A stretch of DNA of 64,000 nucleotides from Ligustrum vulgare. Taxonomy: Eukaryota > Streptophyta > Magnoliopsida > Lamiales > Oleaceae. The notes under the pieces are model-generated. The model searched no databases, was not told the DNA's origin, and saw nothing but the letters and a program-made list of their open reading frames with translations. Below are positions 1 through 64,000 of this stretch, one piece after another. The position numbers were made by a program, and so were the translations under genes. The stretch covers positions 17,430,692 through 17,494,691 of the forward strand of contig OY743179.1 in assembly GCA_963555705.1 (NCBI GenBank), read 5' to 3'. How positions within the stretch are numbered: the stretch's first letter is position 1; every line of letters begins with the position of its first letter.

Positions 1-1305
1 TGAATAGGTCTATCCTTGTGGGACGGGGGAGTGTCCCTTTTTTGGTGCATTTAGAATACTTTTCCTCTTCATTTAATGGGATTATTGACTTTTAATTATT
101 GTTAAATTCACTTTCGGCCAATTACACTAAAAAAGTATTAAAATCTTAGAGTACCAGTGATCCACTCTTGCAGAGGAAGTCAAAATGTATTCTTCCCGTT
201 CCATGGTATAAGCAGCAAATAAATGTACTCATAAATTTTTATAGTTTTTTTTTTTTTTTTTTCGTTAAATGCCAGATCTTTTTATTTTTATTTTTCCAAA
301 ATAAGGATGACAATTTGAACCACTTGAATTGAAAATCGCGATGAACAAAATCGAATTGTGCGAAAAATTGAACCGATGGGGCCTAGGGTAGTGGGGCGGG
401 TATGATATGCAAATTTAATAACCCGATTTTCGATGGAGAAAGTATGATAATTGTGCAGGTGCCCCGCCCCAAACCAAATACCCAATTAAAAAAATAATAA
501 TTTTTGACTATGTTTAAAACTTAAAAAACCAAAAACCACACACACTGGCCACAATAAAAGTTTTTCTTTTATCAAATAGGAATCAACAGTGGCATATGCT
601 GCTAACAATACTTGTGATGGGAAAGAATAAAGTATAAAGGTTAAGAAACAAAATATTTGTTCTTCTCAAGTGTTAAGATTGAGAAAAATAATTAATTTTG
701 TCATTGTATAATCATACTTTAATATACTAATATTGTTATGTTCGTAATATTATTTGCAAAATTCGAATTTTGAATTTGAGAATTTGGATATTGTTTGCGG
801 AATTTGCTTAGTATTATTATGTTGCTTTTTTTTTTTTTTTAATAAACTGTTTTTTCAGTTGAACTTGCAAAAATTAATTTATATTTAAGTGGTTATTAAC
901 CTACCGAACCACATAGAATCAAGACATGCCCTGACCTGATTTAGGTGGTTATGATATGAGTAAAAAATTGATGGTTCGACTATGACTTTGGACGAACCGA
1001 TCTAGAATCGAACCGTTGCAATCACTATTCCAAAATCTCTGGGAACCAATCAAAACAATATCGAGATTATGCACCTAGTCTACTCTAAAAGAGGTGTCCT
1101 TTTATTTGAAAAATTAAACGTATGGCTAATCATGAAGGAAAAGTCTAAATGTACAGAAAAGACATACAAATTGGCATACAGATTATGAAAAATTATCAAA
1201 ATATCCCTTTTATAAATTTTAACATACAAAGTCCTCAAGGTTATACATTTTTAATATAATTTTACGATCTTTATTCACTCTTAGAAGCACCCTCCCCCCT
1301 CAATT
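1..1305. other. AT-rich non-coding DNA left of the viral insertion
   Basis: No gene is visible. The stretch has T runs near 244-262 and 827-840. A GC-rich patch near 360-470 resembles the GGGCGGG/CCCCGCCC composition of degenerate Mutator-like MITEs, but no clean terminal repeat or target duplication was found. Base composition changes abruptly to A-rich at about 1320, which places the edge of the viral insertion. Confidence 0.5.
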
Positions 1306-1320
1306 TGGTATCAAAGCCAT
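1306..1320 (+). promoter_or_regulatory. tRNA-Met primer binding site of the pararetrovirus
   Basis: TGGTATCAAAGCCAT matches the initiator tRNA-Met primer site used by plant pararetroviruses with one substitution (A for G at the ninth base). It lies just upstream of the first viral ORF and at the point where composition becomes viral, so it is the origin of minus-strand synthesis and the integration junction. Confidence 0.8.
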
Positions 1321-1371
1321 ATGACAGATCTAAAAGATAAATATTATATAAAAAAATACAAAAATGAATAC

Positions 1372-1444
<73 letters not shown>

Positions 1445-1665
1445 CAAGATTTATAATTATACATAAATTAATACTATCTGATAATTATAAAATAGAAATT
1501 TTAATAACATTAAAAAATTTAGATAAAGACATACGAAGAGATATATATGATCTAATAAATTTCGATATAATAAAGGAAGATTTTATCATAAACGAAATAT
1601 TAGATTTAATTCATAAAGATATATTAGAAGAACTGTACAAAGACTATAGAAATGGACTATCATAG
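1321..1665 (+). pseudogene. Pararetroviral small ORF expanded by a TA microsatellite
   Basis: This reading frame starts directly at the end of the primer site. It encodes a Lys/Ile-rich polypeptide interrupted by a long Ile-Tyr run that is only the translation of the (TA)n tract at 1375-1443. The C-terminal half (about 65 residues) is charged and probably helical, like the neighbouring small viral ORFs. It overlaps the next frame, whose ATG is at 1652. No function can be assigned. Confidence 0.45.
1375..1443. repeat. (TA)n microsatellite
   Basis: About 34 TA units in a row lie inside a viral reading frame. The expansion probably happened after integration, because it turns the frame into an Ile-Tyr run. 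Confidence 0.95.
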
Positions 1666-2561
1666 AGCGGGCCCTATACTAAAAAAATACTTAGACATAG
1701 AAACAAATGAAAAATTAGATTTGATAGCTGAACAAAGAAGGAATTTAAGTAACATGATTAGAGAGAAAAGAATTATAAAAAGAGAAGAAGTCTTAAGATT
1801 ATAATCATTAGAAAAGAGGAGAGAATATTTTAAAATTATCTTGAAACAATTTCCTAAAATACAAATAATTCTAGATAACAAAGAAAAAATTAATAAAGAA
1901 ATATATGAAAAAATTGGAGAATTAGAAAGAATGAGAAAATATTTTAGAATACAAAGAAGAAAATAAATGTTAAGATCAATAGAAAAATTCTGTGAATATA
2001 TGATAATAAAATATAAAGAAGCAAAATATCAATCAGAACTTATACTAAAATTAGAATATATTAAATTAAGATTCTAATGATAGAATTCCCAGAAATAAAA
2101 TTTGATAAACAAATAATAGAAAATATTAAACTACCAGTTGGATCTTATCAAATAAAAGGAGTCAATACAAACATGTTTCAACCCTTAAGCTCGTGGAGAG
2201 AATTTGATAGATTCCTCAACAAGCAATTAAATTAGATAAGTGCATTTCTATGGCAAACATATAAAAATATAAGTATACAAGACAAAATAGCTATTGAAGA
2301 ACTTCAACAATTAAATATACAGAATAAAAATGTTAAAGAGAAATTACAAAATATCCAAAACAAGCTAATAATACAATTCCAAGTATTAAAAGACATGATA
2401 TGGAAAGCTAAAAATATAAATGAAGAAATTTTAAAAGAATTCCAAAGAAAATCAGGAGAAATAGTTAATCAAGATAAAATAGGAATAATTGTAGAAAAAA
2501 TAAGTGAAAAAATAAATAATGAAAGAATCATATCAATAGAAGAAAAAATCATGAAAAATTG
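1652..2561 (+). pseudogene. Pararetroviral small ORFs upstream of the coat region, broken
   Basis: Two consecutive frames are visible. One runs from ATG 1652 to about 2076 and one from ATG 2077 to about 2561. Both are rich in Lys, Glu, Ile and Leu, with helical, coiled-coil-like spacing. The first has stops at about 1802 and 1965. The second has one near 2233 and is otherwise open for about 110 residues. They lie between the primer site and the coat region. Similar Lys/Glu-rich products precede or form the N-terminus of the coat protein in several plant pararetroviruses, so a structural or virion-associated role is possible but unproven. Confidence 0.45.
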
Positions 2562-2577
2562 AAAATAGAAACAAATA

Positions 2578-2835
2578 TTGATGATATGTAGGATATACTA
2601 TTTAAAGTGCAAAAATCACACACCACTAAACCAAGAGCATAATAAGTCAATAAGTGAATGTTTTGAAAAATTAAAAGTATTAATAAAATCTTTAATAAGT
2701 GATGTTCAAGAAGTTAAAAGTGAATTAAAAGAAGCAAGAGATAACATAAATATATTAAAACTTGAAATTAGAGAGTTAAAAGATAATAATAAAAATAAAG
2801 AAAAGAAAATAGACAAAAAACTTATAAAAAAATAA
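2578..2835 (+). pseudogene. Pararetroviral coiled-coil ORF fragment
   Basis: An 85-residue open frame has long heptad-like runs of Leu/Ile with Lys, Glu and Asn, ending in a very Lys-rich tail. It is flanked by stops and has no counterpart in the host DNA around it. By position it is the N-terminal coiled-coil portion leading into the coat region at 3014. The product is unknown. Confidence 0.45.
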
Positions 2836-3013
2836 ATGGTTAGAATAGGAAAGAAACACTTTAAACAAGAAAAAATGTAATAGAATCGAGAAGCATGAAT
2901 GATGAATTTAGAAAAAAAAATATTACCAAAAATACTAGAAAAATAATTAGAATTACAATAATTCATAGAAAAAACTCTAGGAAAACTTAAAACTGAAGAA
3001 AAACAAAATAAAG

Positions 3014-4226
3014 ATGAATGAGGAGCTAGACTTGCTAATAGAAAATTTTGATCAATTAAGCTTAGAAAATTCAGATGAATACCAGATTTTAATGAATGCT
3101 GGAAGAGCACATAATCCAGCTTCAATAGGAACTTCTAAATTACCATATCCAGATGAAAGTTATGCACATTTATATAGCAAACCACATAGACAATATTATG
3201 ACAACTCTATTAACCATGGAGGAGCAAAATTGGATATAAATTGCAAAATAGATACCAAAAAGGCCTTACTAACTTGGGCATATTCAATGATATTATTCTT
3301 TTTATATAATAACGATGATGTATGGGAAAGTATTAAAAGAAGAATAAACTTCCTAGTTTCATCATTTGAAGGGAATGCTAGAAATTGGTGTGAAGGAATT
3401 AGCAATGATACAAAAGCTTTAATAAGAAGAAATGTACAAATAGAAATAATAAAATCAGATAGAGAAGGTATAAAAAAATTAACAGAATATATTGCAGATG
3501 AATTCATAGGATAAAATTGAATAGGAGATAGAGAACGAGAATCAATAAGAGAAAAAGACAATGATAGAGTCAGATTGATAAATTTAACAATAAACAATAT
3601 GTGTAAAATTAAAAAAAATACTATTATGTCCAATTTTACAGTAATGAAAATCAAGAAGTATACCAAGATATGTATTACAATAAATTACCAGGTTCATGGA
3701 GAAAATATTTCAAAATAGAATTTGAATTATTTGCTAGAGATAACCCAGGAATTCCTAGGGTCAAGGATAAGATTTTTATTTGAAAGATTAGCATACATAT
3801 GTCCACAAAGACAAATATCAAAAAAATCAGGGAAACTAATTAGAATATGTTGTGACATGGAAAAACCTACACAATAGGGATGTAATCCTGAGAGAAGAAA
3901 TATTAAGAGAAAATATAAAAATAGAAAGTTTAAAAAATTAGAAATTTTAAGAAAAAATATATAAAGCCTAGAAGAAGATACTATAAAAGAAGATATAATC
4001 CAAATAAACCTTACAAAAAGAATAAAAGTCAATGCAAATGCTGGAATTGTGGAGAAATAAGACATATAAGTCCCGATTGTACCAAGAAAAAAGTTAAAAA
4101 ATTCCAAAAAGAATATTTAGAAATAGAAAGTGAATTAAGTGAAATATATGACATTGAAAAATATTATGATCAAGAAGTTTACATTAGTGAAACAGATTCA
4201 AAAAATAATGAATCTGAATCTGAATA
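3014..4226 (+). pseudogene. Pararetroviral coat protein region with CCHC zinc knuckle
   Basis: An open frame of 166 residues (3014-3514) includes a Trp-containing helical segment and continues after a TAA stop through several broken pieces. At 4039-4080 the frame encodes a perfect CX2CX4HX4C knuckle (Cys-Trp-Asn-Cys, His, Cys) followed by a Lys-rich stretch, the RNA-binding signature at the C-terminus of Caulimoviridae coat proteins. An acidic tail rich in Ser, Glu and Asp follows to 4226. The frame appears to run on into the movement region through an in-frame TGA near 4277, suggesting the two were once fused. Function as capsid is inferred from the knuckle and its position. Confidence 0.75.
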
Positions 4227-5136
4227 AAGAAATAGAAGAGATAGAAAACAATAATATAGATGTACAAGAACGTGAATGAACAAAATGTTATGGATTAAAA
4301 GCAACATTCGATAATAACAAGTTTAAAAAGATAGAAAAATTATTTTTAGATTTAAAAGTTGGAAAATGGGAAATTTTAGATAGAATATGGAAAAGAGAAA
4401 GAATAGCAATAAATGAATATCATAAAATTGAAAAGGCAATAGATGTCAGAACAACTCAATGAACACGTAAATTAAATATTTTAATAAAAAAAACAGTTAC
4501 AGAATTATTGACAAAGGTTAATAAAAAACAAAGTGAAAAGATTCAATATGTTTATTTTGTAGGAATACAAATAATGTTTAAATATTTATTCAGAAGGGAT
4601 GAATTCAATTTTGACTGTAAGTTTACACGATGGAAGAATAATAAATTTAAAAGATAGTCATTTTAGGAACAATAGAAGGAAACCTTGCATACAAAAAATT
4701 GATATTTACATGTTACCCAAAGTATTGTGCCTCATTAAAAGATAGAAACTTTAACGAAGTCTTAGGGCTACATTTCAAATTACACAAAGATGACATAATG
4801 GAACAGGAGATCAAATTATGACTATAGAATACAGAACATTATATATATTTACTAATTCTAATTATGGAAATATTTATTCTAAAAAATCATATATTGAAGT
4901 CCATAAAGAATGTAAAGATTTTAGTAAAATTGTAGAACCAAACAAACAGATAAGCTTAGCTCCAGGAAATTATGAACTTTGTATAACAAAAAATTAAACT
5001 TGAGATTATAGAAATAAGAGAAGAAGAATACCCTGAGAATAGAATAACATTTGAAGATGGAAGATTAATTAGAAGATCAAGAAGTCTGAGTCTACATAAT
5101 AGAAGACAATTAGGAGAGACTAGTAATACAAGATAA
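4218..5136 (+). pseudogene. Pararetroviral movement protein region (30K type), broken
   Basis: Downstream of the coat region is a set of frames with the character of the 30K-family movement domain of plant pararetroviruses. It has a hydrophobic strand around 4544-4578 (Val-Tyr-Phe-Val-Gly-Ile-Gln) and a basic segment. A later block has Gly-Asn-Leu-Ala-Tyr and Tyr-Pro-Lys motifs near 4676-4725, then beta-rich sequence to a stop at 4994. The known role is to form tubules or modify plasmodesmata so virus can pass between cells. At least four stops or frameshifts interrupt it. A basic, Arg/Ser-rich tail continues in another frame to about 5136. The placement after the coat is the main clue to genus-level affinity. 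The identification rests on recalled motif patterns. Confidence 0.6.
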
Positions 5137-5163
5137 ATAAAATCTCATAAAAATGCTGGAAAT

Positions 5164-7136
5164 ATGAAAATTGAAGGTGAATACTTCAATGGAAAAGAGC
5201 ATATAAAATAATCAAATATATTAATAGATACAGGTGCTAATGAATGTCACATAGCTTCAAATAAGAATAAAGGATTGATAACTCATAGAACTAATCCATA
5301 TAGATATGTTAATTTTGATGGACAACTATATACTACAGAATTAGAAGTAAAGGTACCAATAAAAATGGGAGAAATTAACTTTTTAGTTCCATGTTACATA
5401 GACATCAGTATTGACATAAGACCTCATATCTTATTAGGAATGAGGTTCCTAAATGGATTGGAAGATTACAGTATAAAAAGTAAAAATAAACAAAATATAT
5501 AGTTATGATAAACTAGAATATGATATATTATTATGAAATGACTTTATCCAACAATTTCAATATTATAAACAAAATAATTATATGATAATTTTACAAACAC
5601 CATGTGCACATTTATTAAAAATACCAAGAGAATTTAGACCTTATAGAGTTCAGCCAGTCCAGCGTGGTGATAAGTGGGAGAAAAAACCAATTATACAAAA
5701 CGGAATAGAAAATAAAAACATAAGATATAAAAAAAATCTTAGAAAATGAATAGAAATAAGTATAGAAAAATCATAGAACAATTAGAAAATGTTTATGAAG
5801 AAAATCCATTATCATTCTGGAAACCAAATCATCCTAGAGCTAAAATAGATTTAACAAGAAATATTATTATAAGGGTTAGGCCAAAGATGTATATTGTACT
5901 AGATACACAAGAATTTAAAACTCAAATAAAAGAATTACTTGATAAAAAATTTATTAGACTCGGCAATGGTCCTCATAGCAGTCCAACATTTACGGTAACG
6001 AAACATTCTGATCAAATAAGAGGAAAGGCTAGAATGATTATAAATTATAAAGAATTAAACAAATATATTAAGTTTGAATGATACTTTTTACCTAACAAAG
6101 AAGTATTAATAAACATTGCAAAATGGAAACAATATTATTCTAAATTTGATTGTAAATAAGGATTTTGACAAATCAAAATGGAAGAAGATAGCGTCCAATA
6201 TACAGCGTTTAGTACGCCTCAAGGTAAGTATGAATGGATGGTTATGTCATTTGGTCTAAAAAATGCACCACAAATATATCAAAGAAAAATGGATAACATA
6301 TTTAGAAAATTTAATGAATTTTTAATTGTTTACGTTTGATAAATTAACATGCTTTCATAATAAAGAAGAACATAGAAGTCATTTAATAAAATTTATAAAT
6401 GAATGTAAAAATGAAGGAATTATTCTTTCAGAAAAGAAAGCAATAATAGAAAAATAAGAAATTGATTTACTTGGATTATCAATAGATAGAAGAGGAATAA
6501 AATTACAAACTCATATATCTAAAAAAATAGAAAGTTTTCCAGATAAATTAGAATCAAATGAACAAATACAAAAATTCTTAAAAGTTTAAATTATGTAGAA
6601 GGATTTATTGAAAATCTTTAAAAAAAGAGACATGAAATACAGATTTTACTCAGAAAAACAAATAATAAAGGATGGAGTAATGAATCTACAGAAATTGTTA
6701 AATCACTAAAAGAGGAATGTAAAAATTTACCAAAATTAAGATTACCAAATGAAAAAGATAATCTAATAGTTAATATCGATGCCTCAGATAAATATTGAGC
6801 AGTAATATTAAAAACAGATCTTAATGAAATTTGCAGATATTCCAGTGGAACCTTCGACCAAACAGAAATAAATTATATTACTCATGAAAAAGAATTATTA
6901 GCGATTATTAGAGGAATAAAAAAGTTCTCATTGTTTTTATTATCTAAAAAAATTATTGTTGAAACTGACAATTCTCAAGTTGCAGGATTAGTCAAAGATA
7001 AAGAACCTCAATATGGAAGGCTCCATAGATGGCAGGTCTATTTAACATTTTACAATTTTGACATAACTCATATTAAATGAGTTAATAATTATCTTGCTGA
7101 TTTTCTAAGCAGGAATATAGAATTTGCATATGGATG
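5164..7136 (+). pseudogene. Pararetroviral protease, reverse transcriptase and RNase H, inactivated
   Basis: Domains follow the usual order. Aspartic protease is marked by DTGAN at 5227-5241 and an Ile-Leu-Leu-Gly strand near 5429. Reverse transcriptase starts near 5746, with an intact block to 6081. Blocks such as QYTAFSTPQGKYEW and SFGLKNAPQIYQ are readable at 6200-6280. At about 6332-6345 the YVDD-type catalytic box is broken by a frameshift, and the second Asp position reads Lys. RNase H spans about 6760-7135, with Asp in a Val-Asn-Ile-Asp-Ala-Ser block, Glu near 6893, Asp near 6969 and a C-terminal Asp near 7099. Stops at about 6082, 6157, 6457 and 6799 also break it. Its end overlaps the next ORF by a few bases (ATG 7130, TGA 7134). 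Confidence 0.85.
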
Positions 7137-8323
7137 ATATCAAAGAATCATTAATGGACGTCAGAGTGCGAATGAACTTCCTCATAGAAGAAGCTAAGAT
7201 TATAAAGGATGGAATTGAACAAATGACAGAATACCTTCAGCAAAATGTTAAATTGTTGATGGAACTTTCTGTCTCTCATACCAAATATACCAAATAATTG
7301 AGCGATAGAGTTAGTGAAATCAAATCACTATTCGAGTCGTTGAATACCGTTGAATACCAAACAGGTTTTACCAAATATACCAACAGATACAATACAAATA
7401 GGTACATCCTCTGGAAGTGGTGGTGGACCAATGATAAAAAGAAATGAACCAAGTCCAAGTTCAAAAAAGGTGATAAACCAGTCCCAGGAAATTGACAATA
7501 AATGCCAAAGATGACCATACCAAAGTAATCAAAATCAATACGGAAGAGGAAGATGATTCTCCTTTTTTATCAAGAGAAGACGAGTATAAAAAAATTTGCC
7601 AAATCATATATGAACTTCACGATTGCTATTGTTACTTCATCGCATCAAGAGACCATGTTTACTCACATCTAATTGTTACTAAAGGAGGAGATCCCAGCAT
7701 GACAAAGATGGCAGCGGACTATGGATTTTTAGATCTAATCTACCCTAGAAAAGATCTAAAGGAAATTGAAAATTTTGATAATTTACTAAAGGGAGAAATT
7801 TCAAAGTTTCCCCAAGGGAGATCAATTTATTTAAAATTTTACTCAATTAGTCCTAAAATTGATGGAAGGATATATTATCCTGCTGAACATATTATCACAA
7901 TTGGATACGTTGCCAAAAATTTCCAAATTGAAGTTGAAAAAAATACCATGCTAGTACCAAACATTACAAGATCATGGTTCCGATCCTGTAGGATATTAGG
8001 AATTAAGGTCCTTTACAATATTGCAAAAAAATTGTATGAGAAAATATTCAAGTGCTTATGCCAATATGAACAATGGACTTTTGTCACCAATGGAGGAAAA
8101 GAAAATTCAATCATCCTAAAGGAATACATCAACAAATTTGATAGAATCAGATACATGGAAGCCCGAAAACTTTACAAGAGGCGTACATTGCCAAGAATTG
8201 CCCTATATGCCAGCCACAATAATGGACAAGCTGGAAGCTGCTTTTGAAAAAGAGATACCAACAAAAGAAGAGATGATAAAATGGAATCTACTTTTTCACA
8301 AATGCCAAGAAAATACCATATGA
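7130..8323 (+). pseudogene. Last pararetroviral ORF, transactivator or inclusion-body position
   Basis: ATG 7130 overlaps the stop of the polymerase frame. The N-terminal 55 residues are helical. Frameshifts follow near 7290-7500 through a Gly/Ser/Pro-rich linker. A long intact block at 7492-8247 (251 residues) then encodes a folded-looking domain with many Tyr, Ile and Cys residues. A further frame carries on to 8323. Position after RNase H and before the promoter is that of the translational transactivator/inclusion-body protein in caulimo-, cavemo- and solendoviruses. I did not recognise a specific motif of that family. An unrelated last ORF, as in other genera, is an alternative. Confidence 0.55.
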
Positions 8324-8439
8324 AGCTGGAAATAATGGAGAGACAGGTGTCCCTATGATGTAACCAAAAGTATGAATAATTGAGTCTGATATTATTGAAT
8401 CTGAAGGAATCGATGATGTAATTGTATCCAATGCAATGT

Positions 8440-8447
8440 TATAAATA
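8440..8447 (+). promoter_or_regulatory. Likely pararetroviral promoter (TATA box)
   Basis: TATAAATA follows a CCAAT-like element (8428-8432) and lies in the intergenic region after the last ORF, where pararetroviruses place their pregenomic RNA promoter. Transcription would start near 8470, leaving a leader of roughly 450 bases before the ORF at 8918. A second weaker TATA-like stretch is at about 8818-8830. Confidence 0.55.
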
Positions 8448-8917
8448 GAGGCCTCCAGGCTAGGAGAAGGCAAAGATCATTGGAGCACTTAACTTGTGAG
8501 AAAGTCAAAAGAATCTTCTGTCCTTCAAAAAATCCTCTTACCAATTTTGTATTCATAATCATATTATCAATCAAATTCCAAGCAATTTACTAGAATATGA
8601 TGAGTTTCTAAATTTCTGTTTTCTAAATCCTATTTTATATATGAAGATATATTATTAAGAAAAATCATTACACTCTGTTCAGAAATATTTTCCATTTAAG
8701 TGTTAAACAGTGAAGGCATAAAGTCAGGAGAGGCTAATTACTCTTAAAGGCAGGAAGTCGTTGAAGGGTGTGATAGTAGAATCATGTGAGCCTGAGGTTA
8801 CTAACATCAGAAGGAAAATATAAAGGTATAAAGAACAGAAAGAGAGGTTAGTATTCTTAATATATCTATCTTTACGGAATTAGGAGAAAGAAGAACTTTT
8901 TGAAATAATTTGATATT
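8448..8917 (+). other. Pararetroviral leader/intergenic region
   Basis: No long ORF is present. This stretch separates the inferred promoter from the next A-rich ORF and corresponds in position to the leader of a pararetroviral pregenomic RNA. I could not confirm the large stem-loop usual in such leaders by eye. Confidence 0.4.
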
Positions 8918-9172
8918 ATGGAAGAATTTAGAATTATTAAGTTTAATTATCAAAATTGTCTTTATGAAAATGAATATCACAGAATAATTGAACCATTATT
9001 TATGTATAAACAATTTACTATGCCTAACAATAAAATAAAAAAGTTATATCATGTTTATATGCCATGTTTACTAGTTATTTTTCCTAAATTAAAGGAATTA
9101 CTCGGATTAGAAATTACAAAATCGATTATTTACTTCTGGCTTGATAGTGATAATACTGAAATAAATAAATAA
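8918..9172 (+). pseudogene. Small pararetroviral ORF after the leader
   Basis: An 84-residue frame begins at the first ATG after the leader. An acidic extension (Asp/Ser/Glu-rich) can be read in an overlapping frame to about 9274. It shares the A-rich plus strand of the rest of the insertion. No motif was recognised. Confidence 0.4.
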
Positions 9173-9282
9173 TGAATTGTATTTAGAATATGTATTCAAT
9201 AGTGATAATGATTATGATCCCATATTAGATTTTGATAGTGATGGAAGATATGAATCTTTCTTTACAAATTTTTAACAATCAT

Positions 9283-9658
9283 GAATGAAAGAAATTATAT
9301 CATAAAAAAGCCAAGATCTAAGAGAGGGCCATATAAAATTAAAAAGAATGTAAAAAATTAAAAAGGAATTGAATATGAAAATGAGATAAATAAAATAGGA
9401 TATCAAGAACAACTTTATGCATCACACGAAATATTAAAAAGTTTTAAAGAAAATATGGTGGAAAACTTTGCTAGAGGCACCGTTAGATCCATAATAATAC
9501 AAGATATTCAAAATATCATTGATAAAATAGAAAAAAGAAAGAAAAATATTTCAAAATATAATATACTATTTGAACCTAGTATAGATATCATTACTGATAT
9601 AGTTATTATCAATTCTCAAACATTAATTGAATTTGAAAAGCTACTTGAAACTTTATAA
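9283..9658 (+). pseudogene. Small pararetroviral ORF, one stop
   Basis: The frame starts at ATG 9283 with a Lys/Arg-rich N-terminus. It meets a TAA near 9359, then runs open to 9658 with a helical, Ile-rich C-terminal half. It lies between two other small viral ORFs. No family was recognised. Confidence 0.4.
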
Positions 9659-9692
9659 ATTATAAATTCATATCCATTTTATATCTTTAAGC

Positions 9693-10140
9693 TTGCAAAT
9701 TCACAACTATGCTTTAAAAATGTCAGGATATACTATTGAAGGAATAAATAATCTTTTAAGAAAAATATTAGAAAAAATGAATGAGATCGTTTCTCGTTTA
9801 AAAATCATTGATGAATCATCTGAGGAATATTATATACTCTTGGAAAATTATGATCAATTTATGATAGATTATTCTAATATAGTAGACCGTAAAATGGATT
9901 TGATTCAAAATAATACAAGATAAAACTAGCTTATCATAATACCTGGATTAAATATTGAAAGAGAAATTGAAATAAAAATTAAATTTATTAGAAAAAGATT
10001 AAATGAAATAAAAATTGAAATTATGTAATTAATGGACAATGATAACATAAATCCAGAAGATATAAAAAGACTTTGGAAAAGAATAGAATCGTTAGAATCC
10101 CAAGCTGAAAATATAAGAAATAAATTAAACAGAGGACGGA
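9693..10140 (+). pseudogene. Small pararetroviral coiled-coil ORF, broken
   Basis: The ORF at 9693-9923 encodes 76 mostly helical residues. The frame continues past two stops (near 9921 and 10026) with Arg/Lys/Glu-rich heptads to about 10140, ending just before the degenerate primer-site copy at 10152. It is comparable in character to the coiled-coil frames at 1652-2835, which would follow it directly on a circular genome. Confidence 0.4.
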
Positions 10141-10308
10141 GCTTACAAAATTGGTAACAAGGCTAAAATTATCAAGATACTATTTACTATTTTGTCCTTA
10201 TTAGGCTATCTGTACATCTATCTGTATAACTATCTGTACGAATAGCATACCCAATCATAAAAAGTTTACTTGTTAGTGATAAATTTATTTTGAAATAATT
10301 TATCAGCT

Positions 10309-10527
10309 GTTGTGAAACTACCATTATAATAATACTAGATATAGAGATAGAGAGAGAGATGCGAAGATGAGAGAATTCTCATTCAATTCAAGTGTGATCA
10401 ATGTTACAAGAAAAAGCTCTATTTATAGGAATTGATAGGGGCAAATATAGTCATTCATACCTATTAAATTATTGTTATAAGTTAGGTAGAAATTAGGTAA
10501 AGTTAGATTAGAGAATAATTTACAACA
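10309..10527 (-). repeat. Element 1, 3' LTR (left copy)
   Basis: The 219-bp LTR has TG...CA ends and matches 27289-27506 over its whole length, with scattered substitutions. A GATAGAGAGAGA microsatellite-like patch sits near its start. Confidence 0.9.
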
Positions 10528-10566
10528 CTCCCCCTTGAATGACTTATTACTCAATAACTCAATTGT

Positions 10567-11280
10567 CTGCCTCATTAAAACCTTGATAAGAAAACCCAGT
10601 GGGATAAAACTTGAGCGAAGGAAAAAGAGTACAGGTGCTCCCCCTGATGTTGGCCATCATTAATCATTGAGTCTAATATCCAAAATGACATCAATGATAA
10701 GTAGTACAAATCATGTACTGAATTTTGAAGTTCTGAAGTGCTGAACTGCTTCAGTGCTGCCTCGTTAAAACCTTGTCAGTAAAACCCAATGGGACAAAAT
10801 CTGAATGAAGGAAAAAGAGTACAGCCGCTGCCTCGTTAAAATCTTGTTAGGAAAACCTAGTAAGACAAAACATGGACGAAGGAAAAAGAGTACTACATGA
10901 TTCTCCCCCTGAAGTGTGCAATCAAGTAATCATGAACCTTTTGAATAATGATATCATCTTTCGTCTGGAATATGTATATATGAAAATCTTCTTGTGTGTA
11001 GCCGATATCATACATTCTTCATAAGATGTCTATGATTTTCTTCATTTGTTGATATCATTCCAGCACAATTTAAAGAGAGAGCTTGTTGTTGAATTATTAC
11101 TTGCAGATAGCTGTGACAGTGTCTCAAAAGCCTTGTTAGGAAAATCCTGTGGGACAAAACCTTAGCGAAGGGAAAAATAGTACATTATTCTCATTGATAT
11201 GCCATAATTGCTGTCTTATTAAAAACCTTGCTAGGAAAACCCTGTAGGACAAAACCTCAACTAAGGGAAAAAGAGTGTAG
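10567..11280 (-). repeat. Five diverged copies of a copia 3'-region repeat
   Basis: A unit of about 65 bp recurs at about 10567-10634, 10757-10823, 10828-10893, 11121-11183 and 11211-11280. Its plus strand begins like CTGCCTCGTTAAAACCTTG and ends GAAGGAAAAAGAGTAC. On the minus strand this is the sequence commonly found between the pol stop and the 3' LTR of Ty1-copia elements, which supports the copia assignment of element 1. The copies are separated by unique sequence, so the array is not a simple tandem. Confidence 0.75.
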
Positions 11281-12230
11281 CGCGTATTTGTTCCCTTCAT
11301 AGGAATATCACAACTATATTAATGCAATCTCAAATCATTTCATCAAACATATAGTTTGTGATGAGCTTTTATAAATAGTTTATAACTCATTTATGATGTC
11401 ATAACTCATTTATGATGTACTGAACATGCTATACCAAGCAATGTTTAGTTAGTTGACTGATTGCATTACTCAAATCTAGAATTGATTCACTTCTGGTGAA
11501 ACTATCAAAATCAAGAATTCACTTCTGATGAATAATTAAATATTCATTTTCAAATTCAATTCTGGTGAATATTCATTTTTGGTGGATAATATAATTTTGC
11601 ATATTAAAAATCAATTGCATGCCCAAATATTCAAATATAATAATAGTACATTCCAATTTCATTTTCAACATATTATATTATGGGGTCATATGTATCATTC
11701 TTCATGTGATTTTATTTTAAGAATCACATTTCATTCTATAATGATACTATTCTGGGCAAATTGAATCTTTCAATGATTTATACATGTATGTTCTTGCACT
11801 TTATAAACAGCAATTTCTGATTTGTAGGAGTATAATCAATCATTGAAATAGATATCAATTTCGACATATAATCTATAATCATTTCGCTTGAAATCCCAAC
11901 GTACCGCGATCAACTGGTATATCAAAGAAAACTCCCAAAGTACCGAGATGAGAATCACACTTTTTGATCTCGCTCATTAGTATATCAAAGAGCTCAAACT
12001 AGTGATCTAGATTATAATCCCATCCACCATATGTCATGCTAGTTCTTTGAAAAATTTAGTGCGCAACGAGTAGTCTTTTACGACTGTGTAATATTTTTCA
12101 TTTGTACAAATAACTACTGACATTACACATTTAAGTGTTTTGGACTTCAGGTCCTATAACAATAATCCCTACATTGGGATTTTTATATTTGGCCAAAGTA
12201 TTATAATTTCAAAAACCTCATTTTCTTAAG
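11281..12230. other. Element 1 interior, non-coding
   Basis: AT-rich, no gene. It includes several copies of a CTTCTGGTGAA-type motif at 11476-11590 and paired near-repeats around 11895-11995 (GTACCG...GTATATCAAAGA), both of the same short-repeat style as the rest of element 1. Confidence 0.5.
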
Positions 12231-12234
12231 AGGG

Positions 12235-13165
12235 TTGTGTGTAGTCGACTTATTTATCGATTCCATTATATGATTCGGACCAGGCATCGAAGGAAAAAGT
12301 CGAGTCATCGGCAATACGACAGTGATCTACGTGCAAAACGGAGTAAGTTTTATGTTGGAATCGAGCCGAGAAGGCGAAAGGATCAAGCCGAGCCGAATAA
12401 ACGAAATTATTTATGCAGAGAAGAAATTACGACCGTAATGAAGATCCTTCACAGCCGTAACTCATATAATCACGGCCGTAACCAACTATCGGGGAAAAAG
12501 GAAGAAGTTCAACAGAACAAGACTTACGGCCGTAAGTCTGAAAGTTACGGCTGTAACTAATGAAGCAGTTTTGGATCCAATAGGCCTTTACGGCCGTAAA
12601 TGCATTCTTCACGGTCGTAACTGAGTAACGGCCAGATTTTCGAGGATTTTTAATTATTTAGTTTCCTTTTTTGGTTTTTAGGTTATTTTCCTAATTTAGT
12701 ATTCTAGTTTAATTAGAATTCTATTTTGAGTAAATTAGTGTTATGTTATTTTGCTTATTTATATTCTTTTCCATGATTGTAAAAAAAGACAGTTTAGTTT
12801 TGAGAATATTAAATTTGAGTTGAGAGAGTTTTCTCCAATTGAAAGGTTAAGGAGTCCCTTTTGTGTTCTTCGAGAACAAATCCAACTTATCAAATATTGC
12901 GAAATATTTGTGGCGTTGAACTTATCGAATATTCGTGAGAATATTTGTGGCGTTTCCAATTATAATCTTATCAAGAAAATTGACGAGTCCTCGTGGTATT
13001 TGGAAAACCTTGGATCTCGATTTCCTATCGTCAATTTTATCTTTCCAGTATTTTAATTTTTGTGTTCTTGTTTATTTTTTGCGTTTGATCTGATCTAGAT
13101 ATTTCCTAAGTTTTAATTGTGTTATTTCCGCGTGTTTGTCGAGATTCCCCGATTGGGATCTCATC
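12235..13165 (+). repeat. LTR-like fragment with ACGGCCGTAA palindromes
   Basis: This patch contrasts with the flanking element 1 sequence. It begins GC-richer, with seven or eight variants of the palindrome TTACGGCCGTAA between 12427 and 12635. It then has T-rich sequence with TTTGGTTTTTAGGTTA near 12670 and ends near GATTGGGATCTCATCA. The plan resembles a gypsy-type LTR or its fragment inserted in element 1. Exact ends and a target duplication were not found. Confidence 0.4.
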
Positions 13166-14130
13166 ATTCCATTTCATGTCAATATAAACATAACATAGAG
13201 AGATCTCTTTGTTTATTCTATCATCAGGTAGTTGAATCTCTCATCATTTAACTATGTCTCTTTTACTCACCATGAGTATTTAGTCTCAAAAGAGATCATT
13301 TCAATTATTCAAGAGATATTTGTTTTTGGAATCGATTGTCATTATGCTTCAGGCATAATTACGCTTTAAGCTTGATTACACTTCATGCGTGTTATTGTTT
13401 AATTTTCCCATAATATTCAAGAATATTGTATTATATCAGTCAGCTAAAAATGTCGTAATACACGTCATTCGTAATTATGGATATAATCACAATCATATAT
13501 CAAGTGCGTATTGTTGGAGTGTATATAGATATCGCACTTCTTTGAAATCATAAAGCTTCACAAGCAAATTTTTATTTCATCGTATTGAAATGTTTGTGTG
13601 TAAAATATTGCTGCATAAGAAATATTTATATTCAAGTTGTTTTCATAGCAAATATTTGGAAACTTTTAATTTGCTAAACCATTAGCAACATAATGCTATT
13701 ATCTCAACTAATTCGTAAAATCATTAATGACTTTAAGATATATTCATGCTAGCATTTATCACTTTGCTCGTAATATCATTATTACTTGAGCAAATAATTT
13801 GTCATTCATTTTCTTAATGAGATAATTAATTTGCTTTTGAGAACAAGCAGCAATGATAACTTGTTAACCTAAACAATCTTCTGGTTCTTTAATGAATGCC
13901 ATTTTGCATTCTCAATAAATTTCATTATTGAATTGGAATCTAACCAATCATGCTAAATTATAGAACTTCTGGTTTAGTAAGATATTTCACTTGTACATAT
14001 GTATGAACTTCTGGTTCAATATAGTATTCATTTCATCAGTTCGTATTTCTGTATAGTACAAATCAGTATAACTTTATTTATTATATCTAAAAAGATGATT
14101 AGACCGAAATCTCAATAAAACGATCATTGT
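13166..14130. other. Element 1 interior, non-coding, upstream of cassette A
   Basis: No gene is present. It contains the recurring ACTTCTGGTT motif (13968, 14008). From about 13990 rightwards it shows patchy similarity to 19540-19800, which is the sequence upstream of the intact cassette in element 2, so the shared unit appears to include upstream DNA. Confidence 0.5.
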
Positions 14131-14258
14131 CCCCTTCTTTTGATTACAAATCTTTCCCTTTTCTTGGTGGAATCACTGACACGCGGAGCCACCACTCTTT
14201 TACGCTTTAAATAATTCATTTAAATAGATTACTTTGGGAGAAGATCAGATCCATCAAA

Positions 14259-14791
14259 ATGGATGTTATATTATCAAATATCCGCAAATACTACTCAAAT
14301 CTTAATGTTTTAAAAAAAATTTACCGAGTTCGACTCTAAAGATTGAGGCTGCTGATGGATCAAGGTATCCCAAAAGATGTTCGTTGGTTGATCGAAGCAA
14401 AAGTTCGATTAGCTGGTGGATTACCAGATTCATTTTCTAAGCACATGTCTGGCTTAGGTAAGAGTACTTTTGCAAAGAAGCGAAAAGCAAAAAGATTGAA
14501 AGGTTATTGCAAATGTGCTCAATGGACATGTAATACCCGTTGTAAGTCAGTAGGATATTCATCCATAAATCGAGATGATAAGATAGACTTCATTAAGGGT
14601 GGCTGAGTAAGGAGTCATTGGATGATATTCGATTGACTCTTGAGACGCACCCTAGTGGGTATGTGCAGCGTGAGCTATTATCTTTATGGGCTAAATTCAT
14701 CAGCGATAAAGAGCGTTATAGTCTCAAAAATATAATAGCAAAAGATCATGTTTGTCAGGCTGTTATAAACAATGATGTTTTGGGTACTTAA
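14259..14791 (+). pseudogene. Broken copy of the Cys-rich NABP-like gene (cassette A)
   Basis: This is the diverged counterpart of the intact gene at 19865-20416. The conserved start (ATG 14259) begins MDVILSNIRKYYS. A GAA-to-TAA change gives a stop at 14337. A one-base deletion in the Lys-Gly-Gly segment causes a frameshift ending at 14604-14606. The remaining C-terminus can be followed in another frame to TAA 14789. The basic region and the Cys-Lys-Cys-Ala-Gln cluster are still readable, though the first Cys has moved by one residue (Tyr-Cys instead of Cys-Tyr). It lies about 310 bp upstream of the broken LOG copy, the same arrangement as cassette B. Confidence 0.8.
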
Positions 14792-15098
14792 CATTGATAC
14801 AAGGTAAATCAGTATAGTATATATGTTTTGACAAAGTATTTTGTATTTTCATTTTTCGCGTATTAACAGATGGTATCTGAGAGATCACTGAAAGATTATC
14901 CATTATGGAGCAAAATATATGCTGTCAGAGACAATATCAAAAGTGGTGTCATTTAGTCAAAAGTAAATAGCAACTTTTTCAAAAGAAGAGCAGTAAATAG
15001 TGAATATTTTCAAGTTTAAAATGTCTGATAATTTCGCAGTTTAAAGCATCCCAAAATAACAATTTCTTGTAAGTTTTTCTTTCCTTATACTCTCAAAG

Positions 15099-16429
15099 AT
15101 GGAAGGACCAAAACTTTGACAGATCAAAACTATCTGTGTATTTTGTGGATCAAAAGTAGGGAAATGTTTTGGGTATTTAGAAGCAGCAGTAGAGATGGCA
15201 AAAAAATCCGATCCGCCCCGTTGATCCGTCGACCCGATCCGATCCGATCCGAAAAAATCCCGATCCGTGGATCGACGGATCGAAATTTTTGTGATCCGCC
15301 CCGATCCGAAAATTCACGGAGCGGATTTGGATCAGGGCTGATCCGATCCGCCCCGATCCGCGATCCGAAATTTTTTTTTAATATAATTTTTTTATCATGT
15401 ATAAAAATCTAATATTATAAATTTTGTAGCAAACTTTAATTTTTGGGAATAACCTGCAATCTTTGCATTTTAAAGAAAACACATTTTTCATGTTCTTCAT
15501 TTGAAGAAAGAATTACAATAAGTGATGGTAAAAAAACTCGATCCGTTGAATCGGCGAATCGGTCTCTATACGTCTCGTTTCAATAAAATAAATAAAATTT
15601 AATAAAAAAATAAATTTTCTAAATTTTTTATAAAAGATTTAATTTAAAATATATTTAAAAAAATTAAAAAAAATAAAAAATAAATATATATATTTTTTTT
15701 GGCGGATCGGTCCACGGATCGGTGGACCGATCCGAACCCGATCCGCCCCGACCCGACCCGAAATTTGACGAATCGCGGGGCGGATCCGGATCGGGCAAAA
15801 AAATCTCGGGGCGGGGCGGGGCGGATCGGGGTCCGATCCGCCCCGTTGCCATCTCTGAGCAGCAGTGGATTTAGGAAAGAAGTTGGGAGAGAAAGCTATC
15901 AATCTAGTATATGGAAGAGGTAGCAGTGGATTGATGGGTTGTGTTTCACAATCCGCTCAAACAGAGAAAGCAAAAGTGATAGGTGTTATACCCGTTCCTT
16001 TAGCTGATATCGCAGGCAAAACACGAGGGCATGAAGTACAGACGTTATCTATCCATGAACGCATAACTTGCATGTTATATGGTTCTGATGCCTTCATTAC
16101 CATGCCTTGAGGTTTTGGTACTTTAGAGGAAATCTTTAATATTACCTCATGGGCTCAATTAGATCTCCATACCAAGCTTATTGAGCTTTTAAATGTTAAC
16201 AATTTCTTTGATGGTTTGCTAACATTTTCTTGATTATGCTGTGGAACAGGGATTTATCTCTCCATTTTCTAGGAGAATCCTTATTTCTGCTCCTACTATC
16301 GAGGAACTGCTGGATAAGTTGCAATCATATATTTCAATACAAGATCCAGCAGGATTAAAGATATGTTGGTCGCAAGGAAGGGGTGCCAAGCGAAAATGGA
16401 GTTCAGTTAATGTAAATTTATCCTTGTGA
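15099..16429 (+). pseudogene. Broken LOG-type phosphoribohydrolase (cassette A)
   Basis: It is homologous to the intact LOG ORF at 20713-21366. Damage is a CGA-to-TGA stop at 15117, a 667-bp MITE inserted at 15191, a GGA-to-TGA stop at 16108 inside the PGGFGTLEE motif and a one-base insertion near 16229. The glycine-rich motif is changed to Tyr-Gly-Arg-Gly-Ser-Ser. The frame after the last shift ends at TGA 16427. Loss of the catalytic motif means no enzyme can be made. Confidence 0.9.
15191..15857. mobile_element. Mutator-like MITE inserted in the LOG pseudogene
   Basis: The terminal inverted repeat is AGAGATGGCAA at the left and TTGCCATCTCT at the right. The 9-bp target duplication AGCAGCAGT is exact (15182-15190 and 15858-15866). 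Both subterminal regions are dense in GATCCG/CGGATC and GGGGCGG, a composition typical of a very common plant MITE class. The 9-bp duplication indicates Mutator-type transposition. There is no coding capacity. Confidence 0.85.
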
Positions 16430-16439
16430 ATCTCCAAAA

Positions 16440-16870
16440 TATTGTGGGTGGTAGAGTACGGGATATTCTTACTCTTGAGACACACCTTTAATATTGATGA
16501 GTATTTGAACTTAATCTTGTGAACCTCAAAAGGATTTGGAGTGGTGGAGTACAGAGTATTCTTACTCTTGAGACACACAAAAAAGATTAGGGGTGGTTGA
16601 GTATGAAGTATTATTACACCTGATACACACCTCTACTTTTGAGGAACATAAATGTTTCCCCCTTTTGTATTTTGCATGTATGACTCGTTATGCTTCTTCA
16701 GGAGCAATAATAATAATTATCATTTCAGTATGTTTAGATGATAATCTTTACTTCTTCTAGAGTAAATATGTACTTCTTCTGGAATACATAAGTGTTTATG
16801 TAAGAACTTTTCCAGATATTTATCATCTAATATTTATCTCATAATACTGATGAGATTATTTTCACATTAG
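16440..16870. other. 3' region of cassette A with repeats
   Basis: Three diverged copies of a 40-60 bp unit follow the LOG stop (about 16446-16487, 16541-16577, 16588-16625). Each has GAGTAC...GTATTCTTACTC and then GACACAC, which can pair as a short stem. The same triple arrangement follows the intact LOG. Beyond it, similarity to element 2 fades by about 16720, and TACTTCTTCTGGA-type element 1 motifs resume. Confidence 0.6.
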
Positions 16871-16875
16871 CTATG

Positions 16876-18944
16876 TGTGATGACCCGAATTTTCGACCAT
16901 TCGAGTGCCACTAAAAGTGACTCATATCATATTATCGAGACTTAAATAGTAATGTAAAATTATTCAAAAGAATAATTAGAATCCCATAATTTAATTTGTG
17001 AATAAAAATAGAACATAATTTTCTTACATAAAGTTCAACATAATTATCTCATCAATCTTAACCACTTTTGCCACTTCCATGTTGACCGCCTCGAACCTTC
17101 AATTATATGAAAATGGTAAATATCGTGGAGTGAGATTTATAAAATCCCAGTAAGTATACCAAGCATAATTTTCTTTTGAAAGCATATGGATCATTTTCAT
17201 AACATAGGATAAGATCGAAATCCTCATAAACATAGAGAGACACAAGAATTTTACCGAACTTAGATGACAAGAATTCTTATGTGTAGCGCTACTAAACTCC
17301 GGTCCCCTTAGCATAATCATAAACATATCATATGGGACCAATAGCAATCTTGTGAGATTGATTTCATAGCAATGATCCAAACATTTTCGTAAAAACATAA
17401 GGTATATCTAATTTTCATAAAAACATACTTACTTTTCTTAAAAATATAAGATATTTTACTTTTCATAAAAACATACTTACTTTTCTTAAAAACATAAGGT
17501 GTATTTACCTTTCATAAAAACATACTTACTTTTCATAAAAACATAAGGTAATACCTTTCATAAAAACATACTTACTTTTCATAAAAACTTAAAGTATATT
17601 TACATTTCATAACAACATACTTAATTTTCATAAAAACATAAGATATACTTACCTTTTAAAAGATTAAAATGAAGTGTAGTAGTAAATGGACCAAAACTTT
17701 CTTGACCACCTTGAATTTCTCTTACTTGTGGATTTTGTCAAGAGGTTGGAAATAAGTGTATATGTGTAGAGTTGTGTGTAAAAGAGATGGGTTTAAATAG
17801 ATGTATAAAGTTGGCATATTGTAAACATAATCATTCAATTCTATTAATTTTAACACATCATTTTCTTAAAGTAAAGCACCATTCATATACTTTTCCATAT
17901 TTATACAAATAATATGCTCTTCATGATTATATATAATGGAGTCTATCAATCATTCATATACTTTTCCATATTTATACAATTATTATGCTCTTCATGATTA
18001 TATATAATGGAGTATATAAATCATTCATATACTTTTCCATATTTATACAAATATTATGCTCTTCATGATTACATATAATGGAGTCTTATCAATCATTCAT
18101 ATACTTTTCCATTTTTATACAAATATTATGCTCTTCATGATTATATATAATGGAGTATATAATTCATTCATATACTTTTCCATATTTATACAAATATTAT
18201 GCTCTTCATGATTACATATAATGGAGTCTATCAACCATTCATATACTTTTTCATATTTATACAATTATTATGCTCTTCATGTTTATATATAATGGAGTAT
18301 ATAATTCATTCATATACTTTTCCATATTTATACAATTATTATGCTCTTCATGTTTATATATAATGGAGTATATAATTCATTCATATACTTTTCCATATTT
18401 ATACAAATATTATGCTCTTCATGATTACATATAATGGAGTCTATCAATCATTCATATACTTTTCCATATTTATACAAATATTATGCTCTTCATGTTTATA
18501 TATAATGGAGTATATAATTCATTCATATACTTTTCCATATTTATACAAATATTATGCTCTTCATGATTACATATAATGGAGTCTATCAACCATTCATATA
18601 CTTTTCCATATTTATTAAATTAAGATTCTCATAATTATTATATATAATGGAACCTCTCATGCTTGCATATATTTTCTTAATTTCAATAATAAAAATAATT
18701 TTTGTATAAATAAATATTGGGATAACATTGAATTAAGTACTTGGACTTAATATACTTTAAATCAAGAGAATGGAGATATTTTTAGAAATTCGGAATTTAA
18801 TTTAAAATCGAACGATCTCGATTATTTCTTGACTTGGCTATACGAATACGTCACGGCGTTACTTAATAAAAATGGGTGAAATAGTAGCGACACGATTTTC
18901 TATTAAAATAATTATTAATCGCGTAAAAATTCTTGATCGCTACA
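16876..18944 (-). repeat. Element 2, 3' LTR (left copy)
   Basis: The 2069-bp LTR contains two minisatellites: a roughly 33-bp unit (CATAAAAACATACTTACTTT type) at about 17400-17650, and a roughly 72-bp unit with ATTCATATACTTTTCC and TGCTCTTCATG at about 17880-18610. A short frame at 17099-17398 on the minus strand is shared with the other LTR but looks non-genic. Confidence 0.92.
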
Positions 18945-18985
18945 AACTTACCCCCTTAAAATAATTTCGTCCTCGAAATAAAACT
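18945..18985 (-). promoter_or_regulatory. Polypurine tract of element 2
   Basis: On the minus strand it reads ATTTTAAGGGGGTAAG directly before the 3' LTR. This is the site that primes plus-strand DNA synthesis in LTR elements. The adjacent TTTCGAGGACGAAA relic marks where a gypsy polyprotein once ended. Confidence 0.75.
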
Positions 18986-19800
18986 TACTTGATCTTATGA
19001 TTTCTGAACACTTAATCAGAATCTCTTCTCTTCTTTCTCTTAGTAATCTCATCATTATAATATCTAACCCACTGGACTTTTACTAAATGCATCTCTTTGT
19101 TTTCTTAAGAACATGTATTTTTCTTATCAATAATAGACATATGTGTCTACTCATAAATTCTAACTCAAAATGAAAATTTCCAATCGTATGTGATATTTCA
19201 TCATATCTTGTAGTACTCATGTAACCTGTCACTTATCATAGTATCATGTAACCTCAAATATTCGTATTAATATCTCTAAAATTTCAATAAATCTTTACTA
19301 ACATATCATACCATAATAATTTGTCATTTCTTCTTATCACCAAATATCCCAAAATAATTAAAACGATTACCTGAATATTCTCTATGTAATATATCCAAAC
19401 ATGTTATTCACATATCAACATAATCATCAGTTTATCTTTCCAATATTTGTAACCCAAAATTTATGCAAAATTCAATAAACAAATATCTCCCAAATAATTA
19501 AAATTCTTAACTCAAATATCATAACATTTCCCGTAAGGTATTCCTTTCACTTGTACAAACTTATTAATCCTGATTCAATACAGTCCTTATTTCACTTTCA
19601 CGTATCCCCGTATTATTTCTATACCTTGATTATTATATCAAAATATCAGTACCCAAAAATCCAAGAAAATATTCCATATCTCAAATCCCGTCATCATCAA
19701 ATCTTCCTTTTATCAAGAAAGTAAACGGCGCATAAACTCTTGTTACCTCTTTTCCATTATTCTATTCCGCGCTTTCTTGCTGGAATCAATATCACGCGGA
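18986..19800. other. Element 2 interior, non-coding, upstream of cassette B
   Basis: AT-rich, no open frame of note. From about 19540 it resembles the sequence upstream of cassette A, so part of this stretch probably belongs to the mobile gene cassette rather than to the gypsy ancestor. Confidence 0.5.
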
Positions 19801-19818
19801 TTCCCTCCGATCCTTAAT

Positions 19819-19830
19819 GCTTTTAAATAG
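19819..19830 (+). promoter_or_regulatory. TATA-like box of the NABP-like gene
   Basis: GCTTTTAAATAG lies about 35 bp before the conserved ATG at 19865. The same box recurs before LOG at 20628, and a relative (GCTTTAAATAA) lies before the broken copy at about 14204-14214. This suggests each cassette gene has its own core promoter. Function is inferred. Confidence 0.4.
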
Positions 19831-19864
19831 TTCATGCTGGGAAGAGGTTAGATCCATCAAAAAC

Positions 19865-20416
19865 ATGGATATCATTCTTACAAACATTCGCAAGTATTAT
19901 TCCAGTCTTCCAATGAATGATCTGAGGAAAATTTATCGAATAAGACTCGAAAGATTGAGGTTGCTGATGGCTCATGGTGTTTCAGAAGATGTTCGCTGGT
20001 TGATCGAAGCAAAGGTTCGACTATCTGGTGAATTACCTATGACATTTCCAAAGCACATGCCTGGTTTAGGCAAAAGCACCTTCGCAAAGAAACGAAGAGC
20101 AAAAAGGCTGAATGGTTGCTACAAATGTGCTCGTTGGAACTGTGATACTCGTTGCAAAACAGTAGGATATTCTTCTACTAATCGGGATGATAAAATCAAA
20201 TTCATAAAGGGTGGACTGAGTAAGGAGTCTTTGGATGATATTCGACTGACTCTTGAGACGCACCCAAGTGGTTATGTGCAACATGAACTTCTCTCCTTAT
20301 ACGCTCAGTTTAACGAGGACAAAAATCGTTATAGTCTCCAAAATATAATAGCAAAAGATCCTGTTTGCCAGTCTGTTTTACAAAATGAGGCTTCTGGCAG
20401 TTCAACAATGATATAA
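19865..20416 (+). CDS. Cys-rich basic protein resembling viral nucleic-acid-binding proteins (NABP)
   Basis: A 183-residue intact ORF. An in-frame ATG 16 codons upstream (19817) exists, but ATG 19865 is conserved in cassette A and follows the TATA-like box at the right distance. Residues 69-81 are a basic patch, Gly-Lys-Ser-Thr-Phe-Ala then Lys/Arg-rich. A Cys cluster follows: Cys85, Cys88, Cys93, Cys97. Basic Ser-Thr-x-Ala-Lys-Lys-Arg-Arg-Ala-Lys directly before a compact Cys cluster, then a Gly-Tyr-Ser segment, is the pattern of the 3'-proximal Cys-rich RNA-binding proteins of carlavirus-type viruses (Viral_NABP family). The rest is helical and charged. A role in nucleic-acid binding is inferred. 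It could instead be a plant lineage protein with convergent motifs. It lies antisense within element 2, 296 bp upstream of LOG. Confidence 0.75.
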   Translation: MDIILTNIRKYYSSLPMNDLRKIYRIRLERLRLLMAHGVSEDVRWLIEAKVRLSGELPMTFPKHMPGLGKSTFAKKRRAKRLNGCYKCARWNCDTRCKTVGYSSTNRDDKIKFIKGGLSKESLDDIRLTLETHPSGYVQHELLSLYAQFNEDKNRYSLQNIIAKDPVCQSVLQNEASGSSTMI

Positions 20417-20627
20417 GGTAAATCTCTTGATACACATTTAAAATATTTTGCTGTTTTCTTTCACGCGTTTTGGAAATAAAATATATTTTCCTTTCTCGAG
20501 TTTTGATAAAGCTGGAAATAAATCACCGAAAGGTGATATCTTTGGTAAAACAGTCAAAAGTTGGCCGATTTTGTCAAAAGTAAATCTTTACTTTTTCATA
20601 ATCAATCAAAAACAGTAAATTTTTCCG

Positions 20628-20639
20628 GCTTTAAATAGT
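20628..20639 (+). promoter_or_regulatory. TATA-like box upstream of LOG
   Basis: GCTTTAAATAGT lies about 75 bp before ATG 20713. It matches the box before the first cassette gene (19819) almost base for base, in an intergenic region of otherwise unrelated sequence. The stretch between it and the ATG looks like a 5' leader (CATCCCAAAATCACATC) and is conserved in cassette A. Confidence 0.4.
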
Positions 20640-20712
20640 CAAACATATTTCATAGTTCAGGCATCCCAAAATCACATCTTCTTCGTAAGTTTTCTCTTCT
20701 ATACTATCAAAG

Positions 20713-21366
20713 ATGGAAGCACCAAAACTTCGACAGATCAAAACTATTTGTGTATTTTGTGGATCAAAAGTGGGGAAAGGCTTCAGTTATCTAGAAGCGG
20801 CCGTAGATCTTGGAAAGAAACTGGGGGAAAAAGGTATCACTCTTGTGTATGGGGGTGGTAGCAGTGGTCTAATGGGTTGTGTTTCCCAATCTGCTCTTGC
20901 AGAGAAATCAAAAGTAATCGGTGTCATACCTGTCCCTTTGGTAGATGTTGCAGGCAAAACACGAGGGCATGAAGTTCAAACATTATCCATCCATGAACGC
21001 ATAACTTGTATGCTATATGGTTCTGATGCCTTTATAGCCCTGCCCGGAGGTTTTGGTACCTTAGAAGAAATCTTTAACATTACCTCGTGGGCTCAACTAG
21101 ATCTCCATACTAAGCCTATTGGGCTTCTGAATGTTAACAATTTCTTTGATGGTTTGTTAACCTTTCTTGATTATGCTGTGGAACAGGGATTCATCTCTCC
21201 ATTTTCCAGAAGGCTCCTTATTTCTGCTCCTACTATTGATGAACTACTGGATAAGCTGCAGTCATATATCTCAATACAAGATTCAGCAGGGGTTAAGATA
21301 GATTGGTCGCAAGGAAGGGGAATCAAGCGAAAATGGAGTCCGGTTAATGTAAACTTAACTTTATGA
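20713..21366 (+). CDS. LOG: LOG-type cytokinin riboside 5'-monophosphate phosphoribohydrolase, intronless
   Basis: 217 residues, intact. LOG enzymes release active free-base cytokinins from their ribotides in one step in the cytosol. The Rossmann-type fold is visible: N-terminal strand with Cys-Val-Phe-Cys-Gly-Ser (residues 13-18), glycine loop YGGGSSGLMG (46-55) and the signature PGGFGTLEE (111-119), with Glu118 and Glu119. Arg96 in His-Glu-Arg is kept, but the usual following Lys is Ile97. Length matches plant LOGs. The C-terminal tail is basic (Lys-Arg-Lys-Trp). Plant LOG genes usually have several introns, and none is seen here, so a reverse-transcribed origin is inferred. It lies inside element 2 on the opposite strand, after the NABP-like gene. 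Whether it is expressed is unknown. Confidence 0.93.
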   Translation: MEAPKLRQIKTICVFCGSKVGKGFSYLEAAVDLGKKLGEKGITLVYGGGSSGLMGCVSQSALAEKSKVIGVIPVPLVDVAGKTRGHEVQTLSIHERITCMLYGSDAFIALPGGFGTLEEIFNITSWAQLDLHTKPIGLLNVNNFFDGLLTFLDYAVEQGFISPFSRRLLISAPTIDELLDKLQSYISIQDSAGVKIDWSQGRGIKRKWSPVNVNLTL

Positions 21367-21371
21367 ATCTT

Positions 21372-21720
21372 AGAATAGGTGGGGGTAGAGTACGGAGTAT
21401 TCTTACTCTCGAGACACCCCTCTAATTTCCTAGGATTTCCTTAATGTTTAAATCTTGTGTGTACCTCAAAGGTTCCAGGTGGTAGATTACGGAGTATTCT
21501 TACTCTCGAAACACACCTCTTTGAAGGTTTCTTTATTTCCTCAAAAGGTCAGAGGTGGTAGGATACGGCTACTCCGGAAACACATCTCTCAATTTGAGGA
21601 ATTTCCCATGTTGCTTTCTTTTGCTTTTGCGTGTTTCATGTATTTCTTTTCCAGTGTGACTCTTTGTATGTTCTCCTTATGAGAAAATAATAAAATCTCT
21701 GCTATCATCTACTAAATCTC
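21372..21720 (+). repeat. Triple repeat after LOG and likely poly(A) region
   Basis: Three copies of a unit with GGTGG-TAGA-TACGGAGTATTC, TTACTCTCGA and GACACACCTCT occur at about 21378-21421, 21477-21521 and 21552-21590. The half-sites GAGTA and TACTC can pair. The same set follows the cassette A LOG, so it is an original cassette component. An AATAAAA near 21689-21695 may act as polyadenylation signal. Confidence 0.6.
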
Positions 21721-23475
21721 GTTTGTGATGTAAATGAACTTGCATGTCTAACCTTAATTCCTTTAGTGGATGCTTATCATATCATGCTCTTAATTCCAAA
21801 TGATAAAATTCTGGACAAAGTCTCCCTTGTAATTTGGACTTATCCCAAACCATAAGCATACTTCATAACTCACAATAATAAATAACTCCACATTTGATCA
21901 CAACGATCTAAAAATATTGAAAACGATTCCAACACTTCAATATCATCAAAAAAATATCTCATAATTCAATTCATAATTCCTCAACATAACAATTTCAAAT
22001 CATATTTTTCAATATCACAATATCACTTCCTTCCATACCTTAATTGGCTCAAAAGATTACTCATACTTATATTTATAAGTCATAAATCATATTCCCAAAA
22101 TTTAATCACAAGGCCAAAGTTCATAATAAATTTCTCTTCAATATAGAGGCATAATTCACTTACTCAACATAATATCCATTACTTAATTCCCAATAACCAA
22201 ATCTTTAAATCTCTAACTTCATAATGCTTCTCATAAAAGTCTCATTAAAACCACTTATAATCTTAACATCTCATAAAACTTCATAAAATTGGCTCGCTAT
22301 TTCTCATTAAATCTAAATGATAGATAATCTGAACATATTTCTAATCATTTCTGTTGACTTCTCATACTTAGTGCCATGTCTAAAATCAATTATGCAAAGT
22401 CCATTTAAGGTTCATCATTTCTAAACTCAAGGACAACAATTATTTTGAAAATCATTCTTAAGTCATATTATTCCCATTAGGCTCAACACCCGTTCTCTTT
22501 CTTTCTTTTCTTTCCGAATTTTTTTTTTTTTCAGAATTGAAACTTGAAGAGTGGTACCAATAATCATCCACAGTTTTTCCTTGCTTTTAAGCAAAGGTAG
22601 TGATAAAGGGATAAATTATTGAACCGAAAATTGAAACTTGAAGAGGAAGTACTAATAACCATCCACAGTTTTTCCCTTGTTTTTACACAAAGGTAGTGAT
22701 AAAGGGATAAATTATTGTACGAATTCATTATTAATTTTGTTTGTTTAATATATTATTCCATATATTTTGGGCAAAAGTTACAACCCAACTTAATTTCTAA
22801 TTGAGTCAATCTTACTAAGCTTAATATGCACCAAAATTCATATAAATATCCTCTCTGTCTCATGATTCTACATTGAAAAGAATAAAAAAAATTGAGTCTT
22901 CTATCAATTTATATCATACTTGACATGTATATTATGTGTAACACATAAAGATTCATAACATATGAATATTTCATACTTAACATGCTTCAATATAATCATA
23001 AATGCCATGTAATTGCTATTATACATAACATACCTGGTTCGAGGAGTCAAAACGTGGAAGGTGGCGTAGCGGATTGATGAGTCAAAATTTTCATAATTAA
23101 ATAATGGTCTATTTCTTAGAAAAAATTCATTAACCATTTTTGAATCTTTACATGAGATTTGGCCCAATTGATACATTATCAATACATGTAGTAATTTACT
23201 TAGCCCAATTAAAATTTTCATACATGATTGAGTCCAATTTAATATAATACCAAATAAAATAATTTGGTTATTCAAAATAAAATTTGCATAAATGATTAGA
23301 CCAAAATCTGATTCATAATAACAATTTGCTAATGATTTACTTAAATAATAATTTAGACAACTAAGAAAATTTTTCAAATACATAAAGTTAGGTCTAAAGT
23401 GATAAGAGACTTAAAAGTATATCCATTCATATTTCTCCATCACGACAAAATCAATAGTTAATTTTTTTTTTTTTT
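21721..23475. other. Element 2 interior, non-coding
   Basis: AT-rich sequence without retroviral or host genes. It contains a direct tandem duplication of about 97 bp (about 22534-22630 and 22631-22727), marked by GAAACTTGAAGAG and AAAGGTAGTGATAAAGGGA in both halves. Open frames on the minus strand here have no recognisable character. Confidence 0.6.
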
Positions 23476-23479
23476 TTTG

Positions 23480-23605
23480 AATAGTAAACGCACTGTTCAC
23501 CGAACAATTTTTTTTTAAAATGATGAACAGTGACCGTCACGAGTACTGTTCATGTGAACAGTGTCTCGGTTACTGTTCACCGAACAGTAACCTACTGCTT
23601 TACTG
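23480..23605. repeat. Cluster of ACTGTTCA/TGAACAGT motifs
   Basis: Seven or so copies of the octamer TGAACAGT or its reverse complement lie in about 120 bp near the 5' end of element 2, several in head-to-head pairs such as ACTGTTCATGTGAACAGT. They can form alternative short hairpins. The function is unknown. Confidence 0.6.
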
Positions 23606-23747
23606 TACATGCATAAACATTTTTTTCCAAGAGATGTAAAATATGAAGAAAATTAATTACTTTAACTGAAATTAAAAATAGATTAATTGCAATTTCTTGT
23701 AGAAATATTTTGAAATGATTTAAGGAGTCTACAGAAAAGTATAACTT

Positions 23748-23761
23748 GCTCTGATACCAAC
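23748..23761 (-). promoter_or_regulatory. Primer binding site of element 2 (tRNA-Met)
   Basis: On the minus strand it reads GTTGGTATCAGAGC directly after the 5' LTR. This is complementary to the 3' end of initiator tRNA-Met and fixes the element's orientation. Confidence 0.9.
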
Positions 23762-25832
23762 TGTGATGACCCGAATTTTCGACCATTCGAGTGCCACTAA
23801 AAGTGACTCATATCATATTATCGAGACTTAAATAGTAATGTAAAATTATTCAAAAGAATAATTAGAATCCCATAATTTAATTTGTGAATAAAAATAGAAC
23901 ATAATTTTCTTACATAAAGTTCAACATAATTATCTCATCAATCTTAACCACTTTTGCCACTTCCATGTTGACCGCCTCGAACCTTCAATTATCTGAAAAT
24001 GGTAAATATCGTGGAGTGAGATTTATAAAATCCCAGTAAGTATACCAAGCATAATTTTCTTTTGAAAGCATATGGATCATTTTCATAACATAGGATAGGA
24101 TCGAAATCCTCATAAACATAGAGAGACACAAGAATTTTACCGAACTTAGATGACAAGAATTCTTATGTGTAGCGCTACTAAACTCCGGTCCCCTTAGCAT
24201 AATCATAAACATATCATATGGGACCAATAGCAATCTTGTGAGATTGATTTCATAGCAATGATCCAAACATTTTCGTAAAAACATAAGGTATATCTAATTT
24301 TCATAAAAACATACTTACTTTTCTTAAAAATATAAGATATTTTACTTTTCATAAAAACATACTTACTTTTCTTAAAAACATAAGGTGTATTTACCTTTCA
24401 TAAAAACATACTTACTTTTCATAAAAACATAAGGTAATACCTTTCATAAAAACATACTTACTTTTCATAAAAACTTAAAGTATATTTACATTTCATAACA
24501 ACATACTTAATTTTCATAAAAACATAAGATATACTTACCTTTTAAAAGATTAAAATGAAGTGTAGTAGTAAATGGACCAAAACTTTCTTGACCACCTTGA
24601 ATTTCTCTTACTTGTGGATTTTGTCAAGAGGTTGGAAATAAGTGTATATGTGTAGAGTTGTGTGTGAAAGAGATGGGTTTAAATAGATGTATAAAGTTGG
24701 CATATTGTAAACATAATCATTCAATTCTATTAATTTTAATACATCATTTTCTTAAAGTAAAGCACCATTCATATATACTTTTCCATATTTATACAAATAA
24801 TATGCTCTTCATGATTATATATAATGGAGTCTATCAATCATTCATATACTTTTCCATATTTATACAATTATTATGCTCTTCATGATTATATATAATGGAG
24901 TATATAAATCATTCATATACTTTTCCATATTTATACAAATATTATGCTCTTCATGATTACATATAATGGAGTCTTATCAATCATTCATATACTTTTCCAT
25001 ATTTATACAAATATTATGCTCTTCATGATTATATATAATGGAGTATATAATTCATTCATATACTTTTCCATATTTATACAAATATTATGCTCTTCATGAT
25101 TACATATAATGGAGTCTATCAATCATTCATATACTTTTTCATATTTATACAATTATTATGCTCTTCATGTTTATATATAATGGAGTATATAATTCATTCA
25201 TATACTTTTCCATATTTATACAATTATTATGCTCTTCATGTTTATATATAATGGAGTATATAATTCATTCATATACTTTTCCATATTTATACAAATATTA
25301 TGCTCTTCATGATTACATATAATGGAGTCTATCAATCATTCATATACTTTTCCATATTTATACAAATATTATGCTCTTCATGTTTATATATAATGGAGTA
25401 TATAATTCATTCATATACTTTTCCATATTTATACAAATATTATGCTCTTCATGATTACATATAATGGAGTCTATCAACCATTCATATACTTTTCCATATT
25501 TATTAAATTAAGATTCTCATAATTATTATATATAATGGAACCTCTCATGCTTGCATATATTTTCTTAATTTCAATAATAAAAATAATTTTTGTATAAATA
25601 AATATTGGGATAACATTGAATTAAGTACTTGGACTTAATATACTTTAAATCAAGAGAATGGAGATATTTTTAGAAATTCGGAATTTAATTTAAAATCGAA
25701 CGATCTCGATTATTTCTTGACTTGGCTATACGAATACGTCACGGAGTTACTTAATAAAAATGGGTGAAATAGTAGCGACACGATTTTCTATTAAAATAAT
25801 TATTAATCGCGTAAAAATTCTTGGTCGCTACA
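23762..25832 (-). repeat. Element 2, 5' LTR (right copy)
   Basis: The 2071-bp LTR is nearly identical to 16876-18944, including both minisatellites (about 24295-24540 and 24765-25500). Short frames inside (23985-24284 minus, 24658-24885 plus) are duplicates or shadows without coding character. Confidence 0.92.
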
Positions 25833-25837
25833 CTATG

Positions 25838-26131
25838 TCCATGCTATCATGTGATATTATCTTATCATATATCAACATTCTCTTGTTGGATAATTCATTT
25901 TTATCTATCTTTTCAATACAGATAATGGTAACTTCTGGTACCGTTTGATAAAATATTTTTATCAACAGTCACCAACTTTTTGGTAATGATAACTTCTGGT
26001 ATCATTTGATAAAATATTATCTAACTTTAGTAGTGATAACTTCTGGTACCGTTAAATGAAATATCAAATAACAATAATATCGTATATATATTAACAATAA
26101 TAATACTGAGGTTATACCACCACGTATATAT
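25838..26131. other. Element 1 interior, non-coding, with ACTTCTGGT motifs
   Basis: Three copies of the element 1 motif ACTTCTGGT occur at about 25931, 25992 and 26039, each in a longer repeated context (GATAACTTCTGGTACCGTT). There is no gene. Confidence 0.6.
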
Positions 26132-26139
26132 ATTGATAA

Positions 26140-26466
26140 CAGTGTTCTAAAAAGCGTGATGAAGCGGGGAGCCCGAGTGTCAAGCTTTTCAAGCTTAAGC
26201 GGGAGTATGCGTTAAAAAACGTTAAAAAGTGTTTTTCAATTCCTATATACAAAATTTAAATTTTACACATACTTTAACCCCTAAAAAAAATTTGAAAAAA
26301 AAATAAAAAAATCATAAGCGCGCTTTGGCTAGCTTCGGGTCGTGCTTACTCGCGGATAATGCGCTCTTTTTTCCTGCTTTTTAGATAAAAGATTTTCAGA
26401 CGCTTTTTCCACGCTTTTCGCTGTTTTGACGCGGCTGAGGCGAGCGTTGCGCGTTTTAGAACACTG
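26140..26466. mobile_element. hAT-like MITE
   Basis: Terminal inverted repeats CAGTGTTCTAAAA and TTTTAGAACACTG flank 327 bp. The 8-bp target duplication ATTGATAA/GTTGATAA has one change. CAGTG-type ends with 8-bp duplications indicate hAT mobilisation. A partial copy in inverted orientation is at 28610-28761. The frame at 26329-26661 on the minus strand is not a gene. Confidence 0.75.
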
Positions 26467-26474
26467 GTTGATAA

Positions 26475-27264
26475 CAACCTCTAATATGTTAGAATTAATC
26501 AACAATTGAGGTGTTTTTGAAATAATATAAAATTTGAATATATGTAAAATATTCCATGTATTCAATTGATAGACCGACCATATAGGCGGTGTCAACATAA
26601 TGAAATAATTACCTTTTATGAGTGAGTGAGTCATATCTTCAAATCCAGTCAAAGTATTCATAATAGTCCAATCTGTTACGATAATGAGTCATGTCCAGTT
26701 AAGGTATAAATCCAGTCCATAATAACTCAATCCATCACGGTATGACAATAATTATATTACTTATACCTTGTTTAAACTCTTTAATTTATTGATCACAGAT
26801 TAATGTTAATTAGTTGTGAATATTGTTAATGCTAATCATATAATTAATATGCATAATTATAATGAAACGATTTAAAATCTTACCACTATACCTACCAAGT
26901 TCGTGGACTTTTGTTAGTTTCCACCAAGTTAGTGTTAGACACCACGATCACTACTGCAGTCATGCCTTTAATCTGAATTTTCTAGATCAAAGGTTGTGAT
27001 ACTTTTCTCTTCTCATTTTTTTTCATCGAAGTATTCATCTTCAAGATCAATTTCGCAATTCCAGTAGTCCTAGCAACAATATGGGACCAAAAATAATTGC
27101 AGTAGTGGAGTGGAGTTCTCGGCCGTGATTGGTAAAAGAAGAATTTTTCTAAATATGGGATTTAATAGAGTGGTTCACGTTGATTAATAATAATCAGGTT
27201 TCTGATACAGAGGTTCATCATTTAGATGCAACAATAGAGCATACTCCCGTCATATTACTCAATA
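26475..27264. other. Element 1 leader region, non-coding
   Basis: In element 1 orientation this is the region just downstream of the primer site, where gag would be expected. No gag-like frame is found. Two near-repeats with CCAGTC...TAATAACTCAATCC style sequence occur at 26660-26740. Confidence 0.5.
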
Positions 27265-27288
27265 GGCTAGAGACTCGTGCTGATAACG
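27265..27288 (-). promoter_or_regulatory. Primer binding site of element 1, half tRNA-Ile type
   Basis: The plus strand ends CTCGTGCTGATAACG immediately before the LTR. This resembles nucleotides around 16-40 of plant tRNA-Ile(AAU), in which the sequence through the anticodon is CGTGCTAATAACG. The single difference in the anticodon is G for A, which is what copying inosine-34 would give. The geometry (primer 3' end in the anticodon stem) is that of copia elements primed by a cleaved tRNA 5' half. The tRNA sequence is recalled, not looked up. Confidence 0.6.
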
Positions 27289-27506
27289 TGTTGTGAAACT
27301 ACCATAATAATAATACTAGATATAGAGATAGAGAGAGATGAGAAGAGGAGAGAATTCTCATTCAATTTAAGTGTGATCAATGTTACAAGAAAAAACCCTA
27401 TTTATAGAAATTGATAGGGGCAAATATAGTCATTCATACCTATTAAATTATTGTTATAAGTTAGGTAGAAATTAGGTAAAGTTAGATTAGGGAATAATTT
27501 ACAACA
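27289..27506 (-). repeat. Element 1, 5' LTR (right copy)
   Basis: The 218-bp LTR pairs with 10309-10527. It has TG...CA ends and is followed by TCAGT, the partner of TCAGC at the other end. Confidence 0.9.
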
Positions 27507-27778
27507 TCAGTCAAATTTTAATTAATAGTGTTTTATTGTGAAATAAAGTTTTACTATTTTATATTCTAAGAAAGCATGCTCAAGAATGTACGATGTTCAA
27601 TACTTGAAAGTTGAAGTCATTTGGGGAACAATTTATTACAATCGATATATGGATTTTAAGTATTCATAATTGATTTTGTATCATTACACGATGTCAAATG
27701 AAGCATTTGATGATAGATGTTTGGAAGAGATACGACTCAAGTTATGACCAGTTAAAGCCCGGAAACAATCGTTCAACT

Positions 27779-28209
27779 AGGGATGGTAAAACGGCTCGTC
27801 GGCTCGAGCCGCTCGGACTCGACTCGAAAAAAGCTCGGCTCGCAGCTTGAGATTTCAAGCCAAAACTCGAGCCGAGCTTTTTTTTTAGAGACGGACTTTG
27901 GCTCGACTCGAGCAAAAATAAGTCCGCTAAAAAAAAGCTCGACGAAAGCTTGAGCAATGAATTTTGACCATGAGCTAGGCTCAACTATATATATATTTTC
28001 AATAAAAATTTTATGAATTTTTGCTATAAAAATAAAAAAAATTAAAAGCTCAGGACTTGACTCGGCTCGGCACGAAAAAAGTTCGAGCTAAAGCTTGAGT
28101 CGAGAGTTATTTTTGGGGACGAGTTTTAGATCGGCTCGACTCGGGCCAAAAAAATCTCGACCCCTAAAAGTTTGAGCCTTGATCTTCGGCTCGGCCGTTG
28201 ACATCCCTA
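27779..28209. mobile_element. Mutator-like MITE
   Basis: The ends are AGGGATGGTAAAACGGC and GCCGTTGACATCCCT(A). The exact 9-bp target duplication CGTTCAACT lies at 27770-27778 and 28210-28218. The interior is built from GGCTCGA/TCGAGCC repeats in both orientations. There is no coding capacity; the minus-strand frame at 27742-27984 is a by-product. Confidence 0.85.
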
Positions 28210-28218
28210 CGTTCAACT

Positions 28219-29368
28219 AGTGGTGAACAAATAAATCGTCAAATAGTCAAGTCGAATCAAAACGCAACAAATGATTTGATTTGATTTGGTTCGATTTCAA
28301 ATGTGAAATGATTTGTTTTGATTTCAAAAAATTACAAAAAATAAAGAAAAACGTTCAATTTTAGCACACCTTTTTTTATTCTCAACAAATCAAAAACGAA
28401 GAAGTCGAACTCTATAAAGGATGTACACGTGATTAAGCAATGATAAAACCCCTCAAAATTGCAGCATACCAATATCGTTTGATAATAATGTTTGATTTAT
28501 AAACTGATTTATTTATGATTTTGAGGTAAAAAGTAGTAATTGAAAATTGAAGAGAGAAAAATGTGTGATTAAAAAGTAAATTGAGAAATTGTGTGATTTA
28601 TAAAAAATAGTTTTTTTTAGGGGTTAAAGTATGTGTAAAATTTAAATTTTGTATATAAGAATTGAAAAACGTTTTTTAACGCTTTTTAACGCATATTCTC
28701 GCTTAAGCTTGAAAAGCTTGACACTCGGACTCCCCGCTTCATCACGCTTTTTAAAACACTGACTAAACGGCATCCAACTCAGTAAAATGCAAGCTTCGGA
28801 AGGGGAAATCCACTAATATCTCCGACTCCGAAAAGTGATATTTAAAGTTGAAAGAAGGGAGGTTGATTGAAGAAGCTATTATCATGCTTCATAATGCACA
28901 AGGTCGTTCACTTCTTTCTGGTATGCAATAATATAATCTTGTAATAATCTTAAGCACAATTTATATCGTAATAAATTTTCGGCTATTTTCTGTTTTGAAA
29001 ATTAATTCCAACATATAACCATGCCTTAAATTATTGCAAGGCTGTTGGATACTATTAATGAGAGTTTTAACTCGAAATTTTAGACAAATATATATCTTTG
29101 AGCTCGTTTGAAATCTACTGATTTATTTGTTGACAAACAGCGGTTACAAACCGCACCAACTGGAAAAAATGGTTTTGTTATTTTGATTTAGGAAATTAAA
29201 TGGTTTGGTTTAATTTGATTTCGTTTGAAAAAATTTCAAACCGTTTTAAATGGTTTGGTTTGAAATCTTGCTAAAAACTGTCCAAGCCAAATTGTATTCA
29301 GCCCTACTATCAACAATAGACCTTGACTCATTGTTTAATTAGGCTAAGAGTAGATTTTGAAAATTTAA
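28219..29368. other. AT-rich non-coding DNA
   Basis: It includes GATTTGATTTGGTT-type low-complexity runs (28265-28300, 29190-29270) and the hAT-like MITE fragment listed separately. No gene is seen. Confidence 0.5.
28610..28761. mobile_element. Partial hAT-like MITE, inverted copy
   Basis: Its reverse complement matches about 26140-26290, including AAGCGTGATGAAGCGGGGAG and the CAGTGTTTTAAAA terminus (at 28749-28761). Only one terminus is present. Confidence 0.7.
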
Positions 29369-30448
29369 GACTGCGTTCTCTTTAACGTTTTTCAGTCGTT
29401 TTCCTTTTTCGAAGACGTGGAAAACGCGTTCTCTTGCACCGTTTTCGAGAAAAAAAATTTGAAAACGTTTTCCAAATTTTGTAAAGGAAATGGAAACCGC
29501 AGAATTCACGTTTTTCACATTTTCCATTCATTTGAACTAAAAAAAAGGAAAACGCGCGTTTTCCCGTTTTCCGTGTTTTCGTTTTAGAAAAAAATCCTAA
29601 AAATTTTGAAATTGATCAAAATTTGTCATTTTAATTACATTATTGGTCCCCGATTTTCAAAATTTGACATTTTAATCCTCAAATTTTGAAATTTCTTTCG
29701 AAAATACCCTAATTTATTTGCAACTTAGGTCCTTCAATTTTATATTTTCTTGCACATTAGTCCGCAAATTTTACTTTTCTTTCAATTTAGTCATTCTCGT
29801 ATTTGCTTTATAGGTCATTGTCTTCAAACATATATAACTTTTGATCTACAATTTCGAATTGCACTCCGTTTTTTGCATCAAACTTCAAATTCAACAATCT
29901 TTCTTATGATGTATCATGTGCTCAATTATTAAATATTTCTTTTTTACTTTTGTATTGTAGAAAATTAGGGCATCATTGATGAAAGTATGGATTTTTGAAC
30001 TTTTTTGACATAACCAAATATGACATCTCTATTTCATTTATATTGTGTATATCATATATGTATGAATGTTGAATGCGTGTGTGTCTATATATATATATAT
30101 AGTTACATGTAATATAATTACAAGTGCACAAAGTGTGTGTTTGATATTATTTAAAAAGGAATTTTTTCAAGTGAATAGTAATATTTAGGGGAATGGATGA
30201 TTGAGATTTAGTTGAAAAGTCAAATATTGTGGATCTCACTTTTAATGAGAATCAAACAAGGACATAATAGTTTTCTGAAAAAAATTCAAACAGAACGTGT
30301 TTTCCAGCATTTCATTTTCGAGAACAGTTTTCAGAAATAACAAACTAAACGCATTTTCAGCAATTTTGAAAACCTTCAGAAAAAACGAAAATCAAAAAAT
30401 ATTTTCGATAATAAAAATAGAAAACTGAAATATAAAGAGAACGCAGCC
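29369..30448. mobile_element. Harbinger/Tourist-like non-autonomous element
   Basis: The terminal inverted repeats are GACTGCGTTCTCTTTA at the left and TAAAGAGAACGCAGCC at the right, with the 3-bp target duplication TAA on both sides (29366-29368 and 30449-30451). It is about 1.08 kb, with related subterminal sequence (GTTTTC/GAAAAC-rich) at both ends and no transposase. A smaller MITE-like repeat is nested at about 30132-30275. Confidence 0.7.
30132..30275 (-). repeat. Dispersed MITE-like repeat, copy 1 (inverted)
   Basis: Its reverse complement matches 37340-37502 and 47138-47310. It starts CTTGTTTGATT and shares CACAATATTTGACTTTTCAA and ATTACTATTCA blocks with them. The ends with TTGTTTGGTAT/ATATCAAACAA in the second copy suggest a short inverted terminal repeat. 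Confidence 0.6.
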
Positions 30449-30451
30449 TAA

Positions 30452-31920
30452 ATCTCATCACAATTTTTTTTTTCCTAAAAGGCTTATACTATTTTCTCGT
30501 CCATCCTTTAACTACCTCTTTATGTTTTCCCTCTATTTCTTAAATGTGAATAGTTTTATGTAACTTTTTTTTATCTTTTTAATTAATCATTATATTTGAG
30601 TTCTTATTTGACCTAAGAGCTTGTTTGATTAGGTATAATTTTTCAATGAAAAAGATAACTTTTTTCCTATTTTCCTACTTTTTTGTGTTTGATTGTAAAA
30701 ATTTGGCATGAAAAAAATTTCCACAAACCTCCCTCACGCGCCCATTTTCAATGATTTGGTGGAAAATATTTTTTCTTAATTTAGTTGAGAAAATATTTTC
30801 CATGTTACATGAAAAATTATTTTCGTCACATAAATATTTGATCAATTTTATTGTTGTTAATTGACTTATTTTTTTTTAAAAAAAAATTAATATTATCATT
30901 ATCAAGAACAAATATGTTATAAAAGTAAAAAATAAAATAAAATAGCTAAAATTTAGTTTATTGACATGAAAAAATAATGATAATCAAATAACGAAATTTT
31001 AAAAATTCTTCACTTTTTTCACCTAGAAAATCAAACCAATCAAACACTTCCAATTCATAGGTTTCACGAAAATAATTTCTAGACAAATATTTTCCTTAAA
31101 ATTTTTTTTTATTTCCACCCAATTTTCACTTTCGCCATCTAACACACCCTAATTTCCTTTAAATCATATATCAAAACCCTCACCAACCACACTTTAAGCA
31201 TTAAGAAACCTTAATAATTATATATATTTTTATGATAATTTTGTTGAGTTAGGTGAGACACCTACTACTAAACCTAGATTTGTTTATACCTAACACCTAA
31301 TATTTTAAACGTGAATTAGTTCTTTCTGAGAAAACCGTAAAATTTTGAAGTTACTGCAATCCGAACCTAATAAAAATCTAGTTTATAAAACCGAACCTAG
31401 AGACTTTGGTCTTTGCTCCTATAACCAACGAGGGATACCAAAAATTGATAAACTACAAAGGGAAAAGAAAAAGTCAGTTTTTTCTTCTCCTTTTGTCTTT
31501 TTGCTAGTAAAATAAAGAAAAATGCTTGTTGTATTGTATATGATCATTTACATAATCTCTATACATAAATTGATAAAATATCAAGAAAAAAGTGGGGGAG
31601 TTTTTTTATATGGTTGATGAGATCAAATCTCGTCACACCATTCGTCGATTATCAAATCTATAAGTCGTGAAAATTTAACCCCTTTTTTGTGATTGGGAAT
31701 AGATTGTGCAACTCTGAATAATAGTGAAAATTATTGTACATTTCAATGGATCTAAATCTTACAAAAATTTAATAAATTATCGAGCTTTGTTTTCTAGTTT
31801 AAAGTATTCAAAAGTACAGCAAAATAAGAGTTGTCTAGGATCACAACACAAAATTTATTGCATATACACTACAATGTGGCATGTAGTGACATGGTAAAAG
31901 TTTAACAAAAAAAGGAGAAA
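30452..31920. other. AT-rich non-coding DNA
   Basis: No gene. A segment at about 30612-31050 starts GAGCTTGTTTGATT and carries AATCAAACACTT near its right part, which hints at another degenerate MITE, but the boundaries are unclear. Confidence 0.5.
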
Positions 31921-32164
31921 GATCAGTCGAACAAGAAGACCTAATGATATCTAGTGATGGCAACGGGCAGGTACGGATCGGGTACCTGTCGAGTTGGTTT
32001 TTTTTTGCTATCTCTAATGATATTGATTTAAAATTGTAGGGAGCAAGATCAGTCGAACAAGAAGACCTAATGATATCTAGTGATGGCAACGGGCGGGTAC
32101 GGATCGGGTACTCGTCAGGTTGGTTTTTTTTTGCTATCTCTAATGATATTGATTTAAAATTGTA

Positions 32165-32172
<8 letters not shown>
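31921..32172. repeat. 126-bp tandem duplication containing a tiny MITE
   Basis: Two copies (31921-32046 and 32047-32172) of the same 126 bp are seen. Each holds a 64-bp segment beginning CTAGTGATGGCAACGGG and ending GCTATCTC, flanked by the 9-bp repeat TAATGATAT. This looks like an internally deleted Mutator-like MITE with its target duplication, later copied in tandem. Confidence 0.75.

Positions 32173-32215
<43 letters not shown>
32167..32215. repeat. (TA)n microsatellite
   Basis: About 24 TA units directly follow the tandem duplication. Confidence 0.9.
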
Positions 32216-32217
<2 letters not shown>

Positions 32218-32379
32218 AAGATCTTTAAATCCTTGCACATTTTGTAAATCTCCTAATCTTCCGTTGTATATATATTATTTTTATGGGTAATGCTACTTTG
32301 TCAGAAAATCCAGACCGAAAAGGTGATCGAAAAATCGGGAAACATCCTATTAATGGTGCGGGAAACCGGAAACATCCTA

Positions 32380-33423
32380 TTAAAAGATCGAAAATCCTTT
32401 ACCGTGCGGGTTCATCCCATCTGTACATAGTCCAAGCCTAAGATTCCTATCTTCTCCACCAAAATCGAGAAACATCCTATTAATGGTCCTCCATTGAGGA
32501 GAATCAGCCGGGTGTCTTAGCTTTCCATCTTCTTTCCTCCCATCGGCATGCCAACGCATATTTTTCGCATCCTTTGCATTGGCAAATAAGCGTTTAAATC
32601 TTGGTATTACAGGTAGGTACCATAACACATTTACCGGAGAGCCTTTCTTATCCTCCCAATTAACATTGCCTTCCTTTCGCTTATACCTCGATGCTCCACA
32701 TTTTGGACACAGGTTCAAGTCCTTATACTGTTTCCGATACAATACACAATCATTTGGACATGCATGTATCCTCTCGATCTCCATACCCATCAGGCACAAC
32801 ATTTTCTTTGTCTCGTAAATTGAACTAGGAAGTTCGTTATCCTCCGGAAGCATATCTCGTAAAAGTTCCAATAAATTCGTGAAACTCCTATCACTCCACC
32901 TATTCTTCGCTTTCAAGTTATACAACTTAAACACAGCAGACAATTTTGTGAATTTCTTACAACCAGAAAATAAAGGCTGTTCACAATCATTAAACAAGCT
33001 ATCGAAAATATGATCAGACTTTTGAATGAAATCCTCTTGTATGTCACACATCATTTCATCTATCCGATCACTATCCACATCATTATGATCATTGTCCACA
33101 TTATTCTCCTCTTGATCACCCTTATCATCATCGGTACTCGTCCTAGGAAGTATACTTTCACCATGCCATATCCACCGTGCATAACCTTCCTTAAACCCAC
33201 GACGAATCAAATGACTCTTGACTTGCTCTGAGCTACGCAACTTTCTCAGATTCTTACAATCACGACAAGGACACAAAAGCATTTCTTCACCTTCTTTTAT
33301 TTTGTTTTCCTCGGCACATTTCATAAACTCTTCAACTCCTTTCACATATTCATGTGTATTACGTCTCTCATACATCCAACTCCGATCCATATCTAATAAC
33401 ACATATATCAAGATATTCACCAT
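32380..33423 (-). pseudogene. TNPD-type CACTA transposase, C-terminally truncated
   Basis: 347 residues are open. The natural start is probably the Met followed by Asp-Arg-Ser-Trp-Met at about 33390. A Cys-Pro-Cys-Arg-Asp-Cys cluster at the N-terminus is the transposase-associated domain. Then come an acidic spacer, a conserved Phe-Thr-Lys-Leu-Ser-Ala region, a zinc-like Cys-Pro-Lys-Cys-Gly-Ala-Ser motif, and a C-terminal Gly-Leu-Cys-Thr-Asp-Gly-Met-Asn-Pro block, where the first catalytic Asp of this family lies. The remaining catalytic residues and several hundred residues are absent. The frame is unusually well preserved up to the break, so the loss may be recent. Confidence 0.9.
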
Positions 33424-33434
33424 GTGTTAAAACG

Positions 33435-33580
33435 AATGAAATCACCTTAACTTATTATTTATAAATCTTACGAAAATTTAGACAGAATCTCCCCTATAAA
33501 TTGGACTTAACCAACCTGTAGGGGGAATCAAAATGCCACAATGAAACTAAAATATTTAATTTCAACATATTCACAACATT
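33435..33580. repeat. Fragment related to the solo LTR at 43401
   Basis: It shares a block of about 60 bp (CAGAATCTCC, CTATAAATTGGACTTAACCA, ACCTGTAG) with 43530-43577. It lies inside the CACTA element just upstream of the transposase start, so it is either an LTR remnant or a shared module. Confidence 0.6.
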
Positions 33581-33599
33581 TCTTCAGTATTCTTTACAG

Positions 33600-35370
33600 C
33601 TTAGCTCCATAAAATAACATTAGACAGGACAAAAATTGGAGAAATGAGGGTGGGGGGACTAGGTTTTGGTTATTCACCTAAAGAATTTTAAACGCGTTCT
33701 TACTTTTTATTTATTTTTGGTTCTTCCAAATACTAATTATGGAAGCATATCTCTCCACGTCTATAAATCTTCTCCAAGATCAAATACAACCTATTATTTA
33801 CAACTTTTCAAATCTCAATCATAGATTCAGTTCAAAGGTCAAAGAGCACAAATTCAAGAATGTTAAACACATTTTCCATACTAGTCTACTGTTTTTGGGG
33901 GTACAGGGAAACATTTGCAATGAATCTACACACAATAAAATGCAATGTGCACTTCAACCTCTATAGCAAAAATTATAATTTCCATATCACACATACTTAA
34001 AAAATTAACTAAAATAAATTCCCTGCATCAAAAATCAATAATGTTCATACTACTTTAGACTACTTTATATTGGCAAAATGACATTGTTTGGACAATGACA
34101 ATTAAGAAATAACAATGTTAACTAAGAAATAAAAATAATAATAATAATAATAATCTAAATTGAACGGAATTTATTTTCAACCTTATAAATATAATGACCC
34201 CAAAGTACAATGCATGCACGCGACTTGTTGAGAATCAAAGTTGATATGATTAAAGTTTATGGCAAATATCTATGGAATTGATTATTATGATCGTAAGATT
34301 GGAGTGATTCCCTCTGTTTTATGTTAAATACATACACTCATATAAAGTTGGAAAGAAATGATTGTATACTAGTCCTTATCTTCATTTTTTCTATTTACAT
34401 CTTAAATATATATTTCATTCAATATCAAAATTTGCCCCACATATCAATTTCGTGAACATGTCAGCTTTAACCTTGGATTGTGATTTTGGCTCGACATTCA
34501 CTTTTACTACGTACTAACTTCAATGTGACATAAGCTCGAAAAATCTAGCACGATCCTATTGATGGATACCAATGAACACGATCCTATTGATAGATACCAA
34601 TGAAATGCACGTTTAGTATATATCATTGGATAATATAAATGATTTCTTTTTGGTGAAATATGTTGTTAAAAACTAAAAAGTGACCTAAAAAATCATATTG
34701 TTTATAAATGGTTTACCAAATACACTGTTTATATATTTTAGCATCTATTTCGGAACCAATTATAAGCGATTTAATTTGTAATGGATGAAAATGAGTTGTT
34801 AAAAATAAAGTTGGATCATTTATTAATTTTGCAAACCAGCCTTTAACGATTTGGACAACCACATGTCTTTGACTCTTTATGTTAAGCCACAGTTTGGTAA
34901 CTCGTTTATAATTAAGTTTATAAACTATACATTTCTCAAATCACTTTTTAACCACACTATTTTTCCGAATAACTTTTCAATAACATATTTTATTTGAAAA
35001 CATCATATTCTTTATCTATAAACAAAATACTTTTACTAAAACTTGATTGAAATCAATGTGGGACAAACACATTAATTTCATTTCAGTACAGTACTATGAA
35101 CATATGCAAGAATCTACAGGAAACAATTCATTAATGAATTCCGTTCAATAAAAATCAAGAACAGGCTTAAAGTGGTAAAAAAATCTAACGACCTCTCATT
35201 TTCTGTTTTCCTTGTTTTCTACTTCTTGTCAGTCAATTTTCTTGTTCTTTAATCGTGATAAAATACAATTGAAGAAAAAATAATGCTTGATGCAAAACAC
35301 AATAAACAATTATCAGGATATATCAGAATAAGGCTCACCCTTTTGCTCTAAATCAAAGTTTCTTAAAATG
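33600..35370. other. CACTA element interior, non-coding
   Basis: AT-rich; no exon or transposase remnant was recognised. It has an AAT repeat at 34130-34153 and a small direct repeat (CACGATCCTATTGATGGATACC/CACGATCCTATTGATAGATACC, core shown in two parts) at 34550-34600. Confidence 0.45.
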
Positions 35371-35999
35371 GGTCTTACCGGTGGAAGCGGCGTGTCCCAA
35401 CCCAGTTACCCAGGTGGAAGCGGCGTGTCCCAGGCGTTGGTGGCGAGACCAAGGTGGTGAAGAATGTGAGGCTGGCAGCGATGAGGTGAGGGCGCGGCTT
35501 AGCTCTAGACGAGGCGGCGGGTCTCCAAGATTTTGATTAGAGGTGTAAAGAATATAATTAGGGCTTCAATGGTGATGAAACCGGGAAGTTAAAATGAGGG
35601 GATGGCTGGAATGGAGATGAAAACAAGGGGTAAAATGAGTGAAATGGTGGGAGGAGCTGGAATGGAGATGAAAACCGGGGGAAAAATGAGGGGAAATAGG
35701 AGGCGCGCGAAAATATAATTTACGTATAGGCGTCGATTCTGTTAGAAAACCGAATCCTATTAATAAAAGGAGTCGATTCTTCTTAAGAACCGACGCCTAT
35801 AAAACTTTTATAGGCGTCGGTTCTTAGGTAAGAACCGACGCCCTTAAGGTGTGCTTCTATTGGCGTCGGTTCTTACCTAAGAACCGACTCCTTTAATTAA
35901 TTTTTATTTACGACTTTGCCACCGCTTTTTTTACAAGCGTCGTTTTCTTTGAAAAACGACTCTAATTTGTTATATTTTTTTAATGTTTTTGTACTAGTG

Positions 36000-37024
36000 G
36001 GAGTTGATATGATGGGTAGACAAATGAATTGTTCTCATGTTTGCATGTGTATAACTTTATGTCAAATGTTACGTTCTTGTAGCATGATTGTCTTTTTATT
36101 CCTACCGGTAGTTAGTCTCACAAATAACAAGATTATTTGAATCGGGTCAGGTTGAAAATTGCCACAAGCGCTAGTAGAATGTGTCATTTGCCACCTGAGA
36201 AAAACATATAAAAACTAAAAAGTGTGACTGATTATTTGAAGAAGCAAGATGAACTTTGAGCTTTTGAATGAAGAAAAATGGCAACAATGCCTTGGAATGA
36301 TGTGAATGGATGCACATTTTACTATAAAGGATTCCATCTGAGATTGAATATTCATGGAAATAAATCATTTCTGGTACTGGTTTAACATAGACAGGGACTA
36401 AATAATTATTCAATTTTTATAGATACGAAAGTATTTCTTCGAATTTTGTTTTATATACATTATTGTTATTACTTTATTTTTAGTTATTAATTACATCTAT
36501 TATATAAATAAAGACGTTCGAGGCAAAAATAATAATAGTATAATTTCTTGTTTATTTCGATGTTTATGTCTTATTTATCTTTAATTTATAGTTTATAACA
36601 TATAATGAATAATAAAAGTACAGTTTAGCCTTCTCTGTCAAGTAAGAGGAGTTATTTAAAGCTAATAACTTGCCTAATATAAATTATTTTATTACAACTT
36701 GACATTTTTTATAATAAGATGCGGCGACCTCAAATTGATCAATTGGGACAAAAACAATGATGTTTTTGGAGTAATTTAGGCTTAAATAAAATTCAATTTG
36801 GGACATCCAAATAAGTTAAGAAAATGTCCCATGTCTAATAGTTTGGGGGACCGTGTGATTGGTGATGCATTGATATAATAAGAAATTTTGTATTAAAAAC
36901 GTAAAATACATTGTACGAGATTGTTACAATACAACTATTATGTCTAAAGACTCTAAATAGGACTCTGTCGGCTCGTTTTATATAGGAACTCTATCAACTC
37001 AATCCAAATAGAACTTTTCATCTT

Positions 37025-37057
<33 letters not shown>

Positions 37058-37335
37058 CAGTTACAAGAAACAATGAAAAGCTCCACCCATTTTTGTCCTC
37101 GCACAATTTAAACTTTCACGATTTCGAAATTAGCTTTTAAGATCGTGGAAACTAGATAAAACGCCGTATATACATGCAAACACTCTCGCAATAACCAGAT
37201 GGTTGTGATTAGTCGATGAATACACATATTCTTAACATATTAAAAATGCCTAAATCTATCGTTGGATAACATAGTATAAATTTGATTTCAATCGTCTCAA
37301 TATAGTACAAATATTCTCAAAATAATGTGATTAGC
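36000..37335. other. AT-rich non-coding DNA
   Basis: No supported gene. A run of 27 or more A residues lies at about 37027-37054. Confidence 0.5.
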
Positions 37336-37339
37336 CCTT

Positions 37340-37502
37340 GTTTGGTATCCTTTAAAAAAAAAAAAATACAGTATTCAATCTCAATCATCCATTAAGAGTC
37401 AAACCTACAATATTTGACTTTTCAATCAAATTTTAACTATCAATTCTCCTAAAAATTACTATTCATTTCAAAAAAAACTATTTTTAAATAATATCAAACA
37501 AT
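37340..37502 (+). repeat. Dispersed MITE-like repeat, copy 2
   Basis: It begins CCTTGTTTGGTAT and ends ATATCAAACAA, an imperfect inverted terminal repeat. It is related to 30132-30275 (inverted) and 47138-47310. Confidence 0.6.
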
Positions 37503-37867
37503 TAAAGAATAAAATCCAAGATCAAAATTTCTCCATCACCCACTTCTTTTTGTCTAATCCCACCCCACTATCCATCTTTTTTTAGTTTTTTAGAGAGTAG
37601 TCTATTAGAGACGTGAAGAGATTGGGTCAACTTCTATGTCCAGTAATGAAGTTGAAAATGCAATATTGGCTGTTGCAGTGAGTGAGGAGTCCTCTTTGGC
37701 ACTTCGAGTATCTCAATGCAGTATCTCAATGCAACCGTCGTAGTGCACTAAAAAGTTGTATCACATCATCAAGTGCACATTACAAATATAAAAAACTCTC
37801 CAATACATGTTGACAAGTACAATGTTCAACTGATAAGGCACAAATAAATTTAGACATCATTTAAATG

Positions 37868-39560
37868 AACGTCTAGATGTGATGATCTTTTAGACTTGCT
37901 GAATCAGCAATTTTTTATTTATCATCATTTTATTTGAAGAAACATGATCCTTTCAAACTTCTTTATGAGGATAATGATAAATATTGATATTTTTAGTTAT
38001 TACTAGTAGTAAGGACGTGCTTCGCACGTCTTATGTATATGATGAATGTTAAAGTAACGTTTTTTAAGTACTAATATTATTTTTGAAAATGATTTACGGA
38101 ATTTATATTGTTAGAGGAAAATCGTAAATGAACTTTAATTCTTTATGTATTAATATTTTATTGAAAATTTTCATCCAGATCTTTGAAATATATATCAAAC
38201 AATTATTTAAAATGTCTGCTTAATAAATAAATCGCGTGTGATAAATTAAGAAGTAATATGATATCATAAAATATTAGGCAAATCAATAATTTATTTATAA
38301 AATATTAATGGTAAGTCGCGAAAAAATGTGTAAAAATTGTGTATGGATAAATTGAATTAATTTTTGAACATATTTTATAAGGAGAAAGTTTAATATTATG
38401 CTCTCGTTTGAGAGGAATTAAAATAAGATTTTAATTTAGTTCAAAGTCAACAATTAATTTTAATCATAAATTTCATCGGAAGTACAACTTTTCAACCATA
38501 TTTTATTAATTTCTACCAAAACTTATTAAAAATCTTATTTTAATCATCACCAAATAGAGAGTATATAAATTGAAATTAAAATTTCAGTTTTGATCATTTT
38601 TTTCAAAGAGTTTGAAATTATTTATTTTATATTCTTAATTAGAAAATAATTAAAAATATATATTTTTCTTTTTATAAAAATAAATTGATTTTTTTATAAG
38701 AATTTAAGTAAGTTTAAAAATAAAAAGTTTCACACTCACTCTACTTTAAAAATAAATGTAAAAAATCTATTTTTATCGATAATTAAAACATAATTGTTTG
38801 AATTAATAATAGAAAAAAATTATTAAATGTATAAACGTATTTTTTGAAATATTCATTGGAGTTATCACATGAAATACATTTGATGGGACAATATTCTAAA
38901 AGTAAATTAAAAAATAACAATACTAAATTAATATTAATTGAATAATCAATTACGACTTAGTCAACGTGGATAAATTAATGTTTTTGAAATAAAAATAAAT
39001 ATAAATATATATAAGTTTCAATAAATGAATTGAGGGTATTATTGAAGAAAAAAAATGTGAGGATAAAATGGGAAATCAAAAGATTTCCACTCATCCACAC
39101 TTTTAAGATAGTTTAAATTAAATTTAAATAAATAAATGTAGATTATTTTAGAAAAATAATGATACAAAGGCATTTATTTCTTGTTGCAGACTTGATCGAT
39201 TGGAGATATATTTTTTTTTTAGTTTGGACGTCTATTCTTTAAAAAATAATGTCACATAGGCTAGACAAGCTAGTACAAAAAAAATACAGACACCGTCTAG
39301 ATGTAGACGATCTTTCAAACTTGCTGACTCAGTGATTTTTAACTTATTATTATCATTTAATTTGAAGAAACATGATATTTTCAAACTTTTCTCCAATGAT
39401 AATGATAAATATTGATATTTTTAGTTATTAATATTTTTTTAAAAAAATGATACAAGGGCATTTTTTTATTGTAGACATGATCCATTGAGATAGATTTTTA
39501 GTTAGATCGTTTATTTTTTAAAAATAATATCACATAGGCTAGACGACTTTTAACTTGACT
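37868..39560. repeat. Tandem repeat, about 288-bp unit, interrupted by a Helitron
   Basis: A partial unit (37868-38002), a full unit (39143-39430) and a partial unit (39431-39560) align with period about 288. Shared blocks include TGATACAA-GGCATTT, CACATAGGCTAGAC, GAAGAAACATGAT and AATATTGATATTTTTAGTTA. The first two are separated only by the Helitron insertion. Confidence 0.75.
38003..39142 (-). mobile_element. Non-autonomous Helitron
   Basis: On the minus strand it starts TCTACATTTATT and ends with the hairpin GACGTGC-GAA-GCACGTC (38014-38030), followed by CTTACTACTAG. This is the canonical Helitron 3' end (hairpin a few bases before CTRR). It is inserted precisely between A (38002) and T (39143) with no target duplication. 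The neighbouring tandem unit shows the empty site. It is 1140 bp, AT-rich, and has no Rep/helicase. Confidence 0.85.
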
Positions 39561-41930
39561 ACTGCGTATGCTAGAATAGACGAGATGCATTGAAGATGCT
39601 CTTAGATATGAAAGTTTTCATTTTTCATTGGAAGGGATTTTTTATTGTTGCTTTGCTTAAAATTCTCATTGTTAATTTCGATTAGATTCTCATTTAAATC
39701 AGATCATACTCACAAAATATAATAAAATGTCATGTTGTACTAGTGATTCTTATTCCGTTATTAATAAATATGACGACAATAATTAAACTTCACAACTCAA
39801 CAGAATTTCAATCTACACATCATGTATGACACAAATATTGTTATGTCGGTGAAGAATCTTTTTCAATGATATACAAACTATAGAAGGTCTTATCGAGTTA
39901 TTTGATCTTATTCCATTATTAGAATTGAAGGGTAGTTCGATATTCTCCTCTTCCTTCATCATCTTCCATGAATTTAAGAAAAAAACACGCTAATACTTAA
40001 TACAATGTCGACCACATACCTACCTTCCTTTTTGAAGCTATTAGTTAAATATTCATTCTAGTAGAACATGCACGTATCGACACAAAATATGCAAATTGGC
40101 ATACGAGTCGTTTTCAAATAAGCCAAAAAACTGCAGAGAAACGCCATTGTGTTTCATACTTCAACTATTGGTATGTCTTGAATTTAAAAGCGGGTAGTTG
40201 TCAAGTGAGTTTGTCTGCAGTGTATACAGTTCGACTGTCTCTTCAAATTGAGTGGCCTTTTAGAATCAGAAAGGAGTGAAGAGTAGCCGGTGAGGAGACT
40301 TTTCACTCACTGCGACAGCCAATTGCCTTTATTTTACTTCATTATTATTCATTATAGAAGTTGACCCAACCTTTGCTTCTCTAATAAACTACTCTATAAA
40401 ATTCTAACAAAACAGTGGGATGGGCGCTTTTTCGTCTTCTCTTCGCTCTGAATAGAAACGACGGCCAGTGGACACGGGTCACGGTTGAGGTAATAAAGGA
40501 GTTGGTGGGTGGGCCATGTATGTCAGTCAATGTTGGGGAGGAGACATTAATTCCCATGTTTTATTTTAATAATAATAACTACAATCGAATTTTTAGTAAT
40601 TTTTAATAAAAGTTGGTAAAATACTTTGTTGAAAAATTAAGATCTACAACATGCAATTGAAAATGAGTTTCAAAGAATGAGGGGTAAATAGGGGCTATGA
40701 TCTTAGCATTAATTTGTTTGGCGAAGTAGATAGTCTATTTTACCATGAAAATTGTGTGTGCTTTAGATAAAAAAATATTGAAAATCAACCCAAAATTCAA
40801 TCCAACGAAACCAATTGTTTTAATATATATTAGGAAATAGTTAAAAATAATTGTTTTTATAAATAAACATATATATATAAATGAGTGGTGAATAAATATT
40901 TAGTATTTGTAAGCTTAACCAATATATGTAAATAAAAAGCGAATTGACTCAGACAAGTGTTTACTATCTAAAAGATACACACACAATGTCGAGTATATTA
41001 TGTCGAGAATCATTGGCTCAATCAACTCCATCTAATGTGCAAATTGAAAGAGTTCTGAATTCAAGGAAAAACATGTTTTCATAGTTATAGAAACCTGAGC
41101 ACATACACATGCTAAATTGTTATTTCTGTCTAGGAAGGGTCGTGTCTTTGAATTATTGGCTTTCGCAGTTCTGATAGTGGTGGTTGATGAATTAATTTAC
41201 TTGAACAATATAGATGATTATGTGAATAACAATTCCTCACATGAGGATTGTGGGATCTCTCATTATTGAGCGACCCCACACTCTCCATGTGAGTGAGCCA
41301 CTTGATCATCTACATTGTGCAAGTAGCAAGATCCGGTGATTGATTATTTGATGTTGACAACACATCATTTGCATTATTGGTTGGTGAAAACTTTTATTTT
41401 CGGTATGGTGAACCCAACTCAAACCAATTATGCTTTTCAACTCAACCAAGTTTTGATCGAATTGGGTTGGGCGATTTGGACTTCGGTTCAATTAGCAAAA
41501 ATTGCTGGGAAAAAAATGGTAATTACACCACACCAAATTTATAAAACCAACAATTCATAAAACTAGTTTTTAAGTTTTTAGTTCATTAATCAGGTTTTAG
41601 TTTTTAGTTTTTAGTTCATTAATCAGATTTTAATTATTTTTAAAATATTAATTAATAATATGATAATCTAATAACTCCCCACCCCACCCCCACTCTTACC
41701 TCAATGAAACATTAATCAATTTTTCCCCATTCTCACTCTCCAACTCTCAGAGAAATGAACCCCCCCCCCCCCCCAACACACACACAACCACCTCCACCTT
41801 CAACTCCGATCGACACCTTTGTTGCAACCATGAAGTATCGATGAGCCACGAAATTTCTAGTGCACATACACAACCCTTAAAGCTTAATTTTTATCAGCAA
41901 CAAACATGAGCCAAGAATATCGATCTCATG
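39561..41930. other. Mostly non-coding DNA
   Basis: No gene could be supported. Short frames here (for example 40415-40606) lack family resemblance. A doubled TTTTTAGTTCATTAATCAG segment lies at 41569-41632, and a C run at 41761-41774 is followed by CA repeats. Confidence 0.45.
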
Positions 41931-41937
41931 TACCAAT

Positions 41938-42140
41938 ATTCTAACTTTTGGGTGCAAGTTTGGACTTGATTTCGTCAACTTCCTTTGTACCAATTTGGAA
42001 TGCCTATGAGAGAACATTATCAGGCATAGGTGGTGAAGCAGCAAACAATGTGGCAGCAATGGATTGCATCCCCGGCAACTGGCTGTTGAAGGCTGCAATC
42101 ACGGGGACAGCCAACTTACCAATGTTCTTCTGGAAGTGAA
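41938..42140 (-). pseudogene. Possible gene fragment, unknown product
   Basis: On the minus strand a frame reads with protein-like character (Ala-Val-Pro-Val-Ile-Ala-Ala-Phe, then Leu-Pro-Gly-Met-Gln-Ser-Ile-Ala-Ala). It meets a TAG at about 42009, then continues Phe-Gln-Ile-Gly-Thr-Lys-Glu-Val-Asp-Glu to a final TAG at 41939. The TAG could also be an intron end (CTCTCATAG). I do not recognise the family. No start or further exon was found. Confidence 0.3.
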
Positions 42141-42459
42141 TTAAGCCTCTAGGGAAACAAAGTTTTCACCCTTTTTATAGAAGTTGTAGTTGAAATCAAT
42201 TTCCCGTCGGGTATTGGGAGGTGCAATTTGTAGCCGAAATCAATTTTTGTGTGTTTATGGTGATGGCTGCTTGTTTGTGGCGATGGTGGCTGTATATATT
42301 ACGATGGTGGCTGAATGGTTTTGTGTCTATAGTGGATGTGGAGGTGGTTGTATGTGTTGGCTGTGTGTAAAGGTGGTGATTGGTAGTCACAAGTGGTTGT
42401 ATGTGTTGGTTGTGTGTGAAGGTGGTGATTGTTCGGTTGTGGTCACAGGCAGGTTATAG

Positions 42460-43080
42460 ATCTCGATTCTCATGTCACACACATATATTATAGGTCACAT
42501 ATCACAATTCATCCAATCATAGTATGTAGGTAACACTATATTTTTTGTCACAAGTTCAAGTCACAAATCACTGATCACATGTTCAGGTCACGAGTCACAT
42601 GTCACATATTCAAGTTACATGTCACAATTCATATCTCAAGTCACACATCGCACTTAGTGTTCACAGATGTTTTAGGTCACAGCAACATAGGTCACAAGTC
42701 TTATTACATATGTCACATATCAATTTCAACAAGTTAAGAGTCACTGGTCACATATCACATATTCAAGCTACTGTTCGACAACTATTATAAATAATAATGA
42801 TTAGTGTTATTTGTGTTTTCGAGGTAGAATTTGTAGTTAAAAATTGGAGAGAAAAAATTTGTGTAGTTAAAAAAGTAGTTTGAAATCCGTGTCGATTATA
42901 ACACATTTTTCCCGAACACATTACAAGTCACACGTCCTATTTTCAAGTCATTTATTTGAGTTACATGTCGCATTTTGAGGTCACAATTGTTTCAGGTCAA
43001 AGTAACACTCACAAGTCATATTAAATATATGTCACATATCAATTTAACTAGTCAGAGATCCAAGAAAACTAGTCACAAAC
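42460..43080. repeat. Irregular GTCACA-rich low-complexity tract
   Basis: Over 30 copies of GTCACA or close variants are scattered with irregular spacing of 6-25 bp across about 600 bp. A shorter tract of the same kind lies at 48870-49085. The spacing is too irregular for a CRISPR array or clean minisatellite. Confidence 0.6.
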
Positions 43081-43194
43081 AATAAGTAAGTTACAGATTT
43101 TATTTTGATTGATCTTCACATTTTTCGAATTTTCATCTATACAAACCTTTTTTTTTATTTAATCGAAGCGGTTCAGTTCTCTGTGTACATCTTC

Positions 43195-43345
43195 AACAAG
43201 TGGTGGTAAGTTGGTGGTGGTGGTAGCGGCACAATGGAGATGGTGGTGGTTACAATTTATCGTGATGATGTGATAATGACAATACGGTGATGGTGGTGGT
43301 GGTGGTGGTGATGGATGTGGAGGTGGTGGTTGGTGGTGGAGGTGT
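43195..43345. repeat. GGT/GAT trinucleotide-rich tract
   Basis: Dense GGTGGT and GATGGT repeats, including six uninterrupted GGT units. A complementary CCACCG-rich tract lies at 49120-49330, also next to a GTCACA tract. Confidence 0.7.
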
Positions 43346-43400
43346 CAACGATGAGGTGCAGACATTTTACATAATATTTGAATTGGGAATGGAGGGTGGG

Positions 43401-45564
43401 TGTAACACCCCAAGTTTCAGTATCTAAAATCTAAGCGTGTTAACTTCCATTCACATTATATGCGAAAATAATTGTTTAAAGCATTTAAACGTTTCATTTA
43501 CTATTATAAAAATTTTACAAAAATTTCGGCAGAATCTCCTCTATAAATTGGACTTAACCAACCTGTAGAGAGACATCAAAACCATTTTACAACATAAAAC
43601 TCAACTCAAACAAAAATCCAATATTCAACATACAACCCTAATTCTTCTTCAAACTCCAACATCACCATACTATTTCAAATTCAATCCCCAAACTCCTCAT
43701 CATAAATAAATTTAAACCATGAGCTCCATTTAACTAAATGGAGGATTGATAAACTACTAAAGAGATAAATAACTCATCAAAATTAAATTCAATAAACAAT
43801 TAAAGGAATGAACCAACAAAAATAATCAAAGAAACATTTATGAAATTTCCTATTCAAACTTTATTTAAACTAATTCCAACCAAAACCATTTAAAGAATGA
43901 AAGATTAAAGAATACCCAATGAAAACTTATGAAAATTCCTTAATTAACTTTGAAGAAAATAACAAATTTCGGGTACTGCCTGAGTCTGTCACCAAGTGCT
44001 CTCCTCGGATCACCTAACTTTCATCACCTGAAACATTGGGGAGGGATTGGGGTGAGCTAAAGCTCAGTAAGTAAACTTTATGCATGAAATGCATGTTTAT
44101 GACATGAATACTTTAAAATTTTCATATATGTATCCCCATTTACTTTACTTTCCAAAACTTTCAAACATTTCAAACTTTCACTTCATTTCAAAACTTTCAC
44201 TTCATTTCCATCGTGAGCTCACTTGGTGTATCTTCTAGTCAATCAGATAACAGTGGGCAATTTCTTATTTGGAACCAGATTAACATTCACATTTCCACCG
44301 CAAAGCGGTTTAACAGTCCACCGTAAACGGTTGAACATTCCGTCGCAAAGCGACTTAATTCGGGTACGCCGGTCCCCCGCGCCCCATTTCCCACTCGCAA
44401 CTTTCATGAACTAGAAGTACACTCATTCTTTCTTTAAAAACTTGGGATACATAACTTTTGAACAAACTTGCACCTTGACACATTTCTTTCATTTAAAAAC
44501 ATTTCACTTCCCAATTTCGATGCCAATGCATGCTTGATGATGCAATGACATGATAATGTGCATGCTTGAACATTCTTCATAATAACATATACTTTCACAA
44601 AGTAAATGAAATTCATCAAAGCAAGTAAGTTGCAAGACAGTCATTTACACATAACTTTCACATTTACATTCAACTTTGATGAAAATAGGGGGAAGTTTAC
44701 TTACCTGACGTCCTTAATATTTACCGTTTTCTTGATTTGCAAGTGGAGGAGCCTCGACTGCCCATGTCGTCAATGTACCAACAATCCTAGTCATATTCAT
44801 TCATTAAATAAAATATACATTTAGTTTAAAAATCACAATTCCTATTCTTTTAATATTAACAAAACTTCCGATCGAGATCGAGAGCTCAAATTAACCTAGG
44901 TGTGACCTTGAACTACGAACAACACATATAATATCATATTCCAAATAGGGAATTAATTACACACACTTTAGAAAGCTTTCTTATCTTTTAATTTCAAACT
45001 AAAATAAATATATCAAACTTAAACCAAAGTTCACAAAGTTCTTACTAACAAATCTGACCATTCATGAAATTTTCCCCAATCAGAAAGTTACAATTTTCAA
45101 CTCATAATTAGATATTAACAATCTTAAATTCATAAGTCATCCAATCTAAAAATTGACACATATATATACTTTTATTAGCATTAACCCCCGAAACTGAAAT
45201 TGACCAATTAAAATTCGAAATCATAACTGAGTGAAAATTAATAAAAACATTCATACATTCCCTTAATATTTCAAAAATTACCATTATGCTTCAAATTAAA
45301 CTAGCAATACAATTTAAAAGACATAACTTACAGATTTAGAAACTTGAAACTTCACACACACATTATCCAAAATTTGAAATCCACAACTGAGGTTAAAAAT
45401 TCTATGTGACTCACAATTTGATTCAAACATGTCTAAATACATTTACTCAAATCTCAAACCAAATTCTAACTTTGGAATTTACTTATTTATAAATCAACAT
45501 ATAAACTAAACAATTAACTAACACAATTGAATTTATATTTATACCCTTTCAAAAATCTGATATT

Positions 45565-45600
<36 letters not shown>

Positions 45601-45792
45601 CAGTGTCAGGTACAAATTCAAAATAACCCAGAATTCTAAAATTTCAAATTTGAAATTAATCAACGAATCTGAAATATATACATAATCAAAAAACTGAAAT
45701 AACAAATTAAAACTCAAGATCAAAGCAAAAAAAACAAATACGAAAATATACAAAATATACATACAAATATACATCAACATATACATACAATC

Positions 45793-45851
<59 letters not shown>

Positions 45852-46545
45852 CACTAATTACATGTGTGTGTTTTGTGTGTGTGTGTGTGTGTGTCCGTGA
45901 GTGGGTGCGTGCGTGCGGCGTGACAGGAGTTACCCACCGGTGCAGCGACAAGGGGGAGGTGGTGGAGGTCGCGGCCGTGGTGGTGATGGTGGTCGGCGAC
46001 CAAGGAAGAAGCCAAGAGAGAGACGGAGAGATGAGGTGACTGAGAGAACGAGGTGCGGGCGAAATCGAGAGACAGAGACGAGAGAGCGAGAGAGTTCAGC
46101 GTGAGAGAGAGATACCGAGTGTGAGAGTGTGAGCGTGAGGGATGAGATTAGGTTTAAGATTTAAATGTAAAACTTATTAATTTGCAAATCAGTCCTTCGA
46201 CTCTCATAAATAGATAATTTAAGTCAACATCCCTCAAATAAAATTCAAAGTGCCACTAAACTTTCCCCAATTCTCATTTAACACAATTTAGGCCACTTTC
46301 AACTTAATTAAATAGAAAATAACAAGATTAATAAATAACGTTAATAATCACATATAAAATTGCACATAGACAATTTATGAACTTTCCATTTGGCATATTG
46401 ATCAAGACGGCGTCCAAGTCCTTCCACTGCAAAATAATTCAAATCATTGACATAAAATTTATCAAATTTTAAAATTTATAATAACCTTAATATAAATGTT
46501 ACGTGGAATTTAAAGATGCACGTAACAATGAAAAACGATATTACA
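43401..46545 (-). mobile_element. Solo LTR of a Ty3-gypsy-type element
   Basis: It begins TGTAACACCCC and ends ATATTACA, with a perfect 5-bp target duplication GTGGG on both sides (43396-43400 and 46546-46550). It is 3145 bp, and no internal region or second LTR remains, so it is a product of recombination between LTRs. TGTAACACCCC / GGGGTGTTACA ends are common in plant chromoviruses, which suggests minus orientation. It contains (TA)n at 45572-45596 and 45796-45846, (GT)n near 45875 and GA-rich sequence at 46010-46120. Short frames inside are not genes. Confidence 0.85.
45796..45895. repeat. (TA)n and (GT)n microsatellites in the solo LTR
   Basis: About 25 TA units followed by GT units. A long minus-strand frame across it translates only the repeat. 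Confidence 0.9.
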
Positions 46546-46550
46546 GTGGG

Positions 46551-47137
46551 TGTGATGAATTTTTATAATATATTAATTATAATATTCACTACATGATTCA
46601 TGTAGTTTGAAAAAAAAAATTCTTTAAGTTTGAATTGTGGTATACTGACCACCTATTTGTGTATTATTCCCATAAAAATAAAAATAAAAACTCATAAACC
46701 AACTATTGGCCCAAATCAATTATATTAAAATACAATAATTTCAATTATACACAATACAATAATTATGAATGGTTGTCTGAAGCTTACTCAACAGAAAAAT
46801 ACTTATGAATGATTGTCTGAAGCTTTGTCAAACATACACATATACATGTCTTTTATTTAGCTTTAGAAGTAAGATGAAAAATGAGCTACCCAGATCACAC
46901 TTGTTAGTAATTATCACAATGTAACATGCCTCTACCTACCCCCCAACTTACTACCTACAAAAGTTAGGAATGGTAAATGCACTAACAAAAATTATAGTTT
47001 CTCTTGGAAATATAGGAAAAATAATAGCTTCTCCAACTTGGCTTTAGTCAAAACCTGTGTAAAACGCTTCTGGAAAGAAAGAAAGAAAGAGAGGGGGAAA
47101 AAAGTTTTATTTTTACTAATCTTATAGAAACTTTCGC
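46551..47137. other. AT-rich non-coding DNA
   Basis: No gene. A short direct repeat (GAATGGTTGTCTGAAGCTT and GAATGATTGTCTGAAGCTT) occurs at about 46767 and 46808. Confidence 0.5.
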
Positions 47138-47310
47138 CCTTGTTTGGTATTCATTAAAGTTTTCTCATTTTTTTACAATATTCAATTTCAATTCTCCGTT
47201 AAAAGTTAAGTCCACAATATTTGACTTTACAACCATATTTCAACCCCCCATTTTTCTAAAAATTATTATTCATTTAAAAAAAAAAAAAAAAAACCAAACA
47301 CACTCAATTA
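47138..47310 (+). repeat. Dispersed MITE-like repeat, copy 3
   Basis: It begins GCCCTTGTTTGGTATTC and ends near ACCAAACACAC. It is homologous to 37340-37502 and, inverted, 30132-30275. Confidence 0.6.
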
Positions 47311-47803
47311 TTAATAGTTTTTAATAAATATTTGATAATGTCCAACCTCTCAAGGATCCCATTTGTTGCAACTAGCATATTGTCAACTTGACTTTTTAGT
47401 TTGAATAATTATTTTCTATAGGAAAATGCAACAATGTTAAATACCATTATAGACATTACAATGAACAAAATTTTAGCTATTTCATTTCTATATAATACAT
47501 AAACAATGTTATCCTGTCTAACCTACTGAAAATCACCAACTCGGAATTGGAATGACATCCATGTATCTTTTATGCAAGTCACAATATTGATACTCATGAA
47601 AGGTGTTCTATTTGATCGTAGCTCTCCATTTGGTAATGGATATAAAAAGCAAATCTTGTTTCCAAATACAATATTACCTATATCGGTACTAATAAATGGG
47701 GAAGATATTTAGTAATACTCTGAATAATTCATTATTTAATACTTGTAATCTAAATGGATTGATATTAACGTCAATGAAGGATAAATTATAAATCACACTA
47801 TCA

Positions 47804-47804
<1 letters not shown>

Positions 47805-47846
<42 letters not shown>
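47805..47846. repeat. (AAT)n microsatellite
   Basis: About 14 AAT/TAA units. The Leu-run frame on the minus strand is its translation. Confidence 0.9.
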
Positions 47847-50400
47847 GGTTAGGATTGATGAAAAAGAGGCTCAAAATCATGATAACTTGAAGGAAAGAAA
47901 GTTAATACCATCCCAAAGAAACAATATTGGTCTTCGTTTGGTAAAAGTTTTTTTATTTATAAATTAAGAATGTGTATTTTCGAGATAAAGTATGTGGTGG
48001 TAAAGTTATTTAAAAAAATGTGTCATTAAACGGTGATTTGGAGAAGCGTATTATTTATAAACTTGTTTATAAACGATTTATCTGATGTCAAAAGATAATA
48101 GCGCAAAGTATATAACTTTCCAGAGAATTGGGAAAATGTTGGTGCATTATAAGGTGGGACATAGCAGATATGATGGCTACAAAGACTAACCGAGTTTGGT
48201 TGTTGAGATCTTGATTATTGATGCAAAGACTTGGGTACCTACCAACAACCCACCACTAGCACTAAGTAGCACATCAGCACGTGTTTCTCGTGGCAGCCAT
48301 TGAATTTCATTCTCCCTGTATTGGTTCGTGGGACCGAGACGGGGTGGGGGCACCGGAGATAAATTCCTCCAAAGCTTTTGAGCCAACCGATCGGTTACTC
48401 TGAATCTCTGTGGCCCTCTATTATACATTTACAGGCTCCTGGAGAGTGGGGGTGTGGAAGGTAGATTTCTATAAAGCATGTCGACCATCCAATCGATCAT
48501 AAATAGTTATTCTAATATAGTACATGTTTGTTCGTGATTAAAATTTTAATTTTAATTTAAGTCAAAATTTTAATCATATATTTTGTAGATCACACACATT
48601 TTTAACTATACATTTTATATCTTTTATCAAAATTTATTAAAAATTTAATTTTAATATATATAGAACTGGGACATAATAGACATCTAGATAACAAAAATAT
48701 CAAAAATGGAATGTTTTGAACAAGGGGGAAATACATATATAAATATATAATTAATGGATTTTAAAGATAGAATTTAAAATTTAATAAATTTGATGTTTTA
48801 ATCAAAATTCAGTTTTTAACTTTTTTTTAATTAAAAAAAAAGTAATTAAATACGTTTTATTAATTAAATAGGTCAATGTCACAATCACAAGTCACAAAAT
48901 ATGAAATTAACTGGTCAAGATTTATTTTTCGATCAGAAATTAAAAAATATTTATTTGTCACATTTATTTATCGATCATAAATTATCGATTTAATTGGTTA
49001 CATCTTGTTCAAATTATCAGAACTTATCAAATATTTGGTCAACTCATTTCTCAATCACAAATTATCATATTAATCGGTTGCATCTTAGTTCTTGGGTAAA
49101 AACTCATCAAATAAACCGCCCAAACCACCCCCTCATCGCTGCCATTCCCACCACCGTCGCCATCCCTGTCTCCTATGATGCACCACCACAACAACCGTAT
49201 CATCCCTGTGCCACCGTCACATGTACGAATAATTACCCCCACAAATCCACCATCTCACCCACCTTTTCCCTACCACAACCTCCACACCGCCACCGCCACC
49301 GTCACCGTCACCGCCACCACCACGACAGCCTGTAATAGAAAGAAAATAAATTGTTGCAAAGAGAAATCTTAGCAAATTTCTAACACCAAACGAAGCACAA
49401 CATGTACCACAACACAACCACCAACCCCAAAACAAAATCCCCAAACCCCCCCACTGCATGTACCAACAAAGAAAATAGACTTTGTAAAAGAAAAATCTCG
49501 CACCGACTTCTAATTGGTGATATGGCGACAAATCAATGTGAAATGATTTTTATGGTTATATCTCCATTGCCTGCGTTATATATTTTTGATTGATTACTGT
49601 GATTATGTCTTCTACTTGGATTTTTTTTTTTTTTTAATCTTTGCCTATAAATGGAACTTGTATGGTGTGTCGGTGTGTGTATCTCGGGAGCGAGACACGA
49701 GGTAAAATCTATGACTCCAATTTCAATTGATTACCTTGATTGAACAAGTTTAAATATTGTGTTATTTTCTTGTTGGTTGATTGGGCATTAAAGTAGAGAT
49801 TTGTTGAATTTTTGGATACCACATAAATTCACACGATGATGTAAAACAGTTGTGAAATTATATCGACACTAAATAAATAGTTCGACTTGATAAAGACTCA
49901 GGACCACTAAAAGCAATTTAATTGGTAATTGTTCGTGACACACTTGAAAGATCCAATTGTGATAGTTATGGGCATAAACTTTGAACTTTGTTGAATTGAT
50001 TGTTGGATCTTGGACTTATTGATTTGGGCCATATTTAGACCTAGCCCAACTAATTGTTATACATATCTTCTTTGTGTCTGCTATTTTGTTTGGAGTTTTG
50101 AACTACAATAGATAGGAGAGAGAGCAGCCATTCTTGATGGTTTGAAGTCCTACCATTGTTAGCTTTCTTCTTCCTTTCCTCCCTTTGTGATGTTGTTGTT
50201 CATCTCCCGACCTAAGGTGTGGTTAGAGTACATTGGAGCAACCAATGTGAAGTTGGTTATTAGGTCGAGTTTGATGTTTGGTGTCGATTTGGAGTACTTA
50301 TTGAGCTCGAGAGTTATATCGAAGGATCCAACATTTTCAAGTTTCAACAAACGCCTCAGTTCCAAACATTATCAATGATCTGATTTAAATCCAAATTAAG
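47847..50400. other. Non-coding DNA with low-complexity tracts
   Basis: It contains a GTCACA-like tract (48870-49085) followed by a CCACCG-rich tract (49120-49330), the mirror of 42460-43345. No gene could be supported. The open frames over the CCACCG tract have only repeat-derived composition. Confidence 0.5.
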
Positions 50401-50789
50401 CCATGAATCTCGCCAACCATGAACCAACCTATAGACATAGCAAAAAAAACATCATTCTATCAGAGATTAAAAAATAAACTATTTTGAAAGCCGTTTCTAA
50501 TCCGAGGACTTTACTGAACAGGCAATCTTCCTTTGCACAAGTTTATATAAAGTGATGGATCATGATGCAAAAACCAAACAGCAAGACTGCATTGAGTTTA
50601 CTGAATCTGCACCCCAAGTAAAATACAATTTTGACCATTTTCCGAGTTCATTTCAGCAGACCTTCACTGACCGATAAGAGAATGAATAGAAATTTGACCT
50701 TAAGAAGTGCTTGATAAAAACAACCAAAGCTAAATGCTTCAAAACGTTCTTCAACAAATGACAAGAATAGTACATGCACATTGAATCGT
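50401..50789 (-). other. Probable 3' untranslated region of the SFT2-like gene
   Basis: It lies directly downstream (minus sense) of the stop codon at 50790-50792. The 3' end and poly(A) signal were not located with confidence. Confidence 0.45.
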
Positions 50790-53700
50790 CTAGATTTCAG
50801 TGTCAAAAAGACGAATAGTCAGACCAGAAACCACTCTGCGAGCGAAAGGTATGTAACTTAAACTGTACCTGAAATGATTGAAGAATGATAGTATCAATGG
50901 TACATAATCTTAAAAGTTAATTCAAACTAGATAACATATGGCTTCAAGTGCTCAACTCTATTCTTTATATTGTCAAGGAAGAACGTGAAATTAATTCAAG
51001 GCAATAAACAGTTGTCAAATACTACTAATATCATCAAAATGTTAAGGGGTTAACAAGTTCATCAATGTTAGCAAATCAAAAACTTCAAGGAACGTGCCGC
51101 TTCCAATTTTGGCTAAGCTTGAAAATAAATAGAAAAATACTCAGTTTACAGGTAACCCAAGCTTTATTATCAAAATTAGCAACTTACTGATTTCCAACAA
51201 AAAATGATTTATGTTAAAACTTACTTATTTACTTATAGGTAAATTTTTAGGCTTAGCCGAACATGTAAAACTCCTGTGGTATAGTAAATGCTTTAGTTAG
51301 TCGGGAGATGCACTCATGCAAAAATCACGTCCTCGTCTCCACAGAGGATGTGAATTATGCCTATGTTTGGCAAAAATATTTTTAAACATGTTTTTTAACA
51401 ACACAATTCCCCAAACTACTTTTTAACCACACATTTTTTCTCTCCACTTTTCAACCACATATTTTACCTAGAAAACATAAAGAAAACATACTTTTAAATA
51501 CAAAACTTTTAACAAACAAAGCTTATCTAATTGGTATGCAACTAGAGATATCCCGATCCCTAGAAATCCCCCTCTCACATATAGAAAATATAATGACTTC
51601 TAAGGTTAAGAAATAATGCCATCAAAGTTCTCAATATATGCCCCAACTATCAAGACCATTGTTTTTATAAAATAATAAGTTGGCTTCTCTTCAAGAAAAT
51701 CCTAGATTGAATCATTTCCAAAACATTGTTGACTTTCAAAATCAGCCTTTTTGCACAACCAGAAACTAAGTAGGGGAATGAATAAATTTAATGGCTCGCG
51801 TTGCGCTTTAGTTTTCTCAAGATATGTTCTATAAGAAGAATAAAATCAAGCTTGACTTAGTTTAAAAGAGGCTGAATGAAACTTTGATGTCAAATTGAAG
51901 AGGAGCTTAATCAACTTGGAAATTTGGCAAGTTACTATTAAATTAACTATTAATTTTCATGCATGGATGACTTACCTTTTCTAATTTTGAGAAAAAAATA
52001 AAGTTATGCTAAATGTAACTCTTACCTTGGTATCAAATTAAATAACTCAGCCTTCGTCTCGGAAGAATGATTTAATTATAAATATCTAGAATTAAATTGT
52101 GAATAAGTAATATTACTTGTTGATCCATTCAAATATTTGGTTGAAATAAAGTTTGACCATGTATAAATGATTTATAAATTTGAGAAGCGGAAAGTCACGG
52201 TCCGATTTTTCCCCTACTCATGTGGCGCGACAAAGATCATATATTGTCGGATTATTCGGGATGTGCACTAACATGGTCTATGCAATTGCAAGTATATATA
52301 AATAAGCCCCTTCTCAGAGTTACATATGCGTGTATTATACCTTGTTGGCCCTTGTGTTGGGGAAGGCTAACCCTTAAGCTTGCAAGCATCTCAAGTGCCG
52401 AAAGGTAGGTCCTTTACAGGAGGCTTAGTTTCAACTTTGTCCAATTAATTCTTTTTTTTTTTTAAATAATAAAAATAAAAAACTTACTTTAGTTACTTAT
52501 ATGTGAACTTTTAAAATTTAACCACAAAAAATAACTTCATGCACCTGTTTGGTATAGATTAAAATCAAATTTTTAGTAGATTTTAATAAAAATTGATGAA
52601 TTGTGTAGTTGAAAAGTTGTGGTCCTATAAAATGTTTAATTAAAACTAATTGTTGATTTTGACTTCAACTTAAAAACAATCAGAACCAAAAAGGAGCTAA
52701 GTCTTATATTTAGCTTCACAAGCTGCAAGAGCAATTTAGTGCTAATAGATTCCGAATATATCTTAATCAATTTATTTTTTTACATCTCTCTTGCAGCCTT
52801 GCTCATCAACAAAAGAATTTTACTGAATCTGAACCTCAAGTCATGATATCATTCGGCTTAGATTTCAAGCGAAACTATACTGTCAAGAAAAAACAATAAT
52901 TTCATGAAAAAACAGGCCCACATTTTACTTTTAGAATAGTATTAGAGTAAAATTGAAATATTGACATGGAAATTATCCGTATAAATTACAACAGAAAGAA
53001 AAAAAATGCATACAAAACCTGAAGTGAAATGGGGAAAAAATTGCAACCAAAGATATGAAGGAGTTTGATCAATAAATTATTCCTTCAAAGAGAGAGAAAG
53101 CAGTATTGTTGGAGGAACAACATGAAGACAGGGATGCAATAGGAGTTGTCTAAAATGCTTGAAAAAATTAATTAGTGACGGAGATAAAGATAAGAATAGA
53201 GATATAGTTTAAATAGGATTTTAAATTAATTTTAATTCGAAGTATGTTCATTTTAATTGGGTTAATTTCCAGAAATACCATTCAAGTTTCAGCTAAATTT
53301 CAAACCTTACAATAAAGTAACAAGTTCAATCATTACAAAAAATGTCACTCAAGTTTCAATTGGTTACTCAAAATGCCATTTTGTTCTCAATCCTATCCAA
53401 AGATTAGCACCAACAATCCCTCATGTTTGGAAAAATCGCTCAAATGATCCTTAACATTTTATTTTGATGTAAAAGTGTCCTTTTTTATTTAAATGATCAA
53501 ATACTCTTAATTTTAATTAGAAATTTTATAATTGAGTCGTAAGTACAATTGGGTATATTCATAACTTTGTTTTTTCCATTAGAGTTTTATTGATCAAATG
53601 GATAATAAACATATAAATTTGTTCATATAATCTAAAAATTACTATGAAATAAATTAAATTAATGTTTGTTAGGAATAGATTTTTTAAAGCAGTATATTTT

Positions 53701-56700
53701 TGAAAAGAACAAAAAAAATCATTTTTTTTACTTGAATAAATCTCTTAAAACATGAAGTGAAAATTAGATATTTTTTTAATAAAATGTGATTGAAAATTAG
53801 GAAAACTTTATGGGTCCCTTTAAAATGTGTGTTCGAAAATGAATTTAGGAGGAAATAATTTTCAAAAAATTTATTCAATATTAATTTAATTTAGTTCATA
53901 ATAATTCATAGATTATACATTGGATAATAGCTGGTTATTTTTTTATTTATTTTTAATTAATATTTTATTGATCCAATAGTTAAAAATTTTAGATTATACA
54001 AACAATTTTATGTGTATATTATCCATTTGATCAATAAAATCCTAATGGAAAAAAACAAATCTACTAATTTTAGTCGATTAAATATTAAAAAAACAATTTT
54101 ATGATTTATGAACATGTTCAATTGTACTTTTGTAAAGGTTGTGACTCAGTTGTAGAATTTTATATTTAAAAATAAAAATATATTAGTCATTTAAATAAAA
54201 AATGATTACTTTTATTAATTTAGACAAAAACTATGGACTTTTATATCAAAATAAAATATTAAGGACCAATTGAGCAATTTTCCAAATATGAGGGGCTATT
54301 GACACTAATTTTTGGATAGAAAGTCAATAAAATGGCATTTTGAGTAACCAATTGAAACTGGTATATTTATGTAATGATTGAATTTTAGTGTCATGTTTGA
54401 AATTTAGCTGAAACTTGAGTGGTATTTCTTGAAATTAACCCCATTTTAATTAGATTAAATTAATTTTAAATTATTTGCTCTATAAGTATAAATAGAAGAT
54501 TTATTCATTCTAATAGGTATCCTTAATTATAAAATAAAATTAGTTTTCTTACCCTCAATTCTTCTCTATGATCCCCTTTTCTCTTTCATCTTCTTATTCT
54601 CAGTTAAATTAGTACGCTCCTGCATCATTTAGCTGCCCCTTCAATTTGATACTTTTGTTAGATATAGTCAAAGTAATTTTTTTGAGCTAGAAGCACATAT
54701 TTACATGTTCTCATATTTTTTGAATTTCTATCATCCAAAGGAACATAAATGGCAAAGCTACATAAGATTTTCTTGAAGGATATCCAAATTATGGGCTAAT
54801 TCATTGTATCAAGTGTCAGTGTTCGACTTCTACCATTCATTTAATCAAAAGGATATCTCAGGAATTTACTTGAAACAAAGTAGAAGCAATAATGAGGCAC
54901 ACTTGGAGGATAATGGAAGAAAGTGATATAAAGACAAAAACTCACCAAACAAGGGCACAGATCTCAATTATGATTGCAATTATTGTTAGAATCTTACTAT
55001 GGACCTGAAACCAAATCAAATGAACTTCTAATTAATATATAGCAACAGATCAAAATATCCATGGTGTGCTCATGCATGATTCTGGGGGGGGGGGGGGGGG
55101 GGTGCATATTGTCCGATAAAGTGATTAAAAAAAATGTGGGTCTAGTAGGAAGGGAACCTCTAAGCATAATAATGAATCTTGGAAGGACAATAAAAAGAAA
55201 AAGAAAGGGAAGGGTAGTGAATTGACTTTCATTACTGAACTATTCAACAGTTCTTATTTCTTTTCACAAATTTAATTTGAAGTATATTTTAAAACATTAC
55301 TGACTCATTATTTAATAAATAATCTGAATAAGTGAAAAAAGAACGGTCTATCGGCCAGCAAACAAATTAGTTAGGGTCCATGTAGTTCGGCTCAGTGAAG
55401 TTCAAATATAATAGATAATTTTGATAATAATTTGAATCATATCTTCACAACATTACCCCTTTCATGCTCACTTCATTTCAACAGTTCCCATTAGAAGACT
55501 TTAAAATTGCCAATTTGTGCCACTGGTTGGTCTCCCATTAAGTAGGCTTGTAGGATTACGTTCACAAGCAGAATAAAGTATTTACTTTTTCTTAAAATTT
55601 AATTAATGTCACAACTTACCAAAAGAGCACAAATGAGAGCTAACACAACACACCCTGCATATATTGCTGTAGCATAGACACGGACAGGATCAAGCATCAT
55701 TCTTAGCTGTTGCTGTGGTCCAATGAGGAATGTTGTGCTGCCAATGGATCCAAAAACAGAACCTCAAAAAATGAACAGGAATAAGAAAATTCCACCTGAA
55801 ATTGATGCAAATAAACAATATACAGCAGTCTCTATTTCCATGTGATTTTGTATTAATAGTGAAGACACAAGTTGGCAACACGTTACTTTTGATCTAAAAC
55901 ACTCGAGCCATACACCATCTATGCAGACTTTTTGCCCAAGGCCACCATGGGGCTGACTGAGTATATGGAGCCATAAAAACATCAGCTCTCCAAGATTTAA
56001 TCTTTGACAGCAAAATTTCATGTTTGGTATGTGGTATAGAGTCTTGGATAGGACTTGGACAACATAATAAATGAGCTTTGAGCTTATTCTTTCTACTTTG
56101 ATGTTGTCGACTACTTTACAACACCTTAGCAAACAAACCATAATGGAATTTTCATAAATCCAACTCAATTCTAGATTGCAAGATAAACTGACATGTCTTA
56201 GCCGGTTTGAATCATAGCATACCTTCCAATAGCCAGCGCATTGCCAAAGGTAAAAAGGAGAGCGAATTTGATGGGTTTGACAAAAACAATCAATGACTGC
56301 AAAATAGACAAGAAGGTAAACGCTGGTCAATAACTTCACATATTCCATCCATGTTGCCTTCTAGATATAACTGAGTGCATCTTTTTGTGTTCCCATTCTA
56401 CAAAAGTGCCATATATTTTCTCAAGATTGTATAATTTGAAGGTTTGTAAAATAAGAAAGTACAACGGATTTCAGGACATTGAGGTTAAAAAGTTGCAAGG
56501 TCAAGAGCATCTCTGGCCAAGCTTAAAGTTTGTTTCCAGGCATATTTGGATAACTTATTTTTTCTTAGTTTTAAAAAGAAAACAAGCTAATTATTTTGAA
56601 AGTGACTCTTGCCTCTAACTTAAGATATTTCTAAGTTTGACCAATAAGATCAATCTATTGTAGAACATGAATTCACTTATATGTAAGCTATAAAGCTTAG

Positions 56701-57150
56701 CCAATCACTTTTCTAAAATCTTTGGGACATCAAAAGAAATTGTACTGACAGGTGCATAACTTCTGAACATCAATTGTGAATTTGTGCTCGTTTATTCATC
56801 TCTGTATGAATCCGATTCAAGATTTCCGCAGAATGCTCGGTAAATAATATAACATAATCAATTTGCAAGAAACTGAAAAATTGAAATGTGGGATTTACGT
56901 ACCAGGAACATACAAACAAACCCAGCTGCTAAACAAGCAGCAAATCCATACAACCTCTGCTCATGCAAAAAAAAAATGCATAATAAACTAGGGTTTTGAT
57001 CAAAAACTAAAAAAATGTGATTGATTGATGATGCAATTATTGCACCTGTAGAGGGGAAAGAGAACAGAGGCCTTCAGTTCCATCCAATAAATCGTCTTCT
57101 GGCTGCTCTTCATATTCGCTTGAAGCTGATCTATTAATTAATTTCCACAT
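50790..57150 (-). CDS. SFT2: SFT2-type vesicle transport protein, six exons
   Basis: Coding exons on the minus strand are 57150-57046, 56956-56903, 56296-56223, 55737-55620, 55004-54946 and 50868-50790. They total 489 bp, 162 residues, all junctions GT-AG and all phases consistent. SFT2/GOT1-family proteins are small four-helix membrane proteins needed for vesicle fusion with the Golgi. The product has an acidic cytosolic N-terminus (residues 1-35). Hydrophobic segments follow: RLYGFAACLAAG onward, then a Pro-Ile-Lys-Phe-Ala-Leu-Leu-Phe-Thr-Phe-Gly-Asn helix, a helix after Met-Leu-Asp-Pro-Val-Arg, and a final helix ending Tyr-Ser-Leu-Ser-Tyr-Ile-Pro-Phe-Ala-Arg-Arg. The length is normal for plant members. 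Intron 5 is 4.08 kb and carries a foldback transposon. No break is seen, so the gene is probably functional. Confidence 0.93.
53259..54441. mobile_element. Long-inverted-repeat (foldback, Mutator-like) element in SFT2 intron 5
   Basis: The ends GGGTTAATTTC and GAAATTAACCC start inverted arms that can be followed for at least 250 bp and, with gaps, about 400 bp, leaving a short centre near 53680-53880. A perfect 10-bp direct repeat CATTTTAATT flanks it (53249-53258 and 54442-54451). This suits a 9-10 bp Mutator-type target duplication. There is no coding capacity. Transcribed as part of the intron it could form a long hairpin. Confidence 0.85.
55082..55102. repeat. Poly(G) run in SFT2 intron 4
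   Basis: About 19-20 consecutive G residues. Confidence 0.85.
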
Positions 57151-57643
57151 TTTTTAGATTTCAATAAGCTTTTTTCCCTCTTCAGTAGTTTCAGAGTGGT
57201 CGGATCAACTCTCCCATGGCTTTTTGGGGAGCCGTAAATCACCGCTTGAAGGTGAGCGAAGTTAATTAAGCCCCTGCTTTTGAAGTATTTGGAGGATGAA
57301 TGGTTAAAAATAACGGTGCCGCTAAACGTACAGATGTTTTACAGATGAAGTTACAATTACTACTTTACCCCAGCAGGGCCAGCACCTTTTAATTTCCAGC
57401 ACATTTCGTCACTTCTTCATCTCCACCAGAAACCTCTCCGCAGCTAAAATCGTCCAGTTCATCTCCACTGTCGCTTTGCTCCAAGCAAATCGGAAAGTCA
57501 CAACGGGGGTCTTTTTAGAAGACTAGAGAATCTTACCTCCGGTAATTTCAAAATTTTGTAAGAAACGCAGATTAGGGCTTAATCCGAACGCCCCCCTCTT
57601 TTCATCCCGACATCAGTGCGCCAAGTGGAGGACTTCTCGCCAG
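57151..57643. promoter_or_regulatory. Probable 5' region shared by divergent genes
   Basis: It lies between the minus-strand SFT2 start (57150) and the plus-strand small ORF (57644). It is richer in C and T than its surroundings, with TTCATCTCCACC-type leader sequence, and could hold divergent promoters. No TATA box was pinned down. Confidence 0.35.
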
Positions 57644-57836
57644 AATGGTAGAATCTAGTTACGACCTCAACTTAGTTTCGAAATTACTGGCTCAGCGAGC
57701 ATCTGGGAGAGGATATATTTGGCGTGGAGGATGATGGCTTTGATGGCAATGATGTAGTTGCTCCCTGAACCATGCTGTGGATGATGATACATTGTACATG
57801 GAAGCCCAGTTCGAGGAGTTTCTCCAATCATCCTAG
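57644..57836 (+). pseudogene. Small gene or pseudogene, unknown acidic protein
   Basis: From ATG 57644 a frame reads Tyr-Asp-Leu-Asn-Leu-Val-Ser-Lys-Leu-Leu-Ala-Gln-Arg-Ala-Ser-Gly and stops at 57731. A neighbouring frame continues the protein-like sequence (Glu-Asp-Ile-Phe-Gly-Val-Glu-Asp-Asp-Gly). A third ends Met-Glu-Ala-Gln-Phe-Glu-Glu-Phe-Leu-Gln-Ser-Ser at TAG 57834. The pieces look like one acidic protein of about 63 residues, or an N-terminal exon, broken by two small indels. I do not recognise it. Sequencing error or an intact relative elsewhere could explain it. Confidence 0.4.
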
Positions 57837-58363
57837 CCTGAAAATGCTATGCTCATTTTTCTGATTTTGATTGATAATGAATTTTCCCTATTTGTTGGAG
57901 TTGTTGAAGTTGGGATATAGTGCATTTGGCTTGGGCGATTAGTTTTATAATTGATTGAAGAATTTAAATAACGTGAATCATTTGCCCAAAGCATAGTGTT
58001 ATCTTGCCAATTCCATTGAGTAAGAATTGATTGTGATCATGGAAATATTCAATTTTATAGATGTCAATACCATCGTGTAGGAGGAGTTTGTTGGATCTTC
58101 ATGTATTGCCATACTCATTGCTCGTTGAATTGGTTTCTGGTAGAATCTCTTTTTCCCCCATTAAAAAATTTGATTTCCATTATATTTATGGACCCAATCC
58201 ACAAACAGGCATGCCAAGTCGTTGGCACAAAATCCCCGTTAAAATCCACCCATTTCAGTTGCTAATATATAAATCCAGTCATTAAAACTTCAAACACATT
58301 AAAATGAGCACAAGCATTTACCCGTGTCACTCCTTCTCGTCGACTAAGCTGGAGAAGAAGGAA
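57837..58363. other. Non-coding DNA or downstream remnant of the 57644 gene
   Basis: No supported gene. A short frame starting at ATG 58304 runs into the copia insertion and resumes after it to TAG 61231. Without the element it would encode about 36 residues rich in Ser, Lys and Glu. Confidence 0.35.
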
Positions 58364-58368
58364 CAAAT

Positions 58369-59171
58369 TGTTGAGATTGATCAAAAATTATGGAATAAAG
58401 AATTTTTATTTGACAAGAAACGAAAAAGTGGTCAAATTAGATTGAGATTATTTTCTTTATATAATACCAATTGAAAAAGGAATAAAATATTTTTGGTATT
58501 ATTATATAAGGAAAATAATTAAGATATTTCAATTATAATTAAGCAAGTTTTTGACGTAATTTATGGTTATATATTCATTGGACTCTGCAATTGAAGTTAA
58601 GGTGAAAAAAAAAGAGGAGAAAGAATTATTGTGTGCTGTGAGAGAGAGAGTATAGAAAGAAAGAAAATTGTATTTGTTGTTCTTTCTTAAAAAAAAAAAA
58701 GGTGTAGCCCACACCCTGAGGGCCCGAACCGACCACGCCCAAGGCCATTGGTTCGGGAAGGTAAATCCAGGTTATGCCTCCAAGGAGCCAGGGTGGAAGG
58801 ACTTATGGTAAGCATGAGAAACGCTCAATAACTCCCGCTTGCCACAAGGCCAATTCCACCTTGCGGGGAATCGAACCAAGCACACAGCTGCGCTGAGCAC
58901 TTACCACCCATCCCCTTTGCCACTTGGAGATGTGCCCTGGGGGCGTATTTGTTGTTCTTTCTTTGTGTTAGGAGAAGTTGTGAAGGTGAGAAAAATATTG
59001 TAACGAGTGATTTATTTTTCTTACCAATAAAAGTGTTCTTCTCCCGTGGTTGTCGACGGTCAGTTGAGCCACGTTAAATTATTTGTTTTCTCTTTGTTTT
59101 TTCAATTATTTTGTATTTTTATTTTTGCTGCGTTTGGTTGATTTGGGGTGGGAAAGTGAATTTTCCCAACA
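58369..59171 (+). repeat. Copia element 5' LTR (with SINE insertion)
   Basis: It matches 60646-61188 except for the 275 bp made of the SINE and its duplicated target. Confidence 0.92.
58689..58944 (-). mobile_element. Au-type tRNA-derived SINE
   Basis: 256 bp, flanked by an exact 19-bp target duplication GTATTTGTTGTTCTTTCTT (58670-58688 and 58945-58963). On the minus strand it has a pol III A-box-like AGTGGCAAAGGG near the start, a B box GGTTCGATTCC (complement of 58866-58876) and ends in a T run. These are features of Au SINEs of flowering plants. The duplicated target is single-copy in the other LTR, which shows the SINE inserted after the copia element did. Confidence 0.9.
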
Positions 59172-59173
59172 GC

Positions 59174-59184
59174 GGTATCAGAGC
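59174..59184 (+). promoter_or_regulatory. Copia primer binding site (tRNA-Met)
   Basis: GGTATCAGAGC lies two bases after the 5' LTR and is complementary to the 3' end of initiator tRNA-Met. Confidence 0.85.
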
Positions 59185-59215
59185 TAAATGTTCAAACTTT
59201 GGAATTATTGTGAAG

Positions 59216-60632
59216 ATGATGACAGGTTCCAAGTTTGAGGTGGAGCGATTTGACGGGAAAAATAATTTCAATATTTGGAAAAGTACAGTTGAAGATATTC
59301 TTGTGCAACAAGGACTCTACAAGGCTTTGCAGGGTAAGAGGTCAGAAGGGATGACAGATGCAGGTTTGGAAGAACTGGAAGCAAAGACAGTTAGTACAAT
59401 CAGATTGACTCTTGCACCTGAGGTAAAGTATAGTATTTTGAATGAAAAATCTGCTTCTAGGTTATGGAAAACACTAGAAGATTTATATATGTCTAAGTCC
59501 CTAACTAATAGGCTTTATTTGAAGAAACAATTATATGAGTTGAAGATGGATGATGATATTGATGTTAGGGACCACTTGAATAAGTTTAATAAGTGCGTGA
59601 CTGAATTGTTGAATGTGGATGTAAAAATTGAGGATGAAGATAAGGCCATTATTTTATTATCTTCCTTGCCCAAATCATATGAGACATTGGTAACCACGTT
59701 GTTAGTTGGTAAATCTACTTTGACGGTGAAAGAGGTTTCGACTGCTTTATTAGAGACAGCTAACATGAAGAAGTCAAGTGGTAATGTGAATGGTGATCGA
59801 GTTCTGTTGACTACTTTCGATAATAGGTATGGTAGAGGTGAATCGTGAGGAAGAAATTATGGTCAGAGGGATCGTTCTCAATCTAGTTCAAGGAGAGATG
59901 TGGAGTGTTATTACTGTCACAAGAAGGGTCACGTTAGAAGAGATTGTGAAGAATTGACAAAACATCTTGAATCGAAAAGGAAAGGTAAAGAAATCTTAGA
60001 GAATTCAGATTCTACAAATGTAGTGGAGGAAAATTATGATGCTGACGATGTTTTGTGTGTTGCTGATTATGATAATCCAGTTAGTGATTGGTTTTTGATT
60101 TTTGGATTCTGGATGCTTTTACCATATGTGTCCGAATAGAGATTGGTTTAATAATTATAAGTCATGTGATGAACATCATGTTTTTGTGGCTGATAATCAA
60201 AAACTTGAAGTTAAGGGTTCGAGTACTGTGAAGATAAAGATGTTTGATGGAGTTGTAAGACAAATAACAAGTGTTTTGCATGTCCCAAGATTGAAGCGAA
60301 GTTTAATATCGTTGGGAGCATTGGATACGTTGGGTTATGAATATTCTGCCAGATGTGGTGTGATGATTGTGAAGAAAAATTATGTGCCAATAATTAGAGG
60401 TGAAAAAGTTGGTAATTTGTATAAGCTATTAGGGAAGACGATTTTAGGTGGAGCTGCCAGATTGGAGTCGCACCAAGGGGAATCGTCTACTACTGCTAAA
60501 GTTTGTGAAGTTGTCAAGACGAGATCTGTGATTAATGACAAGAAGATTGAAGAAAGTAGTTCAAAGATATCAAAACGAAATGTGACGTTTCATGAATCTT
60601 TGAATACTGTTCATACTTATTATAATTTTTGA
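59216..60632 (+). pseudogene. Copia gag-protease frame, lightly broken
   Basis: The frame begins at ATG 59216. An upstream in-frame ATG lies in the LTR and is unlikely to be used. Residues 1-210 are a UBN2-type copia gag (Phe-Asp-Gly-x-Asn-Phe, a Trp-Lys-x-Leu-Glu region, Leu-Leu-x-Ser-Leu-Pro-x-Ser-Tyr). A CGA-to-TGA stop at 59846 interrupts it. The same frame resumes with a CX2CX4HX4C knuckle (59906-59947). A +1 shift near 60095 leads into the protease, with its Asp-Ser-Gly active site at 60105 and a Leu-x-His-Val-Pro segment. GAG-pre-integrase-like sequence and a Ser/Lys-rich tail end at 60630, 13 bp before the 3' LTR. Only two lesions separate it from an intact frame. Confidence 0.88.
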
Positions 60633-60645
60633 TCAAGGTGGAGAT

Positions 60646-61188
60646 TGTTGGGATTGATAAAAAATTATGGAATAAAGAATTTTTGTTTGACAAGAAACGA
60701 AAAAGTGGTCAAATTAGATTAAGATTATTTTCTTTATATAATACCAATTGGAAAAAGAATAAAATATTTTTGGTATTATTATATAAGGAAAATAATTAAG
60801 ATCGTTCAATTATAATCAAGCAAGTTTTTGGCGTAATTTATGGTAATTTATGGCTATATATTCATTGGACTCTGCAATTGAAGTTAAGGTGAAAAAAAAA
60901 AAAAAAAGAGGAGAGAGAATTATTGTGTGATGTGAGAGAGAGTATAGAAAGAAAGAAAATTGTGTTTGTTATTCTTTCTTTGTGTTAGGAGAAGTTGTGA
61001 GGGTGAGAAAAATATTGTAACGAGTGATTTATTTTTCTTTCCAATAAAAGTGTTCTTCTCCCGTGGTTGTCGGCGGTCAGCTGATCTACGTTAAATTATT
61101 TGTTTTTTCTTTGTTTTTCCAATTATTTTGTGTTTTTGTTTTTGTTGCATTTGGTTGATTTGAGGTGGGAAAGTGAATTTTTTCAACA
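60646..61188 (+). repeat. Copia element 3' LTR
   Basis: 543 bp, TG...CA ends, pairs with the 5' LTR and is followed by the target duplication CAAAT. Confidence 0.92.
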
Positions 61189-61193
61189 CAAAT

Positions 61194-61641
61194 TGTGGAG
61201 CAAAATGTCGGCTCCGGTGATGATGAACGATAGGAGGGAAATTATTGCGGTGATTTAAATTTTCGAAGGATTTTCTGCTGGGAATATGGGTGAAAATGGT
61301 GGTGAAGTTTTTCGTGATGGGAGTCTGGGTGGAAATGGCAGAATCATCTTTTGAGTAGTGGTGGCTTCCCTCCATTTCATATGGTAAAATGTAGTGAGAA
61401 ATTGCCATTTTTTGGCGATAAATAAACTTAAATTGACACGTCATCCATTCGGTAAATTTTTTACAGAAACGGATTTGTACATAAATCATTTTCCTAAAAA
61501 TAATGAAACTTTTGTAATTAAGTGTCACTGGAATTTGAGCAGTGCGACGTAGGAAAGTTGCTGTTCAAAAATATGGATATCGACAATAATTTATAAAATT
61601 TTAATGATTATTATACATAATTAACACAAATTCAAATACAA
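61194..61641. other. Flanking DNA right of the copia element
   Basis: No supported gene. A GTGGTGG/GGGTGAAAATGG-rich stretch lies at 61280-61370. The left edge completes the short frame interrupted by the copia insertion. Confidence 0.4.
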
Positions 61642-61650
61642 TAAAAATAA

Positions 61651-62817
61651 GGATAATTGGCGAAGTTCGTCCCTATCTTTAGGCTCTTTTGTGAAATTTA
61701 TCCATACCTCTGATTTTTTGGCAATTGCATCCCAATCTTCACCTTTTTTTGAAAAAGACTTCCCTACATTAAAAAAAAAATCCATTAACTGACCAATAAA
61801 ACATCTTTTGACCATTTTAAAGAAGGGCAAAAAAGTCATTTTACATAAAATTTAATTAAAATTTATATAAAAGGGAAAAAATTATTGTACATCGTCTTCT
61901 TCTTCCTTTCCGATGCAACCACCGCCCTCCAACCCATCAAACCAAAAATCAGGGGAGGAATTCTAATTCTTTTAAGGTTCCAGTGAATCCCTTTTCCCAG
62001 AAAAATTAATCGATCCAATAATCAAGAATATAAGGATACTGATTGTCTCCATTTTGGATTCTATTTCTCGAGTTCCATTTCTGCCACTCGCCAACACCGT
62101 TGGGCGGCAACAGTGGCCTGTGGCATTGATGACCATACCAATAAGTACAGTAACAGCAAAGTGAAAACCAATCAATGTTGTGCATGCGTGAAGCAAAGCA
62201 TGAAGAAGGCTGTAGAGTTTGGTTTACCTTTGAAGCAGTATAAAAACATTTTAAAACCATAAGATTAAATTTCACCCATAAATGATTAAGGACTAATTAT
62301 TACAAACCTAAAAAGATCAGTTAAGAATATGCAGGTAAGGCCCAAAGACTATGGAGCATCAACCAAAATGGAACTACGGCCATATTTGCAAATAAATTAA
62401 CCAAAATAGATTGTTTACTTTACGAATAATTGAAATTAGAAATGCATATGGGTTAAATGTTCCCGATTGTGTTGACCAGTTGCAAAGGTCGCAAAGAGAG
62501 GCCGCTGCTAATTGACGGAGATGGAGTGAAAAAGGTCCACTGAAAGCGGGTCGGAAGGGAGAGGACAATGAACAGTAATTATTAAATTTTTTTCCTTGTT
62601 ATATAGTTTTTATTTAATTAAACTACGTAAAATGACATTTATGCCCTTCTTTAAAATGGTCAAGAGATGTTTTATTGGTCAACTAACGAATTTTTTAACG
62701 GCATGGATGTCTTTTTCAAAAAAAGGTGAAGGTGGGAATGCAATTGCCAAAAAATCAGAGGTATGGATGAATTTCGCAAAAGAACCCAAAGATAGGGACG
62801 AATTTCGCCAATTACCC
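61651..62817. mobile_element. Mutator-like element with long inverted repeats, possible Pack-MULE
   Basis: The ends GGATAATTGGCGAA and TTCGCCAATTACC start inverted arms of about 230-245 bp. The 9-bp target duplication TAAAAATAA is exact (61642-61650 and 62818-62826). The central 680 bp is GC-richer than the arms and has protein-like frames on the minus strand (61972-62275 and 62374-62568) of unknown origin. That is the expected look of captured host gene pieces. No transposase is present. Confidence 0.8.
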
Positions 62818-62826
62818 TAAAAATAA

Positions 62827-64000
62827 TATTATATTACAATAACAATTAAAATTTAATAAACAATATAACTAATTCAAATTATAATAATTTATTTGAATTG
62901 TAAAAGCCAATTTATATATTTAAGTAATAAATGACGATTAATTTCAATAATTTTTATGAGTTATTATTAACTTCAAAGAAAATACAAATTTAGTAGTTTA
63001 TATAATGATATATAATGTTTGATATAATATGATGGATACAATATTGATTATGTGGAAGATATCGATATATTTCTCATGATTTATGCATTTGTCTCTCATT
63101 TTTAAATTTTTCCAATTTTCATTAAAAATATCAATATTAATAATTATAAATTTGTGTTTAATCTTAAACCTACAAATATTTTTATTTAACCAATAAATTA
63201 TATTTTTACTTATAAAATCAAGTAGATAGAATAATAATTATGTAAATCTAACAATTATCATGTTAACAATAGGCAATGTTGGAGTTAACAAATTATACCG
63301 AAAATCGTATACCATATAAAATTTACACAACTATTAAAATTAAGAATTATTAAAAAATATTATTCACTCTTAACCATAATATTCACAATTTCTACACTTA
63401 CCTCTCTTATTTAACATTTTCCCTAAATTTATTTAAAAAACGCCAATCATAATAATTATAAACGTGTGTATAATCTTAAACTAGCAAATATTTGTATTTG
63501 ACCAGTAAAATTATATTTTTATTTATAAAATCAAGTAGTTAAAATAATACTTCCACAAACTTTGCAAATATTATGACACGGCAATCGAGCAACATTGAAG
63601 GTCAATAACTTATACCGAAAATTTTAGACCATATAATTTTTAGACAATTATTAAAATTAATCTTATATTTGTTTTGTTAAAATTTGAATTCGACATTAAT
63701 CTCTATGAATTCAAAAAATATTAATAATATAATCGATAAATATGAATTTCAAGATAACAATAATTTATAAATATAAAAACAATAAATTTATAATATTATT
63801 TTTTAGTCTCAGTTCTTTCTTTAGTTGGGAGATTTGCTTGTTTCTCAAGGGAAGGATCTATGTAATAAGAGTTTAATAAGGATTCTTCTAAGCGCTGGAG
63901 TCCTAAGGGGTCCGAAGGAGTGGTATCAAGCCTGCTTGTAGCTCACCCGTAACCCGTAAAGTAGGCAATATGTAATATTATAGTAGGAGCCTCTTACTCC
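62827..64000. repeat. AT-rich DNA with a diverged tandem repeat
   Basis: Two units of about 305-310 bp (about 63095-63400 and 63401-63700) share AATAATTATAAA-TGTGT, TATAAAATCAAGTAG and TTATACCGAAAAT blocks in the same order. No gene. The last 180 bp is less AT-rich and unrecognised. Confidence 0.6.

What the first reader, a model, noticed from the sequence alone, without database searches (positions are those of the whole stretch)
14259..21366. The same two-gene cassette (viral NABP-like protein + LOG) rides in two different LTR retroelements
Cassette A (14259-16429) is in the interior of element 1, which has a copia-like primer site and 3' repeats. Cassette B (19865-21366) is in element 2, which has gypsy-like PPT context and a tRNA-Met primer site. 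Both have the same gene order, orientation (antisense to the carrier), spacing of about 300 bp and repeated 3' region. Homology runs from about 13990/19540 to 16720/21720. Two unrelated carriers holding one gene unit suggests a cassette that moves between retroelements or was captured more than once.
Basis: partly seen in the sequence, partly recalled or inferred. Interest (0 to 1): 0.88.

Follow-up and report, generated by a model that had tools for sequence, protein, structure and literature searches.

The report
Retrotransposons sharing a virus–hormone gene pair
Two unrelated jumping elements in this plant DNA each carry the same pair of genes, one like a plant-virus RNA-binding protein and one like an enzyme that activates a growth hormone, and in other plants the same pair sits inside a third kind of element, which suggests that the pair has been kept and perhaps passed between elements because it helps them.

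Summary
This plant DNA has two copies of one unit: an NABP-like zinc-finger gene, about 300 bp, then a LOG-like gene. They lie in two LTR elements without convincing similarity outside the unit: E1 (220/218-bp LTRs, half-tRNA primer site of the copia/Bianca kind) and E2 (2.07-kb LTRs, tRNA-Met primer site), E2 nested in E1. Both units are antisense to their carriers; no gag-pol was found in either. Copy B is open; copy A is broken and holds a hAT-like insertion. A and B differ as under purifying selection (dN/dS 0.17 and 0.09). New here: gene models of Citrus, Primulina and Henckelia run integrase–NABP–LOG on one strand, and a 3.3-kb contig has gypsy integrase followed by NABP. So the pair also serves as an accessory module behind pol of an Athila-like gypsy lineage. 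LOG-like ORFs in gypsy elements are in print; my searches found no report of the NABP partner or of other carriers. Likeliest role (inferred): a silencing- or transcription-modulating protein plus cytokinin activation. The host genome could not be searched, so movement between carriers is likely, not proven.

The parts
10303..10307 (.). E1 target-site duplication, left (TCAGC)
10308..10527 (-). E1 3' LTR
   Evidence: 95.5% to 27289-27506
10528..10536 (-). E1 polypurine tract (AAGGGGGAG on minus strand)
13961..16730 (+). Cassette A, region homologous to cassette B (approximate borders)
14259..14791 (+). NABP-like gene, copy A, broken
   Evidence: ORF pieces; tblastn; codon comparison
15099..16429 (+). 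LOG-like gene, copy A, broken
15190..15857 (.). hAT-like insertion in LOG copy A, duplication AGCAGCAG at 15182-15189 and 15858-15865
16436..16645 (+). 3' repeats of cassette A (motif TACTCTTGAGACACACC)
16871..16875 (.). E2 target-site duplication, left (CTATG)
16876..18944 (-). E2 3' LTR
   Evidence: 99.5% to 23762-25832
18951..18957 (-). E2 polypurine tract (AAGGGGG on minus strand)
19523..21739 (+). Cassette B, region homologous to cassette A (approximate borders)
19865..20416 (+). NABP-like gene, copy B, open (the listed ORF starts at 19817; the ATG shared with relatives is at 19865)
20713..21366 (+). LOG-like gene, copy B, open, no intron
21381..21589 (+). 3' repeats of cassette B
23748..23759 (-). 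E2 primer-binding site TGGTATCAGAGC (tRNA-Met)
23762..25832 (-). E2 5' LTR
25833..25837 (.). E2 target-site duplication, right (CTATG)
27274..27288 (-). E1 primer-binding site CGTTATCAGCACGAG
27289..27506 (-). E1 5' LTR
27507..27511 (.). E1 target-site duplication, right (TCAGT)

Best explanation
NABP and LOG form one accessory module that lies behind pol, on the sense strand, in an Athila-like Ty3/gypsy lineage of eudicots. In the lineage of this window a pol-less copy of the module, with its own leader, spacer and 3' repeat region, became cargo of non-autonomous LTR elements. It sits antisense in a copia/Bianca-type element (E1) and in a tRNA-Met-primed, probably gypsy-type element (E2). The carriers move with replication proteins made by other elements. 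Antisense placement would keep the module's own promoter and poly(A) signals from cutting the carrier's genomic RNA. Proposed working, inferred: NABP, a basic zinc-finger protein related to betaflexivirus NABPs, binds nucleic acid and blunts silencing or reprogrammes transcription in the host cell; LOG releases active cytokinin and favours dividing, meristem-like cells; together they raise the chance of reaching the germ line. Shown: anatomy, nesting, homology, the pol-NABP-LOG order elsewhere, co-inheritance, low dN/dS between the two copies. Inferred: the direction of transfer, the reason for antisense, the function of both proteins.
For: Two LTR elements with their own LTRs, TSDs, primer sites and polypurine tracts; E2 young (8 differences in 2069 aligned LTR bases), E1 older (8 in 218). 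Carriers without convincing similarity outside the unit. A motif of E1, ACTTCTGGT (chosen by eye, one mismatch allowed, + strand), lies on both sides of cassette A: 10 in 5.6 kb of E1 interior against 4 in the other 58 kb. Contig L001: integrase ORF 194-1594, then NABP ORF 1787-2347, same strand. Of 49 long gene models with NABP, BLAST found a LOG part in 12, and in all 12 it follows NABP (8 Citrus, 3 Primulina, 1 Henckelia). In six of them a Pfam integrase domain precedes both (P0260, P0261, P0283, P0284, P0285, P0289). NABP and LOG hits share contigs of equal length and source at 8723 and 4511 bp (shift control from 3 kb up: mean 0.0025, maximum 1) and at 1524 bp (control from 1.4 kb up: mean 0.20, maximum 2). 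Distances co-vary: Mantel r 0.83 over 17 pairs, 0 of 2000 permutations; 0.51 over 8 representatives, 55 of 2000. A against B: NABP dN/dS 0.17 (0.10-0.28), LOG 0.094 (0.05-0.15), dS 0.82 and 0.63. LOG signature PGGxGTxxE in 110 of 121 and its Arg in 114 of 121 LOG proteins; CX2CX4CX3C in 109 of 121 NABPs (window copy plus the 120 listed hits each). Structure search of the NABP model among viral proteins: no match at E <= 0.001, but 24 of ranks 1-27 are proteins of viruses that I know as betaflexiviruses, mostly called silencing suppressors or nucleic-acid-binding, the other 3 unnamed. Virus relatives suppress silencing or act as a transcription factor that causes hyperplasia (passages of PMC3689765; PMC12172455).
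Against: No second copy of E1 or E2 was seen, so joint movement of carrier and cargo is not shown. The pair is not always a pair: 37 of 49 long models showed no LOG part, and L001 has none in the 983 bases after NABP. L001's flanks show no clear similarity to the cassette's non-coding parts, so the Athila-like origin rests on the genes alone. Five Citrus models that I read (P0258, P0260, P0261, P0267, P0273) have GDL(A/T)TLEA in place of GGxGTxxE, so LOG may be inactive in that lineage; Orobanche P0021 and P0022 have PGGYDTLNE. The tRNA-Met primer site of E2 is used by most copia groups too, so it does not make E2 gypsy. The structure model is weak (mean pLDDT 66.9). No expression or enzyme data.
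Confidence: 0.6

Rival explanations
1. Nested relics: two degraded pieces of Athila-like elements (NABP-LOG ends) happened to insert, antisense, into E1 and E2 before or after these moved, and never served as cargo.
For: Nested insertion is common in plant genomes; this window shows E2 in E1 and a hAT-like element in LOG-A. The unit has an Athila-like home.
Against: No gypsy pol trace of that lineage was found beside either unit, nor its TTGGGGGG-type tract near them. A and B share their non-coding borders, so the truncation would have to be alike twice. LOG-B and NABP-B are open inside an element whose LTRs differ by 0.4%.
Confidence: 0.25
2. Ordinary gene transduction: each carrier took up the pair from a host-genome copy, with no function for the element.
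For: Gene capture by plant LTR elements is documented (PMC7264820, passages).
Against: Low dN/dS between A and B, the same gene pair in rosids and asterids, and a LOG clade apart from Arabidopsis LOG3 and LOG8 (few host LOGs in the tree) argue for long maintenance in elements.
Confidence: 0.1
3. The NABP is not viral in origin: betaflexiviruses took it from plant retroelements, or both share an older source. (Compatible with the main reading.)
For: 413 NABP relatives at E <= 0.001 in the protein search, 120 of them listed; the organism names shown are all eudicots.
Against: No tree with viral sequences was made; direction untested.
Confidence: 0.35

Closest known systems
Athila-lineage Ty3/gypsy elements with extra ORFs behind pol (Steinbauerova et al. 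2011; LOG/YgdH domain in Citrus and Populus gypsy elements, PMC9289625)
   Same: LOG-domain ORF in gypsy elements of Citrus and Populus (passage). From recall of the 2011 abstract (paper not held): Athila extra ORFs lie in the 3' region and two Athila-like elements have LOGL4 similarity.
   Different: Here the unit is pol-less and antisense in two other kinds of LTR element; the NABP partner is not mentioned in the passages I saw.
Antisense extra ORFs of Retand, Grande, RIRE2 (PMC11963269, PMC7264820)
   Same: Antisense genes inside LTR elements, suggested to bind nucleic acid.
   Different: Those described lie between pol and the 3' LTR of gypsy elements, most of them with gag-pol, and encode TRP28, SMC and other domains; the terms cytokinin, lysine decarboxylase and nucleic acid binding do not occur in the main text of either paper.
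Betaflexivirus NABP / cysteine-rich proteins
   Same: Pfam Viral_NABP and Carla_C4 above cut-off; basic stretch followed by a Cys finger.
   Different: Mostly about 182 aa (183 in copy B), while viral matches at ranks 1-27 are 62-157 aa; finger CX2CX4CX3C, against CX2CX9CX4C reported for potato virus H.
Plant LOG cytokinin-activating enzymes
   Same: Nearly full-length match to Arabidopsis At2g37210 (E 3.8e-58) with PGGxGTxxE and the Arg kept.
   Different: No intron, in a separate clade in my tree; the Lys after the Arg is Met, Ile or Leu in 111 of 121.

Membership tests
LTR retrotransposon (E1, E2) | paired LTRs, TSD, PBS, PPT | tested here: met
   TSD of E1 matches in 4 of 5 bases
Autonomous LTR retrotransposon (E1, E2) | gag-pol domains | tested here: not met
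   no gag-pol Pfam domain in minus-strand frames of 10528-14000, 21740-23761 and 25833-27288, and no tblastn hit of Athila-like pol models in E1 or E2; the rest of the interiors and the plus-strand frames were not scanned for domains beyond single ORFs
Ty1/copia Bianca lineage (E1) | PBS complementary to edited half-tRNA-Ile | tested here: inconclusive
   PBS is CGTTATCAGCACGAG; the rule is from passages of PMC6317226; the tRNA-Ile letters are recalled, and there is no pol to test
Ty3/gypsy (E2) | gypsy-type pol order | not testable with these tools
   no pol; assignment rests on a recalled polypurine context and long LTRs; the tRNA-Met site also fits most copia groups
Athila-like Ty3/gypsy (L001 and gene models) | gypsy pol without chromodomain, extra ORF 3' of pol | tested here: inconclusive
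   L001: rve and H2C2 domains, no chromodomain hit, NABP ORF 3' of pol; models; the lineage name is by recall
Betaflexivirus NABP family (Pfam PF05515/PF01623) | curated score cut-off | tested here: met
   33.3 against 23 and 23.0 against 20.9 bits
Betaflexivirus NABP family | finger spacing as in the virus (CX2CX9CX4C in PVH) | tested here: not met
   CX2CX4CX3C in 109 of 121, one virus
LOG phosphoribohydrolase | PGGxGTxxE and catalytic Arg | tested here: met
   window copy B
LOG phosphoribohydrolase | cytokinin nucleotide hydrolysis | not testable with these tools
   needs an enzyme assay

The most novel reading that the evidence does not exclude
A host-manipulation module, a virus-type silencing or transcription modulator plus a cytokinin-activating enzyme, has been kept under selection in plant retrotransposons for tens of millions of years (from dS 0.6-0.8 by a recalled substitution rate, and its presence in rosids and asterids) and passed between unrelated LTR elements, whose success then depends on accessory rather than replication genes. 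NABP may also recognise an RNA motif that recurs in its own coding sequence and in the 3' repeats.
Probability: 0.35. Interest if true: 0.9.

Novelty: new variant of a known kind. Interest (0 to 1): 0.72.

Why it matters
If true, plant retrotransposons carry a transferable accessory kit comparable to retroviral accessory genes, one part of which makes an active plant hormone. It would link retroelement biology to RNA-virus silencing suppressors and open a test of whether elements act on the hormone state of the cell. In practice, several proteins named LOGL10 in Diospyros and Populus (P0128, P0170, P0196, P0218) rank with these LOGs, so surveys of cytokinin gene families may be counting retroelement genes; of these, P0128 and P0170 were placed on the tree, inside the retroelement-type clade.

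Tried and rejected
Considered and set aside: (1) E1 as a diverged E2: no convincing similarity outside the unit. (2) A hidden Athila-like element around each unit: no pol found. (3) Shared flanks derived from the L001-type element: no better than shuffles in 11 of 12 comparisons, the twelfth at 7 of 200. (4) A conserved RNA hairpin in the 3' repeats: pairing is good (90.4% of cells, 20 of 500 shuffles reach it) but covariation is no better than shuffles (257 of 500 and 86 of 500); of 8 single folds, two have z below -2 (copy A coding motif and L001) and six do not. Synonymous conservation of the coding motif between B and L001 is weak (12 of 14 against 52 of 92 identical codons, p 0.04, segment chosen after the fact). 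(6) Searches that gave nothing: IMG/VR with the NABP alignment and with two primer or polypurine patterns; plasmids; tRNA scan. (38 stretches for a 15-mer in viral DNA) looked like chance matches from the list alone and was not followed. Six equal lengths with equal source were found; three are on contigs too short for both genes (873, 905, 1018 bp) and were dropped, leaving 8723, 4511 and 1524.

Results against the reading: 37 of 49 long models and L001 show NABP without LOG; Citrus LOGs have lost the catalytic signature; the 8-representative Mantel test is much weaker than the full one, and several nearest partners differ between the two genes; many tree forks are open, several rows are partial, and Citrus P0267 stands apart from the other Citrus rows in the NABP tree. 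Primulina P0283 was left out of the LOG tree and the Mantel test because its LOG part is about 60 residues; P0288 and P0290 were in neither tree. For the trees I used 48 NABP rows and 47 LOG rows, chosen by me from the proteins plus three typed LOGs. LOGs other than retroelement-type ones are few (two Arabidopsis, one bacterial, and three Xanthoceras rows of unknown standing), so a single origin of the retroelement LOGs is not tested.
Full report
What is there. At 10303-27511 lies an LTR element, E1, with a second element, E2, inserted in it. E2 (16876-25832, 8957 bp) has LTRs of 2069 and 2071 bp that differ at 8 of 2069 aligned positions, a 5-bp duplication CTATG on both sides, a tRNA-Met primer site TGGTATCAGAGC and an AAGGGGG polypurine tract, reading on the minus strand. 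E1 (about 8.2 kb without E2) has LTRs of 220 and 218 bp differing at 8 of 218 aligned positions, ends TG...CA, flanks TCAGC/TCAGT, primer site CGTTATCAGCACGAG and polypurine tract AAGGGGGAG, also on the minus strand. A survey of plant LTR elements says that Bianca elements (Ty1/copia) had primer sites for edited half-tRNA-Ile (PMC6317226, passages); E1's site fits the tRNA-Ile anticodon arm as I recall it. E2 as gypsy rests on a recalled polypurine context; its tRNA-Met site is also that of most copia groups. No gag-pol domain was found in the frames searched.

The cassettes. On the plus strand, antisense to the carrier, each element holds NABP then LOG, 307 bp apart in A and 296 bp in B. B is open. 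A has single-base gaps, three stops in B's frame and a 668-bp hAT-like insertion in LOG. The two units are alike in the leader, the spacer and the 3' region as well as in the genes, whereas the carriers show no convincing similarity elsewhere (best 37.4 bits over 35 bp on opposite strands; 30 shuffles reached 33.7). E1's ACTTCTGGT motif, chosen by eye, flanks cassette A on both sides. No third copy and no Athila-like pol was found in E1 or E2 by tblastn at 1e-3.

Selection. Between A and B, NABP has dS 0.82 and dN/dS 0.17 (bootstrap 0.10-0.28) and LOG dS 0.63 and dN/dS 0.094 (0.05-0.15), over 179 of 183 and 216 of 217 comparable codons, those with stops left out. If part of A's change came after it broke, the earlier constraint was stronger (inference). 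This is one pair of copies.

Relatives. A protein search with NABP-B found 413 relatives at E <= 0.001, 120 listed; the organism names shown are eudicots (Orobanche, Populus, Acer, Xanthoceras). The search with LOG-B listed 120 of 7235; one is 92% identical and the others listed are 63% or less. GTDB contigs gave one locus, L001, a 3330-bp plant-like contig filed in a bacterial genome bin: gypsy integrase ORF, then NABP, same strand, after a pyrimidine-rich TGCAG; no LOG in the 983 bases that follow. A search for long gene models holding NABP gave 49; their Pfam lists include reverse transcriptase, RNase H, integrase, gag and protease. BLAST found a LOG part in 12 of the 49, each time after NABP: eight Citrus, three Primulina, one Henckelia. 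In six of these a Pfam integrase domain precedes both (P0260, P0261, P0283-P0285, P0289; NABP of P0285 by BLAST only, NABP of P0260 and P0261 just under Pfam's cut-off). P0267 and P0273 have retroelement-like sequence before NABP by eye but no Pfam pol domain at 0.001; P0282, P0288 and P0290 were not scanned again or read. In P0258 NABP and LOG come first and a protease-like part follows; I read it as two neighbouring elements, which is inference. Shorter Orobanche models P0021, P0022, P0026 and P0027 also hold NABP then LOG. 37 of 49 long models showed no LOG part; whether LOG is missing there or lies in another model is not known.

One unit. Two pairs of NABP and LOG hits lie on contigs of the same length and source above 3 kb (8723 and 4511 bp; shift control mean 0.0025, maximum 1), and a third on 1524 bp (control mean 0.20, maximum 2, from 1.4 kb up). 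Equal length and source suggests, but does not prove, the same contig. Trees (quick, many open forks) put the window near Orobanche for both genes, in the LOG tree together with a Diospyros group; group the Citrus rows for both, P0267 excepted for NABP; pair Primulina P0285 with contig 1524 for both; and put contig 4511 with Populus for both. Distances of the two genes correlate. Shared descent of host plants would also produce this, so it shows co-inheritance, not transfer.

What the proteins are. NABP passes Pfam's cut-offs for betaflexivirus NABPs. Its weak model recalls betaflexivirus proteins at 24 of ranks 1-27 (three unnamed), none at E <= 0.001 (virus families by recall). Its finger spacing CX2CX4CX3C (109 of 121) is not that of the virus looked up. 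LOG-B keeps the catalytic signature and aligns with Arabidopsis At2g37210 over residues 8-202 without an intron, as expected of a copy made from RNA (that host LOG genes have introns is recalled). The potato virus H protein suppresses local silencing, the potato virus M one local and systemic silencing, and that of chrysanthemum virus B is reported to act as a transcription factor causing hyperplasia (PMC3689765, passages). LOG makes free cytokinin, which promotes division (established knowledge). A joint role in keeping a cell permissive and dividing is my inference. Citrus copies without the signature show that LOG activity may not be needed everywhere.

What is known. LOG domains in gypsy elements of Citrus and Populus are in print (PMC9289625, passages, citing Steinbauerova et al. 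2011, which I could not read). Antisense ORFs in LTR elements are well known (PMC11963269, PMC7264820; passages). The listings of ten literature searches showed no report of the NABP partner in retroelements or of the pair in other LTR types; I opened passages of six papers only, and the library lacks most subscription journals.

Verdict. The carriers are different, and a third home exists. Whether the unit moves between carriers as a cassette needs the host genome, which I could not reach in 20 tries.

Noticed in passing
14635-14651, 20248-20264, 16470-16486, 16563-16579, 16615-16631, 21404-21420, 21501-21517: The motif TACTCTTGAGACACACC occurs 7 times (up to 3 mismatches), all in the two cassettes on the plus strand, 2 in NABP coding sequence and 5 in the 3' repeats; 0.09 expected. 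A possible RNA element; the hairpin is not supported by covariation. In L001 the matching outer stem reads GGATG/CATCC against GGGTG/CACCC here, one compensating change in three sequences.
   Followed up: partly
17880-18675 and 24766-25563: E2's LTRs hold an array of about 71-bp repeats and a second array with period about 49 bp (17384-17661 and its copy in the other LTR).
   Followed up: no
5917-7113: Distant similarity (27%) to gypsy-type pol (P0244, residues 6-161 and 241-422) in an A-rich stretch of the first 10 kb; five single ORFs of that stretch have no Pfam hit. Perhaps an old pararetrovirus or gypsy relic.
   Followed up: partly
32380-33423: CACTA-type transposase piece (Transpos_assoc, Transposase_21).
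   Followed up: no
59111-60632: Copia gag and Pol beta-barrel domains, with repeats at 58367-58688/60644-60980 and 58945-59171/60962-61188.
   Followed up: no
L001: A plant-type retroelement contig is filed in a GTDB bacterial bin (Candidatus Nomurabacteria, DAIEQH010000041.1), probably contamination; its NABP is nearly the same as that of a Melia azedarach gene model (P0250).
   Followed up: partly
P0258, P0260, P0261, P0267, P0273 (Citrus gene models): LOG part with GDL(A/T)TLEA instead of GGxGTxxE; the last position is Ala where the solved chain 5zbk also has Ala and 5zbj has Glu: probably inactive enzyme kept as a protein.
   Followed up: partly
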